From Nitrosomonas sp. Nm34 (GTDB lineage: Bacteria > Pseudomonadota > Gammaproteobacteria > Burkholderiales > Nitrosomonadaceae): 64,000 nucleotides of DNA. The stretch covers positions 62,001-126,000 of the forward strand of contig NZ_FORD01000003.1 in assembly GCF_900113925.1 (NCBI RefSeq), given 5' to 3'. Of the stretch, positions 1 through 64,000 are shown one piece after another. Position 1 is the first letter of the stretch, and each line of letters begins with the position of its first letter. The position numbers were made by a program, and so were the translations under genes. Below the pieces are notes generated by a model that made no database searches, was not told the DNA's origin, and saw nothing but the letters and a program-made list of their open reading frames with translations.

Positions 1-405
1 CTTTCTGGATCATTCCTCAACATGTTTGACAACATATAGGATTCTGGGTACATTCCGGCTAGATTAAAAAAATATTTAAATTAACTTTCCTTCCAATGCA
101 ATGATATTAAAAATAACGCGCTTCTCGAATGCATGCACTCGAAGCAGCATAGGAAGCTGCCGATCAGTGCTGTAATTACGGAAAGCGTCAGTCGATGTGG
201 TGCAGTCTTGAGAGCCTTGGCGCATGAGTTATGGATTAAACATTTTTTGAATAGCTTACCTAAATCGTGCGTTTCCAAGGGAGTTACATTGATACTTATG
301 TCCAGAAGAAAAATCGTATTACTATCGGCCACCGTTAAAAATCAATTATACGGGGCCAGACTCATCGTGCATTCATTTGATAGGTATCCCATATTACGCA
401 CTGCT

Positions 406-1059
406 ATGCACCCTGCTTTCCGATTGCTCGCTAATTGTTTTCGATACTCTCTCGTGCTAGCTTTGTTTATTTGCTTTGAAGCATTTGCCCAAGGAGCGCG
501 CAATATAGAAGGGTGCAATATCCGGCGAGGCACGTTTTGTGTGGATATGAACCTGTATGGGAGCGATCTGCAAAATGAGAATCTGGCAAATTCCCAGTTC
601 ACTCGGTCGATACTTTCCAAAGCGAATCTGACTGGAGCCAATCTGAATGAAGCGAACCTATCGAGTACTCAACTACACGAGGCCAACTTGAACCAGGCCT
701 CACTGGTAAAAACGAATGCCCGGGGCGCACGTTTCAATGACGCCCAACTGGTAAAAGCGAATCTGCAAGGGGCCGTTCTACAAAATGCGGATCTCAGTGG
801 CGCTAATTTAACAGGGGCCATGCTGACCAACGCAGATCTCACCAACGCGAAGCTTAGTAATGCCATACTCGATAATGCCGATATTCAGCGTGCTAATATG
901 CGCGCAGCCCATTTGCGGGGAGCATCTCTGGTTAACGCTAATTTGCAGGGAGTAAATTTTACTGGTGCCGATCTGACTGACGCAGATCTGAGTGGAGCCA
1001 ATCTCGGGCAGACTATTTTTAACATGACACGTACGAGCGGATGCAAGAACTGCCCCTAA
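406..1059 (+). CDS. Secreted pentapeptide-repeat protein
   Basis: The product has about 217 residues. An N-terminal signal peptide (hydrophobic SLVLALFICF core, likely cut after AFAQ) is followed by a Cys-containing segment and about 30 pentapeptide repeats of the A(D/N)Lxx type, which fold into a right-handed quadrilateral beta-helix. It ends in a short CKNC tail. The open frame runs back to 133, but the ATG at 406 is the one that places the signal peptide at the N-terminus; the Shine-Dalgarno is weak, so the start is tentative. The four Cys residues flanking the helix suggest disulphides in the periplasm. The ligand and exact function are unknown. Confidence 0.8.
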   Translation: MHPAFRLLANCFRYSLVLALFICFEAFAQGARNIEGCNIRRGTFCVDMNLYGSDLQNENLANSQFTRSILSKANLTGANLNEANLSSTQLHEANLNQASLVKTNARGARFNDAQLVKANLQGAVLQNADLSGANLTGAMLTNADLTNAKLSNAILDNADIQRANMRAAHLRGASLVNANLQGVNFTGADLTDADLSGANLGQTIFNMTRTSGCKNCP

Positions 1060-1244
1060 AGCGTGCGATGCTCCTCCAACTCTTGTGTATCAGCAGCATA
1101 TAACTCGAATAGCGCCTGAATTTACCCCTCGAATCTTTGTAACCAGATTGATTAAATAAATGATGCAGATTCGCGTCACCGCTGGTCGGCAATAGCGAGT
1201 GAGGGAGCTATCATCACGACGGTATCACGACTCCTGCTATTCAT

Positions 1245-1415
1245 TATGTGAGTTCGACATAAGAATCATCACATCACGATTGGAAGAGCTTGAGGGAGTC
1301 TGATATTAAGCGAGAGTTTCTTCTCATGAATAATGAGGGAAATTTTTCTCTAAAATCGCTTCACCATAAGGAATTCAGTTTCCCTTTACAGCTTTTTTTA
1401 TTCCGAAATCACGTT
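1245..1415. repeat. IS982-derived miniature element (copy A)
   Basis: This 171 bp element starts with a GTGAGTTCGACATAAG end and finishes with a degenerate inverted copy (GAAATCACGTT). Its left half matches the left end of the IS982 element at 7475 (TTTCTTCTCA segment) and its right half matches that element's right end (ATAAGGAATTCAG segment). The whole transposase is missing, so it is an internally deleted, non-autonomous derivative. The rest of the 528 bp gap between 1059 and 1588 shows no gene. Confidence 0.75.
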
Positions 1416-1587
1416 GAATATGGCAAAAAAAATACCGCTCGAAGGCGGCCTTAAGTAAGTAGTTTGTCATGCCAACAAGGTCAGCCGTACTACATGGCAT
1501 ACTTGGGCGATATCAATTCCCTCGACACCTTGGTTTTCTTTTAGGAGGCTTTAATTCCCGCCGAAGACTTTCAGAATTAAAGAAATT

Positions 1588-2010
1588 CTATTGAAGATTT
1601 TTAGGTGGCGGTAATATGAATTGGAGCTGCTCTCGCTTGCCGTTTACAATATCATCTGTTAATTGACAAAGATAATTTATTGTAATGATTGAATAACCTG
1701 GCTCAAGCTCTTCTATTTCGCCATGCTGATTTTCAAGCATATTGATAACCGCAAAAAGTGAACCATACTCAAGAGCAACAGTCGTGTTATGTTCATCCAC
1801 AGAGGGGGCAACAATTATCTTATCTTGATATTTTAACTGCTGAGGTACTGGAGCAATAATATGGGTTTCATTCTTGTATAAGAGATTATCGTATGTCCCA
1901 TAATCGACAAGTAAAACGCCAGAGTAATTCTTTTCATTGCAAAACTGTCGAAGGATTTTGGAGTAATCACGATTTGACTTAACTTTGGTATTAGGATATA
2001 GCTTTTTCAT
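1588..2010 (-). CDS. Hypothetical protein, 140 aa
   Basis: I do not recognise a family. The protein is soluble, with no signal peptide or membrane segment; it has a basic N-terminus, a mixed alpha/beta composition and a proline-rich C-terminus (LPPPKN). The start is well supported: an AAGGAGG Shine-Dalgarno sits six bases upstream of the ATG. The gene stands alone between mobile-element debris, with inverted repeat CTTTAATTC/GAATTAAAG just downstream of the stop. It is probably a real accessory gene of unknown function. Confidence 0.65.
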   Translation of the reverse strand: MKKLYPNTKVKSNRDYSKILRQFCNEKNYSGVLLVDYGTYDNLLYKNETHIIAPVPQQLKYQDKIIVAPSVDEHNTTVALEYGSLFAVINMLENQHGEIEELEPGYSIITINYLCQLTDDIVNGKREQLQFILPPPKNLQ

Positions 2011-2427
2011 TATTACCTCCTTATAAAGTTGTCACTAAAGTTGCCAAATTTTTATCAGACAACCCTATGTTTTAACAACAAAATGACACTTTATTGCTGG
2101 GATAACAAGGCGTTTAGTGTCATGCATATATATAGCCGCCCTGTTTGATAGATAGGATGAAGTTTTAGTCCAATCCGCCTGTTTCGATACGGCAGTATGG
2201 ATTACGCGTACTGGTTTTGTTGATTATTGAGAGTGATTTTGGCTATTTAATAATATTGGTTTCGCTGTTTTAATCTGTTTGATTTCTTTTTGTGCGGTTT
2301 GTTCTTCTTGTGGTTGTAGTCTCGCTATAATGCGATCTATTGAAATGTAGAGCAGTATGGGAGCAATAGGAATTGCTGTGTATGATGCCTACGGTTTTAA
2401 AGATATGAGCCTTGCCAAGTTTGCTCG

Positions 2428-2462
2428 TTATCCACATTTTCCGTGGATAATGCTGTGGATAA
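2428..2462. promoter_or_regulatory. Cluster of three DnaA boxes
   Basis: TTATCCACA is present at 2428-2436, and its exact inverse TGTGGATAA at 2454-2462, with a one-mismatch box (CGTGGATAA) at 2442-2450 between them. Three boxes in 35 bp next to A+T-rich DNA resemble an origin or a DnaA-titration site. There is no dnaA, dnaN, rep or parAB gene nearby, so it may be a relic or a titration site rather than an active origin. Confidence 0.55.
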
Positions 2463-2636
2463 CAGACTTATCTTGAGTATGGGTAATCCTTATTTCGAGT
2501 GCTATAAAAGTATGCTAAAGCTTTTTCCTACCTAGCCGATGCAAAATTTGCATCAAGATAATTTTAATTGTTGCTGTATTGATACTTATCATAATCCTTT
2601 GTCACCCAGTGAGTTGTTCACGCTACTCACCAGGAC

Positions 2637-2745
2637 CTTAAGTGAGGGTTTCCCCTCACGAATAATGATGAAGCTCTTTTTCAAAAGCTATTTATCATCA
2701 GGAATTCAGATTCCTCTTGCTGCTTTTCTTATCCCAGCTCATGTT
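2637..2745. repeat. Truncated IS982-derived repeat (copy B)
   Basis: The sequence aligns with the interior left end (GAGGGTTTC...CTCACGAA) and the complete right end (GGAATTCAG, CTGCTTTTCTTATCC) of the IS982 element at 7475-8321. The terminal left inverted repeat is missing or too diverged to call, and no transposase sequence remains. Confidence 0.65.
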
Positions 2746-2831
2746 AATTAACGATTCAGAGGTGAGTATTTATTGTTCATCGAATAAACAGTGCGTTGTA
2801 TTACGTGCGGTGCAATATTAAGTATTCATTT

Positions 2832-3977
2832 TCAAAAACAGCTAAATCGCCGACTATCATCTAAAGCTGCTGGTAGAATCAATGTGCTGAATTGTGCGCC
2901 TTTAGAAATATCACAAAGCGCCTGGCGCTCAGCCGGATTGTCCATATAGCTTTGCTGATATTCTGCATTTAACACAGGTTTGCCGTTAGCAATAAAATTG
3001 GTCAGCGCGTCACACTCATGGAACTCATGACATTGCTCATTAATACTAAAGTCAAAATAACTGATTAAGTCAGGAATTTGATCCAAATCATTTTTAAGCC
3101 CAACCGATAACCCTCTTTTATGTGCTTCATTGGCAATAAGCTTATTAAATGCCAACTGATCCCTGGCGCTTATATTAAAGCCGGAATTATTTTGATAAGC
3201 ATCTATATTATCCGGTTCCACGCCATCACAGCCTTTTAGCAGAGCCAAATTGAGCCGTGAAATCATGACCTCTGCTACATTATGTGAGCGAATATCAAGC
3301 CATCGCTCATCCGGCCAATCATCTAAAGGATTACCCAATTCCTCAGGCTTGAATTTATCTTTATCTGATCTAAAATCTTCATAACTACCTGCTGAGAAAT
3401 AACAGATAACCTTTTTGCCAGAAGCTTTGAGTGTATTAATCAAGGATGGGGAAGAATTAAACAGATCAATATCGTAAAGTTGAACTGGATAATTCATATC
3501 GATGTCATTATCTTCAATGGTGTCATTCATTGCATTTTTCATTGCGCCTTTCTTAGCAATTTTCAACTGCCATTGCCAGGTTATTGCTACAGGCGGTTTG
3601 TACCAATTACCAGTAGTAACCGCTGGTGCATCAGGATCAAGTAACGGTGCTTTAGAAAGAAAAAATAATTCAATATTGGAGTAATCGCTACTACCTGCAT
3701 CATTATGAGCTTTTATTGCCACAATGAAAGCAGCGCCATCCCATAACTCAATTGAGCCAGATGTGGCATTACCCATATCAACATTTTTAATGCTTTCTGG
3801 ACCGGTAAAAGGAAAAGGGGCATAAAATAACTGATAACCACTGGCATTTGGAACTGGAGACCATGTAGCCGATATTTTGGTGCCTTCTTGCGTTACTAAA
3901 ATAACAGGTGGGTTTAATGCATCTGCTAAAGCGAGACTATTAGTTAATAGAAGAAAAAGTATCAGTATGATCAACAT
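2832..3977 (-). CDS. Secreted GH114-like glycoside hydrolase (endo-alpha-1,4-polygalactosaminidase family)
   Basis: The product has 381 residues. A signal peptide (LIILILFLLLTNSLALADA) is followed by an Ig/fibronectin-III-like domain (about 22-110) and a GH114-type TIM barrel (about 125-381). The barrel shows recognisable family segments: YDIDLF, KVICYFSAGSYE, GCDGVEPDN (a probable catalytic acid region), GLKND and FDFSINEQC. Family members cleave alpha-1,4-linked galactosamine-containing polymers of biofilms or capsules. The gene stands alone and its Shine-Dalgarno is weak. The substrate is inferred from the family only. Confidence 0.8.
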   Translation of the reverse strand: MLIILILFLLLTNSLALADALNPPVILVTQEGTKISATWSPVPNASGYQLFYAPFPFTGPESIKNVDMGNATSGSIELWDGAAFIVAIKAHNDAGSSDYSNIELFFLSKAPLLDPDAPAVTTGNWYKPPVAITWQWQLKIAKKGAMKNAMNDTIEDNDIDMNYPVQLYDIDLFNSSPSLINTLKASGKKVICYFSAGSYEDFRSDKDKFKPEELGNPLDDWPDERWLDIRSHNVAEVMISRLNLALLKGCDGVEPDNIDAYQNNSGFNISARDQLAFNKLIANEAHKRGLSVGLKNDLDQIPDLISYFDFSINEQCHEFHECDALTNFIANGKPVLNAEYQQSYMDNPAERQALCDISKGAQFSTLILPAALDDSRRFSCF

Positions 3978-4425
3978 AATATTGTTATTTAAACCTTAGT
4001 ATATTATTAATATTAAGGAATAAAAGCTAGGGCGACAATAATACGATTGCATACAGTTTTACTCCTCATTAGGAGGAACTTCGCTAAGAACAACTTATGT
4101 ATTCTGCCTCTGCGCTATAAAGCCGGAGAAGAAGTAAATCTTCATTTTGCGATCTTGCACGGTGGAAATCAAGCTATATATTTTGATTCGATGAGTATCT
4201 ATAATTTTTCATCACCTTCAAAGATCATAATGCGAGCGTTTTAAGGATTTGCGCGAAATATGTCCCTGTTGAGCAGTCGTGCCAAAGAACGGCAATGACA
4301 ACGCATATCATGATAGAGAAATAGCAATCGGATATCAAACCAGTTTCATTTCGATAGCTCTATATCAACGAGTTTGTTGATTTCAGGAGAGATGAGGCTA
4401 AGATATTTGTTTGCCTGATCTATAT
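3978..4425. other. Gene-free stretch, nothing recognised
   Basis: About 450 A+T-rich bases upstream of the glycosidase gene. A 65-codon frame (4047-4244) has no Shine-Dalgarno and no recognisable sequence. I see no repeat or structured RNA here. Confidence 0.5.
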
Positions 4426-4761
4426 CTATATCTGCTCTTTCGATATTTCACTCATTCTGTTAGAAAATGAATCATCAGTAAAAAATTGGCTTGGCGGATA
4501 TCCCATAACTTGCGAAACTGTTAACTCAATATAACTTGGTGCTATGTCAATATAGCTGCAACAAAATATTTTCTTTGAAAGTTGAGCGTAACACTCCGTT
4601 ATTTTTTCAATCATGCCAGATACTCTGGATTCTCTGAACCCGGCAACTGCTACCTGTGATGCTTTAGTCATTGCTTTTTTCACGTCTTGATATGATTGAG
4701 CATGTACTGAAGACATAACAGAGCTAATTACTATGAACAGCATTATTTTTATTGCTCTCAC
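4426..4761 (-). CDS. Small secreted hypothetical protein
   Basis: This 111-residue protein has a clear signal peptide (IMLFIVISSVMSSVHAQS), with cleavage expected after HAQ. The mature part of about 90 residues is mostly helical and contains three Cys (ECYAQ and FCCSY), which suggests a periplasmic protein with disulphides. The start is GTG at 4761, or the ATG six codons later (4743). I do not recognise a family. It lies downstream of the broken Spy-like gene on the same strand and may once have been cotranscribed with it. Confidence 0.55.
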   Translation of the reverse strand: MRAIKIMLFIVISSVMSSVHAQSYQDVKKAMTKASQVAVAGFRESRVSGMIEKITECYAQLSKKIFCCSYIDIAPSYIELTVSQVMGYPPSQFFTDDSFSNRMSEISKEQI

Positions 4762-4912
4762 AACTTCAATTATTTTGTTAATCCATGTAAGCGTTTATTC
4801 GTTGCGTAACAATAACTTTCACGTTATAACGCAACTTGCTCAGAGCATTGAATTATGCTCATCTCTTAATGGGAATCCTGAAATTATTTATAATTTAAGA
4901 CTCTGTACCCTA

Positions 4913-4940
4913 GTTCAGCTAAAACTAATTTTAGCTGAAC
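4913..4940. terminator. Perfect 12 bp hairpin
   Basis: GTTCAGCTAAAA and TTTTAGCTGAAC form a perfect 12 bp stem with a CTAA loop. It lies between the broken Spy-like gene and the small secreted protein on the minus strand. It lacks a following T-run, so it may be an attenuating or 3'-end hairpin rather than a standard intrinsic terminator. Confidence 0.5.
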
Positions 4941-4993
4941 AACTTAGCCTAGCCTTGGTTTTGTTTAGGAATAATATTAATTTTCAAAGGGTA

Positions 4994-5354
4994 TTAAACA
5001 TCGTACTTACTCAATTTCCGGGAAATTTCTGATTGCTCTTGTTTTCTTTCCAGATGCTTTTCACATCTTTTCTCATGATGATACGTTTTCATTTCTTGCA
5101 GTTTGGTATTTTGCTCAGGAGTTAATATCTTTTTTAATCGTGATTGAGTTTCCTCACGAATTGCTTTGTGTTTGTCGCCCTGCTCTTGAAAAGGGCTTCA
5201 ATTTTTGCTTTTTGATCTTCACTTAACCTCAGTTCTCTATTGAGCCGCTCTATTTTTTTAGTGCGATATTGTTCATGATTTCCTCGCCTGGATGTGCGAC
5301 TACCGTCAAAGGAAATGCTAAAATAATTACCATACCATATAGTTTTGCATGCAT
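4994..5354 (-). pseudogene. Frameshifted Spy/CpxP-like periplasmic protein
   Basis: Reading down from the ATG at 5352-5354 gives a signal peptide (MHAKLYGMVIILAFPLTVVA) with an AGGAG Shine-Dalgarno upstream. The frame then breaks in an A7 run near 5262 and again near 5190. Joining the three frames gives RLNRELRLSEDQKAKIEALF, then KHKAIREETQSRLKKILTPEQ, that is, two LTxxQ-like segments (LSEDQ and LTPEQ), which are the hallmark of Spy/CpxP chaperones and metal-stress sensors. The reading ends at TAA 4994. Both breaks would have to be sequencing errors for the gene to be intact. Confidence 0.7.
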
Positions 5355-5545
5355 AGCCCAGTTCTCCTAATGATTAATGATAATCAAGTAGTTAATTGCT
5401 ACTCTTGAGTTGAGGTAATAAATGCGCATACAGTTTGCAGCAACTGTGAAAAAAATATGGAAGTGAAGTGTATGACTAAATTTCAAATCTATCGATGAAT
5501 ACTTCTCATGAATGAAAATTTGGTTTAAGTGAGTGCGCCAATGTC

Positions 5546-6373
5546 ATGAATAGAAAGAATCGGTGTATATCTTCACGCTACCACTTAACCGATCAAGAAT
5601 TCGCTGAGTTAGAGTTTGAACACCGTCATACTACCGATAAGCGTTATGTTGGTCGGGTTAAGGCTGTTTATCTGTTAGAAAAAAGGGTGGTCGGCCACCA
5701 GGCTTGCACAAGCCCTGTTGATTGAGCGTGAAACGGTACGCAATCACTTCAAGCGATAGGGTAAAGGCGGGTTGGCTGCCTTGCAAAGAAACGACGCTGG
5801 CGGCAGCGACGCTGCGCTTACAGAGGAACAGCAGCGGTTGCTGGATCAGCATCTGCGTGAGAATTTCTATCTCACTGCCAAAGAAATCGCGCATTACGTG
5901 GAGCAGACGTGGCCAGGATCACCAAATTTCGAGCAACACAGGTCGACAACGCATCAACCTCAATGGCGCTATCGATTGCGCTGGACTATCCCAATCATTC
6001 GCTATTGACACGGTCCATGCACAATCCACGATAGCGTTGTTGCAACAGATCGAGCAACAACATCCCGCTGCTGCCCGTATATACGTCATCTGTGATAATG
6101 CCCGCTATTATCGCTCTCAGCTCGTTACTGAACACTTAACACTTGTTAAATTCAAAAATCGAATTGATCTTCCTGCCACCTTATGCACCCGATCTGAATC
6201 TGATCGAGCGCTATTGGCGATTCTTCAAAAAAGAAATTCTGTATGGCAAGTACTGTCAAACTTTTGCCTTGATCAAGCAAGCTTGCGATGATTGCTTTGC
6301 TGCTTCCAACTGCCATAGGGAAGCGCTACGCTCCTTGTTAACCGATAATTTTCAGATTATCGATTGCGCTTGA
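5546..6373 (+). pseudogene. Degenerate IS630-family transposase
   Basis: The pieces lie in several frames. The N-terminus starts at the ATG at 5546 (YHLTDQEFAELE). A helix-turn-helix region lies around 5700-5920 (ERETVRNHF, LTEEQQRLLDQHL, TAKEIAHYVEQTW). The DDE core follows (LNGAIDCAG, YVICDNARYYRS), and the C-terminal block (LPPYAPDLNLIERYWRFFKK) is in the frame ending at 6373. At least three frameshifts and an internal deletion between HYVEQTW and the catalytic core make it inactive. Confidence 0.8.
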
Positions 6374-6524
6374 GTGCCGAAATTTGAAGTGCGGCTAGTA
6401 TAGAAGAAAAAGGTTAAGCGTCATTGTATGCTATAGTAATTTCTGCTGCTTATGGTTTAAAGCAGCGCCGGTTTTCTTGATGTTTTTATCAGTCATATAT
6501 TTGTTATCTTTAGGAGGAACAACA

Positions 6525-7019
6525 GTGAAACAGATACTATTCTCTTTTGTTTTTTTGGGGTTGCTGTTTGTATTGCCAGCTTGGGTTATAGCCGGAGAGC
6601 ACCAATCTGCGCGTGGCAGTCAAGTACAGGCTGCCGGACCATATAATCTGGAGCTGATCGCAAAGGATGGTCAATTGCAGCTGTATGTCACCGATCGCAT
6701 GCAAAATGCAGTGCAAACTAGCGGAGGCTCGGCAATTGCCAATATTATTGACAAAGATGGCAATCGCGCTACTGTCCAGCTAAAGCCAGTTTTTGGCAAT
6801 ATCATGAGAGGGTCTGGGGATTTCAAGATAACCCCGGATACAAAGATATCTGTGCTCCTCGCAATGGATGTAAAAGGCACGCATGTGGCTCGTTTCACTT
6901 TCAAGGGAGAACCAGCTTTCAAGGGGGAACCAGAAACTGCGCCCGCGCAAACGACTGAAAGCGACAATCATCCACCACATGAAGGCGCTTCCGAAAACGG
7001 ATCTTCCGATGAAGATTGA
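6525..7019 (+). CDS. Periplasmic hypothetical protein, 164 aa
   Basis: The GTG at 6525 is the chosen start because an AGGAGG lies eight bases upstream; the open frame reaches back to 6477 without a ribosome site. A signal peptide (FSFVFLGLLFVLPAWVIAG) precedes a beta-rich domain (about 35-130; AGPYNLELIAKDGQLQLYVTD) and a disordered His/Asp/Glu-rich tail (HPPHE, SSDED). From memory, similar proteins sit near heavy-metal efflux (CzcCBA/CusB-type) genes, so a role in metal handling is possible, but no such genes are in this window. Confidence 0.7.
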   Translation: MKQILFSFVFLGLLFVLPAWVIAGEHQSARGSQVQAAGPYNLELIAKDGQLQLYVTDRMQNAVQTSGGSAIANIIDKDGNRATVQLKPVFGNIMRGSGDFKITPDTKISVLLAMDVKGTHVARFTFKGEPAFKGEPETAPAQTTESDNHPPHEGASENGSSDED

Positions 7020-7358
7020 AATTAGATAGCAATTTATTCCGTCAGCTAAGTGGTCCGATGTGACATTTAGCTGACGGTCGATAGGGCTCCAAAAAATGGG
7101 AGCTTTTCTACGATCAGCCAAAGCAAATAGTGGAAAAACAGGTAGTTATTTGTTGCAGTGTACTGCGAATCTATTAAAATAAAAGACTGCAACTGACGGA
7201 TTATCAACCGTTTATCTGCCACAGCCTCCCTTATCAAACTGGACAGGCGCTCCTCCCGCATACGGCTTTGCGATGTTTTCTTCCTTAAGCATTGAACTTA
7301 ACGCATCCTATCGCACCAACTTCTTAAGCAGGACAATTTCATGGCTCCTACTTTAGTT
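7020..7358. other. Gene-free stretch
   Basis: About 340 bp with no gene I can support. A 64-codon minus-strand frame (7067-7261) begins with an Arg-rich segment but has no Shine-Dalgarno; it may be debris of another element. An IS982-type terminal repeat begins at 7359. Confidence 0.4.
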
Positions 7359-7474
7359 AACGTGAGTTCGACATAAGAATCATCACATCACGGCAGGAAA
7401 AACCTGAGAAAATCTAATACTAAGAAAGATCTCTTCTCGATAATAATGATGAAACTCTCTACCAAAATCTATTT
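7359..7474. repeat. Left half of an IS982-derived miniature element (copy C)
   Basis: It starts AACGTGAGTTCGACATAAG, the IS982 terminal repeat, and matches copy A through the ATAATGATGAAACTC segment. It then stops abruptly where the larger IS982 copy begins at 7475, so two related elements are joined head to tail. Confidence 0.65.
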
Positions 7475-8321
7475 AACGTAAGTTCGACATAAAGATCATA
7501 GCACCACGCCTAGAAGAGTTTGAGGGTTTCTGATATTAAGGGAGGGTTTCTTCTCACGAAAAGTATAAGCCACCAGCCCGGCTATCAGATTAACAAAGAA
7601 GTTAAGTGGACTGCGATGACGGGAATGCTCGATTTGCGAGATTTAACCCCGATCACCAAAGAGTTTTCCAAAGAAGAAGTGCGCCAGTTCCAGTACCGGA
7701 TCACGGGCATCCACATTGCCTGCTGTTATTTTTACCCCAGCAATTCTTGCCTGGTCATTGATAACCAGGTGCAGCTTGAATCCATAAAACCAACCCACGC
7801 TGGTCTTTCCCTGGGCAGCAAGCCTGCCATTACTTTATGTGACTAAATACGCTGGTTGTGACACACGCTGATCCTGATGGAATCAATGAAACTGATCCCA
7901 CTGCAGCGCCCGAAGCGACTGGTCAGAAAACAGCACAAAGGTACCAGGCTACCTTGCGGCAACTCAACAAAGCGGTGGTCGCTCACCAACCTTGGAAAAT
8001 AACCCCGCTGATGCCTCAACACGTCATTCAGGTAATAGTGCTTAAACGTCCGGTACCGGATAGATGAGACCCCACCATGATGGTCATGACTTCACTTAGA
8101 CACAGCTCCCCTCGGCGACGACGCCGTTTTAGCGATGACCCCGACAAACGTCGCTCCTACCTCGGCTCAAACTCTTTACAAAAATCGTCAATTGCACAAA
8201 AAATCATTAGCATAGTATCCATCGGATCTGATCCTCCTAATGAGGAAACTCTTTTTGAAAATCTTTTCCTCATAAGGAATTCAGGTCCCTTTTGCTGCTT
8301 TTCTTATCCTGAACTCACGTT
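7475..8321 (-). mobile_element. Degenerate IS982-family insertion sequence
   Basis: This is an 847 bp element bounded by AACGTAAGTTCGACATA (7475) and its inverse TGAACTCACGTT (ending 8321). It carries a single transposase gene on the minus strand, broken by a stop codon and frameshifts. The length is slightly under the ~1 kb usual for the family, so some sequence has been lost. Its right end interrupts the 3' end of the nucleotidyltransferase gene. Confidence 0.8.
7496..8222 (-). pseudogene. Broken IS982-family transposase
   Basis: The ATG at 8222 follows an AGGAGG. The N-terminus reads IFCAIDDFCKEFEPR and then an in-frame TAG; the same frame continues LCLSEVMTIMVGSHLSG. Frameshifts follow, after which the family blocks TFKHYYLNDVLRHQRGYFPR, VGWFYGFKLHLVIND, ITAGNVDARDPV, FFGKLFGDRG and [13 protein letters not shown] can be read. 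Part of the region between GDRG and the C-terminal block is missing. These blocks identify the IS982 family. Confidence 0.8.
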
Positions 8322-8625
8322 GTAATACCCCATAATCCCGTTTGACCTCATCCCGGAAGGCTACTGGCAAATGCGCCCAGTCATGGACTTCTATCAGTAT
8401 CGGCAAACTGCTTTCTTGTAATGCTTCAATCAAATCACCTCAACCAGCCACTTCAGTCGTCAGAACGTTGGGATTACGCAATACGAGATCCAGATCACTG
8501 CCTTCATGTGCCGAACCATGGGTTCAACTGCCAAAAACCCAGACTTCGGCTTCGGGCACATGTATTGCCAGCGAGCGCTCCAGTTGTGCCGTATGACGAT
8601 CTGCCAGCTCAATCCACTTGCTCAT
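8322..8625 (-). pseudogene. MNT-type nucleotidyltransferase (HEPN partner), broken
   Basis: The ATG at 8625 overlaps the end of the HEPN gene by 17 bp. The frame reads EVWVFGS-stop-THGSAHEG then SDLDLVLRNP, the GSx-(10)-DxD signature of a minimal nucleotidyltransferase, followed by a second in-frame stop (EVAG-stop-GDLIEAL) and then PILIEVHDWAHLPVAFRDE. Both stops are TGA; the first replaces the Arg usual after GS (CGA to TGA). The C-terminus (DYGVLQ) runs directly into the IS982 end. In intact pairs this protein AMPylates and silences the HEPN RNase. Confidence 0.75.
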
Positions 8626-8986
8626 TGGGAAGATGCTTCAGGGTATCAGCCAACTCTCTCGCATCGTTAATAAATTGTGGCAGCAGTTTAAGAGTCTGAT
8701 TGGCAAAACCCTCCCCATAGTCGTGCGCAGCAGTATTGCGGTTAGCGCGGTATGCGAGCCAGCGCTCGACGCCATCCATATCGAGAAGCCCATGCCTTCC
8801 TGCCATACGCAGCACATCGTTAAACACTAACCCGTCCACGGCACGTGGGTTACCGCTATAGGATTTGAGTGTCTCACGCAACAACTTGCCGATCGCTTCA
8901 AGCGACAATTCCAGACTCTTGATCGCTGCATTGCGGTAGAGATCATAAAGTATGTCGTCATTGTCGAGACGTTGCAGCGCAATCAA
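8609..8986 (-). CDS. HEPN-type protein of a HEPN/MNT pair (N-terminus uncertain)
   Basis: The 125-residue helical protein shows HEPN features: NAAIKSLELSLEAIGKLLRE, LRMAGRHGLL and the RNxxAHDYG segment (RNTAAHDYG), close to the family's catalytic RX4-6H. Such proteins pair with the nucleotidyltransferase encoded just downstream and usually act as RNase toxins. The frame is open further upstream (LNVDPFLRTITTLEQAL, typical of the family) to a TGA near 9042, but offers no ATG. The listed TTG start at 8986 is therefore probably too late, or the 5' end is damaged. The partner gene is broken. Confidence 0.65.
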   Translation of the reverse strand: MIALQRLDNDDILYDLYRNAAIKSLELSLEAIGKLLRETLKSYSGNPRAVDGLVFNDVLRMAGRHGLLDMDGVERWLAYRANRNTAAHDYGEGFANQTLKLLPQFINDARELADTLKHLPNEQVD

Positions 8987-9082
8987 CGCCTGCTCAAGCG
9001 TAGTGATGGTACGCAGGAAGGGGTCAACGTTCAGCGGCGTTCAATATCCTTCAGTAACTTTAGTCATTTTTATGGTATGCCA

Positions 9083-9183
9083 TTCCTTTTCTAAATTAAA
9101 ACTGACTTTATCGGCTTCACCTTGCCGTATGATTGATCCTGTCCGTGGCTCGCCTTCGCGTCATTTTTGATTTAGAAATGGAA
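9083..9183. repeat. Dispersed ~100 bp palindromic-ended repeat, copy 1
   Basis: The ends are TTCCTTTTCTAAATTAAAA and its inverse TTGATTTAGAAATGGAA, around a conserved core (TATCGGCTTCACCTTGCCGT ... GGCTCGCCTTCGCGTCA). It matches copies at 13163, 25501, 47598 and 51170. It has no coding capacity. Confidence 0.8.
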
Positions 9184-9247
9184 TCACGTCAACATAACAG
9201 GATTAATGCGAATGTTAGCTGCCACTATTATTACTTCAAAGTCATCA

Positions 9248-10117
9248 TTATGCTTTTACCAGCACTGTCAGTGCACCGGTTAGTCCTTCGACTACGCGCG
9301 CCATCTCGGCATAGTTGAGCTCTCCAGGGGTATCACCGGCCCGATGATAGTGCGGGTAGCGATAGAATGCTGTATCGGTGACCATCACTGCCTGATAACC
9401 TTGCCGCCAGAACGAAATCTGATCACTCCAGGAAACGCCCGGCACAATAGTGGGGCTGGCAAGCGTCTCGTACGGAAAATCTGAGCTGGCAGCGAACGCC
9501 GCCGCGAATTGTTTGAGCGCATGGCGTGAATTGAGGTTGGACACGAAGCCGATGAAATTGCCACGATCAGGATAGAGCCAGCGCAGTAAGGGAGGATAGC
9601 TCTGGCTGCCTGGCTCTTCGCTGTAGCAGCCGAGCATCTCGAGCGAGAGCATGAGACGGATATTATCATGTCGCTCACGTGCAGCCTGCGCATAAATCTT
9701 GCTTCCCATTTCACCGATATAGAAGAATGGCGATTCTTCATTCACAAACGCCACTAGCCGCAGTGTGCGCTCAGGTTTGACTCCGACAAGAAATCGTGCG
9801 ATCTCGAGTAGCGCGGCCACGCCGGAAGCGTTATCATCTGCGCCCGGGCTGCCCGACACGGTATCATAGTGTGCGCCAGCGAGCACAATCTCACCGGCCT
9901 GCTCCCTGCCGTATATCTCGATCTCGAGATTCTCGCTCCATACGCCGCCTGCATCATAGCCCTGAGCGTGAACTTCATAGCCTAACTGGCTCCAGGTATC
10001 ATGAATATAGTCGGCAGCAGCGTACAACGCTTTCGGCCGCCACACGTTGCGCTCGCCGATCTCACTCGCAAGCTTTTCAACATGCAGCTGCAACCGCTGT
10101 TCAAGTAGTGGTTTCAT
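9248..10117 (-). CDS. M28-family zinc aminopeptidase
   Basis: The 289-residue protein has the di-zinc M28 fold without a signal peptide, so it is probably cytoplasmic. Visible ligands are H83 and D85 (HYDT), D94 (PGADDNASG), E127/E128 (NEES), E160 (SLEMLG) and H258 (YHRAGDT). It is the last gene of a four-gene operon and overlaps the MJ1316-domain gene by 4 bp (ATGA). A strong AGGAGGT precedes the start. Its substrate is unknown, and its link to the RNA-end genes upstream is unexplained. G+C is visibly higher than in flanking genes. Confidence 0.85.
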   Translation of the reverse strand: MKPLLEQRLQLHVEKLASEIGERNVWRPKALYAAADYIHDTWSQLGYEVHAQGYDAGGVWSENLEIEIYGREQAGEIVLAGAHYDTVSGSPGADDNASGVAALLEIARFLVGVKPERTLRLVAFVNEESPFFYIGEMGSKIYAQAARERHDNIRLMLSLEMLGCYSEEPGSQSYPPLLRWLYPDRGNFIGFVSNLNSRHALKQFAAAFAASSDFPYETLASPTIVPGVSWSDQISFWRQGYQAVMVTDTAFYRYPHYHRAGDTPGELNYAEMARVVEGLTGALTVLVKA

Positions 10118-10383
10118 TTTGTTTTACCTCCTGGATGTCGTTTCCAGATAATCATCCCATCTCGCCAAACTTTTCGCACCCGATGAAACGGGACAGTATG
10201 TAATGTGCCATCTTCCTCTTCCGCTTCGAAGGCAAAGTGCTGACCTGGCTCGATGATTATTCGCTCGAGTGGTACACGCTTGTGCTGGTGCTCGATTTTA
10301 TCCTCATAGGCAAGCTCAAATTTTCCCTTCCCGAATTCCGGATCCCAGCGGATGCGCGCGAGCAGCTCGTGAATCGGGATCAT
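10114..10383 (-). CDS. MJ1316-domain (DUF504) protein
   Basis: This 89-residue protein is a complete stand-alone MJ1316 domain, recognised by IPIHELLARIRWDPEFGKG, then ERIIIEPGQ, and VPFHRVRKVWRDGMIIWKR. The domain is commonest in archaea and has been predicted from gene neighbourhoods to recognise cyclic-phosphate RNA ends. Here it lies directly behind rtcA with a 4 bp overlap, which fits that prediction. It has a high density of Arg/Lys/His. Its biochemical role is not proven. Confidence 0.8.
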   Translation of the reverse strand: MIPIHELLARIRWDPEFGKGKFELAYEDKIEHQHKRVPLERIIIEPGQHFAFEAEEEDGTLHTVPFHRVRKVWRDGMIIWKRHPGGKTK

Positions 10384-11420
10384 AATAATTCTCTACGTAA
10401 TTTCACAGTAATGTATGCCAGATCCGGCGATTCAGTTACCTCGAACGTTACCGGCAGAAACTGTTCTATCAGCCACATCGCGGTACGCGCATGCAGTGAG
10501 ACATGGCGCGTGCTGAATGAGCCACTACCTATAAGCGCGAGATAAACAAGTATTTGATCAGCTGCGTGGATATCGAGCGCAGTACCCGCGGAAATATCTG
10601 TAGCAAGCTCTTCCCCCACAGCCTCACCCAACGTCTCCGCAGTGACGCCCCGCTCTGCGACCCGCGCTGCACCCCGCACAGTATGCTCACTCTCGAGCCA
10701 GCAGGTGACGGCGCCCCCTGCACCAAAAGCTGCTTCACGACCCAAAACCTGCGTCTCGATCCTCGCGTGCGCACCGTATGTGCCAAGCCGGTTAAGTACC
10801 GCCTGCTTCATTCGTAGCGCAATATGCTCAGGAAGATTAGTCACGTGCGCAAGCCCGCAGATGGTCTTGCTATATCCAGACGCATCGAACACTGCGGATG
10901 AGAGCATTGCCGGCTTTACTGCGAGCTCGATCTGGCCACCACCTTGTGGATAGTAGCCGCGGCGCAGCACGCGCATGGTCACCTGTGCACCGAGTCGTTT
11001 GATCAGCGGGATAAGCACTGCGCGCAAGTAATCCGCAGCGGGTGCCTGCCGCACGTCAGTACCGCCGGTGATATGCACCTTGCAAGGCAGGTGGATCGCC
11101 AGCATGACCGGCAGCAAGGCTTGCAGCACCAGCGTAATGCTGCCTGCCGTGCCCACATCAAAGCGATAATCGCCACCCCGAAGCATTGCCGGCTCGAAAA
11201 CAATTTGGTCTGATCGCAAGGTGAGGCCTTCGATGCTCGCACCGCAGAGCTTGCCTACGGCGTGCACCCCGGCAAGGTGCTGTGCAGCAAGGCCGGGTTT
11301 GTCGCGTCGTGCACGAATATTCATGATACGCACATCGATACCAGTAATGGCAGACAATGCGACGGCAAACCGCAGGAGCTGACCACCGCCTTCGCCATAA
11401 CTGCCATCAATCTCAAGCAT
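10380..11420 (-). CDS. rtcA: RNA 3'-terminal phosphate cyclase
   Basis: The enzyme uses ATP to convert RNA 3'-phosphate ends to 2',3'-cyclic phosphates through a covalent His-AMP. The 346 residues cover the full family: the Gly-rich N-terminus GSYGEGGGQLLR (6-17), RARRDKPGL, RYYPQGGG-like RRGYYPQGGGQ (153-163), and the C-terminal SLHARTAMW with H310 in the position of the E. coli catalytic H309. A GGGGGT ribosome site lies five bases upstream. No rtcB ligase or rtcR regulator is adjacent, unlike the E. coli rtc operon. It is visibly G+C-rich. Confidence 0.92.
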   Translation of the reverse strand: MLEIDGSYGEGGGQLLRFAVALSAITGIDVRIMNIRARRDKPGLAAQHLAGVHAVGKLCGASIEGLTLRSDQIVFEPAMLRGGDYRFDVGTAGSITLVLQALLPVMLAIHLPCKVHITGGTDVRQAPAADYLRAVLIPLIKRLGAQVTMRVLRRGYYPQGGGQIELAVKPAMLSSAVFDASGYSKTICGLAHVTNLPEHIALRMKQAVLNRLGTYGAHARIETQVLGREAAFGAGGAVTCWLESEHTVRGAARVAERGVTAETLGEAVGEELATDISAGTALDIHAADQILVYLALIGSGSFSTRHVSLHARTAMWLIEQFLPVTFEVTESPDLAYITVKLRRELL

Positions 11421-11423
11421 AAG

Positions 11424-12314
11424 CTACCCCCAGAGAGAATAGCGGTGCGCGCCTGGCTTGAGGCTCGGAATACGTTGAGCGGCATCGAGCATCACCCGTG
11501 CGACAAATGTCGCAACGTCAAACCGTCCCTCCAGCAGCAACGTGGCATGCGCACCTGTTCGCTCAGTACCGATACGTTCGAGCAGGATACCGCGGCCTTC
11601 CTCCTCCAGGGCGGCAATGCTTTCCACTTCGAACACCCGTGTCTGCTCACCGACGAAGAGCGGATCAGCAGCGAGAGCAGCCTCAACTTTATCGAGCAAC
11701 CTCCTGTCTGAGTCCTCTACATTCTTTGCGTCCTTTACGTTCTTTGCGAACTCAACATAGACATAGCGGGTCAGTTGCCCCTGCCCGTCACGCATCTCGG
11801 TGGCAAGTGCACCTTTTATACCTTCGATGTTTTCTACCATTTCGGTATGATGTAGGCTCGCACTTGGTCGGCTGGTGCGCTTGGTGCGGCCATCAGGAAT
11901 TAAGGTGGTAAACGCGCGCTCGAACAAAGGCAGCATGCCCGGATTCCATCCTGCCCCAACAATAGCGCACGTATGATGATGGCGCGCCGCATTGCCGATG
12001 GCATCATAATGCGTCTCAAGTGAAGGCCCTTCCAGCACCGCATTCTCAACGATCGGTATTTCTGCCTGGAGCAATTCGCGTGCTACGCCAAGGACGATCT
12101 CTGCAGGCACACAGATCAAGGCGACATCAACACGCTTCAAGTCACGGATGTGCGTAACTACCAGAATCTTGCCAAGTGGATCGGGCAATTTCATTGGTGA
12201 AACTGGACGTCGAACCACCCCAGCCAATGCCAGATAATCGATATTACGTAATGCCATTGCACAAGCACGTCCTACTCGCCCAAAGCCGATGACCGCAATG
12301 TTAAGCTTCGCCAT
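11424..12314 (-). CDS. Diaminopimelate-dehydrogenase-like oxidoreductase
   Basis: The 296-residue protein has an N-terminal Rossmann fold (VIGFGRVGRA, 8-17) and a DapDH-type domain: ALICVPAEIV, IVENAVLEGP, AIVGAGWNPGM, SLHHTEMVENIEGIKGALA. True meso-diaminopimelate dehydrogenases share this layout, but the VDSFD and GMSMGH substrate segments are changed here (VENAV, ASLHHT), so the substrate may differ. It is the first gene of the operon, with a GGAGGG ribosome site and a 3 bp gap to rtcA. An NAD(P)-linked oxidation of an amino acid or related compound is the safest description. Confidence 0.7.
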   Translation of the reverse strand: MAKLNIAVIGFGRVGRACAMALRNIDYLALAGVVRRPVSPMKLPDPLGKILVVTHIRDLKRVDVALICVPAEIVLGVARELLQAEIPIVENAVLEGPSLETHYDAIGNAARHHHTCAIVGAGWNPGMLPLFERAFTTLIPDGRTKRTSRPSASLHHTEMVENIEGIKGALATEMRDGQGQLTRYVYVEFAKNVKDAKNVEDSDRRLLDKVEAALAADPLFVGEQTRVFEVESIAALEEEGRGILLERIGTERTGAHATLLLEGRFDVATFVARVMLDAAQRIPSLKPGAHRYSLWG

Positions 12315-12431
12315 GAGTCTTCCCTCCGTACCTCTTTAGGAAAAGTATTCGCTGAGCGGTGTAATTTTTTGGTTATCTTCCTGTTCGACCTCTCTTTTTA
12401 CATCAAGTGCCATCCAGAATAAGTACGCATC

Positions 12432-13013
12432 CTAAGGTTTAATTTTTGTTCCCAGCACTTGCAGGAATTTGGCGAGCCAATCAGGATGTGCCGGCCAACC
12501 CGGGGCAGTAATCAGCTTGCCATCGACATGGGCCTGATCCATCGGAATATCCCTATACGTTCCACCTGCACGTGTGACATCCGGTGCTACCGCCGGATAA
12601 GCAGAACATGCCTTACCCTCGATGACTCCGGCCGCCACCAGCAGTTGCGCGCCATGGCAAATGGCGGCAATAGGTTTATTCGCTTCTGAAAAATGTTGCA
12701 CGATTTTGATGACTTTTTCATTCAGACGAATATACTCAGGCGCGCGCCCGCCAGGAATGACCAGCGCATCATAATCTTCTGCCTTAACCTTGGTGAAAGT
12801 GGCATTCAGCGTAAAGTTGTGGCCTGGTTTTTCGCTATAGGTTTGATCTCCCTCAAAGTCATGTATGGCCGTGCGCACAGTCTCGCCTGCTTTCTTTTTA
12901 GGGCAGACCGCATGGACGGTATGCCCCACCATCAACAGCGCTTGGAATGGCACCATGACCTCATAGTCTTCCACATAATCGCCTACCAGCATCAAGATTT
13001 TTTTTGCACTCAT
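12432..13013 (-). CDS. DJ-1/PfpI-family protein
   Basis: About 193 residues with the class I glutamine-amidotransferase-like fold. The nucleophile elbow [10 protein letters not shown] carries the conserved Cys, and the upstream acidic residue is in DYVEDYEV. Family members include glyoxalase/deglycase-like stress proteins and PfpI peptidases; which activity applies cannot be told from sequence. Two ATGs are adjacent; AAGGAG lies six bases before the second (13013), which is preferred. The gene is single, with ordinary base composition, just outside the G+C-rich operon. Confidence 0.85.
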
Positions 13014-13162
13014 CATGAACTCCTTTCTTTTTATTGTGTTTTACAAGTTGCCTCTCTGGCAGCTATTGTAGCGAATGGGGTGCGGTAATGGATCGACCGA
13101 TAGTCGATCCAAGCTGGCTAATGCTGAGAAATTGCGAGCAGTTATAGCACATCACGGTAAAA

Positions 13163-13261
13163 TCCATTTCTAAATTAAAGCTGACTTTGTCGACTTCGCC
13201 TTCCGTTTCATGGGTACGGTCTGCGGCTCGTCTTCACGTCATATTTTATTTAGAAATGGAA
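13163..13261. repeat. Dispersed ~100 bp palindromic-ended repeat, copy 2
   Basis: The ends are TCCATTTCTAAATTAAA and TTTATTTAGAAATGGA, with the core CTTTGTCGACTTCGCCTTCC...CGGCTCGTCTTCACGTCA. It has the same orientation and nearly the same length as copy 1. Confidence 0.8.
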
Positions 13262-13344
13262 TCACTGGCTGATCATAAAGATAAGAGAGTGTCTCCAGCA
13301 GCCGGACTGATGCTCAGCTCTCTTGTTGAAATTAACGACGAGAC

Positions 13345-14379
13345 TTAAGGTTTACGGCCACTCACGATACTATAATAGCCAAAAGCTTTCTGAATTTGAA
13401 TTTGCTCAAATCCGATTTCCCTCAGCATCGCTGACAATTCCTGACCGGAATATTGCTTGCCCTCAGTCCAACCCAGCATTATCATACTGAATGCTGCGGC
13501 AGCGAAAGGACCAGTTTTTTCATCATTATAGAGCATCTCATGAATAACGATCCGTCCGCCCGATTCCAGACGATTGAAACTTTTCGCCATCAAAAAGTGA
13601 CATTTTTCTGGCAACCAATCGTGAAACATATTGGAGAAAAAGTGCAGATCGGCAGCAGGCCAATGATCGCGCCAGATATTGATCTCACACGTTTTAACGC
13701 GATCCTGCAGCTTGTACCGGGTAATATAGTCCTGCGCAATCTCACACACTTGGGAAAAATCCAGGATATGTGCCTGTAAGTCTGGCCAACGCAAGGCTGC
13801 ACCAATCGAATGCGCGCCAGAACCTCCTCCAATATCCAGCATCATCCGGTGCTGGGATAAATCCATGACTTGTGGCCAAACGAGCGCTGGCGTCATGCTG
13901 ATACTGTGCATGCCGCAGGTGAAGCGTCGAAGCAATTCAATCTGCTCCTCATGAGATTTGAAAATATCGCCCCCTCCGTATGCCTGGGCAGAATCGGTAA
14001 GGGCAGCTTTCTCCAGACCCGCATAGGTAGATACTTGGTAATTGTCGATCATCAGATCCCAAAAAAATCCGAAGTAATTAGGACTGTCTTCGAGCAGATA
14101 TTCCTTACTAACCGGGGTCAGCGAATAGCGCCCCTCTTGTAAGGATAAGAAGCCTAATGCAGTCGCCGTCGTCAATATTGCTTCGGCCGGACGCGGCGCT
14201 ACGTCCAGTGCCGTACAAATTTCCGGCAAAGTATGGGAATTTTGAGCTAATAAAGGAAAAATTTTCAACCGATGCGCCAGTAACAAGGCTGGATAACCAT
14301 AAATCGCAAAGATCACATCCCAGAGTGGACGGTCATCCACCTGCGGTACCTGGATACTGGAAAAATTATCTCGCGCCAT
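13345..14379 (-). CDS. S-adenosylmethionine-dependent O-methyltransferase (COMT-like)
   Basis: 344 residues. An N-terminal winged-helix dimerisation domain (about 20-105; EICTALDVAPRPAEAIL) precedes a class I Rossmann methyltransferase domain. The SAM-binding motif is MLDIGGGSGAHSIGA, and later family blocks are FSNMFHDWLPEKC (catalytic His in HDW) and GRIVIHEML. The relatives are acetylserotonin/caffeate O-methyltransferases and bacterial hydroxyneurosporene or antibiotic methyltransferases. The substrate is unknown. The SRPBCC gene 115 bp upstream on the same strand may belong to the same unit. Confidence 0.82.
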   Translation of the reverse strand: MARDNFSSIQVPQVDDRPLWDVIFAIYGYPALLLAHRLKIFPLLAQNSHTLPEICTALDVAPRPAEAILTTATALGFLSLQEGRYSLTPVSKEYLLEDSPNYFGFFWDLMIDNYQVSTYAGLEKAALTDSAQAYGGGDIFKSHEEQIELLRRFTCGMHSISMTPALVWPQVMDLSQHRMMLDIGGGSGAHSIGAALRWPDLQAHILDFSQVCEIAQDYITRYKLQDRVKTCEINIWRDHWPAADLHFFSNMFHDWLPEKCHFLMAKSFNRLESGGRIVIHEMLYNDEKTGPFAAAAFSMIMLGWTEGKQYSGQELSAMLREIGFEQIQIQKAFGYYSIVSGRKP

Positions 14380-14493
14380 GAATTCTCCTTTTATGACTAC
14401 AAGTGACTGACAGAACGGGCCAAACGTCAGGATGTATTTTTTATCAATAATTAACCAATCGTTGTGCTTCTATACTGCTCAGGTTGCAGAACT

Positions 14494-14988
14494 TTACATT
14501 GATTTTTCTGCCTCTACCAGGCGCTTGATATTCTGAACGGTACGTTCAGCCCCATCTTTTATAGCAGAACGAACTAATCCCTCGAAAGGCCGCATGACAA
14601 CTAACAATTCCAGCAACTCAAAAGAAAACGTCAGCTTAGTAGATCCCTCAGGATTCATATCCTGCAATTCATAGGTACAGCGAAAGGGATCAGACACACC
14701 GGCCAATACCAAGCGTACACCCGGTTCAAAAGTAAAAATTTTGAAGCGTGATTCGCTGCGGCGCCCCATATCAAGACGCACTTGCCGCCCAAGCGTACCC
14801 AGTTGTACTGGACCGGGCGTGAGCTGCTCAAGCTCTTGAACTTCCGGCGACCATTTTGGATAATTCTGGAACAGATCCTCACCCAGATATTTGAATAGAT
14901 CTTTCGTCGAACATTCCACTAAAGTGGAAGCTCTTCCTATGATCGGCTCTGTAGAGCCCAAGTTGAGCATGTTACCTAAATTGAACAT
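14494..14988 (-). CDS. SRPBCC (START-like) family protein
   Basis: 164 residues forming one helix-grip domain typical of polyketide cyclase/dehydrase-like or CoxG-like lipid-binding proteins: STLVECSTKDLFKYL at the N-terminus, WSPEVQELEQL, and a long C-terminal helix (IKDGAERTVQNIKRLVEAE). Such proteins bind hydrophobic ligands. The start is either of two ATGs (14988 or 14970), with no strong ribosome site at either. It precedes the O-methyltransferase gene on the same strand. Confidence 0.7.
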   Translation of the reverse strand: MFNLGNMLNLGSTEPIIGRASTLVECSTKDLFKYLGEDLFQNYPKWSPEVQELEQLTPGPVQLGTLGRQVRLDMGRRSESRFKIFTFEPGVRLVLAGVSDPFRCTYELQDMNPEGSTKLTFSFELLELLVVMRPFEGLVRSAIKDGAERTVQNIKRLVEAEKSM

Positions 14989-15248
14989 GTTACAAGAGTT
15001 CCTTCTGCCTGGTTGATATCCGACTCAGCATCTGCGAAGAATGAAATTCCGCTAAAATGAAGCTTCGCTAACAGATTTGTTCATAACTTTTCAGCCAATT
15101 TCTTGACGATGAGCCTAGACCTTAAACGAATCAGAGATCAGTTTCAAGTTCTTCGTATAAAAATATTGCTTGAATCAGCTCGCTCGCACCACCAGTTCGT
15201 GCTTAGTATAAATAACTAAAACTTTATTCCTGAACCTCTTGATAGCTT

Positions 15249-16031
15249 ATGATATGGAAACTGAAAAAGTGGTGGCGAAACTATATCTTCCAGCATGAAC
15301 CGATCGCTGAAGCCATCTGGCAGAAAGTGCTAGCACGCTTGCACTTTCTGCAAGGATTGACCCAGCCTGAAATCCTACAGTTGCGGCGATGGACGACCAT
15401 TTTCTTGCACGACAAGAAAATAAATGGTGCGCAGGGTCTCATCGTCACCGAAGAAATGCGCGTAATGATCGCGATCCAGGCCTGTATGCTGATTTTGGAA
15501 CTTGATCTGGACTATTATCGCAACTGGCTGGAAATCATCGTCTATCCAGGAGAATTCATTCTTGATTATGAATATACCGATGAAATGGGCATCGTTCACG
15601 CTGTACACATGGCCGCATCAGGCGAATCATGGCTTGCTGGACCCGTCATTCTTTCGTGGGAAGATGTCAACAATACCAATAATAAACAGGGATATAATGT
15701 GGTAATACATGAGTTTGCACATAAGCTGGATATGTTGAATGGGACGGCCAATGGTTGCCCTCCCCTGCATAGGAATATGGATCCACGCGCCTGGGCTGCG
15801 GCCTTTACGCAAGCTTTTGAGGCTTGCTGTAATCAGCTCGATAAAGGAGATGAGCTGGTTATCGATCCTTATGCCGCGACCAGTCCGGCAGAATTCTTTG
15901 CAGTCATGAGTGAAGCTTTTTTTGTCAAGCCATATGCAATACAGCAATATTTTCCTCAAGTCTATCAGCAATTGTCTGCCTTCTATCGCCAGAACCCAGC
16001 GATGCGGTGGCCAACGGGAGTTAACTTGTGA
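15249..16031 (+). CDS. mtfA: MtfA-like zinc metallopeptidase (M90)
   Basis: 260 residues matching the MtfA family (gluzincin-like peptidase). The zinc motif HEFAHKLDM is clear (HExxH), with the third ligand expected in the SPAEFFAVMSEAFF helix. In E. coli MtfA binds the glucose repressor Mlc and affects glucose PTS expression. Here the gene overlaps the glucokinase gene by 4 bp, so the link with glucose metabolism is kept in a presumed chemolithotroph. No signal peptide; probably cytosolic. Confidence 0.88.
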   Translation: MIWKLKKWWRNYIFQHEPIAEAIWQKVLARLHFLQGLTQPEILQLRRWTTIFLHDKKINGAQGLIVTEEMRVMIAIQACMLILELDLDYYRNWLEIIVYPGEFILDYEYTDEMGIVHAVHMAASGESWLAGPVILSWEDVNNTNNKQGYNVVIHEFAHKLDMLNGTANGCPPLHRNMDPRAWAAAFTQAFEACCNQLDKGDELVIDPYAATSPAEFFAVMSEAFFVKPYAIQQYFPQVYQQLSAFYRQNPAMRWPTGVNL

Positions 16032-17035
16032 ACAACTATTTTATTTATGGTGATATCGGTGGCACCAAGACACTATTGCGTGCAGAAGTAGCTGACGGTA
16101 ACAAAACGGATTTATGTTACGAACGGCGCTATGACAGCCAAGCTTATGCTGATTTCGACACGATACTCGCCGATTTTTTGGACAAAGCGGAACTGAATCA
16201 AGCCGGCCACTTTCCAATATCAGCTTGTTTTGGAATAGCAGGCCCAATCGTGTCACAACGAGCCAAACTGACCAATCTGCCATGGTTGATGGACGCATCC
16301 GCTCTTGCGGTCAAATTTTCTATTCCCAAGGTAAAGCTGATCAATGATTTCGAAGCGATCGCATTAGGTATTGAAAAGTTATCCCTGAATGATCTGGCAG
16401 CGCTGCAATGGGGAATCGCAGAGAAGCAAGCAATGCGGGTAGTATTAGGCGCGGGTACCGGTATGGGGGTTGCCTGGCTTCATTGGCAAGGCGATCGTTA
16501 TATTCCGTTATCCACAGAAGGAGGGCATATTGAGTTTGCCCCTGCCACCTCCTTGCAGATGGAATTACTGGATTATCTGATGAAAAAATTTGATCATGTC
16601 TCGGTCGAGCGGGTTCTTTCAGGACCAGGACTGACCAATATCTTCAACTTCCTGCAAAGCGACCCAACCAGATTTCCCGGCATCACCGCTGAGGAATATA
16701 AGGAGGACAGCGGCGCCATCATCACTCAGCTGGCCTATGAGCAACAACACCCGATTGCACTGCAAGCATTGGAGTTGTTTGTTGAAATTTATGGTGCCTA
16801 CGCCGGTAATCTGGCACTGTTGGGATTATGTCGGGGCGGCGTGTATATTGCTGGCGGGATTGCACCCAAAATCATCGACACCTTGTTGACGGGTAATTTC
16901 ATGCATGCTTTCCGCCACAAAGGGCGGTACTCAGAAATGATGAGCGAGATCCCGGTTCATGTCATCATGAACCCGCAAGTGGGCTTACTGGGCGCTGGTC
17001 TCGAAGCGCAGCGATTGATAAAGACCAGTACTTGA
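16028..17035 (+). CDS. glk: Glucokinase
   Basis: 335 residues of the bacterial (hexokinase-like) glucokinase family, which phosphorylates glucose with ATP to glucose 6-phosphate. Visible blocks: the phosphate loop GDIGGTKTLLRAE at the N-terminus, FGIAGPI, LINDFEAIALGI, LGAGTGMGVAWLH, STEGGHIEFAP, ERVLSGPGL and GGVYIAGGIAPK. The start is a GTG whose last base begins the mtfA stop TGA, giving translational coupling. In an ammonia oxidiser it probably serves intracellular glycogen or sucrose turnover rather than growth on glucose. Confidence 0.92.
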   Translation: MNNYFIYGDIGGTKTLLRAEVADGNKTDLCYERRYDSQAYADFDTILADFLDKAELNQAGHFPISACFGIAGPIVSQRAKLTNLPWLMDASALAVKFSIPKVKLINDFEAIALGIEKLSLNDLAALQWGIAEKQAMRVVLGAGTGMGVAWLHWQGDRYIPLSTEGGHIEFAPATSLQMELLDYLMKKFDHVSVERVLSGPGLTNIFNFLQSDPTRFPGITAEEYKEDSGAIITQLAYEQQHPIALQALELFVEIYGAYAGNLALLGLCRGGVYIAGGIAPKIIDTLLTGNFMHAFRHKGRYSEMMSEIPVHVIMNPQVGLLGAGLEAQRLIKTST

Positions 17036-17160
17036 TTAGTCAATTCGGTCACTTTAAACCGGTATGGAAAAATGTATTCGAGGCAACAGACGCGCAGGCA
17101 GACCGACAAAGAATCAGATTGGGTTTGGAAAAAAACACATGATTAAAAAGATATAGCAAT

Positions 17161-17835
17161 ATGGATAGTTATGAAGCATTAATGGCCACTTTGGCGCTCA
17201 CCATGGGCGCATCGTGGGCAAGCGGTATTAATTTGTATGCCGTCATGCTGGTGCTGGGTCTTGGCGGCGCCACAGACAATATCAGCTTACCAGCCGAACT
17301 CAGCGTGATAGAAAATCCACTGGTAATCGGGGCAGCGGCAGTGATGTATATGGTCCAGTTTTTTATCGATAAAATACCCGGTCTGGATAGCGCCTGGGAC
17401 ACCCTGCACACTTTTGTCCGCATCCCTGCAGGCGCCATGTTGGCAGCCGGTACGGTGGGTGATGTGTCTCCCGCAATGGAAATCGCCGCGGGCATTCTGG
17501 GCGGTGGTGTCGCCGCTACCAGTCACGCCACCAAGACGGGCACCCGCTTGATGCTCAATACCTCACCCGAACCGGTCACAAACTGGTCTGCCTCCATCAG
17601 CGAAGATTTGTTGGTGTTAGGCGGCTTATGGACTGCATTGAACCATCCCATATTATTCCTGATCCTGCTTGTTATTTTTATCGGCCTCGCTATCTGGCTA
17701 TTGCCCAAATTGTGGAAATTTATTAGAGGAGTGTTACTCAGAATAGGTAAATTCTTTGGAATGACAAACGCTAGCGCTACTGAAACTGGTCATGGCGCTG
17801 CGTCATTTACTGAAAGCAAGCATGAGGGCAAATAG
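17161..17835 (+). CDS. DUF4126 membrane protein
   Basis: 224 residues recognised as DUF4126 by LTMGASWASGINLYAVM, the charged FFIDKIPGLDSAWDTLHTF loop and ATSHATKTGTR. About five membrane segments are visible (roughly 8-35, 55-75, 93-118, 140-160, 160-182), followed by a cytoplasmic tail. Function unknown. It lies 125 bp after glk on the same strand. Confidence 0.8.
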   Translation: MDSYEALMATLALTMGASWASGINLYAVMLVLGLGGATDNISLPAELSVIENPLVIGAAAVMYMVQFFIDKIPGLDSAWDTLHTFVRIPAGAMLAAGTVGDVSPAMEIAAGILGGGVAATSHATKTGTRLMLNTSPEPVTNWSASISEDLLVLGGLWTALNHPILFLILLVIFIGLAIWLLPKLWKFIRGVLLRIGKFFGMTNASATETGHGAASFTESKHEGK

Positions 17836-17972
17836 AGTTCTCAAAATCTGGAGAGTGCTTCTTGGATGCACTTCGTGCACTCTTCCATGGTAAATATCAT
17901 TTCATTCAAATAGCATTGTCTGGTGAGACTCATGAAATATAAAGTGAGTAGAAACAGCCTCCTGCTTCAAGT

Positions 17973-18407
17973 TTACTGTGCTTTACCCGTAAATTTATTC
18001 TTCGATAATTTATTTGAAGGCCTGAAGCGATTTTTCCCAGCAACCTTTAGAAGGCGAAGGAACTTTGGACACTCGAAATGACTGGGGGCGCTACACACCG
18101 CTGCATGCCGGAGACTGTCCCGCATAGAAGTTAATTCTTTTATTTTTCTGTCCAATTCGTCAGCCTTTATTAACAGCAGTTCCCTATTAATTTCAGGCCC
18201 CTGAGGGGTAAACATTTCCAAAATCTCTTCAAGTGAGAACCCGGCGCTACGGGCCAATGAAATCAGTGCCAGCCTCTGCAGAACATCAGCATGAAATAGC
18301 CGCCGCAAACCACTGCGGCCATAAGACTGAATAAGCCCTTTCTCTTCGTAATATCGTAATGTCGAGGCCGGTAACCCCGATGCCTTAGCGATCTCGGAAA
18401 TGTCCAC
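17973..18407 (-). CDS. MerR-family transcriptional regulator
   Basis: 144 residues: a MerR winged helix-turn-helix (1-70; EIAKASGLPASTLRYYEEKGLI), a dimerisation helix (about 80-115) and a C-terminal CSAPSHFEC segment with two Cys that could bind metal or sense redox change. The start is a GTG. It is divergent from tpm-tauE, and the intergenic DNA carries a promoter with the 19 bp spacer typical of MerR targets. Control of the tpm-tauE unit is therefore the likely job. Confidence 0.85.
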   Translation of the reverse strand: MDISEIAKASGLPASTLRYYEEKGLIQSYGRSGLRRLFHADVLQRLALISLARSAGFSLEEILEMFTPQGPEINRELLLIKADELDRKIKELTSMRDSLRHAAVCSAPSHFECPKFLRLLKVAGKNRFRPSNKLSKNKFTGKAQ

Positions 18408-18427
18408 GTGGACTCCTATTAAACCAC

Positions 18428-18458
18428 TTGACTTAAAGTCAACTTGAACTTGTATCCT
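18428..18458 (+). promoter_or_regulatory. MerR-type promoter with 19 bp spacer
   Basis: TTGACT (18428-18433) and TATCCT (18453-18458) are separated by 19 bp instead of 17, as in promoters that MerR proteins open by DNA distortion. The 15 bp palindrome TTGACTTAAAGTCAA (18428-18442) overlaps the -35 element. The promoter points at tpm-tauE. Confidence 0.65.
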
Positions 18459-18534
18459 ACTTTACTACACCACTTAAAACAACATTCAAGTTGGTTTTCT
18501 GGTAACGAATAAATTGAAAATATAAGGAGATAAT

Positions 18535-19179
18535 ATGGAAGCAAATTACTGGCGTCAAAGATGGGAACGGGGTGAAATTGGTTTTCATGAAAGCGAGGTT
18601 AATCCGGCGTTGGTTGAGAATTTGAATAGGTTGAACCTGGCAAAGGGAGCAAGACTCTTCCTGCCTTTGTGCGGCAAAACGCTTGACATTGCCTGGTTGC
18701 TTGCACAGGGCTATCGAATTGTTGGTGCAGAGCTGAGTGCGTTTGCAATAAACGAACTGTTTGCAGCGCTGGATTTAGTGCCGGAAATCACCCCAGCCGG
18801 AACGCTGACGCGTTACAGCTCAACAAATATCGATATCTGGGGTGGCGACATATTTGATTTATCTAGCAGCATGCTCGGCGCAGTTGATGCCATCTATGAC
18901 AGAGCGGCTTTAGTAGCACTGCCAGAGCACATGCGCAACCGATATGCGGCACATCTGATAGCGCTTACTCATGCAGCTCCGCAGTTGCTGATCACCTATG
19001 AATATGATCAACGCTTATATGATGGCCCGCCATTTTCAGTTCCGGAAGAAGAATTGAAACAACATTATGGCGGAACTTATCAGCTGAAACAGGTGACACA
19101 AGACCAAATCGCAGGTGGCCTCAAGGGGAAAGTGGAGGCAGCAACCGTTACATGGCTTCTCCAAAGGAACAAGCCATGA
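18535..19179 (+). CDS. tpm: Thiopurine S-methyltransferase
   Basis: 214 residues of the TPMT family, which transfers methyl from SAM to thiopurines; in bacteria it also methylates selenium and tellurium oxyanions. Family blocks: YWRQRWERGEIGFHESEVNP, LFLPLCGKTLDIAWLLAQGY, IYDRAALVALP and PPFSVPEEEL. An AAGGAG lies upstream of the ATG. It overlaps tauE by 4 bp and is divergent from the MerR gene, which suggests an inducible detoxification unit. Confidence 0.92.
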   Translation: MEANYWRQRWERGEIGFHESEVNPALVENLNRLNLAKGARLFLPLCGKTLDIAWLLAQGYRIVGAELSAFAINELFAALDLVPEITPAGTLTRYSSTNIDIWGGDIFDLSSSMLGAVDAIYDRAALVALPEHMRNRYAAHLIALTHAAPQLLITYEYDQRLYDGPPFSVPEEELKQHYGGTYQLKQVTQDQIAGGLKGKVEAATVTWLLQRNKP

Positions 19180-20000
19180 CTGCAGTTCATATGCTGAGCA
19201 TTGAATGGCTTCTGTTATACGCCGCCTTAGGCGTCTTAGTTGGTTTTATGGCGGGGTTATTAGGTGTGAGTGGTGGCGGAATACTGGTTCCGCTGCTGGC
19301 ACCTTTATTCGGTTACCAGGAGATTGGCACAGGCCACACTGTCCATTTGGCGCTAGGGACAGCGTTGACATGTATGATTATTACCTCAGCAGTAAGCACC
19401 TGGGCACACAGTGCGAGGGGAGCCGTAGAGTGGAAAATAGTTGGCGGCATGACATTGGGGATTCTTGTAGGTGCTTGTGCGGCCACTCATATTGCCGCCA
19501 AAGTCAATATGGCTTATATGGCGTTGTTTTTTGCCTTGTTTATGGGGCTTGTGGCGGTGCAAATATTTATTGGATGGCAACCTAAGCCCAGCAAAAAACC
19601 AATGAAACATCATACATTGATAAGCGTTGGTATGAGTATCGGTGCTATTTCCGCGCTGGCTGCGGTGGGCGGCAGCTTGCTTACCATTCTTTATCTGAGC
19701 TATAAAAATACTGAGTTTAAAAAAGCCATTGGCACCTCAGCAGTCATTGGCTTTCCGATTGCTATTGCGGGCGCGGCTGGCTATATGATAGGTGGCTGGT
19801 CTGCAACATCGGACATCCCTTACACGGTTGGCTACGTTTACACCCCTGCATTTATCACTATATCTATCACCAGTATTATTGCTGCTCCTGTTGGCGTGCG
19901 TTTGTCGCACAACTTGACAGCAGCGTATTTGAAAAAAATATTCGCGGTTATCTCATTATTACTGAGTATAAAAATGTTCTTGTCAGTTGCTTGGTACTAG
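19176..20000 (+). CDS. TauE/SafE (YfcA)-family anion exporter
   Basis: About 274 residues with eight predicted membrane segments in two repeats. The N-terminal GLLGVSGGGILVPLLAP and the central SALAAVGGSLLTILYL segments are the twin GxGG-type motifs of the family. The ATG at 19176 overlaps the tpm stop (ATGA); the frame is open to 19152 but the later start fits the AAAGGAA ribosome site and the coupling. Members export sulphite or organosulphur anions. Cotranscription with tpm suggests export of a sulphur or selenium product. Confidence 0.85.
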   Translation: MTAVHMLSIEWLLLYAALGVLVGFMAGLLGVSGGGILVPLLAPLFGYQEIGTGHTVHLALGTALTCMIITSAVSTWAHSARGAVEWKIVGGMTLGILVGACAATHIAAKVNMAYMALFFALFMGLVAVQIFIGWQPKPSKKPMKHHTLISVGMSIGAISALAAVGGSLLTILYLSYKNTEFKKAIGTSAVIGFPIAIAGAAGYMIGGWSATSDIPYTVGYVYTPAFITISITSIIAAPVGVRLSHNLTAAYLKKIFAVISLLLSIKMFLSVAWY

Positions 20001-20357
20001 CTTATAAATAGGTAGAGTGGGGTCAAGCTGTGACAAGAAAAATGATTTTATACTACAGACTACATTGTCAAGACCACTCCGTTTAGTGCCGCAGAGAGCA
20101 ATAAGCGAAGCCATATTGCGGCCCCATGACAAAGTTTAACATTCGGCGCAATACGCTTCGCTATTACGCCCTACACGAGCTACTATTGCTTACAAAAACA
20201 GGTATATACAGCCAGCGAAAAACTGGAGGATTTTATAAATTGCACCAAACGACGATTAGGGCTATTCTTCGCAAAAACAAAAATTATTGGTGCCGGATCT
20301 TGCTCTTCCTGTGTAGATACATGTAATTTTACTTACACATCGCAATTATTCCATGAT
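20001..20357. other. Intergenic stretch with hairpin repeat
   Basis: The 357 bp hold no gene I can support (a 66-codon frame at 20126-20326 starts inside the hairpin). A compact imperfect hairpin, GGCGCAATA-cgcttcgc-TATTACGCC, lies at 20145-20170, and a second GCGAAG...ATTGCG arm at 20104-20120 can pair with it. A+T content rises sharply towards 20350. Confidence 0.5.
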
Positions 20358-20369
20358 GTGGAAAATAAA

Positions 20370-20909
20370 ATGAAGAAACAAATTTTACATATTGCCCAAC
20401 AAATCCCTCTATTTGGATCTGTCTTTGCTTTTCGATTTATAGTTCTAAAGAAAGCTTTATCCCAATTAATTGTGGTGTGGACTCTTTCTTCTCTCCCTAT
20501 CATTTTTACTATCGTTGAATCAGTGTTTTTCGAAGAAAAATCTTTTAATATTGCTTTGTTAAATACTTTGAATGTGACAGTTTTGTTTATCTATACCGCT
20601 GCATTCTTAGCACCTGTAATTTGGTTATGTATTGATAGAGTTGTATATCCAAAAACACAAAAAGCGTTTCCAGGGATCATTTGGATCTTTTTAACAGCCT
20701 TTATTTTCTTACTATTTTCAGCTTGGGGATTTGATAATTCAAAATTTCGCCTTAATGAAATTTGGCAAGAAGTAACACTGACAATTTATTTCTTATCGTT
20801 ATATTTTTGGTTCTTAACAATCGCAGATAGTTGCAATGCTGACTTTGATTTTGTTTCTAATGCGCGTGAACAAGAAATAGATTTTGTTAAGAAAGTAACA
20901 AATGGATAA
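20370..20909 (+). CDS. Four-helix membrane protein paired with DGQHR protein
   Basis: About 179 residues; the frame also allows a GTG at 20358, but the ATG at 20370 has a GGA seven bases upstream. Four membrane helices are visible (about 35-55, 72-92, 106-123 and 140-156 counted from the GTG), with a basic N-terminus (KKQILHIAQQ) and a C-terminal acidic/basic soluble tail of about 25 residues. I do not recognise the family. It overlaps the following DGQHR gene by 8 bp, so the two are coupled. Composition is A+T-rich and unlike its neighbours, a sign of transfer. A role as a membrane-damaging effector or membrane anchor is inference. Confidence 0.7.
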   Translation: MKKQILHIAQQIPLFGSVFAFRFIVLKKALSQLIVVWTLSSLPIIFTIVESVFFEEKSFNIALLNTLNVTVLFIYTAAFLAPVIWLCIDRVVYPKTQKAFPGIIWIFLTAFIFLLFSAWGFDNSKFRLNEIWQEVTLTIYFLSLYFWFLTIADSCNADFDFVSNAREQEIDFVKKVTNG

Positions 20910-22113
20910 AAATAAGATGTCAAAAAAAAATTCTAGAATAGAGATAAATGTCCTTAAGGCTAAACAGCCTATCGGTGATTTTTTTGTAGCATCAATGAAG
21001 CCAGATGAATTGGTGGATATTTCTTTTGCAGACATACGTAGGATTGAAGAAAGAGATATTGAAAAATACCTCGGGATTCAGAGGCCTCTCAATAAAACTA
21101 GAGTCAAACAGATAAAAGAATATATCCAAGGAAAAGAAGCTACGTTTCCAACGTCAATTATTTTAGCTGTAGATGAAAAATGTGCAGAATATAACGAAGA
21201 AAACCAGATTTTAACTCTTTATCCTTATGAGGCGGATGAGGAAAGCAATGAAGAGTCAATTGAATTTAGAAAAATAGCTAAAGTTTTAGATGGTCAACAC
21301 AGAATTGCTGGATTTTTAGATGATAATGACAACTATTCTTTAAATATTGGCAGAACTTTTGAACTTAATGTTTCAATTTTTGTTGGGATTGATGTTTCAG
21401 AACAAGCTAACATTTTTGCTACAGTTAATTTAGCTCAAACTAAAGTAAACAAAAGCTTGGTCTATGACCTTGAAGAATTATCAAAAATACGTAGTCCCCA
21501 TAAAACATGCCATCTCATCGCGGTGGCGCTCGATGCCGATCCAGAAAGCCCATTACACCAGAGAATTAAGCGCCTGGGCGTAGCAACACCGGGAAGAGAA
21601 TTTGAACCCCTTACACAGGCAACTGTTGTTGAGTCATTGGTAAAATTTTTATCACCAGATCCTTTCCAAGATAGAAGGCAGCTTTTAGAAGGTCATAGAT
21701 TACAAAAAGTCGATATTGATCATCTACGAAAGTTTCCTTTTAGAAATTTGTTTATAGATGGAAATGACGAAGCTATATACAAAATACTGTTTAATTTCTT
21801 TAAAGCAGTCGAAAATAAATGGCCAACCGCTTGGAATGAGTTGCAACGAAAAGGAAACCTATTGCCAAAATCTAATGCGTTTAATGCACTTATGAAGTTT
21901 CTAAAAAATAATGTTTATTTAGAACTGGCAGGAAACAACATTGGAACTATTCCATCTCAAAATGAATTTGCAAATTTTTTTCATAACATTGGTTTAGCTG
22001 ACGAAGATTTTAATACTCGTAATTTTTCTCCTGGCAGTGGTGGTCAATCTGCATTTTACAAACTGTTAACAGGACAATTATCGAAAGAGGATTTTTTTAA
22101 AGATCAGTCTTAA
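20902..22113 (+). CDS. DGQHR-domain (DndB-like) protein
   Basis: 403 residues. The DGQHR signature is at 130-134 (KVLDGQHRIAGF), preceded by KYLGIQRPLNKTRVKQIKEY and followed by SIFVGIDVSEQANIFATVN and NLAQTKVNKSLVYDL, the usual layout of this ParB-like family. DndB, the best-known member, regulates DNA phosphorothioation; other members sit in defence islands with unknown roles. No dndACDE, dpt or ssp genes are nearby. The rest of the protein is helical. A+T-rich, coupled to the membrane-protein gene. The start is the ATG at 20902 or at 20917. Confidence 0.75.
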   Translation: MDKNKMSKKNSRIEINVLKAKQPIGDFFVASMKPDELVDISFADIRRIEERDIEKYLGIQRPLNKTRVKQIKEYIQGKEATFPTSIILAVDEKCAEYNEENQILTLYPYEADEESNEESIEFRKIAKVLDGQHRIAGFLDDNDNYSLNIGRTFELNVSIFVGIDVSEQANIFATVNLAQTKVNKSLVYDLEELSKIRSPHKTCHLIAVALDADPESPLHQRIKRLGVATPGREFEPLTQATVVESLVKFLSPDPFQDRRQLLEGHRLQKVDIDHLRKFPFRNLFIDGNDEAIYKILFNFFKAVENKWPTAWNELQRKGNLLPKSNAFNALMKFLKNNVYLELAGNNIGTIPSQNEFANFFHNIGLADEDFNTRNFSPGSGGQSAFYKLLTGQLSKEDFFKDQS

Positions 22114-22461
22114 ATTATAAATTGCTACTCATGGTCGCACCTTCTGCGCACTTCATCAAAAATAAACAAGATAGTACTCTCGGGACAGCTACTCGCGGCC
22201 TGCATCACCTTTATGTCATCTTTTTCATAACATTTAAAACTTCTTATGTTTTACAATAGATAAATCTCCAAAAAACTGGGCTCCCAAAAAATTGGGTTCT
22301 GGTTGTGAATAAAAAATAAGCACAATACAACACTTCAGCAAATTCAATGGACCAAGTCTTACCACTTTTAAGTGTCTATGATTTAAACCGTGGATTCAAA
22401 TTCAAAGTGCAACTTTTTGAAAGTTGAATTAATTGGAAATTATGCTGAATAAATGTAAGGC
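22114..22461. other. Gene-free stretch after the DGQHR gene
   Basis: About 350 A+T-rich bases. An imperfect inverted repeat around 22275-22305 (CTGGGCTCCC...TTGGGTTCTGG) is the only structure seen. The right edge of the A+T-rich unit must lie here, before folA. Confidence 0.4.
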
Positions 22462-22965
22462 CTAAGTTTTTCGCTCGAGCACCACAAAATGGTATTTCAG
22501 TTTGCTTCCATCTTCTAACCTATGGATCTCACGTGAGGATTCATACCATTCATTCCGATCAAATTCAGGAAAAAAAGTATCACCCTCAAAATCCTGCTGT
22601 ATCTCAGTAAGATAGATACGCTGGCAATACGCCAATGTCTGCTGGTAAAGTTCTGCGCCGCCGATGATGAAGATTTCCTTATCCTGATAAGGCAAACAGG
22701 CTGCTAATGCTTCTTCAATCGAGCCAGTTACTATCGCACCCGCGACTGAAAAGGCTGGCTGCCTAGTGACGATAATATTGATACGCCCTGGTAGCGGCCT
22801 GCCGATGGATTCATAGGTTTTTCGCCCCATGATGAGGATTTGCCCCATGGTAAGCGCTTTAAAGCGTTTGAGGTCGGCTGACAGATGCCAGGGAAGCGCA
22901 TTATTTCGACCGATGACGTGATTAGTGGCCATGGCTACCAGAATGGATAAACGCTGTGTTGTCAT
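22462..22965 (-). CDS. folA: Dihydrofolate reductase
   Basis: 167 residues, full length. It reduces dihydrofolate to tetrahydrofolate with NADPH. Visible blocks: [34 protein letters not shown] (substrate Asp in the SADLKRF helix), [19 protein letters not shown] (NADPH binding) and [15 protein letters not shown]. It overlaps thyA by 4 bp and follows it, so the dihydrofolate made by thymidylate synthase is recycled by its operon partner. Confidence 0.96.
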
Positions 22966-23756
22966 ACGGCCACCGGAGCTTTAATGGCTGGATGGGGATC
23001 GTAATTATCCAGCATAAAATCGTCATAATCAAAAGCAAAAATATCTTTGACTAATGGATTGAGCCGCATGTTGGGCAGCTTTCTTGGCTCACGCCCTAAC
23101 TGTTCCCGCGCCTGCTCAAGATGGTTCAGGTAGAGATGCGCATCGCCAAACGAATGCACAAAATCACCCGGCTTTAACTTACAAACTTGCGCCATCATCA
23201 GGGTGAGCAAGGCATAAGAAGCAATATTAAACGGCACCCCGAGAAAAATATCTGCGCTGCGCTGGTAAAGCTGGCAGGAGAGCTTGTCATCGGCCACATA
23301 AAACTGAAACAGCACATGGCAGGGCGCCAGCTTCATTTTATCCAGATCATTCACATTCCAGGCAGAAACAATCATGCGCCTGGAATCAGGGGTATGACTG
23401 ATTTGCTCGACCACCTGTGAGATCTGATCAATTGAATCTCCCCCGGGGCTTGACCAGGAGCGCCATTGATGACCATAAATGGGACCAAGATCACCGTCTG
23501 CATTCGCCCATTCATCCCAGATGGAGACCCCCTTTTCTTTTAGATAGGTTATGTTGGTGTCACCTCGCAGGAACCAGAGTAATTCGTGAATAATGGATTT
23601 GACATGACACTTCTTAGTCGTGACCAGCGGAAAACCCCGTGCCAGATCAAAACGCATCTGATAGCCAAAAATAGAGAGCGTGCCGGTACCAGTGCGATCC
23701 GATTTTTGATGACCGTGCTCGAGCACATGCCGCATAAGTTCAAGATATTGATGCAT
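22962..23756 (-). CDS. thyA: Thymidylate synthase
   Basis: 264 residues, the standard short ThyA form. It methylates dUMP to dTMP using methylene-tetrahydrofolate. The catalytic Cys is in [12 protein letters not shown], with [30 protein letters not shown] and HLYLNHLEQ all intact. First gene of the thyA-folA operon. Confidence 0.97.
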
Positions 23757-23851
23757 GAAAAATTAATAAATAATGCAGTAATAAAAAAACCATGCTAAAT
23801 ATCGCTAGGATAGCAGATATAATAGCGCAAACTATAATGGCAGGAATTCTA

Positions 23852-25315
23852 ATGCTCGCAACACTTTTACAAAATAACGTACCGATTGATGAATCTGTTA
23901 AAGCCACGCATATTCTGGCGCTCCTTCCCAAGCTGGAAAAACTGCCCAGCAAAATGAATTTGCCTGGCGAATATGCGCTCAAGGCATTACTGCTTCGGCG
24001 CGAGATGCAGTTATCTGAGATTAGCGAAATACCTGTCTGTGCCAATTTGCAGAATGGTACGCTCTGCACCTGGGTGATGGTGGATTTTAATAAATCTGTT
24101 TTTGAACAGCACACCGTGATTCGCAAAGCGCTGCAACTGCTATTGGAAGAGGGACCCACTCAGATTCATTTATCGGTTCATGGCAATGCTCATCAAAGAC
24201 AGCTCTTGGCAAAATTAGCCGTCTATGTCACTTGGATCAATGGTGCGGTTTTACCGGTACGCAAACTGAGAGCTGAGAGAAAATCGCTCGAGTCGATCAT
24301 TTTACATGGACATGAAGACCCTGACCATTTCTTGCTGTTACGCGCTCAGGCTGAAGGAAATTTGCTCGCGCGCGGATTGACCGGATTGCCGCCCAATGAG
24401 TTAACGCCCAAAACCTATCGCGAGCAGATCGAAAAGCTTGCCCATAATGAAAACTGGAAGTATGAGGAATATGACCTGGCCGCCTTACGCAAGCTGGGTG
24501 CCGGTGCTTTTGTAGCGGTAGCCCAAGGCAGTGATACCGAAGATGCGGCCATCGTCCATCTACAACGAAGCAATGGAAAAAAATCAGGCAATACCGTCGC
24601 GCTGGTCGGAAAAGGCATTTGCTATGACACCGGTGGACATAATCTGAAACCTGCGCGTTTCATGCATGGCATGCATGAGGATATGAACGGGTCAGCGGTT
24701 GCACTCGGCGTATTACTCGCCGCAACACGAGCTGATTTACCTATTAATATCGATTGCTGGCTGGCGATTGCACAAAATCATATTAGTCCCCGTGCTTATA
24801 AGCAAAATGACGTCATCACGGCGTTAAATGGGACCACGATAGAAATTATCCATACTGACGCGGAAGGCCGCTTGGTGCTTGCTGATACGTTGACTTTGGC
24901 AGAAAAACAAAAACCCGATTTGATGATCGATTTCGCCACCTTAACAGGTAGCCTTTATACTGCGTTGGGGTCACGTTATAGCGGCATCTTCAGTAACCGC
25001 GAACATCTGATTCAGAAAGCGCTCGCTGTGGGAAAATCAAGTGGTGAACGCGTTTGTGCTTTTCCTATGGATGCTGATTACGAAGCTGATCTGGAAAGCA
25101 AAATCGCGGATATCAAACAATGCACATTGGATAGCGATTATGACCATATCCTGGCAGCCCGTTTCCTCAGCCGGTTTATTGACGATGTGCCCTGGCTCCA
25201 CATGGATCTTTCCGCCTGTCATCATAAAGGTGGCCTGGGGGCTGTGGGGACCGATATCACTGGCTTTGGCGTTGCCTGGTCCATCGCCTTTCTGCAAAAG
25301 TTTCTTACCAACTAA
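23852..25315 (+). CDS. M17-family leucyl aminopeptidase
   Basis: 487 residues. An N-terminal macro-like domain (1-160) precedes the M17 catalytic domain. Metal and catalytic motifs are GKGICYDTGGHNLKP (Lys and Asp ligands), HEDMNGSAVALG and HTDAEGRLVLADTL (Asp, Glu and the bicarbonate Arg). The canonical NTDAEGRL is HTDAEGRL and the DSGG is DTGG here, so it belongs to a PepA-like side branch rather than classical PepA. The frame opens at 23792, but the ATG at 23852 has a GCAGGA ribosome site. The C-terminus (HHKGGLGAVGTDITGFG) is complete. Confidence 0.88.
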   Translation: MLATLLQNNVPIDESVKATHILALLPKLEKLPSKMNLPGEYALKALLLRREMQLSEISEIPVCANLQNGTLCTWVMVDFNKSVFEQHTVIRKALQLLLEEGPTQIHLSVHGNAHQRQLLAKLAVYVTWINGAVLPVRKLRAERKSLESIILHGHEDPDHFLLLRAQAEGNLLARGLTGLPPNELTPKTYREQIEKLAHNENWKYEEYDLAALRKLGAGAFVAVAQGSDTEDAAIVHLQRSNGKKSGNTVALVGKGICYDTGGHNLKPARFMHGMHEDMNGSAVALGVLLAATRADLPINIDCWLAIAQNHISPRAYKQNDVITALNGTTIEIIHTDAEGRLVLADTLTLAEKQKPDLMIDFATLTGSLYTALGSRYSGIFSNREHLIQKALAVGKSSGERVCAFPMDADYEADLESKIADIKQCTLDSDYDHILAARFLSRFIDDVPWLHMDLSACHHKGGLGAVGTDITGFGVAWSIAFLQKFLTN

Positions 25316-25323
25316 TGGGAGCT

Positions 25324-25382
25324 CATTCTTCTAAGAATGTTCAATAAATGCATCTTATTGAATGACTCATCTGAAGATGAGT
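25324..25382. terminator. Three consecutive perfect hairpins after the aminopeptidase gene
   Basis: CATTCTT/AAGAATG (25324-25339), TTCAATAA/TTATTGAA (25340-25362) and ACTCATCT/AGATGAGT (25365-25382) follow each other directly, each with perfect stems of 7-8 bp. None has a T-run, so this may be a 3'-end protecting or processing structure rather than a simple terminator. Confidence 0.55.
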
Positions 25383-25500
25383 ACCCGATCGATAGAAAGA
25401 CGTTCGCTATTAGCTATCCTATAATTTGATTTCTTTTATCCCAGCTTCCCCGCGCCTGTCAGTAGTGTATAACATCTCACTTTCCTGACAGGCTATCTAA

Positions 25501-25570
25501 TTCCATTTCTAAATCAAAATTGGCTTTGTCGGCTTCACCTTGCCGTACTGTTTTTGATTTTGAAATGGAA
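25501..25570. repeat. Dispersed palindromic-ended repeat, short copy 3
   Basis: 70 bp with ends TTCCATTTCTAAATCAAAA and TTTTGATTTTGAAATGGAA. The core CTTTGTCGGCTTCACCTTGC matches the other copies, but about 30 bp of the right core is deleted. Confidence 0.8.
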
Positions 25571-25582
25571 TAAGTAATCTGA

Positions 25583-26791
25583 TTAATTCAATGGCGAGTA
25601 AGTATTATACTTATCCCTCTCGTTATTTTGTGCCAGATAATTTTTTTCTCCTTCCCTCTTCTTGCTGCGAGGAACTAATAAAATCTGTCCCTTCCTCACA
25701 ATGCCATTTTCAGCAATACCATTGATCTCTGCAAGTTCAGCCACATCGATGGCGTACCGATTGGATAAACCCTCAATTGTTTCCGCCTCTTTCACCCGAT
25801 AAATTCGCCATGACACGAGCGATTTATCGTAATTTTCCAGATTATCCACAAAAGTTTTTGCCTTATTGACTGGCAATAGAAGCTTGCGGGGTACATCGTC
25901 AATTTTGATAACCGGCCGATGGTAAGCTGGATTAAGTGCAGTAAATTCATTTTCCGTTACATCCGCCAGCTCAGCTGCCAACTTCACATCGATTTGCTGA
26001 TTAATTTCAACTTGTTCGAAATAGGGCCGGTTAGGAAGCGGTTTTAGCTTAATCCCAAAATTTTCTGGATTAGCAATAATATTCTTTATTGCAAATATCT
26101 TAGCCACATGGTTTTTGGTTTCAGTGGGTAACTGAAGGTCACGAAAATTAATAGGCTCCTTTTCTTTATAATTTTCATCGATATATCTTTTTACTATGCC
26201 CTCTCCACAATTATAGGCAGCTAAAGTCAATTTCCAGTCACCAAACATTTTATAAAGCCTCTGCAGATAGTCCAAGGCAGCGCGTGTAGCGGCCACGACA
26301 TCGCGTCGTTCATCATGCCACCAGTTTTGTTCAAGCCCGAATGCTTTCCCAGTAGAGGGAATAATCTGCCAGAGACCTGATGCCTGCTTAGGAGAGTGGG
26401 CGAGTGGATCAAAAGCACTTTCGATAATAGGAATCAGTGCAACCTCCATGGGCATGCCACGCCGTTCCACTTCTTCCACAATATGGAATAGATAGCGTCT
26501 GCTCCGCTCAACGATTTGATCGATATACTTTTGATGGCGGGCAAAACGATTTTCGTTATGGCTTACTTCCTGGCCTCGCATGCTTGCAAGAGAAAATCCA
26601 TTGCGGATACGTGCCCATAAATCATTTGAACGTTTATTTGAAGAGGCGACTGTTTTCTTTATTTCCGAGGTATGGCCTTTTTTATTATTTCCTAAAGATT
26701 CCTGTGCTTGTGTCGTAGATGGTAGGAAAGCCAGTATGGTACTAACTATAAGTATAACTATGAGATTTGGTAAGATTTTTTTTCTTAGCAT
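25583..26791 (-). CDS. mltD: Membrane-bound lytic murein transglycosylase D
   Basis: 402 residues, exported (signal peptide about 1-29, LIVSTILAFLPSTTQAQ). The lysozyme-like SLT domain (about 95-240) has the catalytic Glu in ALIPIIESAFDP, plus SGLWQIIPSTG and TLAAYNCGEG. A LysM domain (about 330-375; YRVKEAETIEGLSNRYAID) binds peptidoglycan. It cleaves glycan strands with formation of anhydromuramic ends. E. coli MltD is a lipoprotein; no lipobox is seen here, so the protein is probably periplasmic or anchored by an uncleaved signal. Confidence 0.9.
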   Translation of the reverse strand: MLRKKILPNLIVILIVSTILAFLPSTTQAQESLGNNKKGHTSEIKKTVASSNKRSNDLWARIRNGFSLASMRGQEVSHNENRFARHQKYIDQIVERSRRYLFHIVEEVERRGMPMEVALIPIIESAFDPLAHSPKQASGLWQIIPSTGKAFGLEQNWWHDERRDVVAATRAALDYLQRLYKMFGDWKLTLAAYNCGEGIVKRYIDENYKEKEPINFRDLQLPTETKNHVAKIFAIKNIIANPENFGIKLKPLPNRPYFEQVEINQQIDVKLAAELADVTENEFTALNPAYHRPVIKIDDVPRKLLLPVNKAKTFVDNLENYDKSLVSWRIYRVKEAETIEGLSNRYAIDVAELAEINGIAENGIVRKGQILLVPRSKKREGEKNYLAQNNERDKYNTYSPLN

Positions 26792-27043
26792 GAGTGTCGT
26801 TCATCCTTAATTTTCAAAATAATCAATATCTCTGAAAATTCAGATTCGATCATGCCTACCTTATACGCAGCCTTATTCTCTGAGATTTCTTTCGAATCAC
26901 TCAGTTAGCTGCGTGTCTGGCAGACAAGTGGCTACATCATTGCTTTTTGCGCTTACTTCTAAAGTATTAATGAATCTATAACTTATAGAGCCTTAAATTT
27001 CAAAAACGCTATCCAGCAAATTTACTTTTATTTGCTGTTAGCG

Positions 27044-28228
27044 CTAATCCCAGCTCAATACACCACCCGTTTGATATTCAATGACACGTGTCTCAAAAAA
27101 ATTCTTTTCTTTCTTTAGATCAACCATTTCCGACATCCAGGGAAATGGATTGCCCGCGTCTGAAAAGAGAGTATCAAGGCCAATTTGCTGGCATCGACGG
27201 TTTGCTATAAAACGCAGATATTCTTTGAACATGGATGCATTGAGTCCCAGTACACCACGGGGCATTGTGTCTTCTGCATAGCGGTATTCAAGCTCTACTG
27301 CTGTCCGCATCAACGTGCTGATTTCTTCGCGGAACGCTTTCGTCCAGAGGTGAGGATTTTCCAGCTTGATCTGATTGATGACATCAATGCCAAAATTGCA
27401 ATGCATGGATTCATCCCGCAAAATATATTGGTATTGTTCAGCAGCACCTGTCATTTTATTTTGCCTGCCCAGCGCCAGAATTTGGGTGAATCCCACATAG
27501 AAAAACAGTCCTTCCATGATGCAGGCAAATACAATCAGACTCTTCAGCAATTGCTGATCAGTTTCTGATGTGCCTGTTTTAAATTTGGGATCGGTCAAGG
27601 TATCGATGAAAGGAATCAAAAATTCATCTTTATCACGAATTGATCCAATCTCATGATACGCATTAAAAACTTCACCTTCATCCAGGCCGAGTGATTCCAC
27701 GATATATTGATAGGCATGGGTATGAATGGCTTCCTCAAAAGCCTGACGCAAAAGGTATTGACGACATTCAGGGTTAGTAATATGACGATAAGTGCCCAGC
27801 ACAATATTATTTGCTGCCAATGAATCAGCTGTCACAAAAAAACCAAGGTTACGCTTGACGACACGCCGCTCATCTTCAGTCAATCCATTAGGATCTTTCC
27901 AGAGTGCGATATCACGGCTCATATTGATTTCCTGCGGCATCCAGTGATTGGCGCAAGCTGACAGATATTTCTCCCATGCCCATTTATACTTGAACGGAAC
28001 CAGCTGATTGACATCGGCCTTGCAATTGATAATGCGTTTATCTTCTACCGAGATGCGGCCATTTTTTGTTACATTTTGGTTCGGTATCTCATTCGGTATC
28101 TCAAGGTGATGTTCTGTCGCTGCATTGCTTGCAGCAGGAGAATACAAAACGGAATCGGATATTCCACTTAACAGGCCTTTTTTGGGAATACTTTCTGGTT
28201 GCAGTGGCTCATCATCAAATGTCAACAT
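27044..28228 (-). CDS. nrdB: Ribonucleotide reductase class Ia, beta subunit
   Basis: 394 residues. It carries the di-iron tyrosyl radical used by NrdA. The metal-ligand and radical region reads [18 protein letters not shown], with Tyr in the HAY position equivalent to E. coli Y122, and the later ligands are in [11 protein letters not shown] and [10 protein letters not shown]. The C-terminus ([11 protein letters not shown]) supplies the tail that docks to the large subunit. It lies 46 bp downstream of nrdA on the same strand. Confidence 0.95.
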
Positions 28229-28274
28229 TATCTTTTCTCCTTATCTTTATATAGTTGCATCCCTGCATTCATTA

Positions 28275-31136
28275 TCATTGGCACGATTCACATTCAGGAT
28301 CATCAATTGCACAATATTTGATTTCTGCTGCCATCTGTTGAGCGCTTGCTGCCGCCATGCCACCGCTGGCTGGTACGGCATTGAGTGTTCCGGTATGCAC
28401 CGTAGATTTTTCTGCCGTTGTGGCACCTAATGAACGTAAATAATAGGTGGTCTTGAGCCCCCGCAGCCAGGCAAGCTTATAAATCTCATCGAGCTTCTTA
28501 CCAGAAGCCGCTCCCATATAGATATTGAGCGATTGTGCCTGATCGATCCATTTCTGCCGCCTGGCAGCCGCCTCCACTAACCAGCGGGGATCCATTTCGA
28601 AAGCAGTTGCATACATATTGCGTATGGTGGCAGGTATCCGGTCTATTTTGCCGACAGCACCATCGTAATACTTGAGATCAGCAATCATCACTTCATCCCA
28701 GAAACCACGTTGCTTCAGATCATTGACCAGCCATTTATTGGCGATCGTAAACTCACCAGACAAATTGGATTTAACGTATAGATTCTGATAGGTAGGCTCA
28801 ATACTCGCTGAAACACCGACGATATTGGAAATCGTCGCAGTCGGTGCAATCGCCAGGCAATTCGAGTTTCTCATACCATGCTTCTTGATACGCGCCCGCA
28901 GCTTATCCCATGGCAGAGTGGTGGAAGTATCCACCTCAACATAATTTCCGCGCTCTTCGCGTAATAGCTCAAGAGAATCCTGTGGCAGAATGCCACGATC
29001 CCACAGACTGCCACGATAGGAGGCATAACAACCGCGCTCTTCTGCTAATTCGGTGGAAGACCAATAAGCATTATAAGCGATAGCCTCCATTGATCGGTCT
29101 GCAAATTCTACCGCTTCTTCAGAAGAATAAGGAATGCCAAGCTTATACAAACAATCCTGGAATCCCATGACGCCAAGTCCAACCGGACGATGTCTCAAAT
29201 TGGCATTACGTGCTTTGGCAACCGCATAGAAATTGATATCGATCACATTATCAAGCATACGCATTGCTGTACTAATCGTCCGCTTGAGTTTATCTATATC
29301 CAGTTTGCCATCGTTGATATGCGCCAGTAAATTGATCGACCCCAGATTGCAGACAGCAATCTCCTGCTCGTTGGTATTCAACGTAATTTCAGTACAAAGA
29401 TTAGAACTATGTACCACACCGACATGATTTTGAGGGGAGCGTATGTTGCATGGATCCTTAAAGGTAATCCACGGATGTCCTGTCTCGAACAGCATCGTCA
29501 GCATTTTTCGCCATAATTGCTGAGCAGGAATCTTCCTGTGCAAGGCAATTTCACCCTCGATCGCTCTTTTTTCATAAGCAAGATAGGCCTGCTCAAATAC
29601 CTTGCCATACTTGTCATGGAGATCCGGTACGTCCGAAGGGGAAAACAGTGTCCAATCCCCCCCTTCTATCACCCTTTTCATGAACAAATCGGGCACCCAG
29701 ACAGCAGTATTCATATCATGCGTACGCCGACGATCATCCCCAGTGTTCTTGCGCAGCTCCAAAAACTCCTCGATATCCAGGTGCCAGCATTCCAGATAGG
29801 CACATACGGCTCCTTTACGTTTGCCGCCCTGATTGACCGCTACAGCGGTATCAGAAACCACTTTGAGAAAAGGAACCACACCTTGTGATTTGCCATTGGT
29901 TCCCTTGATGCGCGATCCCATCGCGCGCACCGGAGTCCAGTCATTACCCAGCCCACCCGCAAACTTTGAAAGCAAGGCATTTTCCTTAATGGCTTCATAA
30001 ATACTATCCAGACTATCGGGTACGGTCGTCAGGTAACACGAAGAGAGCTGCGGACGACATGTACCTGAATTGAACAACGTCGGCGTCGAACTCATGAAAT
30101 CAAATTTTGATAGCACATGATAGAACTCGATGGCGCGCACTTCACGATCGATCTCATTCAGCGCAAGCCCCATGGCTACCCGCATAAAAAAAGCCTGCGG
30201 CAGCTCGATACGCTTTTCATTGATATGCAGAAAATAGCGATCATACAGTGTCTGTAAACCCAGATAACCAAACTGCATGTCACGATCTGCCTCCAGCACC
30301 TCTGCCAGACGCGCCAAATCGAATTGTGCCAGTCGCTCATCCAGCAATCCTGCCTCGATGCCTCGCTTAATAAAACCGGGAAAATATTCTGCGTAACGGG
30401 ATGTCATCTCTTTCTGCGCAACATCCTCTCCTAGCACCTCAAACCGGATCGTATGCAATAACAACCTGGCTGTAACGTAGCTATAGGCAGGATCTTTTTC
30501 TATCAAGGAACGTGCTGATAAAATTAACGATTTTCTGACTTCTTCCGCGGGCACCCCATCATATAAATCTCTTAATGTTGATTTAAAGATCAATGCACTA
30601 TCTACCGCCTCGCCGAGATCCGCACAAGCGGCTTCTATCAGCGCGGTCAGTCGCGCAATGTCAAGCGGTATCCTGTGGCCATTTTCCAATACATGCAAAA
30701 CAGGGCTCTGCTTCTCAGCAGCCAATTTTTCCTGCTGTTTGGCCCGTTCACGCGCCCGCTCTTCACGATACAGCACATATGAGCGCGCCACATCATGCTC
30801 GCCCGAACGCATCAGCGCCAGCTCAACTTGATCCTGAATATCCTCAATATGAAACGTGCCCCCTTCAGGCTGACGCCGCGTCAACGCTGCCACGACATCC
30901 TGAGTCAACCGCGCCACCACCTCACGCACCCGCGCAGACGCAGCTCCCTGCCCTCCCTCCACAGCGATAAAAGCCTTGGTCATGGCAACAGAAATCTTGC
31001 TGGGTTCAAAAGCAACTACTGCGCCATTACGGCGTATCACTTTGTATTGCGCGTATTGTGAACCTACCGCCGAAGGAATGTCGGAAAAATCTTTTTGCAG
31101 CGTTGGGCTTAAATTTTCACTGTCGGCGGTAAGCAT
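28275..31136 (-). CDS. nrdA: Ribonucleotide reductase class Ia, alpha subunit
   Basis: 953 residues, longer than E. coli NrdA (761). It reduces ribonucleoside diphosphates. An ATP-cone allosteric domain lies near the N-terminus (about 33-125; YKVIRRNGAVVAFEPSKI), and a second cone-like stretch follows (about 146-240; HVLENGHRIPLDIARL), which explains the length. Active-site Cys are in NSGTCRPQLSSC and IAVCNLGSINL, and the C-terminal redox pair is in ECESCQ. No Shine-Dalgarno is seen before the ATG; the upstream TTATGCTTACTCC is tandemly repeated. Transcription is probably controlled at the palindrome just upstream. Confidence 0.94.
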   Translation of the reverse strand: MLTADSENLSPTLQKDFSDIPSAVGSQYAQYKVIRRNGAVVAFEPSKISVAMTKAFIAVEGGQGAASARVREVVARLTQDVVAALTRRQPEGGTFHIEDIQDQVELALMRSGEHDVARSYVLYREERARERAKQQEKLAAEKQSPVLHVLENGHRIPLDIARLTALIEAACADLGEAVDSALIFKSTLRDLYDGVPAEEVRKSLILSARSLIEKDPAYSYVTARLLLHTIRFEVLGEDVAQKEMTSRYAEYFPGFIKRGIEAGLLDERLAQFDLARLAEVLEADRDMQFGYLGLQTLYDRYFLHINEKRIELPQAFFMRVAMGLALNEIDREVRAIEFYHVLSKFDFMSSTPTLFNSGTCRPQLSSCYLTTVPDSLDSIYEAIKENALLSKFAGGLGNDWTPVRAMGSRIKGTNGKSQGVVPFLKVVSDTAVAVNQGGKRKGAVCAYLECWHLDIEEFLELRKNTGDDRRRTHDMNTAVWVPDLFMKRVIEGGDWTLFSPSDVPDLHDKYGKVFEQAYLAYEKRAIEGEIALHRKIPAQQLWRKMLTMLFETGHPWITFKDPCNIRSPQNHVGVVHSSNLCTEITLNTNEQEIAVCNLGSINLLAHINDGKLDIDKLKRTISTAMRMLDNVIDINFYAVAKARNANLRHRPVGLGVMGFQDCLYKLGIPYSSEEAVEFADRSMEAIAYNAYWSSTELAEERGCYASYRGSLWDRGILPQDSLELLREERGNYVEVDTSTTLPWDKLRARIKKHGMRNSNCLAIAPTATISNIVGVSASIEPTYQNLYVKSNLSGEFTIANKWLVNDLKQRGFWDEVMIADLKYYDGAVGKIDRIPATIRNMYATAFEMDPRWLVEAAARRQKWIDQAQSLNIYMGAASGKKLDEIYKLAWLRGLKTTYYLRSLGATTAEKSTVHTGTLNAVPASGGMAAASAQQMAAEIKYCAIDDPECESCQ

Positions 31137-31160
31137 AAGGAGTAAGCATAAGGAGTTAGA

Positions 31161-31184
31161 GGTAGTATAGTAGACTATACTACC
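31161..31184. promoter_or_regulatory. Palindromic operator upstream of nrdA
   Basis: GGTAGTATAGT and ACTATACTACC form an 11 bp inverted repeat with a 2 bp centre, 25 bp upstream of the nrdA start. The TATAGT half-sites resemble the AT-rich core of NrdR boxes, although the flanks do not fit the usual ACACTATATATTG consensus well. A second box at the normal spacing is not obvious. Confidence 0.5.
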
Positions 31185-31522
31185 TGTAGTAGCAAGCGCT
31201 AGATTATAGCAGACCTATTGTACTAAGCCATTAAAGCCCTAAACTTTTTGAGAAAATAGAGCATCCTAACCAATTAACAGGATTGAAAAAAATAAAAATT
31301 AAAAAGGTTGAAATAGAGATAAAAAGACCGAAACAAGAAAATAGTGCTCTATCAAAATAGGTCATTACAGACAATTTTTTAATCCAAAATCACTGTTAGG
31401 TTTAAGTCAAAAAACAGGTGCTTGATCCATAAGCACGCTTACTTTTTCCCGATTTTCAAGACGGAGAATATTATAAGAAACTACGCTCGATTGATCTCCC
31501 TCATTATTACAGGTGTATTCCT

Positions 31523-34500
31523 ATGCATCAGAACCAATGGCATTTGTTGACTACTAAACGCTTTTTGCCATTTTTTCTCACCCAGTTCCTGGGAACATTG
31601 AATGAGCATGTTTGCAGAAATATATCGGTCATTTTGATCACTTATGCAACCATAGAGCGCACTGACTTTAGCCCGCAAATTATGCTAGCGGTTGCGAGCG
31701 CCCTCTTCATTCTGCCTTATTTTCTTTTTTCTGCTATTGCTGGCCAGGTTGCAGACAAGTGGGCCAAAGCAAAACTCATCAGAATCATAAAATTCATAGA
31801 AATCCTCTTGACGAGTAGTGCAGCAGGCAGTTTCTTTTTAGGCAACGTCACCTTGATGCTCAGCATCCTTTTTTTAATGGGAACCCTGTCAGCATTTTTT
31901 GCACCACTCAAATACAGCATTCTGCCAGATCACCTCCAGGATAATGAGTTGATTGGCGGGAATGCTTTCATTGAAGCGGGTACGTTTTTATCTCTATCAA
32001 CTGGGGCGATCGTCGTAAGCTGGCTCCTTGTGGCTGAGAACGGCATTACTCTGCTGGCCGCCCTGATGATCATCAGTGCGCTCGCCGGCTGGCTCTTCAG
32101 CCTATTGATTCCCTCAAGCTATGCTGCATCCCCTCAAATTAAAATTGGCTACCACGTATTGAACGAAACTCGCGCCATCCTTCAGTATATCCGTCAGAAT
32201 CCCCTCGTATTCCGCTCCATCCTGGGGATCTCATGGTTTTGGCTGTTTGGGGCAGCCTTCGTCTCTCAATTTCCCCTTTTCGCGAAAGAAGTCATGGGTG
32301 GCAATGAACAAGTTACCCTCTTGTTATTAGCATTTTTTTCCATTGGCATTGGCTTGGGCTCGCTGCTTTGTAATAAGTTACTAAAAAGCGAAATTGCAGC
32401 GACTTTTACTCCACTGGGAGTTCTTGGCATGACCATTTTTACCGTGGACCTGGTTTTTGCCAGCGGAAGCATGCTGCCAGCAAAAGGGGAGTCGATCGGC
32501 GCAATGGCTTTTCTGGCTTCACTCGAGCACTGGCATATCTTGCTGGATCTGCTGGCTATCACGATTTGCGGCGGCGTCTATGTGGTTCCGCTTTATGCTC
32601 TTGTTCAGCGTTACTCAGAAGCATCTCATCGCTCACGTGTCATGGCTGGCAATCACATCATGAATGCATTCTTTCTGGTGGTATCTACCATGACGATCAG
32701 CTTGATGTTAGCCACCAATTTCTCGATAGCAGAAGTTTTTCTTACCATCGCGACTCTCAATGGTCTTGTGATGATCTACCTCTCCAGTTTATTGCCACAG
32801 GCTTTAATCAGATCCATTCTAAAGTGGGTTTTTCATACGAGCTGCCGCCTGGAAGTTAAAGGACTGGAGAATTATGCAAAAGCGGGAAATAAAATGATCA
32901 TTATGGCCAATCATCTCTCATTTCTGGATGCCCTTCTGCTAAGCACTAGCTTGCCCGACCCACTATGTTTTGCCATCAATCTACGCACAGTACGGCGCTG
33001 GTGGCTCAGGCCATTTTTATTTCTGGCTGACACTGTCCCGGTCGATCCTGCTGATCCGAAATCGACTCAGTTATTGATGGATAAAGTAAGCAGTGGTCAG
33101 AGAGTGGTTATTTTTCCCGAGGGCAGATTAACGCTCACCGGGCTCCTCATGAAAGTATATGAAGACCCGGTCATCATTGTCTCCAAATCAGGCGCCCTGC
33201 TTCTGCCGATTAGTATTTCAGGTGCACAATACACCCCATTCTCTCGACTGAAGGGCAGAATCCGCATGCGGTGGTTTCCCAAAATCACCCTTACGTGCAT
33301 GCCCCCAGAATCATTTGATTTTCCACCGCAAGTCCAGGGAAAACCACGAACACATCTTGCTACAATCAAGCTCTACGACATCATGACAAGCATGATGTTT
33401 CAAAGCAATGAGCTCAGGCAAACGTTATTTCAGTCCCTTTTGGATGCCTCCGCTATCCATGGTAAAAAACATCTTATTGCGGAAGATATTGAACGCAAAC
33501 CAATAAGTTATGTTCAATTGATTACCGGCAGTTTGATTGCAGGAAACGAGCTGCGCAAGCTTACCCGGGCAGGGGAAAATGTGGGGATGTTATTGCCTAA
33601 TATGACGAGCACATTGATCAGTTTTTTTGCGTTACAAGCTTTTGGTCGCATCCCTGCCATGTTAAATTTCTCTGCCAGCAAAATGAATGTGATGGCGGCG
33701 TGTCAATTAGCACAAATCAAATTAGTCATTACTTCCAGGCAGTTCATCGAAGCAGCAAAATTTACTGACATGATCGATGGGTTACAAGCGCAACATATCA
33801 CCATATTTTATTTGGAAGATATACGCAAACGCCTTCACTGGTGGCACAAGTTGACAGGATGGGTAGCCGGGCGGATGCCGCAGCTTGCTTATCACTTTAC
33901 TCACCCTGCACACGGTCCCGATGCAGCCGCGGTAGTACTATTTACTTCTGGCTCTGAAGGCACGCCTAAAGGCGTAGCGCTCAGCCACATCAATTTACAG
34001 GCCAACCGCTTTCAAGTGTCATCCGTGATTGATTTTGGCCCAACGGATAGTGTATTTAATGCTTTGCCGATTTTTCATTCCTTTGGTCTGACAGGCGGCA
34101 TGTTGTTACCTGTTTTATCTGGAATAAAAACATTTTTTTATCCCTCTCCGCTGCATTACCGAGCTATTCCTGAACTGGTGTACGATACGAATGCAACCCT
34201 TTTATTTGGCACCGATACCTTTCTGGCTGGTTATGCACATTATGCCCATCCTTATCATTTCTGCAGTCTGCGATATGTATTCGCAGGCGCAGAAAAATTA
34301 AGGAAAAGCACGCGCGGAACCTGGTTAGAAAATTTTGGCATCCGCATTCTCGAAGGATATGGTACAACCGAAACAGCACCTATCTTGAGTATCAATACCC
34401 CGATGCACCATCGGCCAGGGTCAGTAGGTCGGCTGATCCCGGGCATTCACTACCGATTGGAAAAAATTCCTGGTATTGAAAATGGCGGTAAATTACTGGT

Positions 34501-34957
34501 CTCCGGCCCTAATATCATGAAAGGTTATTACCTGATCGATTCACCTGGGCAAGTGATGCCACCGGTTAACGGTTGGTATGACACAGGTGACATCATCGAA
34601 ATAGATGAGGAAGGCTATCTCTTTATTAAAGGTCGTGCTAAGCGCTTTGCCAAAATTGGCGGTGAAATGGTGTCCTTGGCGGCGGTAGAAGAATACATCA
34701 ACAAACTGTGGCCTGCTTATACGCATGCCGTCGTGCAGATTCCCGATGCTAAAAAAGGTGAACAGCTGGTTCTCATTACCACCAACCCTTCTGCCCATCG
34801 AAATGAGCTGCTCAGCTATGCTCAACAACAAGGCATTGGAGAGTTGAATATTCCTAAAACCATTTTAATCATTGATGAAATACCTCTCTTAAGCACTGGT
34901 AAAACAGATTATGTCACATTGCGCGATTGGGCTCTAAAACAAGTGGCTGGCCTTTGA
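31523..34957 (+). CDS. aas: LplT-Aas fusion: lysophospholipid transporter, acyltransferase and acyl-ACP synthetase
   Basis: 1144 residues with three parts: an MFS transporter of LplT type (about 1-410, about 12 helices); a PlsC-like acyltransferase (about 430-620) with NHLSFLD (HX4D) and FPEGRLT; and an AMP-forming acyl-ACP synthetase (about 640-1140) with LFTSGSEGTPKGVALS and GYGTTETAP. In E. coli LplT and Aas are separate proteins that flip and re-acylate lysophosphatidylethanolamine at the inner membrane; here they are one chain. Single gene, convergent with der 44 bp downstream. Confidence 0.93.
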   Translation: MHQNQWHLLTTKRFLPFFLTQFLGTLNEHVCRNISVILITYATIERTDFSPQIMLAVASALFILPYFLFSAIAGQVADKWAKAKLIRIIKFIEILLTSSAAGSFFLGNVTLMLSILFLMGTLSAFFAPLKYSILPDHLQDNELIGGNAFIEAGTFLSLSTGAIVVSWLLVAENGITLLAALMIISALAGWLFSLLIPSSYAASPQIKIGYHVLNETRAILQYIRQNPLVFRSILGISWFWLFGAAFVSQFPLFAKEVMGGNEQVTLLLLAFFSIGIGLGSLLCNKLLKSEIAATFTPLGVLGMTIFTVDLVFASGSMLPAKGESIGAMAFLASLEHWHILLDLLAITICGGVYVVPLYALVQRYSEASHRSRVMAGNHIMNAFFLVVSTMTISLMLATNFSIAEVFLTIATLNGLVMIYLSSLLPQALIRSILKWVFHTSCRLEVKGLENYAKAGNKMIIMANHLSFLDALLLSTSLPDPLCFAINLRTVRRWWLRPFLFLADTVPVDPADPKSTQLLMDKVSSGQRVVIFPEGRLTLTGLLMKVYEDPVIIVSKSGALLLPISISGAQYTPFSRLKGRIRMRWFPKITLTCMPPESFDFPPQVQGKPRTHLATIKLYDIMTSMMFQSNELRQTLFQSLLDASAIHGKKHLIAEDIERKPISYVQLITGSLIAGNELRKLTRAGENVGMLLPNMTSTLISFFALQAFGRIPAMLNFSASKMNVMAACQLAQIKLVITSRQFIEAAKFTDMIDGLQAQHITIFYLEDIRKRLHWWHKLTGWVAGRMPQLAYHFTHPAHGPDAAAVVLFTSGSEGTPKGVALSHINLQANRFQVSSVIDFGPTDSVFNALPIFHSFGLTGGMLLPVLSGIKTFFYPSPLHYRAIPELVYDTNATLLFGTDTFLAGYAHYAHPYHFCSLRYVFAGAEKLRKSTRGTWLENFGIRILEGYGTTETAPILSINTPMHHRPGSVGRLIPGIHYRLEKIPGIENGGKLLVSGPNIMKGYYLIDSPGQVMPPVNGWYDTGDIIEIDEEGYLFIKGRAKRFAKIGGEMVSLAAVEEYINKLWPAYTHAVVQIPDAKKGEQLVLITTNPSAHRNELLSYAQQQGIGELNIPKTILIIDEIPLLSTGKTDYVTLRDWALKQVAGL

Positions 34958-35001
34958 GATCATACCTTCCCATCTTTCTCTTCTCATATCAATGAATCTC
35001 A

Positions 35002-36405
35002 TCAACCATATTTTTTCCTGTTGCGCCGTCGCCGACTATGTGCTCGCCTGGCTTCTTCCTCAGTCAATGGCGCAGGTTTTTTATTCGCATAAGGATTGCG
35101 ACCCGTCCTGAATTCTACTCGTAATGGGGTACCTTCCAGCCGGAAAGTTTCACGAAAGGTATTCTCCAGGTAACGACGGTAAGTTTCTGGCACATGGTCC
35201 AGCATACTGCCATGGATAATAATCAAGGGAGGATTAGACCCGCCCTGATGAGCATAGCGCAATTTGGGACGGGACATTCCTCCGCGTGGGGGCGATTGTT
35301 TTGCTACAGCTGCCTGTAAAGCGCGTGTCAGTTTAGGTGTGGACAGATCAGCCATTGCAGCGGCATAAGCAGCATTAATTGACGGAAACAGTCCTCTTAT
35401 GCCATTTCCATGTAATGCAGAGATATAGTGATATTTAGCATAATCAAGAAAGGCAAACCTTCGCGCCACTTCTCGCTTGATTGCTTCTCGTTGATAATCA
35501 TCCAGACCATCCCACTTGTTAATGGCGATGACCAATGCTCTTCCCGTTTCCAGGATGAACCCAGCAATATGCGTGTCCTGATCAGAAATATCATTTCTTG
35601 CATCAAGAACCAGAACCACCACATTTGCCTCCTCAATGGCTTGCAGCGTTTTGATGACTGAAAATTTCTCAACCGTCTCGAATACTTTGCCACGGCGACG
35701 CAAGCCTGCTGTATCGATTAGAGTATAATGGTGCTGATGATACTCAAAATCAATATAGATACTGTCGCGCGTGGTACCGGGTTGATCAAAGGCAATGACA
35801 CGCTCTTCGCCCACCAATGTATTGATCAATGTGGATTTGCCTACGTTGGGTCGTCCCACAATAGCAATTTTGGGATAGTTTTCCGCTCTCTCTTCCATTT
35901 CTTCTTGCTGAGGAAGAAAGCCAGCCAAAGCCAACTCAATGAGCTCACCCACATGGTCACCATGCATTGCTGAAATCGCACAAGGCTCTCCCAAACCCAG
36001 CTCATAAAATTCCGAAGTGACCATAGCTGTCCGCATACCTTCAGTTTTATTTACGACCAGCAGGATTTTGCGGCCAGTTTGCCGCAAATGCTCCGCAATA
36101 ATCCTGTCATGCGGCGTCAATCCCTGCCGGCCATCAACCACAAATAAAACAATGTCTGCCTCATCCACTGCCTGGAGTGTCTGCCGGGCCATCGCGTGTA
36201 AAACACCCGATTTCACAACAGGTTCGAAACCGCCCGTATCGACGACAATATAAGGATTATTCCCTATTTTGCCTTGACCATAATGTCGATCTCGCGTCAA
36301 TCCTGGAATGTCTGCCACGATCGCATCCCGGCTCCGTGTGAGACGATTAAAGAGAGTTGATTTACCGACATTGGGACGCCCAACCAGCACAAGCGTAGGT
36401 TTCAT
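35002..36405 (-). CDS. der: Ribosome-assembly GTPase Der (EngA)
   Basis: 467 residues with two tandem GTPase domains and a KH-like domain. P-loops [14 protein letters not shown] (about 8-21) and [14 protein letters not shown] (about 184-197), G3 motifs DTGG and DTAG, and NKxD motifs NKTEG and NKWDG are visible. The C-terminal basic tail ([15 protein letters not shown]) contacts rRNA. Der is needed for 50S subunit maturation. Last gene of the ndk-to-der series. Confidence 0.97.
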
Positions 36406-36518
36406 GATTGCAGGAAATGAGAATGACTAAAAAGGTGCATGCTTTCCCCTTGTGTGAAGAAGAAAGCATTTCTGAAATTTATCGTGAAAAGTATAAAAAG
36501 TTATAGGATGAGGGGCCG

Positions 36519-37739
36519 TTATTGCACAGCAAAAGCATAAATCCCGCCGTTTGAAGTCTGCACAACAAAGCCATCAGAAATATATTCCGGACGGCTCAAA
36601 ATCGCGCCACCATCGGTAGCAGCTCGTGCAACTACGCTGCCATCATGTCGCCTAAGTAAAGAGACATTCCCTTCCGCATCGCCCAATGCCAAAAGCTCAC
36701 CTCGAACAAGCAAAGGTGCAGATAATTTACGGCTACCCAGTTTAGCCTGTTTCCACATCATGGCGCCACTTCTTTTATCATAGGCAACGACTGCACCACG
36801 ATCTTCACTGACATAAACATTGTTGCTATCCATGGTAAGGCCTGCATTGCTAGAAGCATCTCTGGCCCAAATCTGATTACCATCTGTAATTTCAAAGCAG
36901 CCGACACGACCGTGATAAGTCACCGCACAAACTTGTTGATCATCAATGACAGGTAGACCAGCAATATCCGTCATCCGTTCCAACTCTGTTACTCCGCGTG
37001 GTTGCGCAACAGCCGCCTCCCAGCCTACATTACCATTCAACAAACTCATTGCCACAAGTTTGCCACCACCCAATCCAGCAAACACAGCGCCGCGATAAAC
37101 TAATGCACCGGCAGAATTTCTCATCGTCAGGGCAGGAGTAGGCCCTTGATAAACCCATTTACGGCTCCCATCAGCCGCATCTAATCCAAAAATCCTGCCA
37201 TCTGCGCTTCGTACCACGACCACATCACTATCGATCTGTGGTTGGCTTAATACTTCACTGGTTACACGTGTTTTCCAGCGCTCATGGCCCATCTCATCAA
37301 ACGCAAGCACTTCGCCATTAAACGTTCCGACCAGAATAGTTCCATAACCAGCCCCTACCCCTCCTGCCAACTTATGCTCAGTCTCTACTTGCCAAACCTC
37401 TTTTCCATTAGCAGGATCAAGACGAGCCAGGTAGCCTTTGGCATCAGCCGCGTAGACTGCGCCATTCTCATAAATAGGAGAAAAAACTGCGATCTTGCTC
37501 TTATTGAGACTGTGCTTCCATAATAGCGGTATCTCAGGTACTGCTTTTAATGCTGCAATTTCTTTCTCATCAACCTTGTTTTCATCTTTATCACTCAGCT
37601 GATCAACCAAATTACTGATACCCAGATCACCAATATTACCGATACCCAGATCACCCATACTTGCGCATCCAGCCAGTAACACCATCGCTGTAAATAATGC
37701 GAAGTGTCGCAAAAAAGAAGTGCCTGCTCTAAGCAACAA
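36519..37739 (-). CDS. bamB: Outer-membrane assembly lipoprotein BamB
   Basis: About 406 residues. The lipobox LLAGC follows a signal peptide, so the protein is an outer-membrane lipoprotein facing the periplasm. The rest is an eight-bladed beta-propeller with repeated PQQ-like blades (GKEVWQVE, GSRKWVYQG, NQIWARD, GAMMWKQ). It is part of the BAM complex that folds outer-membrane proteins. The frame opens at TTG 37757, but GGAG six bases before the TTG at 37739 favours that start. Follows yfgM, precedes der, as in many beta- and gammaproteobacteria. Confidence 0.92.
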   Translation of the reverse strand: MLLRAGTSFLRHFALFTAMVLLAGCASMGDLGIGNIGDLGISNLVDQLSDKDENKVDEKEIAALKAVPEIPLLWKHSLNKSKIAVFSPIYENGAVYAADAKGYLARLDPANGKEVWQVETEHKLAGGVGAGYGTILVGTFNGEVLAFDEMGHERWKTRVTSEVLSQPQIDSDVVVVRSADGRIFGLDAADGSRKWVYQGPTPALTMRNSAGALVYRGAVFAGLGGGKLVAMSLLNGNVGWEAAVAQPRGVTELERMTDIAGLPVIDDQQVCAVTYHGRVGCFEITDGNQIWARDASSNAGLTMDSNNVYVSEDRGAVVAYDKRSGAMMWKQAKLGSRKLSAPLLVRGELLALGDAEGNVSLLRRHDGSVVARAATDGGAILSRPEYISDGFVVQTSNGGIYAFAVQ

Positions 37740-37769
37740 AAGATACTCCAAACGCAAATTGATAAATAT

Positions 37770-38417
37770 TTACTGCTTGCTTTCTCTCAAAGCATCCAGC
37801 TTCATCTGGACAATGTTCTGATAGGCACTTCTCCCACCACTCAATTTATCGATGCCTTGTTGATAAGCAATACGTGCCTCAGCTATTTTCCCAGATGCAG
37901 CCAGAATATCCCCTTTCAAATCAGCATAGAGGCCGCTAAAAGGCTCCCCATGCTGAGCATTCAGCAGATTCAAAGCTTCTTCATATTTTTTCTCATCCAA
38001 TAAAATGCCGGCCAGGCGCAGGCGTGCGATATCCTTTAGCTCGGGTTCTTTACTCCTATCGAGCACCCATTGCAGTTTATTTTTAGCTGCTTGTTGATTG
38101 CCAGCATCCGCATTGGCCTGTGCGGCAATGAGTGCTGCACGTGATGCGTATCCACTCGTAGGAAAACCTTCTGTTAACAAATGTGCCGCATCATTAATCT
38201 TGGCAGGATCACTCCCCTGCTCAATTTGCTGTTGTAAGACAGCAAATAAATCAGCAGACTGCTGCGCTTGTTGTTTGTGGTAATAATTCCATGCCTGCGT
38301 CCCGACTATCGCGGCAATAAATGCCGTCATCATGATAATGACTGTGTTGCCATGCGCCGCCCACCAGGCTTTTAGCCCCTCTATTTTTTCCTGTTCTTCT
38401 GGATTATAAGCTGCCAT
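37770..38417 (-). CDS. yfgM: YfgM-like inner-membrane tetratricopeptide protein
   Basis: 215 residues: a short cytoplasmic N-terminus (EEQEKIEGLKAWW), one membrane helix (about 22-42) and a periplasmic TPR-like domain (about 60-215). YfgM-type proteins are ancillary partners of the SecYEG translocon and the PpiD chaperone. Its place between hisS and bamB is conserved. Confidence 0.88.
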   Translation of the reverse strand: MAAYNPEEQEKIEGLKAWWAAHGNTVIIMMTAFIAAIVGTQAWNYYHKQQAQQSADLFAVLQQQIEQGSDPAKINDAAHLLTEGFPTSGYASRAALIAAQANADAGNQQAAKNKLQWVLDRSKEPELKDIARLRLAGILLDEKKYEEALNLLNAQHGEPFSGLYADLKGDILAASGKIAEARIAYQQGIDKLSGGRSAYQNIVQMKLDALRESKQ

Positions 38418-38447
38418 TTTTTCTTTGTTGATCTAGATAATTAACGA

Positions 38448-39704
38448 TTAAATTCGTTTGAGTAGCGGACCCGCTTCTACTAATCCCACTCTTACTTGTT
38501 CAGCTGCCTCACGCAATGGTTTGATGCTCACCTCACCTTCTTTTGCTTCATCATCACCGATAATGACCGCAAAACGAGCGCCGCTGCTATCCGCTTTTTT
38601 CATTTGTGATTTGAAACTGCCACCACCGCAATGCAAAATAGTATTTAACCCTTCATCACGAAACCATTCCGCTGCTTTCCAGGCAAAATCCGCTGCAAGT
38701 TCTCCCTGATGAACAACATAAATATCTGTGGTAGGGCTTGGAATTTCAATTTCATTCATCAAAGCAAGAATTCGTTCAATTCCCATCGCAAACCCACAGG
38801 CAGGCGCTGGTTTACCACCCATTTGCGTGATTAAGCCATCATAACGCCCGCCTGCGCATATTGTTCCTTGGGCGCCCAGCTTATCGGTGACCCACTCGAA
38901 TACGGTACGGTTGTAATAGTCCAATCCCCTCACCAGTTGGGGATTTATCTCAAAAGCAATACCTTGCTCGTGTAGCACACGTTGCAATGCTTCAAAATGC
39001 TGAAGTGAATCCTCATCCAGGTCATCCAATAACCTGGGTGCTCCAGCCAGAATTTCGCGCATATGCGGATTTTTACTATCGAGAATGCGTAATGGATTGC
39101 TATGCAAGCGCCTCTGAGCATCTTCATCCAGCTCATCCCGATACTGCTCAAAATACTTAATCAGTCTTGATCGATAAATGGCACGGGATTCAGTACTTCC
39201 AAGCGTACCAATTTCCAGCCGCACCCCTGAAATACCCAACTCGCGCCAAAGTCGAGCGCCCATAATAATCAGCTCTGCATCAATATCAGCGTCTGCATAG
39301 CCCAATGCTTCCACGCCAACTTGATGAAATTGACGGTAGCGCCCTTTTTGCGGACGTTCATGACGAAACATTGGCCCATAGTAATACAATCTCTGCGGTC
39401 CGGCATAAAGCAGATTATGCTCCAGTACTGCCCGCACACAGGAAGCCGTTCCTTCCGGTCGCAATGTCAGGCTGTCTCCATTCAGATGGTCCACAAACGT
39501 GTACATCTCTTTTTCAACAATATCCGTCACTGCCCCGATTGAACGTATGAATAAATCAGTCTGCTCAACGATAGGAGTACGAATATTGCGATACCCATAG
39601 CTTGCCAACCAATCTCGTACGATGTCCTCGAAAAACTCCCAACGATGGGTTTCCTTCGGCAGGATATCATTCATCCCCCGAATAGCCTGAATCAGGTTAG
39701 ACAT
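38448..39704 (-). CDS. hisS: Histidyl-tRNA synthetase
   Basis: 418 residues, class II synthetase that charges tRNA-His. Motif 2 lies in [21 protein letters not shown]; the histidine-specific blocks [15 protein letters not shown] and GRYDGLI are intact; motif 3 is in [12 protein letters not shown]. The anticodon-binding domain covers about 320-415. It overlaps ispG by 8 bp. Confidence 0.97.
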
Positions 39705-40944
39705 GAACTAGTTTTCTTTGGTATTTAGTGCGTACATATTCATCAACGATGTGACGAAACTCACCGGCAATGTTATCACCTTTCAGGGTCACCGTTTTTT
39801 CTCCATCGACAAAAACGGGCGCGACTGGATTCTCTCCTGAACCAGGCAAACTAATCCCTATATTGGCATGCTTACTCTCTCCCGGACCATTGACGACACA
39901 TCCCATCACCGCCAGTGTCATGTTTTCTACTCCAACGTATTGTTCACGCCAACTGACCATTTGTTCTCGGACATAAGCTTGGATACTTTCCGCTAATTCC
40001 TGAAAATAAGTACTCGTCGTTCGTCCACAGCCCGGGCATGCTGCCACAAGGGGAACAAATGCCCGCAGACCCATGGTCTGAAGAATTTCCTGCGCCACGA
40101 TCACTTCACGTGTGCGATCCCCTCCAGGTTCAGGGGTCAGGGATATCCTGATAGTATCGCCTATTCCTTCAAACAACAGCACTGACAATGCCGCAGTTGA
40201 GGCAACAATCCCCTTCGATCCCATTCCTGCCTCTGTCAACCCCAAGTGCAGCGCATAATCACACTGGGCTGCCAGCTCACGATAGACAGCTATGAGATCT
40301 TGCACACCACTTACCTTGCATGACAATATGATGTGATCGCGAGAAAGTCCAAGTTCTTCTGCTTTAGTAGCGCTCTCCAACGCAGAAGTAATAAGAGCCT
40401 TACGCATCACTTGACCCGCATCGAGCGGCTTAGCCAATTTGGCATTTTCATCCATGATGCGTGCCAGCATTTCTGGATCTAAGCTACCCCAATTCACGCC
40501 AATTCGGACAGGCTTATCATATTTACAAGCGGTCTCTATCAGTGTGGCAAATTGCTCATCACGCTTCCTGCCATGACCTACATTGCCAGGATTGATGCGA
40601 TACTTGGCTAATGCTTTAGCGCAATCCGGATACGCTGTCAGCAATTTGTGACCATTAAAATGAAAATCACCTACCAATGGCACATGGCAACCCATATCAT
40701 CCAATCTTGCACGAATCGCTGGTACGGCCTTGGCTGCTTCCGCTGTATTAACTGTAATCCGTACTAGCTCTGAACCAGCGCGTGCCAATCGGGCAACCTG
40801 TACGGCAGTAGCCACTTCATCCGCTGTGTCGGTATTTGTCATCGACTGTACAATGACAGGCGCATCACCGCCAATCGTAATAGTACCTACACGTACACCA
40901 ACACTTATGCGTCGCGGTGAAGAAATATTGTTTTGAGACATCAT
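39697..40944 (-). CDS. ispG: 4-hydroxy-3-methylbut-2-enyl diphosphate synthase
   Basis: 415 residues. IspG converts MEcPP to HMBPP in the MEP isoprenoid pathway using a [4Fe-4S] cluster. N-terminal TIM-barrel blocks ([32 protein letters not shown]) and the cluster Cys in ACPGCGRTT and GCVVNGPGE are present. It lacks the extra central domain of plant enzymes. Its cluster need links it functionally to the SUF operon later in the window. Confidence 0.96.
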
Positions 40945-40994
40945 TCTATAGAGCCTGAAAAAGAACTAAAAAATTAATGGACAAAATAAGAGAT

Positions 40995-42047
40995 CTATTC
41001 CAATGAAAAGCGAGCCACATTATCGCCTTTTCGTATATAGGGCGCTAGATCAACTAATTTGCTATTGTACGTAAGATTCACACCGCTCGCATTACCAATC
41101 ACCAAATGAAGAGGCGGCATCCCTTTTACCACTTGCTCTGTACCCTTGCCATTCATTTTGACAAAAATAACTTTTTTATTGCTGTCTCTTATCTCAACCC
41201 ATGATTCCTTGGAAAAAATGAAGTGCAGTACTTTTTCGTTATTCTCCTCCGCCTCATTCACAACAGGTTCAGCAACAGCAGGTGTAACCGGAGCATGCGC
41301 TATTTCGGGTGGCCTCTTCTCTGGAGGCTCTAATGGCTCTACACTGCGTGAATGAGCTGAAAGTGTCTGAGGCAGCAATAATTCCATGGTAACCTGCCCA
41401 TTTTCAGCTTGTGAATCAGAGGAAGCAGGCGCATCCATACTATTCTTCATGATCGCCTCTTGACTCCAATTTCCCCCCTGATATACGCCGTAGCCTACTA
41501 AAACCGAAGTTAAAACCATCGCCAAAAACAATATGCCACGCCCTCCGCCCTCTCGTTTCGATGGAACCAGTGGAATGGCTTTTACCTGTTTTGCAGAGCC
41601 TTGATGAGCCAGTGCTGGAGTAGATTGAGCGAATAAATGAAGTAACGAATTCGTATCAAGTTGGAGCAAGCTACCATAATTTCGAATAAATCCCCGAAGA
41701 AATGTGCTGGAAGGAAATTTACTATAATCCTCTTCCTCTATCGCTCTGATTTGCTGTACTGATAATCTTAATCGTCTCGCCACTTCCGCCACACTCAAAC
41801 CGCGTTTTAATCTTTCAGCGCGTAATAGCTGTCCACATCCAGTGCTTGTGCTTGCATTAAGTTTCTCTTCTGGACTTGCTCCATGATCAGCAAACTCCTT
41901 ATCGGGTGCATCCATTCCGCCTTCACAAGCAGCAAGCTGAGCGGGCATGTTTGGGTGAATACCGCTATCAGAAGAAGTGGTTTCCGAAGTGATTTCTTCC
42001 AGGCTATTATCCAATACTTTTTGTTGGCCTATATCATTATTATTCAT
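40995..42047 (-). CDS. rodZ: RodZ-like helix-turn-helix membrane protein
   Basis: 350 residues. A cytoplasmic Xre-type HTH (about 75-140; LRAERLKRGLSVAEVARRLR), one membrane helix (about 170-190; GILFLAMVLTSVLVGYGVY), a Pro/Glu-rich linker and a C-terminal DUF4115 beta domain (about 275-348; VLHFIFSKESWVEIRDSNKK). RodZ links MreB filaments to the cell-wall elongation machinery. It overlaps pilW by 8 bp. Confidence 0.88.
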   Translation of the reverse strand: MNNNDIGQQKVLDNSLEEITSETTSSDSGIHPNMPAQLAACEGGMDAPDKEFADHGASPEEKLNASTSTGCGQLLRAERLKRGLSVAEVARRLRLSVQQIRAIEEEDYSKFPSSTFLRGFIRNYGSLLQLDTNSLLHLFAQSTPALAHQGSAKQVKAIPLVPSKREGGGRGILFLAMVLTSVLVGYGVYQGGNWSQEAIMKNSMDAPASSDSQAENGQVTMELLLPQTLSAHSRSVEPLEPPEKRPPEIAHAPVTPAVAEPVVNEAEENNEKVLHFIFSKESWVEIRDSNKKVIFVKMNGKGTEQVVKGMPPLHLVIGNASGVNLTYNSKLVDLAPYIRKGDNVARFSLE

Positions 42048-42831
42048 GATTTAATCTCCCTTCCCGCAGGGCTATTGCCTCATTTGAATCAGGAAAACGT
42101 CTTTGTAACTGAAAAGCATAGCTTGCTTCAGCCTGATAATCTCCAATTGTACGTTCAATTTGAATGGCCAACCATAAGCTTTCTGGCGAAAGCGAATAAG
42201 CTTGCATATAGGAAATAATATTTGATTTGGCTGTTTTAAGATCTCCACGTCTGAAATCAATCTCGATTAACCCAAGTACTGCCAGCGGATAGTTGGGGCG
42301 AATTACCAAGGCTTTCTGGAAAAAATCTTTAGCTTGTGCAAATTCATTACGTTTTAGCACACAAATTCCGGCATTCGAATATGTTTTTTCGGGCGTTTCA
42401 TAAAGGGAGTTTCTGATTGCACTCATAAAATGATCCACTGCCAGAGCCACCTCTTCAGGATGGCGCTGACAAAGAAACCACCCAAAATTATTGTGTACGT
42501 CAGAATCATTAGGATCTATTTTAAGTGCACGCTCAAAATTCAAGCGCGCAAGCCCATCTTCGTGCAAATTCATATAGACCAGGCCGAGTACGTTATAAGC
42601 AGGTGCATAGTCCGGATTTGCTCGTAATGCGATTTCAGCTTCTTCTATAGCGACTTTGTACTGACCACGACTGTAATATTGCCCGGCGAGTTCGGCATGA
42701 ATCTTGACACTTTGTTGAGATCGCTTTCTTGTTTCTTCTGCAGCTTGTTCCATCTCTTTCCCAGGTAGCTGGGCACATCCTGTGACTACGCCAGCAAACA
42801 CTCCCAGCAAACCCGCCAGCACCTTTTTCAT
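42040..42831 (-). CDS. pilW: Type IV pilus biogenesis/stability lipoprotein PilW (PilF)
   Basis: 263 residues. A signal peptide with lipobox VVTGC is followed by six or so TPR motifs (for example [39 protein letters not shown]). PilW/PilF is an outer-membrane lipoprotein required for PilQ secretin assembly. No other pilus genes are adjacent; the position between rlmN and rodZ is the conserved one. Confidence 0.9.
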
Positions 42832-43988
42832 CCAGCTATCTTCGTGACACTGCGATTTACCCGCCGGGTTTTATCCAGCACCTGGCCAGCCAATTGGCCG
42901 CACGCCGCATCGATATCATCACCGCGTGTTTTACGCACTGTGGTTATGAGACCTGCTTGCAGCAACGCATCGCGAAAAATTCGTATCGCTTCTGGTGAGG
43001 ATCGCTTATAGCCCGATTCGGCAAATGAATTGAACGGAATCAAATTCAATTTACAGGGAATTTTTTTCACCAACTGCACCAATTCATGGGCATGTTCAAT
43101 ACTGTCATTCACACCATCAAGCATGACATATTCGAATGTCACAAAATCTCTAGGGGCAGCCTGGAGATAGCGTTCACACGCAGCCAATAACATTTTGATG
43201 GGATATTTCTTATTAATGGGCACCAACTGATCACGCAAAGCATCATTCGGCGCATGCAAAGAAACCGCCAAAGCAACGGGACAGCGCTCGCGCAACCTAT
43301 CCATTGCAGGTACCAGACCGGAAGTGCTGACAGTGACTTTTCGCCTGGATAACCCATAAGTGTTGTCGTCCAACATCAAGTCCAGCGCAGTGACGACATT
43401 CTCAAAATTAGCCAATGGTTCACCCATACCCATCAGCACGACATTACTAATAGCCCGGCCTATATTTTTTTCCTGATGAGGTATCCTTCCATTGGTAGAA
43501 TTTTCTGGCAGAAAAGAAGTTTCATGAGCCTTTTCAGTTTTGAGCATTTTGTTTGCCCACCATAACTGGCCGATGATTTCCGCCACCGTCAAATTACGGT
43601 TAAACCCCTGCTTGCCCGTTGAACAAAAACTGCATGCAAGGGCGCATCCCACCTGACTGGAAATGCACAGCGTGCCACGATTAACTTCAGGAATGAAAAC
43701 CATTTCAACAGCATTTCCTGCACCCGTTGACAACAACCATTTACGGGTACCATCTGCAGCAACATGATCATTAATAACTTCAGGTGAGCGAATGATGGAA
43801 AGGGCAGTGAGTTTCTCTCGAAATGCTTTTGCCAGGTCACTCATCTCAGAAAAATCCGATATGCCTAGTTGATGTATCCAGCGCAGCAATTGTTTCGCAC
43901 GATAGGGTTTTTCTCCCATATCCGTGCAGAAACGCGTGAGGCCAGCCGAATCAAAATCAAGTAAATTAATAGCCATATTCATAAGCAA
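42828..43988 (-). CDS. rlmN: Dual-specificity 23S rRNA/tRNA adenine C2 methyltransferase
   Basis: 386 residues. A radical-SAM enzyme that methylates A2503 of 23S rRNA and A37 of several tRNAs. The cluster motif is [11 protein letters not shown] (CxxxCxxC), followed by [12 protein letters not shown] and [15 protein letters not shown]; the C-terminal methyl-carrying Cys is expected in [13 protein letters not shown]. There is an extra segment of about 25 residues ([14 protein letters not shown]) before GMGEP. Overlaps pilW by 4 bp. Confidence 0.95.
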
Positions 43989-44011
43989 AGCTATCTTGGC
44001 TGCAAATTATT

Positions 44012-44437
44012 TTAGCGCGAATAAACATCCAAAGTAGGAAAAAAGCAGGCAATTTCCACTGCTGCCGTCTCAGCTGCATCCGAGCCATGCACCGCATTTG
44101 CATCGATACTCTCGGCAAAATCAGCACGGATAGTTCCTTTTTCAGCTTTTTTAGGATCGGTTGCTCCCATCAATTCTCGGTTCTTACTGATAGCGTTTTC
44201 TCCTTCAAGCACCTGAACCATGACAGGTCCAGAAATCATAAATTCCACTAAATCATTGAAAAAAGGACGCCCACGATGAACTGCATAGAAAGTCTCAGCT
44301 TCCCTTTTAGACAAATGTGCCATACGTGCTGCGATAATTTTTAACCCCGCCTGCTCAAATCTCGAATAAATCTGGCCAATGATATTTTTTGCAACTGCAT
44401 CCGGCTTAATAATCGATAACGTTCTTTCAACAGCCAT
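44012..44437 (-). CDS. ndk: Nucleoside diphosphate kinase
   Basis: 141 residues, full length. It equalises nucleoside triphosphate pools. The active-site His lies in the divergent-looking but conserved segment [18 protein letters not shown] (VHGSD), with [15 protein letters not shown] at the N-terminus. The frame extends to a GTG at 44449, but GGAG precedes the ATG at 44437. It is the first gene of the nine-gene run. Confidence 0.97.
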
Positions 44438-44449
44438 TAAATACTCCAC

Positions 44450-44875
44450 AAAATTAACAAATCAAAATAAAGCACTATTCTAACAAAAAATATATATTGA
44501 TTCTGAAAAAGAGCGCTTAAGACAAGATGTTATGATTGACTAAATCAGCTGGCGCATTCCACTCAGCCCTCAATATTTAATTGATTTCATTTTATAACAC
44601 TTTAGTATTGACAGTTTCATAATTAGACAAGGATAATGTTATGATTCTCCGAAGAAAGCACTTTGAATGCTCACAATGAACTATTATCCTAGATCTCATA
44701 TTTTCCTAATTTTTTAATCTGAATATCAGATACATTCATATTATTTTTTCTGTCATATCCATCCGGATTTAAAACTTCAACGCAGGACCGGTAAACTAAA
44801 AGCCTATCTGACCCCATAAGGTTCAAACATGTTTTTTCAATTTTTCGAATGCAAATCTGTCACGGAGCTTGGTTT
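44450..44875. other. Intergenic stretch between ndk and the aminotransferase
   Basis: About 425 A+T-rich bases between divergent genes. It holds the promoter at 44608-44637 and then about 230 bp of untranslated leader. I could not match the leader to a known riboswitch. Confidence 0.5.
44608..44637 (+). promoter_or_regulatory. Sigma70-like promoter, aminotransferase gene
   Basis: TTGACA (44608-44613) and GATAAT (44632-44637) with an 18 bp spacer. It points to the class III aminotransferase gene and would give a leader of about 230 nt. Confidence 0.55.
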
Positions 44876-46261
44876 ATGAATATCCAGGAACTCATTCGAC
44901 AACGCGGCAGAGAAAATTTCACCTTACACGATCTCTATCTCAATAGTCAGATGGTAAAGGTGTTAAAAACAATAGGCTTTGATCGTCATTATGTAAAGGC
45001 TGAGGGCGCTTATCTTTTTGATGATCAAGACAATCGCTATCTTGATTTACTAAGCGGCTTCGGAGTATTCTCCTTAGGGCGCAATCATCCTCAAATTGTC
45101 CAAGCACTGAAAGACGTTCTTAGCGCAGAGCTTCCCAATTTGGTGCAACTCGATGTCTCGTTACTGTCGGGCATATTAGCAGAAAAGCTGGTAGCCATTA
45201 GTCCAGAAGGTCTGGATCGCGTTTTTTTTGCTAACTCTGGAACAGAAACAGTCGAAGCAGCGATCAAATTCAGCCGTTATGCCACAGGTAAATCTAAAAT
45301 TATTTACTGCCGGGGAGGGTATCATGGTCTTAGCCTCGGCTCACTTTCTGCTACCGGAGATACTCACTATAAACAAGGATTTGGCCCGCTAGTGCCGGAT
45401 TTTATTGAAGTACCTTTTGGAGATCTCGCTGCTTTGGAAAGAGCACTTTCCCAGAAAGATGTGGCCGCCTTTATAACCGAGCCGATCCAAGGACATGGTG
45501 TCTGGATACCAGATGATCATTACTTGCCGCAAGCGGCTGAGCTAACCCGGCGTTATGAAGCATTATTTATAGCGGATGAAGTACAAACGGGATTGGGACG
45601 TACTGGTAAATGGTGGGCTGTAGAACACTGGTCCGTCACCCCGGATATACTTTGTATGGCAAAAGCGCTATCAGGAGGGTTTATTCCTGTTGGCGCACTG
45701 GTCTGTAAAGAATGGATATTTGATCGTGTTTTTAATCGCATGGACCGCGCTGTCGTTCATGGCAGCACTTTCGGCAAAAGTAATCTTGCCATGGCCGCTG
45801 GATTGGCTACTTTAGAGGTATTAGAATCAGAGAATCTGATCGAAAAATCTGCTCAATCCGGGCAAGCTATTATCAATGCACTGCAACCTCTTGTCGGAGA
45901 ATATGAATGTCTGAAGGAAATTCGAGGAAAAGGTATGATGATTGCGTTAGAATTTACTGAACCACATAGCCTGTCTCTTAAAATGTCCTGGAAAATGTTA
46001 GAAGCGACTAACAAGGGATTATTCTCGCAAATGATTACTGTCCCTTTATTTTCCCGGCATCGCATTCTATCCCAGGTAGCCGGGCACGGCATGAATATCG
46101 TCAAGTTTATTCCACCACTCATACTGACAGAATCCGATATCAAGTGGATAATAGATGCGACCAAGTCTGTTATTCATGATGCACATCGCGGCCCTGCTGC
46201 CGTTTGGGATTTAGGTAAAACGCTTGCGACTAAAGCCCTGCGAAGAAAAGTCAGTACTTAA
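44876..46261 (+). CDS. Class III aminotransferase, HpnO-like
   Basis: 461 residues of the PLP fold-type I class III family. The PLP Lys is in MAKALSGGFIP, the cofactor Asp in LFIADEVQTGLGRTG, and the phosphate-binding SGTETVEAAIKF is intact. The N-terminus (YLNSQMVKVLKTIGFD then YLFDDQDNRYLDLLSGFGVF) and the long C-terminal tail resemble HpnO, the aminotransferase that makes aminobacteriohopanetriol; acetylornithine-type function is the alternative. The ATG at 44876 has a CGGAG ribosome site; the frame opens at 44849. No other hopanoid gene is nearby. Confidence 0.75.
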   Translation: MNIQELIRQRGRENFTLHDLYLNSQMVKVLKTIGFDRHYVKAEGAYLFDDQDNRYLDLLSGFGVFSLGRNHPQIVQALKDVLSAELPNLVQLDVSLLSGILAEKLVAISPEGLDRVFFANSGTETVEAAIKFSRYATGKSKIIYCRGGYHGLSLGSLSATGDTHYKQGFGPLVPDFIEVPFGDLAALERALSQKDVAAFITEPIQGHGVWIPDDHYLPQAAELTRRYEALFIADEVQTGLGRTGKWWAVEHWSVTPDILCMAKALSGGFIPVGALVCKEWIFDRVFNRMDRAVVHGSTFGKSNLAMAAGLATLEVLESENLIEKSAQSGQAIINALQPLVGEYECLKEIRGKGMMIALEFTEPHSLSLKMSWKMLEATNKGLFSQMITVPLFSRHRILSQVAGHGMNIVKFIPPLILTESDIKWIIDATKSVIHDAHRGPAAVWDLGKTLATKALRRKVST

Positions 46262-46336
46262 CAATGGCATAAAAACGGTATTTAAAATAGTTTATGACCA
46301 CTCCTGACTTATGGAGGCGCATTCCACCTCGCTCTT

Positions 46337-47044
46337 TTATGAGCTGAACGCCACATGCTGCTTCCATAAGCACTTTCCCTTGCTTTCTTTATCAATATTC
46401 TCAAGCTGCTGCGAGTGCAATTCAAGCTCCTTCTCACCGGCAGGTAATATTATTAAATGCAAATTCTCAGCAATGACTGCCGAGTCAATGGATAAGGGCG
46501 TGATATCCAATTCCATCAACAAACTTTCTTGCCCTCTGGTCATAGCTAAATAAACCTCGGCCAGAAGCTCTGCATCCATTAATGCACCATGTAAGGTGCG
46601 CTTCGAATTATCGATTTGATAGCGCTCACACAAGGCATCCAAATTATTCCGTTTACCTGGATGAATCTCCTTGGCAATAACAAGTGTATCGGAGATCTCA
46701 GAGCAGTAATTTTTTAGTGGTAGTTGCTTGACCAGCCCTAATTCATGATCAAGAAATCCTACATCAAACGGTGCATTGTGAATAAGAAGCTCCGCACCTT
46801 CAATGAAATCCAGAAAAGCAGCACAAATATCACGAAATTTTTGTTTGTCCTGCAGAAACTCGCTGGTTAAACCGTGTATTTGCAGCGCACTTGCTTCGCT
46901 TTCCCGCTCAGGATTCAAGTAATAATGAAAATGACGACCCGTCAATTGCCGGTTATACATTTCGACGGCCGCTATCTCAACAATTCGATGGCCCAATTTA
47001 GGGTCTAAACCAGTGGTTTCGGTATCAATAAAAACTTTACGCAT
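46337..47044 (-). CDS. dnaQ: DNA polymerase III epsilon subunit (proofreading exonuclease)
   Basis: 235 residues. The DEDDh exonuclease domain (1-180) shows Exo I FIDTETTGLD, Exo II LLIHNAPFDVGFLDHEL and Exo III with the catalytic His and Asp in TLHGALMDAELLAEVY. The C-terminal tail binds the polymerase alpha subunit. It begins at the last base of the rnhA stop codon, the common rnhA-dnaQ arrangement. Confidence 0.95.
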   Translation of the reverse strand: MRKVFIDTETTGLDPKLGHRIVEIAAVEMYNRQLTGRHFHYYLNPERESEASALQIHGLTSEFLQDKQKFRDICAAFLDFIEGAELLIHNAPFDVGFLDHELGLVKQLPLKNYCSEISDTLVIAKEIHPGKRNNLDALCERYQIDNSKRTLHGALMDAELLAEVYLAMTRGQESLLMELDITPLSIDSAVIAENLHLIILPAGEKELELHSQQLENIDKESKGKCLWKQHVAFSS

Positions 47045-47550
47045 CAGCTATTTACCTTATCGCTCGAGCTTCCTTTTCTTGTGATGACAGATGTTACTCC
47101 CTGGTTAGCCAGTTCATCTGCTCGCTCATTACCCTCATGCCCCATATGCCCGCGTACCCAGCACCATTCGATTTGATATTGCTGTGACAAATGATCAAGT
47201 TCTCTCCACAATTCTTCATTCTTGACTGGCTTTTTATCAGCAGTACGCCAGCCCCGATTTTTCCAGGCATATATCCATTCACTGATACCTTTCTGTACAT
47301 ACTGTGAATCAGTATAGAGGTGTATTTTGCAAGATTGCCTTGAAATAGGCAGCGATGCTAACGCTTGTAAGGCACGAATTGCCGAGATCAATTCCATCCG
47401 ATTATTAGTCGTGCTTGCTTCACCACCAAATAATTCCCATGTACTTGCCTGGTATTTCAGCAAAACACCCCACCCCCCTATGCCTGGATTACCCTTACAG
47501 GCACCATCCGTAAATATTTCCACTACGCATGCAGCATCTTGCATATTCAT
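47044..47550 (-). CDS. rnhA: Ribonuclease HI
   Basis: 168 residues. It cleaves RNA in RNA-DNA hybrids. The four acidic catalytic residues are in [12 protein letters not shown] (Asp), [10 protein letters not shown] (Glu), LYTDSQYV (Asp) and ERADELAN (Asp); the basic protrusion [20 protein letters not shown] is present. The start may be either of two ATGs (47550 or 47544). Upstream gene of the rnhA-dnaQ pair. Confidence 0.96.
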
Positions 47551-47597
47551 AACTACTACTTTATATTTATTTTATGATTAGTTGTCGAGCATAATTA

Positions 47598-47697
47598 TTC
47601 CCTTTCTAAATCAAAACTGGCTTTGTCGGCTTCACCTTGTCGTATGTTTGATACTGCCTGCAGCTCGCCTTCGCATCACTTTTAATTAGAAAGGGAA
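47598..47697. repeat. Dispersed ~100 bp palindromic-ended repeat, copy 4
   Basis: The ends TTCCCTTTCTAAATCAAAA and TTTAATTAGAAAGGGAA pair with each other. Compared with copy 3 both arms carry the matching change A to C and T to G (CCA to CCC, TGG to GGG), so the pairing is kept. The core is CTTTGTCGGCTTCACCTTGT...CAGCTCGCCTTCGCATCA. Confidence 0.8.
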
Positions 47698-47703
47698 CTA
47701 CAC

Positions 47704-48465
47704 TTACTTTACAGTATTTTTGAATTTTTGCGTCGCTGGCACAATTTTTCTTTTGCTAGACAGCTTATTTTCCCAACAAGGTTTAATGATACGCATGCCA
47801 TGGATTTGCTTGACCGCGTGCAAGAAATAAACTCCTCCGGAAATTGGCCACCAACGATCTCCTGCAGCCTCCATAAAATGGAAACGTTTTATCCATTTCT
47901 CTTTACTGAAAGGAGGGGCATAACAGCCGAGTCGCCCTCCAACAATCTCAAAATCGAGCAGTTTCAACCAATCCTTAAGACGAGGCAATGCGATGAATTG
48001 GCCATACCAGGGAAATTCATTTCTCGCTGTTTTCCAATACCGAGTCACCCCCCAAAGGCTGAATGGGTTAAAACCGCTGATCACGACATGTCCCTCCGGT
48101 ATCAATACACGATGTACTTCGCGCAGAATCTGATGTGGATTAGAATTGAATTCCAGTATATGCGGCAATAATACCAGATCTATACTGCCACTTTCGATAG
48201 GCAGGAAATCTGGTAACGCATAAAAGGATGCACCAGGACTAATGCCAAGACGAAATTGATAAGGGATACGGTTAGCACATAAAAAATTCAATTGAGGAAA
48301 ACCAATTTGCAAAGCGTTATAACCAAAAATATTAATAACCGCTTGATCAAAATAGCCTTGCTCCTCCTCAAGCAAATATTGGCCGAGCGAGGTTTCAAAC
48401 CATTGCTGCATAGTCCGAGCATGCAGAGAGAGCGTCATGATGCTGTTAGCACTCAGCCTTTTCAT
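47704..48465 (-). CDS. SAM-dependent methyltransferase (class I, UbiE-like)
   Basis: 253 residues. The methyltransferase core (about 60-170) has FYALPDFLPIESGSIDLVLL and PHILEFNSNPHQILREVHRVL, then GHVVISGFNPFSLWG, typical of methyltransferase domain 11. The usual Gly-rich motif I is poorly conserved (RLGISPGASFYAL), so activity is less certain. In many proteobacteria a similar gene is found next to gloB and rnhA-dnaQ, as here. The start may be 48465 or the internal ATG at 48438. It is divergent from gloB with only 32 bp between them. Confidence 0.8.
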   Translation of the reverse strand: MKRLSANSIMTLSLHARTMQQWFETSLGQYLLEEEQGYFDQAVINIFGYNALQIGFPQLNFLCANRIPYQFRLGISPGASFYALPDFLPIESGSIDLVLLPHILEFNSNPHQILREVHRVLIPEGHVVISGFNPFSLWGVTRYWKTARNEFPWYGQFIALPRLKDWLKLLDFEIVGGRLGCYAPPFSKEKWIKRFHFMEAAGDRWWPISGGVYFLHAVKQIHGMRIIKPCWENKLSSKRKIVPATQKFKNTVK

Positions 48466-48497
48466 AAATATTTTTTTATTAAACCGAGAAAAACACC

Positions 48498-49262
48498 ATG
48501 CTCAATATTTACCCTGTTCGCGCCTTTAAAGACAATTATATCTGGGTAATTCATAACCAGCATTATGCTGCCATTGTCGATCCAGGAAGCGCAACACCTG
48601 TGTTAGCCTATCTTCAGCAGCAGAAATTGCAACCTATCGCTATTCTCAATACACACCACCATAACGATCATACTGGTGGCAATGTGACATTATTGCAGTC
48701 CTATACTATGCCAGTATATGGCCCTGCAAATGAAAACATCCCAGAACTTACGCATGGCCTTAAAGAGAGTGATGTGGTTCATCTTTCGGAACTATCGCTC
48801 GATTTGGCCGTATTGGATATACCTGGTCATACAGCAGGTCACATTGCTTATTATGGCGGAAAATCGCTGTTTTGTGGCGATACTCTATTTGCCTGTGGCT
48901 GTGGACGTATCTTTGAAGGCACTGCACAACAGATGTATGCTTCACTTCAGAAGCTTGCCAGCTTACCTGATGAAACGCTTGTCTACTGCACGCATGAGTA
49001 CACCTTGTCTAATATCCGATTTGCAAGCGCTATCGATGCCAGCAATCCAGCCTTAGCTCAACGCGTAATTGAAGTAGAAGAGCAAAGAAAGCACGATATA
49101 CCCACACTGCCCTCAATATTGGCCATCGAAAAAGCGACGAATCCTTTTTTGCGATGTAACCAGTCAGCCATCATTCACGCAGCTAATCAACATTCCAGAA
49201 AAATACTGTCAGACCCGGTCAGTGTTTTTACAGAAATACGCAAATGGAAAGATACTTTCTAA
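48498..49262 (+). CDS. gloB: Hydroxyacylglutathione hydrolase (glyoxalase II)
   Basis: 254 residues. It hydrolyses S-lactoylglutathione to lactate and glutathione. The di-metal motif THHHNDHTGG is intact, with further ligands in IPGHTAGHIAYY and LFCGDTLFACGCGRIFEG and the late His in THEYTLSNIRFA. The C-terminal glutathione-binding domain is complete (NPFLRCNQ). Confidence 0.95.
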   Translation: MLNIYPVRAFKDNYIWVIHNQHYAAIVDPGSATPVLAYLQQQKLQPIAILNTHHHNDHTGGNVTLLQSYTMPVYGPANENIPELTHGLKESDVVHLSELSLDLAVLDIPGHTAGHIAYYGGKSLFCGDTLFACGCGRIFEGTAQQMYASLQKLASLPDETLVYCTHEYTLSNIRFASAIDASNPALAQRVIEVEEQRKHDIPTLPSILAIEKATNPFLRCNQSAIIHAANQHSRKILSDPVSVFTEIRKWKDTF

Positions 49263-49470
49263 TAAGCTGTCGAAAACACATTCGAACCAATCAATGATAG
49301 GCAAAAAAGCGGAGTTTATGTTGATAACTATGCTCTCATACCATTTTTTAACACCGCAGAGGTAACATAGATAGTTTTTTCAACAGCCTGCCAAATCAGG
49401 CTTCTGAAATTTACTTTCCCACCCCTCTAATTGAGGTTAGCAGGAAAAATTTAGAAGAACTCATATGCCA

Positions 49471-50076
49471 TTAAACTGCACAACCACCCGGCCCACAACC
49501 TAAAGATTCAGCCTCATTCTGCTTGCCTTGAGCAGGTTGTAGCTGTTCGGTTTCATCCACTTCTTCCGCAAGCAAAGTTCCTATTGATACCCCCAATATA
49601 AAATCACTGACATGGCCAAATTTATGCATGCGCAGATGACCGGTCTTATCGATCAGAATCGTCGTAGGTGTGCCTTGCATCTGATAAGTCATCATGGTAT
49701 GCGGAATGACATGCTGATCATTCGGCTTATCGATCCCAATCGGAAAACGCAACCGGTACTCATAAGCAAATACTTCAAGCGCCTCACGGCCCATTACTGA
49801 ATGATGCTCAAAGACCGTATGAAGACCAATCACGGCAATTTGATCTGGATTGAATTCTTCAAATATCTTTTGCGTCTGGGGGATACCCATTTGCACACAG
49901 CCTGGGCACAGCATCTGAAAAGCATGGATTAACACCACTTTGCCCCGCAATGAAGCGAGTGTAATAGGTTGAGGCGTATTCAACCAACCCACCGTCTGAA
50001 GTTCTGGCGCCAAAATTTTTCCATTTGCTTGATGAGTTTTCATTAATGAGCTACCTTCTGGTTTTAGAATCTGCAT
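49471..50076 (-). CDS. Thioredoxin-like (TlpA-type) redoxin with C-terminal CGPGGC tail
   Basis: 201 residues. The thioredoxin fold contains LASLRGKVVLIHAF, the active-site-like CPGC (MLCPGCVQMG) and the cis-Pro region GTPTTILIDKTGHL. No signal peptide is visible, which is unusual for TlpA proteins, so it may be cytosolic. The C-terminus ends GCGPGGCAV, a Cys-Gly-rich tail that could bind metal or relay electrons. The frame starts at 50076; the ATG at 50043 (MKTHQ) is an alternative with AAGG upstream. It lies 294 bp downstream of the cytochrome P460 gene on the same strand. Confidence 0.75.
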   Translation of the reverse strand: MQILKPEGSSLMKTHQANGKILAPELQTVGWLNTPQPITLASLRGKVVLIHAFQMLCPGCVQMGIPQTQKIFEEFNPDQIAVIGLHTVFEHHSVMGREALEVFAYEYRLRFPIGIDKPNDQHVIPHTMMTYQMQGTPTTILIDKTGHLRMHKFGHVSDFILGVSIGTLLAEEVDETEQLQPAQGKQNEAESLGCGPGGCAV

Positions 50077-50370
50077 ATTACTATAATTTTAGTCAAAATG
50101 AACTTTGTCAACTTCTCCGCCCTATTATTGACATGGTTAGCGGCTTACCTGTAATTAATTTGTGATGAGAAATAATAGAATTAAGAAACAACTGCATGAA
50201 TACAAACAAACCGCATGAATATCTCTTAAAGTTTTATGAAAAAGAAAGGGCAAGTCATTCTGCACTAAGATGTGCTGGGAATAAAATACCCTTTTTCTAA
50301 AACCTTTAGATGACTACCGTAGTCTTGGCAACCCTTCTCTCCTAGCCATCACCTTACCAGGTTACGTTAC

Positions 50371-50982
50371 TTACTTCTCAGGCTTGCCAGCGCGCAATAC
50401 CGGGTAATATTGGGTAAACACGTTGTCTTCAGCAGCATTTTCTTTATGGCAAGCATTGCAAGATTCATCAGGTTGGGGAGCCGCGCTCTTGCTTTTATAG
50501 CTATCATAGCCAAAGTATGCCCAATTGTTAGGTCTATCAGCAAAACGCTTAGAATCCTTGACGGTCGCAACGATACCAAGATATTCCCCTTGAAAATAAC
50601 CATTGCCACTGGTCGCCTCTTCGGCACCGACGCTTACTAATTCCTTAACGATAATCGTCCCATCACGGAATTTTCCAGTTTGCTTCCAGTGTACCCAGCT
50701 AACGGGATCAATGTATACATTGTGAAACTCAGGAAATGCGGGATTGCCATCGTTCATATCTTTGGGTGTCACAGGTGCGCCAATGAAAATCCATTCACGA
50801 TAATTCCTGGGTGTGAGCAGCTGCCCATCTTTGTTGAAATGAGCATAGGTTGTTCTGCCAGGCTCATGACGATCATCTTGTTGGCCAGCAGTAACAGTCG
50901 TTGCCTGGCCAACTAGCAAACCGGATAGCAAGAATGACGTTAAACGACCAAACAACGTTCTTTTAAACTGTGACATAATCAA
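50371..50982 (-). CDS. Cytochrome P460
   Basis: 203 residues. A signal peptide (LTSFLLSGLLVGQATTVTA) sends it to the periplasm. One c-type haem site is present, CNACH near the C-terminus. The Lys in IIVKELVSVG lines up, from memory, with the Lys that crosslinks to haem in Nitrosomonas europaea P460 (mature Lys70). N. europaea P460 oxidises hydroxylamine and, without oxygen, converts it to nitrous oxide. It stands alone, apart from any hao or cytochrome genes. It is the strongest sign that the host is an ammonia oxidiser. Confidence 0.93.
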   Translation of the reverse strand: MIMSQFKRTLFGRLTSFLLSGLLVGQATTVTAGQQDDRHEPGRTTYAHFNKDGQLLTPRNYREWIFIGAPVTPKDMNDGNPAFPEFHNVYIDPVSWVHWKQTGKFRDGTIIVKELVSVGAEEATSGNGYFQGEYLGIVATVKDSKRFADRPNNWAYFGYDSYKSKSAAPQPDESCNACHKENAAEDNVFTQYYPVLRAGKPEK

Positions 50983-51169
50983 TCCCTAAAGTAATAAAAT
51001 TAGAATGTCAAAAAATAGTTTTAAATAAAGACTTTTTATAGTAGACAGCCCCACAGACAACGTCAAGACAAGAATCCGTCACGCTTGTCACACCAATCGA
51101 TAGCTGTAGATTTTTTTGGATAACTTTGCAAAATCTTGTAAATCACCCATTAGAAAAGCATAGCTGTCA

Positions 51170-51270
51170 TTCCATTTCCAAATCTAACATGGCGCGAAAG
51201 CGAGCCGGAGACAGTATCAATCATACGACAAGGTGAAATAGACAAATTCAGTTTTGATTTAAGAATGGAA
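51170..51270. repeat. Dispersed ~100 bp palindromic-ended repeat, copy 5 (inverted)
   Basis: The ends are TTCCATTTCCAAATCTAA and TTTTGATTTAAGAATGGAA. The core (GCGAAAGCGAGCC ... ATACGACAAGGTGAA) is the reverse complement of that in copies 1-4, so this copy lies in the opposite orientation. Confidence 0.75.
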
Positions 51271-51615
51271 TAGCCAATGCTATTACTCAAGTAGATTAAT
51301 TAGAGCTTACTCATAAAATATAAACAATTGTTTTTATTTAACAATATTGTAAAAATCACTTTTTAAGTGCAAGGTTTTTGAATAAATTATGCAAAAACCC
51401 TTGCACTTGATTTAAGTTCAAGCTCACCTGAATTCGATCAATTTTTATTGAACCACATACTGTTATGAATAATATTCTTTAGAAAGCAATATATAATGGA
51501 ACAACACGATAAAAGGATGCGCGCTATATGGTATAGCGGCAATGACACTCATGCTAACAGCTCAAGAAATGGGGGATGAGTCTTACCAATGAATGGGTTT
51601 GAGTTAGAGGCGGTC

Positions 51616-51657
51616 ACAAATCTCCTTAAACCTGTAAAGCGGTTTAAGGAGATTTGT
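51616..51657. terminator. Long perfect hairpin, 17 bp stem
   Basis: ACAAATCTCCTTAAACC and GGTTTAAGGAGATTTGT pair perfectly around an 8 nt loop. There is no gene immediately before it and no T-run after it. It could be the 3' end of an unannotated small RNA starting near the TATAAT at 51493. Confidence 0.55.
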
Positions 51658-51791
51658 TGCTATTGACACGGGAATCAGAAGCATGGTCACGTAGTGGATA
51701 ACTTCCTTTAGTAGAAATCATCTTTTCTTGTAACTAATTCCAGAGTCCCTTCCAAGCTTCTTTGCAATATTTTGTAAATGAAAATATTAGC

Positions 51792-52466
51792 CTAATTTCC
51801 CGCGGCGCGTATGGCCTTAAGGTTTTCTCTTGCTTCTTCATTGCCTTGTTTCTCAGCCTTCTTAAACCATTCAATCGCTTTATCTGTATTCTTAGGCACC
51901 CCCTCGCCTACTAGATACATGACACCCAGGTTATTTTGCGCATCCACGTTGCCTTGTTCAGCAGCCTTGGTAAACCACTCCACTGCTTTAGCGGAATCTT
52001 GTGGAACACCCTGGCCTTCCGCGTACAACAGGCCCAGATTAAATTGGGCGCCTGCATGCCCTTGCTCTGCAGCGCGTTGAAACCAACCTGCAGCTGATTC
52101 CAGGTCATAGTCCATAATTTTTCCTGTCGCATCCTTGGAAATAGCCTCTCCGGAATAGAACAAGGAACCAAGAGCATTCTGCGCTTCGGCATCGCCTGCT
52201 TCCGCATCCTGGCGTAATTTTAGGAATCGTTCTTCAGGTGATAATCCATCATCTGCCATTGGCATGATTTTTTTCAGCAGATCAGCCTTTTCTTCCGATG
52301 ATAAGCCTTGTTGAAATACGGATGGCAATTCATTGATAGGAGTAATCTCATCGGGCAGTTTCTTCCAAGTTTCGTCTGCCTCCGATTTTGCTGATGGGGT
52401 TTCATCACCGCATCCAGCCAGAGTTAACATCAATAAGGCTAGCAATGTAAAAATACGCATATTCAT
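51792..52466 (-). CDS. Sel1-repeat lipoprotein
   Basis: 224 residues. A lipoprotein signal (LLALLMLTLAGC) is followed by an acidic linker and four Sel1-type repeats (about 90-220), for example GAQFNLGLLYAEGQGVPQDS, AVEWFTKAAEQGNVDAQNNL and GVMYLVGEGVPKN. Sel1 repeats mediate protein-protein contacts; the partners are unknown. It is followed (upstream in sequence terms) by an ankyrin-repeat gene on the same strand. Confidence 0.85.
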   Translation of the reverse strand: MNMRIFTLLALLMLTLAGCGDETPSAKSEADETWKKLPDEITPINELPSVFQQGLSSEEKADLLKKIMPMADDGLSPEERFLKLRQDAEAGDAEAQNALGSLFYSGEAISKDATGKIMDYDLESAAGWFQRAAEQGHAGAQFNLGLLYAEGQGVPQDSAKAVEWFTKAAEQGNVDAQNNLGVMYLVGEGVPKNTDKAIEWFKKAEKQGNEEARENLKAIRAAGN

Positions 52467-52607
52467 TGAGTCATTCCGCTCTTCTTAGAGTAAATAAAAA
52501 TTTAATAAAAATTATAACATTCTGTTTGTATTACAGTTAGACACATCTATCAAAGCCAAGCCGATAAATTAATAAGAAGCTCATAAGATGATTACTCAGC
52601 AAAATCT

Positions 52608-53369
52608 CTATTTCGCACCTGCTTTTTGAAGTAACTCAATGACACCCTTATGATCATATTTTTTGGCCAGTAATAACGCAGTCGCACCATTTTCTGCCTT
52701 AGCATCAATTTCTGCACCCATAGCAAGTAGCGTCATGGTCACTCCGCGATAGCCATGTTGTGCGGCTAGCATCAACGCAGTTGCGCCATTTTTTGCTTGA
52801 CTATTCACATTGGCGTTTGCTTGCAGCAAGTGCTGGATCACGACTTGGCCCCCTATTTGTGATGCAAGCATCAATGCGGTAACCCCTTCATTAGTAACAG
52901 CATTGACATTGACATCACTACCCGTTTCGAGCAAAAGACGCACCATTTCTATATGATTTTTTTGCGATGCAAACATTAATGCTGTCATTCCATCGTCTGT
53001 AACCGCGTTTATATCTGCATTAGCAGCAAGTAATGCTTGCGCGATACCAATACGGTTGTCCTGCGCAGCCAACATGAGCACGGTCCGACCATTGTTTGCC
53101 TTTACATTTGCGTCAACGCCAGAAGCAAGCAGTAGTTCAACGATATTTTTGTGACCATTCTGCACTGCACTTATCAATGCCATATTCTTATCGCGTGTTT
53201 CGTAATTTTTCTCAGACATGGAAAGCAATGCTTTTACTTGAGACAAATTACCGCGTGTAGCTGCATTAACCAGATCACTATTGTCTAAATTAGCCCATGC
53301 GTCGTTTGAAAAGTGCAGCAACCCTATCAGCACGCCTAAAGCATATAAATTAATCCTTGACCAGAGCAT
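52608..53369 (-). CDS. Exported ankyrin-repeat protein
   Basis: 253 residues. A signal peptide (LYALGVLIGLLHFSNDAWA) precedes about seven ankyrin repeats covering almost the whole protein (NGRTVLMLAAQDNRIGIAQA, DGMTALMFASQKNHIEMVRL and so on). It is probably periplasmic. Bacterial periplasmic ankyrin proteins often assist partner enzymes such as catalases, but no partner is apparent here. It shares strand with the Sel1 lipoprotein 140 bp downstream; the two may form one unit. Confidence 0.85.
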   Translation of the reverse strand: MLWSRINLYALGVLIGLLHFSNDAWANLDNSDLVNAATRGNLSQVKALLSMSEKNYETRDKNMALISAVQNGHKNIVELLLASGVDANVKANNGRTVLMLAAQDNRIGIAQALLAANADINAVTDDGMTALMFASQKNHIEMVRLLLETGSDVNVNAVTNEGVTALMLASQIGGQVVIQHLLQANANVNSQAKNGATALMLAAQHGYRGVTMTLLAMGAEIDAKAENGATALLLAKKYDHKGVIELLQKAGAK

Positions 53370-53474
53370 TTCTGTTCCTCCTCTCTTCTATATGTATTCA
53401 CTCAACTTAATAATCAGATAATAGATAACAAATAGGGCTATCTAGAATCCGCTGTCATTCACCCAAAATGAATG

Positions 53475-54596
53475 TTAGTTTTCACTGATGATAAACAGTC
53501 GTTGGTATTCCTTAATTGCAAAACGATCAGTCATGCCGGCAATATAATCAGCAATAGCCTGATGTCCATATTGAGAAAATTTAATCTGGTATGCTGTAGG
53601 TAGCAGTCGAATATCTGAGTTGAATGCATTGAATAACATTTTAATCGTATGTTGCGCCTTATTACTCATGCGTGTTACTTGGAAATGTCGATAAAGGTTA
53701 TCGTACAAAAAGCTTTTTAGCTCCTGCTGCTCCTGCTTTATCTTTTCGCTGAATCGAATCAAGCATGGTGCTGATCGTATTTCATCCAGACCGTTTGGTC
53801 GCGCATTTTCGATGTTGCTTTTACTTTGTTGGGTTAAATCTGTTGCCACACTATTAATCATGCCACGTATCGTTTCATGAATTAAACGTCGACCACTAAT
53901 ATTCGGATAATCTCTTTTCACCTGCCATAAATGTCTGGAAAATATTTCTATCTTTTCCAGTTGCAACATTGTAATAAAACCGGAACGTAAACCATCATCG
54001 ACATCATGATTATTATACGCAATTTCATCAGCAATATTGGTAAGCTGTGCCTCCAGTGAAGGTCTTTGATTAATTAAAAAACGCTCTCCGACTTCACCGA
54101 GCTTTTCAACATTCTTTCTAGCGACATGCTTGAGAATGCCTTCACGGGTTTCAAAGCACAAATTCAAACCTTCAAAAGCACCGTACTGTTCTTCAAGCAC
54201 ATCAACGACTCTTAAAGACTGAAGATTATGTTCAAAGCCACCATACTCCCTCATACAATCATTCAAAGCATCTTGCCCCGCATGGCCAAATGGCGTGTGT
54301 CCTAAATCATGCGCCAGTGCTATTGCTTCAACTAAATCCTCATTCAACTTTAAATTTCGTGCGATTGAACGTCCAATCTGGGCCACCTCTAGACTATGTG
54401 TCAAGCGCGTGCGAAACAAATCACCCTCATGGTTAACAAATACCTGTGTTTTATATTCAAGCCGACGGAAAGCTGTTGAATGAATTACCCGGTCACGATC
54501 GCGTTGAAATTCACTTCGACCAATAGGAGGGGCTTCTTTGATGAGACGCCCGCGCGAATTAGCAGTGGATACTGCGTAAGGAGCCAAATCATCCAT
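53475..54596 (-). CDS. dgt: dGTP triphosphohydrolase-like HD protein
   Basis: 373 residues. The HD metal motif is in LTHSLEVAQ...[18 protein letters not shown], with [18 protein letters not shown] further on. This is the type 2 dGTPase family, which hydrolyses dNTPs to nucleosides and triphosphate. It overlaps aroB by 8 bp, the aroK-aroB-dgt order common in betaproteobacteria. Confidence 0.92.
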
Positions 54597-55698
54597 TAGC
54601 CATACAAGTCAGCAATGTCTCTCTCAAGGTTGATGCTGGAATATCATGACTCATCATTGCTTCACCAATACGCCTCAGTAGAATAAAACGTATTCTTCCC
54701 TCCTCTACTTTTTTATCAAGCTTCATCAAGCTTAAGTAATCATCTGGAGAAAGTTTGGGTGCACTAACTGGTAGTCCTACCTTTTGGAATATGCTGCATA
54801 TGCGTTCGAACTCACTTTCACTGATAAATTTTAATTGTTTTGACAAGTTTGCTGCCATTATAGTGCCCGCAGCAACCGCTTCACCGTGCAACCATACTCC
54901 ATAACCCATGGCGTTTTCAATTGCATGGCCGAAAGTGTGGCCAAGATTAAGCAGTGCCCGCACGCCACTCTCACGCTCATCTGCAGCGACAATTTCCGCT
55001 TTGATTTCGCAACTCCGGCAAATAGCTTTATTTAGAATATCAGCATTACGTGTAATTAAACCCGTTATATTCTGTTCCAACCACATAAAAAAGTCAGCAT
55101 CGCGTATAAGACCGTATTTAATCACTTCTGCAATGCCGGCACGCAATTCCCTATCAGGCAAGGTGGTAAGCGTCGCACTGTCTGTCAACACCATGCGCGG
55201 TTGATAGAATGCTCCTATCAAATTTTTGCCAAGGGGATGGTTAATACCTGTCTTACCGCCTACTGAGGAATCCACTTGTGCAAGGAGAGTAGTAGGAATC
55301 TGGATAAAAGGTACGCCTCGCAAAAAAGTCGCCGCCGCAAACCCTGTCAGATCACCAATAACCCCGCCCCCCAACGCAATTAGGGTAGTTTTTCGCTCAC
55401 AGCGTTGTTCCAATAAGGCGTCAAAAATCAAATTCAATGTCTGCCAATTTTTATGATCTTCACCATCAGGCAAAATAATTGCAACGGAACAGATCCCATG
55501 CCGCTCTAGTGCTCTACGAAATTGATCTAAATAAAGAGGGGCTACAGTGGTATTAGTGACAATTGCCACCCGTTTCTGTGGCAATTGAGGCAATAGCAAA
55601 TCTGCCTGTTCTAATAACGCATTACCAATGTAAATGGGGTAACTCCGGTCCTGTTCGGAAGAAAATAAGGCCACCTTAACAGTTTGCATATCATTCAT
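54589..55698 (-). CDS. aroB: 3-dehydroquinate synthase
   Basis: 369 residues. It makes 3-dehydroquinate from DAHP (second shikimate step) with NAD and a metal. Visible blocks: [21 protein letters not shown] (NAD), [20 protein letters not shown], and the metal-binding His and Glu in [13 protein letters not shown] and [10 protein letters not shown]. Coupled to dgt and preceded by aroK 35 bp away. Confidence 0.96.
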
Positions 55699-55733
55699 AT
55701 AACATAACTAATTTAGGGAAGAACCCATCCCTT

Positions 55734-56375
55734 TTAAGATTCATAATTATTCGGTTGGTAAGCCTTGATCACGTTCTTTTTCCGATTTAACGCCTCAGCT
55801 CGGAGCTTCTTAATTTTGAAGAAAAGCAGCTTTCGAGCGAGCCGTTGTACTAGAGAGCGCACACCTTGTTTTCCGCTATCTATGATGATATGTGCCACCT
55901 CTCGATAAAGAGCATCGCGTTGAGCATGAAGCTCTGTCAATCTGGCATGCAGATCCTCAGTCTGAAGTAGCGGTCTATTTTTATCAGTACGTGTTCTTCG
56001 TTGCAGTTCATTCACGGACGCGCTCAAATAAACTACGATACCATGTTGTCTTAATAAGGCACGATTTTCAGCACTTAGCACCGCCCCCCCACCAGTAGCC
56101 AGCACTACATTCTCTGCTTGCACCAGCTCATGCAACACCTCTGTTTCACGTCTACGAAACCCAGCCTCTCCTTCAATTTCAAAAATCAAAGGAATCTTAA
56201 CACCAGTACGCTGTTGAATTTCATGATCGGAATCCAGAAACGTTTTTCCCATGTAATTAGCCAGCAACTTCCCAATCGTAGTCTTTCCGGCACCCATCAT
56301 ACCTACGAGAATAATATTCCCCTGTAAGAACTTTATATCATGATTATTTTTGCTGATTGGCTTAATTAATGGCAT
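55734..56375 (-). CDS. aroK: Shikimate kinase
   Basis: 213 residues. The P-loop GMMGAGKTTIGKLLA, the shikimate-binding FLDSDHEI and FRRRETEVLHEL, and ATGGGAV are present. It phosphorylates shikimate. The protein is about 35 residues longer than usual because of a basic C-terminal tail (KLLFFKIKKLRAEALNRKKN). The first ~15 residues may also be extra; a later start is possible. First gene of aroK-aroB-dgt. Confidence 0.94.
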   Translation of the reverse strand: MPLIKPISKNNHDIKFLQGNIILVGMMGAGKTTIGKLLANYMGKTFLDSDHEIQQRTGVKIPLIFEIEGEAGFRRRETEVLHELVQAENVVLATGGGAVLSAENRALLRQHGIVVYLSASVNELQRRTRTDKNRPLLQTEDLHARLTELHAQRDALYREVAHIIIDSGKQGVRSLVQRLARKLLFFKIKKLRAEALNRKKNVIKAYQPNNYES

Positions 56376-56529
56376 AGAGACAATTGTAACGGAATACTTT
56401 CACCTACGCAGAGATTCCAACGGGCCCATAAAAAATTCATGTAATTTATTATTAAATGGTCGATCCTGCTTCTTATGAGCCAAAAATATTAACAAAATAA
56501 TATTAAATATCAGAAAATTAATCACACTA

Positions 56530-56679
56530 TCATGCAATTGAACGCTTACATCTCTCTTCTTCTATTCGCGACTGAAGAACCTTAGCCAGCATTTTAATAC
56601 TTTCCAAATAAGATACTTTGATAAAAGTATTTATGTTATAGGAAGGAAATGCTCTTCTCATCTCCTCTATAAAATACAT
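56530..56679 (-). CDS. Small hypothetical protein, 49 aa
   Basis: The ATG at 56679 is preceded by AAAGGAG with six bases between, so translation is likely even though the frame is open further (to 56715). The product is basic and helical (YFIEEMRRAFPSYNINTFIK ... QSRIEEERCKRSIA), with no signal peptide. No family is recognised. Confidence 0.5.
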   Translation of the reverse strand: MYFIEEMRRAFPSYNINTFIKVSYLESIKMLAKVLQSRIEEERCKRSIA

Positions 56680-57305
56680 TTTTGGCTCCTTTCTTTTATT
56701 TTTATCACTTTTCAAACAAACTGATGTGGACGGCTCATAGCACTATCTGCATGTGTGATGTGGACTGTTCAAAATATTATGCATGCGCATAATACTTGAT
56801 GTCCATGACTATATAGCACTTGGTAAAGGTCCCACGACACGACAAAAAATAATTTCTTAAATAATTTCTTATTTGGGCAGAAAATATAGCCAATTGCACG
56901 ATAAGCTTTGAGGCCTACTCAGGTAGTCATTATTCGCGCAGGAGCTAGGTGAGCTGGTACATGAAGAGAAATTAATAGCAACTAAGCGTGTATTGCAGTA
57001 ATGCAAAAGCCATAAAGCAAGCACGATACCATTGATGCAGAGGTAATCTACGAAGCGGCAAGCAGGCAAAATATACAGTTAGTTTGTAACAATTAAAAAG
57101 CTCTCCACTCCACCTGAAAATTTTATTGCAGCAGTGAGGAAAAAATTTTTATGGTAGTGCAGAATTTAACTGGATTGGCTTAAATAATAATATTGAACAA
57201 AAGCAGTAACCCATTGATTTTACTGGGACACAATGTGTATTCATTCTTTACAAATAAGAAGCTCATTTATTGAACTTCCTAAAAAATTGCAAATCATAGG
57301 TTGCT
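56680..57305. other. Gene-free stretch upstream of the SUF operon
   Basis: About 600 A+T-rich bases. A 66-codon minus-strand frame (56869-57069) lacks a ribosome site and is not supported. No repeat or RNA gene is recognised. The SUF operon promoter starts at 57306. Confidence 0.5.
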
Positions 57306-57338
57306 ATAGTTGACTAGTCCAGTCAGGTATTATATAGT
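57306..57338 (+). promoter_or_regulatory. IscR box over the SUF operon promoter
   Basis: The 25 bp at 57306-57330 fit the type 1 IscR site (ATASYYGACT-N5-AGTCRRSTAT): ATAGTTGACT, then AGTCC, then AGTCAGGTAT; every defined position outside the central AT-rich triplet agrees. It overlaps TTGACT (57310-57315), which with TATAGT (57333-57338) at a 17 bp spacing forms a sigma70-like promoter. Holo-IscR bound here would block RNA polymerase, giving negative feedback. Confidence 0.8.
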
Positions 57339-57421
57339 TGACAAAAATAATCAAGTATTATTTACAACAAACCCTAATTAACTCTTATTTACTCAACTTT
57401 TATTGTATTAAGGAATCTGGT

Positions 57422-57889
57422 ATGAGACTGACAACGAAAGGACGATTCGCAGTGACAGCACTATTGGATCTCGCGATGCAGCACAGCAATGGACCGGTCA
57501 CACTTGCCGATATCAGTCAGCGTCAAAAAATTTCACTATCATATCTTGAACAATTGTTCGCAAAATTACGCCAACGCGAACTTGTTGATAGTGTGCGTGG
57601 TCCTGGCGGTGGCTATTGCCTAGCTAAAAGTCTGGACCAAGTATCTATTGCAGATATTATTCTTGCTGTCGATGAACCCATTGATAACACGCGATGTGGT
57701 GGAAAAGAAAATTGTCTGAATGATGGCAAATGTATGACTCATGATCTATGGGCAGAACTCAATGACATTATTTTCAATTATCTTGGCAGCGTAACATTAA
57801 AGCAATTGGTCGATGAGCAGAAACAACGCGATCAGCAACGCGAGCAAGCTGTTGTCAAGTTGTACGATATGCGTGAAGCAGCATTTTAG
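57422..57889 (+). CDS. iscR: Rrf2-family iron-sulphur regulator IscR
   Basis: 155 residues. The winged helix-turn-helix (1-70) reads MRLTTKGRFAVTALLDLAM and SYLEQLFAKLRQRELVDSVR. Cys92, Cys98 and Cys104 are exactly at the E. coli IscR cluster positions, with the ligand His107 (RCGGKENC, DGKCMTH). The ATG at 57422 is the natural start; the frame opens at 57338. The first gene of the operon, it should repress it when its [2Fe-2S] cluster is filled. Confidence 0.95.
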   Translation: MRLTTKGRFAVTALLDLAMQHSNGPVTLADISQRQKISLSYLEQLFAKLRQRELVDSVRGPGGGYCLAKSLDQVSIADIILAVDEPIDNTRCGGKENCLNDGKCMTHDLWAELNDIIFNYLGSVTLKQLVDEQKQRDQQREQAVVKLYDMREAAF

Positions 57890-57915
57890 TTTTAATTAAT
57901 TTATAGAGAAAAATT

Positions 57916-58269
57916 ATGCCAATCACATTGACAGAACGTGCAGCCAAACAAATCCAGCAGCAACTCACAAAGCGTGGTAAAGGATTGGCTCTACGGATAG
58001 ATATAAAAGAATCCGGTTGCTCTGGTTTTACTTATATCTTTGATTATGTTGAGAAAATACAAGAAGAAGATCAGCTCTTCGAGTCGCATAATGCAAGAAT
58101 AGTCGTAAAACGAGATAACCTATCTTATTTTGATGGATCAGAGATAGATTTTGTCAAAGAAGGTCTAAATAGTACTTTCAAGTTTAACAATCCAAATGTT
58201 GGGAATACATGCGGCTGTGGTGAGAGCTTCAGCCTCAAAATACCTGAAGAGTCTAAGGAAAATATATAA
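57916..58269 (+). CDS. sufA: A-type iron-sulphur carrier
   Basis: 117 residues. The three cluster Cys are in [10 protein letters not shown] and NTCGCGESF, the A-type carrier pattern. It delivers clusters assembled on SufBCD to target proteins. Placed between iscR and sufB, so SufA is the preferred name over IscA. Confidence 0.93.
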
Positions 58270-58271
58270 AA

Positions 58272-59708
58272 ATGAGTGCTGTACTACAAAATCTTGTAAA
58301 CCAGCCTTACAAGCATGGTTTCGTCACAGAAATAGAATCAGATATTGCACCCAAAGGACTTAACGAAGAAATCATTCGATTGATTTCATCCAAGAAAAAT
58401 GAGCCTGAATGGATGCTCACATTCAGATTGCAAGCTTATGAAAAATGGCTCAGCATGTCTGAACCACGTTGGCAAAATGTCAAATACCCAAAAATTGATT
58501 TTCAATCAATTAGTTATTACTCAGCACCTAAGCCGAAGAAAAAATTAGCGAGTATGGATGAAGTAGATCCCGAGTTGCTACGCACATTTGAGAAACTCGG
58601 CGTGCCCATGCATGAACGAGCAGCGTTAGCGGGGGTTGCTGTGGATGTCATTTTTGACAGTGTATCCGTTGCAACGACTTATAAAGAAAAACTCGCTGAA
58701 GTCGGGATCATTTTTTGTTCGATTTCTGAAGCTGTTCAAACTCATCCAGAATTAGTTAAGAAATATCTTGGAACTGTCGTACCAGTTGGCGATAATTTCT
58801 ATGCAGCTCTTAATTCAGCAGTATTTACCGATGGCTCATTTTGTTTTATCCCCAAAGGTGTTAAATGCCCAATGGATTTGTCAACTTACTTTCGTATTAA
58901 TACTGAAGAATCAGGACAATTCGAGCGTACGCTCATTATTGCTGAAGAAAGTGCTTCGGTTTCTTATCTGGAAGGATGTACTGCACCCAAATTTGATACC
59001 AACCAATTACATGCAGCCGTTGTTGAGCTGATTGCGTTGGATAATGCCGAAATTAAATACTCGACTGTTCAAAACTGGTATGCAGGAGATGAAAAAGGCA
59101 TTGGCGGTATTTATAATTTTGTGACTAAACGTGGGCTGGCGAAAGGGGCTAATTCGCGCATTTCCTGGACGCAAGTTGAGACTGGATCTGCTATTACCTG
59201 GAAATACCCTTCCTGTATTTTACGTGGTGAAAATTCTGTGGGAGAGTTCTATTCAGTCGCTGTTACCAATAATTATCAGCAAGCCGACACTGGCACCAAA
59301 ATGATTCATATGGGAAGAAATACGCGTAGCACCATTATTAGTAAAAGTATTTCAGCGGGAAACTCCAATAGCAGTTATCGCGGCTTGGTAAGAATTGCGC
59401 CTACAGCCGAGAATGCACGCAACTATTCACAATGTGATTCGATGCTCATTGGTAATCAATGCAGCGCCAATACATTTCCTTATATCCAGGTCAATAATAA
59501 TAGCGCTAAAGTTGAGCATGAAGCTTCTACCTCAAAGATTGGTGAGGATCAACTTTTTTATTTTTTACAACGCGGGATTGATACTGAAGAAGCTGTATCA
59601 ATGATTATCAATGGATTCTGTAAAGAAGTTTTTCAACAGTTGCCTATGGAATTTGCTGTTGAAGCAACCAAATTACTCAGTTTTAAATTAGAAGGGAGTG
59701 TCGGATGA
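58272..59708 (+). CDS. sufB: Fe-S scaffold SufB
   Basis: 478 residues, full length. SufB is the scaffold where clusters form within SufBC2D. The conserved C-terminal region ([20 protein letters not shown], then [20 protein letters not shown]) holds the Cys that takes sulphur and the His at the SufD interface. The stop overlaps the sufC start by 4 bp. Confidence 0.97.
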
Positions 59709-60502
59709 TCAATCAGAATAGTAAAACACTCCTTGAAGTACGTGGCTTACATGCTAATGTAAATGGTATTGAGATACTGAAAGGCGTTGATCTCACGGTC
59801 AAGAGTGGAGAAATCCATGCCATCATGGGGCTCAATGGATCTGGTAAAAGTACTTTTGCCAAAATTCTTGCTGGTCACCCTGCTTACGAGGTCACTGCCG
59901 GAACGATTATCTTCAACGATCAAAATCTTTTTGATCTTGAACCTGAAGAACGTGCTCGTGCCGGTGTATTTCTTGCATTTCAATACCCGATCGAAATACC
60001 AGGCGTCGCTAATAATCAATTCTTGCGGTTAGCATACAATACAGTTCAGTCCCAGCGTGGCAAAGAAGAACTTGACCCGCTTGAGTTTGATGATTTTGTA
60101 CGCGAAAAAATGAAATTACTCGAAATGAGTCCAGATTTCCTGGATCGCAGCGTCAATGAGGGATTCTCAGGTGGAGAAAAGAAACGTAATGAGATTTTAC
60201 AAATGGCATTACTGGAGCCAAAACTCGCCATTCTGGATGAAACAGATTCAGGGCTCGACATTGATGCGCTCAGGATTGTAGCTAATGGTGTAAATCAGCT
60301 TACCAATAAAGATAATGCTACTATTTTGGTCACGCATTACCAACGCTTGCTTGATTATATCGTGCCTGATTATGTTCATGTGATGGAAAGTGGACGAATC
60401 ATCAAAACAAGCGGTAAAGAGCTTGCCAAGGAACTGGAAGCTCATGGTTATGATTGGATTAATACCGATGACCGTGGTAACACCGCTGGAGTACGGCCAT
60501 GA
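59705..60502 (+). CDS. sufC: SUF ATPase SufC
   Basis: 265 residues. An ABC-type ATPase with Walker [10 protein letters not shown], signature [11 protein letters not shown] and Walker [17 protein letters not shown] (the D-loop included). It drives conformational change of SufB-SufD. It overlaps both neighbours by 4 bp. Confidence 0.97.
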
Positions 60503-61794
60503 GTGCAGCGACTAGTCCTAGCTACCTCGATCACCTTGTTCAGTCATGGCAGAAACCATCAACTTCATCGTGGCTTGATCAGCTTCGCGCAAACGCGATG
60601 GATAGTGCTGGTGCACTCAGGATACCGACGACTCAAGATGAAGAATGGCGTTTTACTGATATTTCGCCCCTTAGTCAGCTGCCTTATCCGGTAGCCCCGA
60701 CAACATTCAAAATACAGCTCTCGGATATTAAACATTACTATCTCGAAGAAGCCAGCTGTCGGCTGGTATTTGTAGATGGTCAATTTGTCCCCGAGTTCTC
60801 ACACATTGCTCATGATGCAGGTGCAATTATTGGCAATTTGTCATCGCTTCTTCCTACTCATGGGGATACGATTGCTCGTTACCTTGGTCAATTGGCAGAA
60901 TTTAAGACTGATGTGTTCACGGCGTTAAATACTGCTTTTCTTCGGGATAGCGCCTGTATCATTATTCCGATGAATAAGTCAGTAACAACGCCTATTCATT
61001 TGCTATTCATATCCAGGCAAACTGAAGTTACCAGTTATCCTCGCTGTCTACTGATTGCCGAAGCGGGTAGTCATGCGACAATTATTGAAGATTATATTAC
61101 TACTGAAGCAGCTTCTTATGTGACGAACTCAGTCGTTGAAATGAATCTTGCCGATAGTGCGCACATCAATCATACTCGTGTTCAGCGGGATAATCAGCAG
61201 GCTTTCCATATTGGGAATTGTACGGTATCCCTTGCTCATGCAAGCCAGTACCATTCAGTCAGCATAACGTTAGGAGCCTCTATTTCCCGTTATAACCTGA
61301 ATGTGATATTGTCAGGTGAAGGCGCTGAATGCGCTACAGATGGGTTGATATTGATTTCTGAACGTCAGCTCGCCGATACTCATACATTTATCGATCATGC
61401 GAAACCGCATGGCAAGAGTCGACAGCTCCATAAATGTATCGTTGATGGCATGGCACATGGGGTATTTAATGGCAAAATCATAGTACGCCCGCATGCTCAG
61501 TTAACGGATTCAGCACAATTAAGCCGCAATCTTTTACTGACCAATAAAGCCCGTATTGATACCAAGCCACAACTTGAAATATTCGCTGATGATGTCAAAT
61601 GCGCGCATGGCGCCACAGTAGGCCAACTCGATAAAGAAGAAATTTTCTACCTAAAGAGCCGCGGTCTGTCTGATTTGGCAGCACGTAATTTGCTAACCTA
61701 TGCATTTGGTGGCGAAGTTATTGATCGTATTCCTATTTCTTCCCTTAAAAGGCAGCTCGAAGAAGTCGTCCTTGCAAGAACACAGATATCTTGA
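60499..61794 (+). CDS. sufD: SUF scaffold partner SufD
   Basis: 431 residues. A SufB paralogue with the right-handed beta-helix core and C-terminal [21 protein letters not shown] containing the conserved His (CAHGAT). The N-terminal domain ([11 protein letters not shown]) is typical. Overlaps sufC by 4 bp; sufS follows after 3 bp. Confidence 0.96.
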
Positions 61795-61797
61795 AAC

Positions 61798-63060
61798 ATG
61801 AAAATTGTTGATGCATTACTAGACATGAATACTTCCCCAACTTCAGAGTTGGCAGCACGATATCGTGCCGATTTTCCCATTCTCAATCTCAAAGTAAACG
61901 ATAAACCACTTGTTTATCTGGATAACGCTGCATCAAGTCAAATGCCTCAATCAGTCATCGATCGTCTGATACGGTATCAAACAACTCAGCATGCTAATAT
62001 CCATCGTGCAGTGCACTACCTATCTGAGATAGCCACACGGGAATATGAAACGGCCCGACGCACCTTGCAGCATTTTATCAATGCCCGTGAAGATAGAGAA
62101 ATCATCTTTACCAGCGGTACAACAGATGCCATTAATCTAGTGATGCATGGTTATGGTCGCAAGTTTATTCAGAGTGGTGATGAAATTATTTTAACGAACC
62201 TAGAGCATCACTCAAACATTGTGCCATGGCAAATGCTGGCAGAAGAAAAAGGTGCAACCATTCGTGTCGTACCGATTAATGACGCGGGCGAGCTATTAAT
62301 TGATGAATATGAAAAGCTATTTAATCCTCGAACTCGCTTTGTCGCATTAACGCATGTATCGAATGCACTGGGCACCATCAATCCGATTAAAAACATGATT
62401 GCTTTTGCCCACCGGCAAGGCGTACCGGTTTTAATCGATGGCGCACAAGCTGCTCCCCATATAAAAGTCGATGTGCAAGATCTGGATTGTGATTTCTATG
62501 CCTTTTCTGCTCACAAATTATGCGGCCCAACAGGAATAGGCGTCCTCTATGGTAAAGCCAAGTTGCTGGAATCCATGCAGCCTTTCAAAGGGGGGGGTGA
62601 TATGATTGCCTCGGTAACCTTTGAAAAAACGACCTACAACACCATTCCGTATAAATTTGAAGCAGGCACGCCTCCTATTGCTGCTGCGATTGGCTTTGGT
62701 GCCGCAATAGAGTATTTATCGAAGATCGGGTTAGATGCAATTGCAGCTTATGAGCATGAACTGATTAATTACGCAACCGAACAGATCATCACTATACCCG
62801 GTGTCCACATTATCGGTAATACGCGGACGAAAGTTGCTGTCTTGTCATTCATCATTGATGGCGTTCACCCTCATGATGTAGGAACACTGCTTAATCAAGA
62901 AGGAATCGCTGTACGCACGGGTCACCATTGCGCACAACCCATTATGCAGCGCTTCAAAATACCTGCCACCTCACGTGCCTCCTTTGCTTTTTATAATACT
63001 AAAGCAGAAGTTGATACTTTGGTAGAAGGTATTCATTCTATACAAAAGGTTTTCTCATAA
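61798..63060 (+). CDS. sufS: Cysteine desulphurase SufS
   Basis: 420 residues. Class II PLP desulphurase that takes sulphur from cysteine. The PLP Lys is in FYAFSAHKLCGPTGIG and the catalytic Cys in RTGHHCAQPIM. Two other starts (61798 and the ATG at 61825) are possible; an extension before FPILNLKVNDKPLVYLDNAA is a little longer than in E. coli. It overlaps sufU at one base (TAATG). Confidence 0.95.
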   Translation: MKIVDALLDMNTSPTSELAARYRADFPILNLKVNDKPLVYLDNAASSQMPQSVIDRLIRYQTTQHANIHRAVHYLSEIATREYETARRTLQHFINAREDREIIFTSGTTDAINLVMHGYGRKFIQSGDEIILTNLEHHSNIVPWQMLAEEKGATIRVVPINDAGELLIDEYEKLFNPRTRFVALTHVSNALGTINPIKNMIAFAHRQGVPVLIDGAQAAPHIKVDVQDLDCDFYAFSAHKLCGPTGIGVLYGKAKLLESMQPFKGGGDMIASVTFEKTTYNTIPYKFEAGTPPIAAAIGFGAAIEYLSKIGLDAIAAYEHELINYATEQIITIPGVHIIGNTRTKVAVLSFIIDGVHPHDVGTLLNQEGIAVRTGHHCAQPIMQRFKIPATSRASFAFYNTKAEVDTLVEGIHSIQKVFS

Positions 63061-63542
63061 TGAATTTAAAATCAATTTATCAGGAAGTGATCCTTGATCA
63101 TAATCGCAAGCCCCGCAACTATGGCACGCTTGATAATGCAAACCACCACGCAGTAGGACATAATCCCTTATGCGGTGATCGCATTGATCTTGCGTTGCAC
63201 GTGGAAGGAGAGCACATTAATCGTATTGCTTTTCAGGGAGAATCATGCGCTATATGTAAAGCATCTGCTTCAATGATGACAGCGACGGTCAAAGGGAAAT
63301 CACGGTCGGAAGCAGAAACTTTAATAACAGAATTTCGGGAAATGGTAGTGGGCGATCTTGATCTTGCAGGGCCTCACCACCTCGGGAGGCTAGCTGTGTT
63401 TGCTGGCGTACGTGACCTACCGACACGGGTCAAATGCGCAATTCTGCCCTGGCATACGTTGCAAGCTGCATTGAATTCTGATGCTATCGTATCGACTGAA
63501 ACAGCAGAAGATTCAATCCATACTGCTAACAGTAAGGCCTAA
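63060..63542 (+). CDS. sufU: SufU-type sulphur acceptor/scaffold
   Basis: 160 residues. The three Cys and one Asp of the SufU zinc site are in NPLCGDRIDL, ESCAICKAS and RVKCAILPW, and the GDLDLAG to TRVKC insertion separates it from IscU. In Bacillus, SufU exchanges its zinc to accept sulphur from SufS. No sufE is present, so SufU probably does that job here. Confidence 0.93.
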   Translation: MNLKSIYQEVILDHNRKPRNYGTLDNANHHAVGHNPLCGDRIDLALHVEGEHINRIAFQGESCAICKASASMMTATVKGKSRSEAETLITEFREMVVGDLDLAGPHHLGRLAVFAGVRDLPTRVKCAILPWHTLQAALNSDAIVSTETAEDSIHTANSKA

Positions 63543-63596
63543 CCCCCAAAAACCAGATATCGCATAATAAAACACTATCAAAATAATTAAAACAAA

Positions 63597-64000
63597 ATGC
63601 CAAAAATAGCTGAAATAGAAGGCACGCCTAACCCAAATGCTTTAAAGTTTGTTCTAAAAGAACCGCTTACCTGGGGTATAAGTCATTCCTATGATAGTGC
63701 TGAGCAAGCAAAGGATGATCCATTGGCATCAGCTTTGTTCGATATAGATCATGTTACCAATGTCTTCTATGTTGACCGCTGGATTACGATTACTCAAGAT
63801 GGAGAAGCTGACTGGCAAGATCTTGCACGCGCTGTTGCTGATCCGATTAGGGCTGCACCAGCGGCTCATGCGCAATCCGCTGAGACGGTAGCAGCAGCCA
63901 ATGAACTATTGACTAACTTGAGTCCTGAAGATCAGCAGCGACTGGAGCGTATCAATATATTATTAGATGAGGAAGTACGTCCTTACTTACAAAATGATGG
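63597..64000 (+). CDS. Nfu-like iron-sulphur protein, cut by the window end
   Basis: About 134 codons are present. The N-terminal Nfu_N domain (IEGTPNPNALKFVL, FDIDHVTNVFYVDRWITIT) and the beginning of a NifU C-terminal domain (LDEEVRPYLQNDGG-like segment) are seen; the CxxC that would hold the cluster lies beyond 64000. Ribosome site weak. Its order after sufU is consistent with a carrier that distributes new clusters. Confidence 0.85.
   Translation, partial: MPKIAEIEGTPNPNALKFVLKEPLTWGISHSYDSAEQAKDDPLASALFDIDHVTNVFYVDRWITITQDGEADWQDLARAVADPIRAAPAAHAQSAETVAAANELLTNLSPEDQQRLERINILLDEEVRPYLQND

Follow-up and report, generated by a model that had tools for sequence, protein, structure and literature searches.

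The closest described systems are the RtcBA operons, e.g., rtcBA of Escherichia coli and rsr-yrlBA-rtcBA of Salmonella, for which a stress-linked setting is described in the available parts of two papers (PMC9879122, PMC10630183). The former, in those parts, regards the physiological job of bacterial RtcA and RtcB as poorly understood (PMC9879122). The locus described here resembles the RtcBA operons in that its RtcA has the nucleophile histidine position and an RtcB is encoded in the same genome; unlike in those operons, RtcB lies outside, and the partner places are held by an MJ1316-domain protein, an M28-family peptidase and a dehydrogenase resembling diaminopimelate dehydrogenase (DapDH-like). 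Among the papers listed by a literature search, the coverage of which stopped short of subscription papers, none was seen to describe this gene set. On balance, the operon is probably an RNA 3'-end healing module which would feed RtcB and archease, and in which an NADP(H)-dependent protein and a peptidase would act as accessories.

Layout, composition and conservation of the locus

The window, i.e., the whole stretch of 64 kb of DNA that was analysed, contains at positions 9248–12314 a run of four genes on the minus strand. The host is an ammonia-oxidising bacterium, a Nitrosomonas that probably falls within the N. communis lineage. It is headed by the gene for the DapDH-like NADP(H)-binding dehydrogenase (11424–12314), in which the meso-DAP pocket is not kept; RtcA (10380–11420), the MJ1316-domain protein of 89 aa (10114–10383) and the M28-family peptidase (9248–10117) follow. 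Between the stop of the dehydrogenase gene and the start of RtcA there are 3 bp, and ATGA overlaps occur at the RtcA/MJ1316 and MJ1316/M28 junctions; the coordinates and order given in an earlier note on this DNA are confirmed. The family names used there stand as well: M28, MJ1316 and the RtcA equivalog were matched above their cut-offs, and the DapDH model was matched below its cut-off. A DJ-1/PfpI family protein, encoded on the same strand at 12432–13016 and 117 bp upstream of the dehydrogenase gene, is a possible fifth member. The G+C content of the operon is 55.4%, as compared to 44.1% for the window; among sliding windows of 3067 bp (n = 244) this value was matched solely by positions 9251–12317, and the highest value in the 219 sliding windows clear of the operon was 48.1%. 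The raised G+C content claimed previously was thus found, and the designation "transferred operon" is supported in the sense of a transferred or mobile-looking one. Searches of positions 5000–16000 against Rfam gave no match, and no tRNA was found in the whole window. When the regions upstream of the dehydrogenase gene were aligned for five of six Nitrosomonas sequences (L026 being omitted), three close ones could be aligned, two could not, and no motif is claimed.

The gene order PfpI-DapDH-RtcA-MJ1316-M28 was present in all five named Nitrosomonas loci, with an extra ORF between PfpI and DapDH in L026; the four-gene order, for which a search had been proposed, was therefore found in this genus, and partial sets were found elsewhere. 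In SKW247 (Burkholderiales), RtcA, MJ1316 and M28 are contiguous; the RtcA-MJ1316 pair occurs in three further genomes with a DapDH-like gene and in divergent orientation in a fourth; MJ1316 and M28 are side by side in two Sulfuricella, and DapDH and RtcA in a betaproteobacterial MAG. Three Nitrospira-type loci have DapDH 108–138 bp (distance between matches) ahead of archease-RtcB. The best match outside Nitrosomonas was in one and the same genome, SKW247, for both the dehydrogenase and the peptidase, and SKW247 also provided the best-scoring match for RtcA, with an identity (59%) tied with those of two other betaproteobacteria. The opposite pattern, i.e., unlike nearest relatives and no common neighbourhood, was looked for; what was found were these matches in SKW247 and partial neighbourhoods recurring in several lineages.

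Comparisons within Nitrosomonas yielded dN/dS values of 0.04–0.21 in 24 of 25 cases, one being saturated, which indicates purifying selection, and gene order persisted at dS values from 1.4 upwards, with saturation in one gene. A coincidental transfer, by which four unrelated genes without common function were acquired together, would suit the chemistry of a peptidase and a dehydrogenase, which is not obviously connected with RNA ends; it is very improbable, however, since order was held over at least this dS at low dN/dS, and since the recurrence of partial sets disfavours it.

Another explanation would be a conflict module, in which the operon mends tRNA or rRNA cut by RNases that are triggered by phages or stem from competitors; in the available part of PMC6514570, such a role is proposed for other Rtc systems. 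Its patchy occurrence within the genus (3 of the 37 Nitrosomonas genomes searched, including its own), the raised G+C content and, directly downstream of the operon, a HepT-like gene whose MNT-like partner is broken would agree with this explanation. It is nevertheless judged unlikely, since HepT was present in one of five other named Nitrosomonas loci, inspection of recurrent neighbour clusters, some of which are named, revealed no recognisable nuclease toxin, and stress and ribosome-maintenance genes dominate among the named neighbours.

RtcA, the MJ1316-domain protein and the peptidase

The RtcA protein was matched by Pfam RTC (3e-76), together with RTC_insert, and by the equivalog model RNA_3prim_cycl TIGR03399 with 381.9 bits (E = 2.3e-114; cut-off 250.05), i.e., as an RtcA. 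Its His310 aligned with the histidine at chain position 309 of 1qmh, which we take to be the nucleophile of RtcA (E. coli numbering). The best PDB match was 4o89 (236 bits), presumably an archaeal cyclase, followed by the E. coli protein (224.8 bits). Unlike the RtcBA systems, the window RtcA belongs to a clade apart from all 14 sampled Pseudomonadota RtcAs, with a support of 97/95 in a tree of 47 rows; the split was retained with 95/92, again with none of the 14 inside, after five further MJ1316-adjacent RtcAs had been added, all of which fell into the clade of the window RtcA. The RtcA of Thiobacillus denitrificans, a culturable relative with a DapDH-like gene and an RtcA-MJ1316 pair, is placed outside this clade. 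SKW247 as exact sister of the window RtcA was rejected, as support fell from 99/95 in the 47-row tree to 80/23 upon addition of the five; the SKW247 protein appears to be one of the nearest relatives. Identities were 48–59% to full-length betaproteobacterial members of the clade, 40% to a partial one in G849, and 33–40% to the sampled Pseudomonadota rows. The archaeal or deep-branching origin which had been suggested for the operon was not supported, since its nearest kin are betaproteobacterial, with 48–59% identity of RtcA versus 37% to the archaeal row, in a comparison comprising one archaeal RtcA and none for the other three genes. An old archaeal ancestry of the gene families would be compatible with 4o89 as the top PDB match of RtcA and with the presence of MJ1316 in two of 14 control genomes, both of them archaea.

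The MJ1316 domain was identified by Pfam with 75.2 bits (E = 6.8e-21; gathering cut-off 26.3). A structural model with a pLDDT of 77.3 predicted an N-terminal helix and a small beta-barrel; its best Foldseek match was weak (E = 0.068), VIA Z values of 6.4 to SspB and 4.4 to Hfq were both below the level of trust advised for the tool, and a sequence search against the PDB with E up to 5 gave no match. Branching in the MJ1316 tree was not resolved. Burroughs and Aravind (2016) reportedly described RNA-repair neighbourhoods of MJ1316 (PF04457). In the host order, sampled independently of the dehydrogenase, 26 of 399 genomes possessed MJ1316, and its neighbour was RtcA (6, the window's included) or archease-RtcB (4) in ten of these; in 13 of the 26, none of the recurrent partners was beside MJ1316. 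The earlier proposal that RtcA and MJ1316 belong together is supported; the adjacent pair recurs in other genomes, and the position of MJ1316 beside RtcA or archease-RtcB fits the prediction, contained in the available part of PMC6514570, that MJ1316 recognises 2',3'-cyclic RNA ends.

The peptidase was matched by the Pfam M28 model with 101.5 bits (E = 6.3e-29; gathering cut-off 21.3). Matches were present in 34 of 50 genomes with a DapDH-like gene, and matches of at least 45% identity in 21 of 50, both counts being without a matched background. In the 20 kb at the locus of Nitrosomonas G019 no M28 homologue was found, and transposase-like ORFs, recognised by eye, follow MJ1316. The peptidase was rejected as a core member: the family is common, and it adjoins MJ1316 in just two of the 26 MJ1316-bearing genomes sampled in the host order.

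The DapDH-like dehydrogenase and its distribution

The dehydrogenase is homologous to StDAPDH (3wb9) over nearly its full length (E = 6.7e-35; residues 1–290 of 296), and both proteins possess arginines 35 and 36 for the 2'-phosphate of NADP. With the curated DAP dehydrogenase equivalog TIGR01921 it scored 81.6 bits, under the cut-off of 180.6. Ten residues of StDAPDH in contact with meso-DAP are listed in PMC7424261; three of these are kept, the C-terminal part of this count being dependent on the alignment, and thus the protein is probably not a DAP dehydrogenase. Unlike StDAPDH, the subfamily possesses near-invariant residues of its own, e.g., Glu173 in 83 of 85 rows; alignment columns 196–201, an insert present in the window protein only, were excluded from the list of 95% conserved residues. 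A copy in Cupriavidus is annotated as "diaminopimelate dehydrogenase", a label which is probably wrong for the subfamily; Hsp20, GroEL and formate dehydrogenase genes are located near this copy, and in G277 the dehydrogenase gene is preceded by genes which, by eye, resemble those for DnaK and DnaJ.

This dehydrogenase is co-distributed with RNA repair genes, which is a new observation. RtcA was present in 32 of 50 genomes with a DapDH-like gene (18 being without it) versus 15 of 299 sampled Pseudomonadota, with the Pfam model being used for the former search and the window protein as query for the latter; MJ1316 was present in 19 of the 50 (31 being without it) versus 3 of 398 sampled Pseudomonadota. 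RtcB occurred in 44 of the 50, a number without a matched background. The 50 genomes were picked by hand from 80 loci after the neighbours had been seen and include 17 of the 18 loci with an Rtc neighbour, and the genomes are related, so Fisher values for the co-occurrence are overstated. RtcA, RtcB or archease was located within 3 kb of the dehydrogenase gene in 18 of 80 loci, two of which (L068 and L092) were scored by partial matches of 46 aa, with a full RtcB about 4 kb away in L068; in the other 62 none of the three was found within 3 kb, some flanks being cut. The outer two genes had been described as being without known link; this gap is partly filled for the dehydrogenase, which is linked statistically to RtcA, MJ1316 and RtcB-archease, and the link of the peptidase is weaker.

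Other neighbours within 3 kb were HPF (11 of 80 loci), PfpI (15 of 80; about 30% identical outside Nitrosomonas) and a zinc-ribbon protein assigned by Pfam to NMD3 (16 of 80), presumably that named BCAM0308. This variety, together with the DnaK-/DnaJ-like genes in G277 and the Hsp20, GroEL and formate dehydrogenase genes near the Cupriavidus copy, would favour the main rival explanation, a stress regulon shared by biochemically uncoupled genes, in which dormancy and stress genes would travel together for their usefulness and be co-induced by the same conditions; RtcA and MJ1316 would then be an RNA-repair pair, and the dehydrogenase, the peptidase and PfpI would act on other damage, such as glycated or D-amino acids and peptides. 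However, the dehydrogenase gene is found beside RtcA or archease-RtcB in separate lineages, and at a distance of 3 bp here, a closer arrangement than would be required in a loose island. The regulon is considered a credible possibility, though short of probable.

Proposed function and significance

Under the preferred explanation, an RNA 3'-end healing module, RtcA would convert ends with 3'-phosphate or 2'-phosphate, produced by ribonucleases or damage, to 2',3'-cyclic phosphates, an activity known for its family, and the small barrel protein MJ1316 may hold or sort such ends. They could be sealed by RtcB and archease from elsewhere in the genome: contig C69 carries a full-length RtcB with archease, and further RtcB copies are present. 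The lack of RtcB stated previously is correct for the window, as a search of its contig gave no match and RtcB is not in the same operon, but not for the genome; no RtcR was present among the annotated flanking genes. The dehydrogenase, which is associated with these genes, would serve as a regular repair accessory and not as a diaminopimelate enzyme, with the peptidase as a looser accessory. The module may be part of a pool of stress-survival genes in betaproteobacteria and Nitrospira, together with a ribosome hibernation factor, the zinc-ribbon protein resembling NMD3, PfpI and a CBS protein, and would probably serve the recovery of rRNA and tRNA after starvation or oxidative stress.

A more specific role can be suggested by analogy to PYROXD1, which the available part of PMC10630183 describes as an NAD(P)H oxidoreductase protecting human RTCB. 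PYROXD1 and the dehydrogenase are alike in being NAD(P)-binding proteins associated with RtcB-type repair; no relation is claimed, and PYROXD1 by its name (pyridine nucleotide-disulphide oxidoreductase) belongs to another family. The DapDH-like subfamily might serve bacterial Rtc RNA repair as an NADP(H)-dependent redox component, by which RtcB-archease, or else RtcA, would stay active during oxidative or copper stress, or it might chemically repair an adduct linked to RNA ends or ribosomes that is exposed with the help of M28 and MJ1316. As a definite proposal, this is rather doubtful.

In betaproteobacteria and Nitrospira, an enzyme subfamily which resembles diaminopimelate dehydrogenase, and has mostly lost the DAP pocket, goes together with RNA repair genes. 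The sets of partners recurring in other bacteria hint that RNA repair has a helper not described so far, and such rare recurrent partners should provide a concrete handle on the physiology of bacterial RtcA and RtcB.

Operon layout and maintenance in Nitrosomonas

The four genes listed in the earlier note were confirmed, with the same coordinates on the minus strand. In order of transcription they encode a dehydrogenase of a subfamily resembling meso-diaminopimelate (meso-DAP) dehydrogenase (11424-12314; match below the curated cut-off), for which DapDH is used here as a short name without a claim to function, RtcA (10380-11420), an MJ1316-domain protein (10114-10383) and an M28 peptidase (9248-10117), the last three confirmed by Pfam and NCBIfam. 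A 3-bp gap separates DapDH from RtcA, and the RtcA/MJ1316 and MJ1316/M28 junctions are ATGA overlaps. The nucleophile position of RtcA is kept as His310. A DJ-1/PfpI gene (12432-13016, minus strand) is located 117 bp upstream of DapDH. The G+C content of the operon is 55.4%, versus 44.1% for the window, and the maximum among 219 equal-sized windows without operon overlap was 48.1%.

Several features of the surroundings were recorded. The upstream block 12432-17835 (PfpI, O-methyltransferase, polyketide-cyclase-like protein, M90 peptidase and two more genes) is syntenic in genome G011. A HepT-like gene (8609-8986, minus strand; region 8200-8986) is followed by an MNT-like nucleotidyltransferase frame, assigned by eye, with internal stops; a HepT copy with 95% identity adjoins the operon in N. 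communis Nm44 (locus L024). G+C drops to about 30-37% at positions 20250-22250, with 43-48% on either side.

The window DapDH was most similar to that of Nitrosomonas communis Nm44 (87% identity), followed by Nitrosomonas sp. Nm33 at 84%, which suggests that the genome belongs to the N. communis lineage. All five loci found in named Nitrosomonas keep the order PfpI, DapDH, RtcA, MJ1316, M28, L026 with an additional ORF separating PfpI from DapDH, and in each of the five the operon exceeds the rest of the locus in G+C. When the window genes were compared with those of these loci, dN/dS was 0.04-0.21 in 24 of the 25 comparisons, and the remaining one was saturated; thus, the operon genes are maintained. 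A further member of the genus, G019, contains DapDH-RtcA-MJ1316, followed by transposase-like ORFs. Among 37 genomes of the genus that were searched, only 3, including the own genome, have RtcA of the operon type; RtcB was found in 37 of 61 genomes of the genus. The absence of RtcB claimed earlier does not extend to the genome (3.80 Mb, 149 contigs), since archease-RtcB is present on contig C69; contigs C35, C42 and C96 hold two more full-length RtcB copies, with frames open over 407 and 417 aa, and a broken one.

Association with RNA-repair genes

Among 399 genomes of the order Burkholderiales, which were selected without regard to DapDH, 26 had MJ1316, several of these belonging to the same genus. 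It is adjoined by RtcA in six (own genome, G634, G696, G592, G823 and G849, the last with a broken MJ1316 and a partial RtcA), by archease-RtcB in four (G055, G610, G636, G726), by CBS and HPF genes in two (G277, G738) and by M28 in two (own genome and Sulfuricella G050); none of these was beside MJ1316 in the other 13, some of which are near contig ends. Judged from gene order, these counts support a probable RNA-end role of MJ1316 in bacteria and a weaker tie to M28. Three-gene runs of archease-RtcB-MJ1316 were seen in four genomes of the order (L339, L343, L264, L337).

An AlphaFold model of MJ1316 (6 sequences; pLDDT 77.3, pTM 0.63) showed six strands preceded by an N-terminal helix, and no Foldseek match to it had an E value of 0.001 or better. 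With VIA-align, Z was at most 6.4 against SspB (rmsd 3.3, 81 aligned) and 4.4 against Hfq (rmsd 3.2, 62 aligned), and values below 8 may reflect a shared arrangement only; the modelled fold is no proof of function.

A single search of 84,980 species genomes with a DapDH alignment of five rows yielded 91 relatives. Among the best 80 of these 91, 18 had at least one of RtcA (7 loci), RtcB (10) and archease (9) within 3 kb of DapDH; two of the 18 (L068, L092) depend on partial matches of 46 aa. A rough Poisson estimate, with four such genes taken to occur in 3.6 Mb, puts the chance expectation at about 0.5 loci. Ten of the 18 are Nitrospira-type loci and five are from Nitrosomonas, with one each from a betaproteobacterial MAG, Sulfuricella and Rhizobacter; independent events are therefore far fewer, some four or five. 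The archease match in L054, L059 and L063 starts 108-138 bp past the DapDH match and is followed by RtcB on the same strand.

Recurrent neighbours of DapDH, RtcA and MJ1316 were HPF (S30AE plus CSD), NMD3-like zinc-ribbon, CBS, THUMP-like (match just under the cut-off), metallo-beta-lactamase, BON, PolX-like (assigned by eye) and PfpI proteins; PfpI adjoins RtcA in two Polaromonas, and 15 of the best 80 of 91 relatives have it no more than 3 kb from DapDH. Genes for glycogen metabolism were seen by eye near RtcA in a few loci, and archease, RtcB and HPF are adjacent to one another in G019. The theme of these neighbours is maintenance of ribosomes and RNA under stress, and the main rival to a joint action at RNA ends is a co-regulated stress gene set without direct coupling between its members. 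At 6323-6817 of locus L017, a bacterial NMD3-like zinc-ribbon protein adjoins DapDH, near HPF.

Co-distribution was examined across the whole genomes of 50 of the 80 DapDH loci, which were picked after their neighbours were known and thus included 17 of the 18 loci with RtcA, RtcB or archease nearby. RtcA was present in 32/50 and MJ1316 in 19/50, versus 15/299 and 3/398 sampled Pseudomonadota (own genome counted once in each; the RtcA query was the window protein in the 299 and the Pfam model in the 50). If all 30 unsearched genomes were negative, the floor would be 32/80 and 19/80; without the five Nitrosomonas, the counts are 27/45 and 14/45 (Fisher p < 1e-12 for both, kinship ignored). RtcB (44/50) and M28 of at least 45% identity (21/50) are raw counts, not measures of enrichment. 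Within the order, with membership taken from genome names, MJ1316 was found in 11/22 non-Nitrosomonas DapDH genomes versus 25/398 (p 1.4e-7), a background which itself includes some DapDH genomes. Of the 398 genomes sampled from Pseudomonadota, 55 matched the DapDH alignment to some extent, but only the own genome (540 bits) and G277 (329 bits) did so strongly and over the full length, the next score being 63 bits; both carry MJ1316.

Relatives and origin

In a 47-row tree, the window RtcA fell within a 26-row group (support 97/95). Of these rows, 20 came from DapDH-bearing betaproteobacteria, one of them duplicating the window row, and six from Nitrospira, the latter on a long branch. Since these rows had been selected via DapDH, the informative part is the sampled RtcAs which stayed outside: none of the 14 sampled from Pseudomonadota was inside the group. 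Six RtcAs of DapDH genomes (L233, L234, L235, L240, L245, L263) were also outside. Five RtcAs known only as neighbours of MJ1316 (L333, L334, L345, L349, L352) all joined the group once added (31 rows, support 95/92). Locus L352 of G849, another genus of the same family, holds at 2393-3783 a divergent MJ1316 with an internal stop and a partial RtcA, a decayed relative of the pair; this RtcA groups with Sulfuricella.

The RtcAs nearest to Nitrosomonas were those of the Burkholderiales genome SKW247 (L227), G823, G634/G696 and the betaproteobacterial MAG (L031), with exact-sister support of just 80/23. SKW247, in which RtcA, MJ1316 and M28 are contiguous, was next to Nitrosomonas in the M28 tree (98/90), had the highest DapDH identity outside Nitrosomonas (57%) and belonged to the sister group in the DapDH tree (97/91); the MJ1316 tree gave no resolved placement. 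The trees fit joint inheritance or transfer inside the betaproteobacteria. The best PDB match of RtcA was 4o89, an archaeal cyclase, slightly ahead of E. coli, and the tree held one archaeal row only; deep archaeal ancestry of the gene families is therefore possible. The earlier interpretation, an archaeal or deep-branching origin and an RNA-end-linked process, is partly supported: partial sets do recur, while the nearest relatives of the operon are betaproteobacterial, as compared with a single archaeal RtcA row.

The dehydrogenase and a possible role at RNA ends

The DapDH-like protein is homologous to meso-DAP dehydrogenase (3wb9) over residues 1-290 of 296 (E 6.7e-35). The meso-DAP contacts of StDAPDH, as listed in PMC7424261, were mapped through this alignment, whose C-terminal part is less certain; Trp121, Ser151 and Arg181 are kept, whereas Asp92, Phe146, Met152, Gly153, Thr171, His227 and Asn253 are replaced. 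At several positions the replacements are systematic among 85 subfamily rows (Glu173 in 83, Leu154 in 84, Leu219 in 81). Arginines 35 and 36 for the NADP 2'-phosphate are kept. Since most of the DAP pocket is lost and these arginines are retained, we conclude that the protein is a predicted NADP(H) binder, probably with a substrate other than meso-DAP.

According to PMC10630183 and PMC9879122, RtcA proteins cyclise 3'-phosphate and 2'-phosphate ends, RtcB proteins join 2',3'-cyclic or 3'-phosphate ends to 5'-OH ends, and E. coli RtcB re-ligates rRNA following the action of MazF; PYROXD1 provides redox protection of human RTCB (PMC10630183). The RNA-end role of MJ1316 and repair by RtcA and RtcB are already in print; a link of the dehydrogenase to RNA repair was not found in the literature that could be searched. 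In the proposed mechanism, MJ1316 may present or guard cyclic RNA ends, M28 would act on associated peptides, and the NADP(H) protein could back the RNA-end machinery, possibly through redox protection by analogy with PYROXD1.
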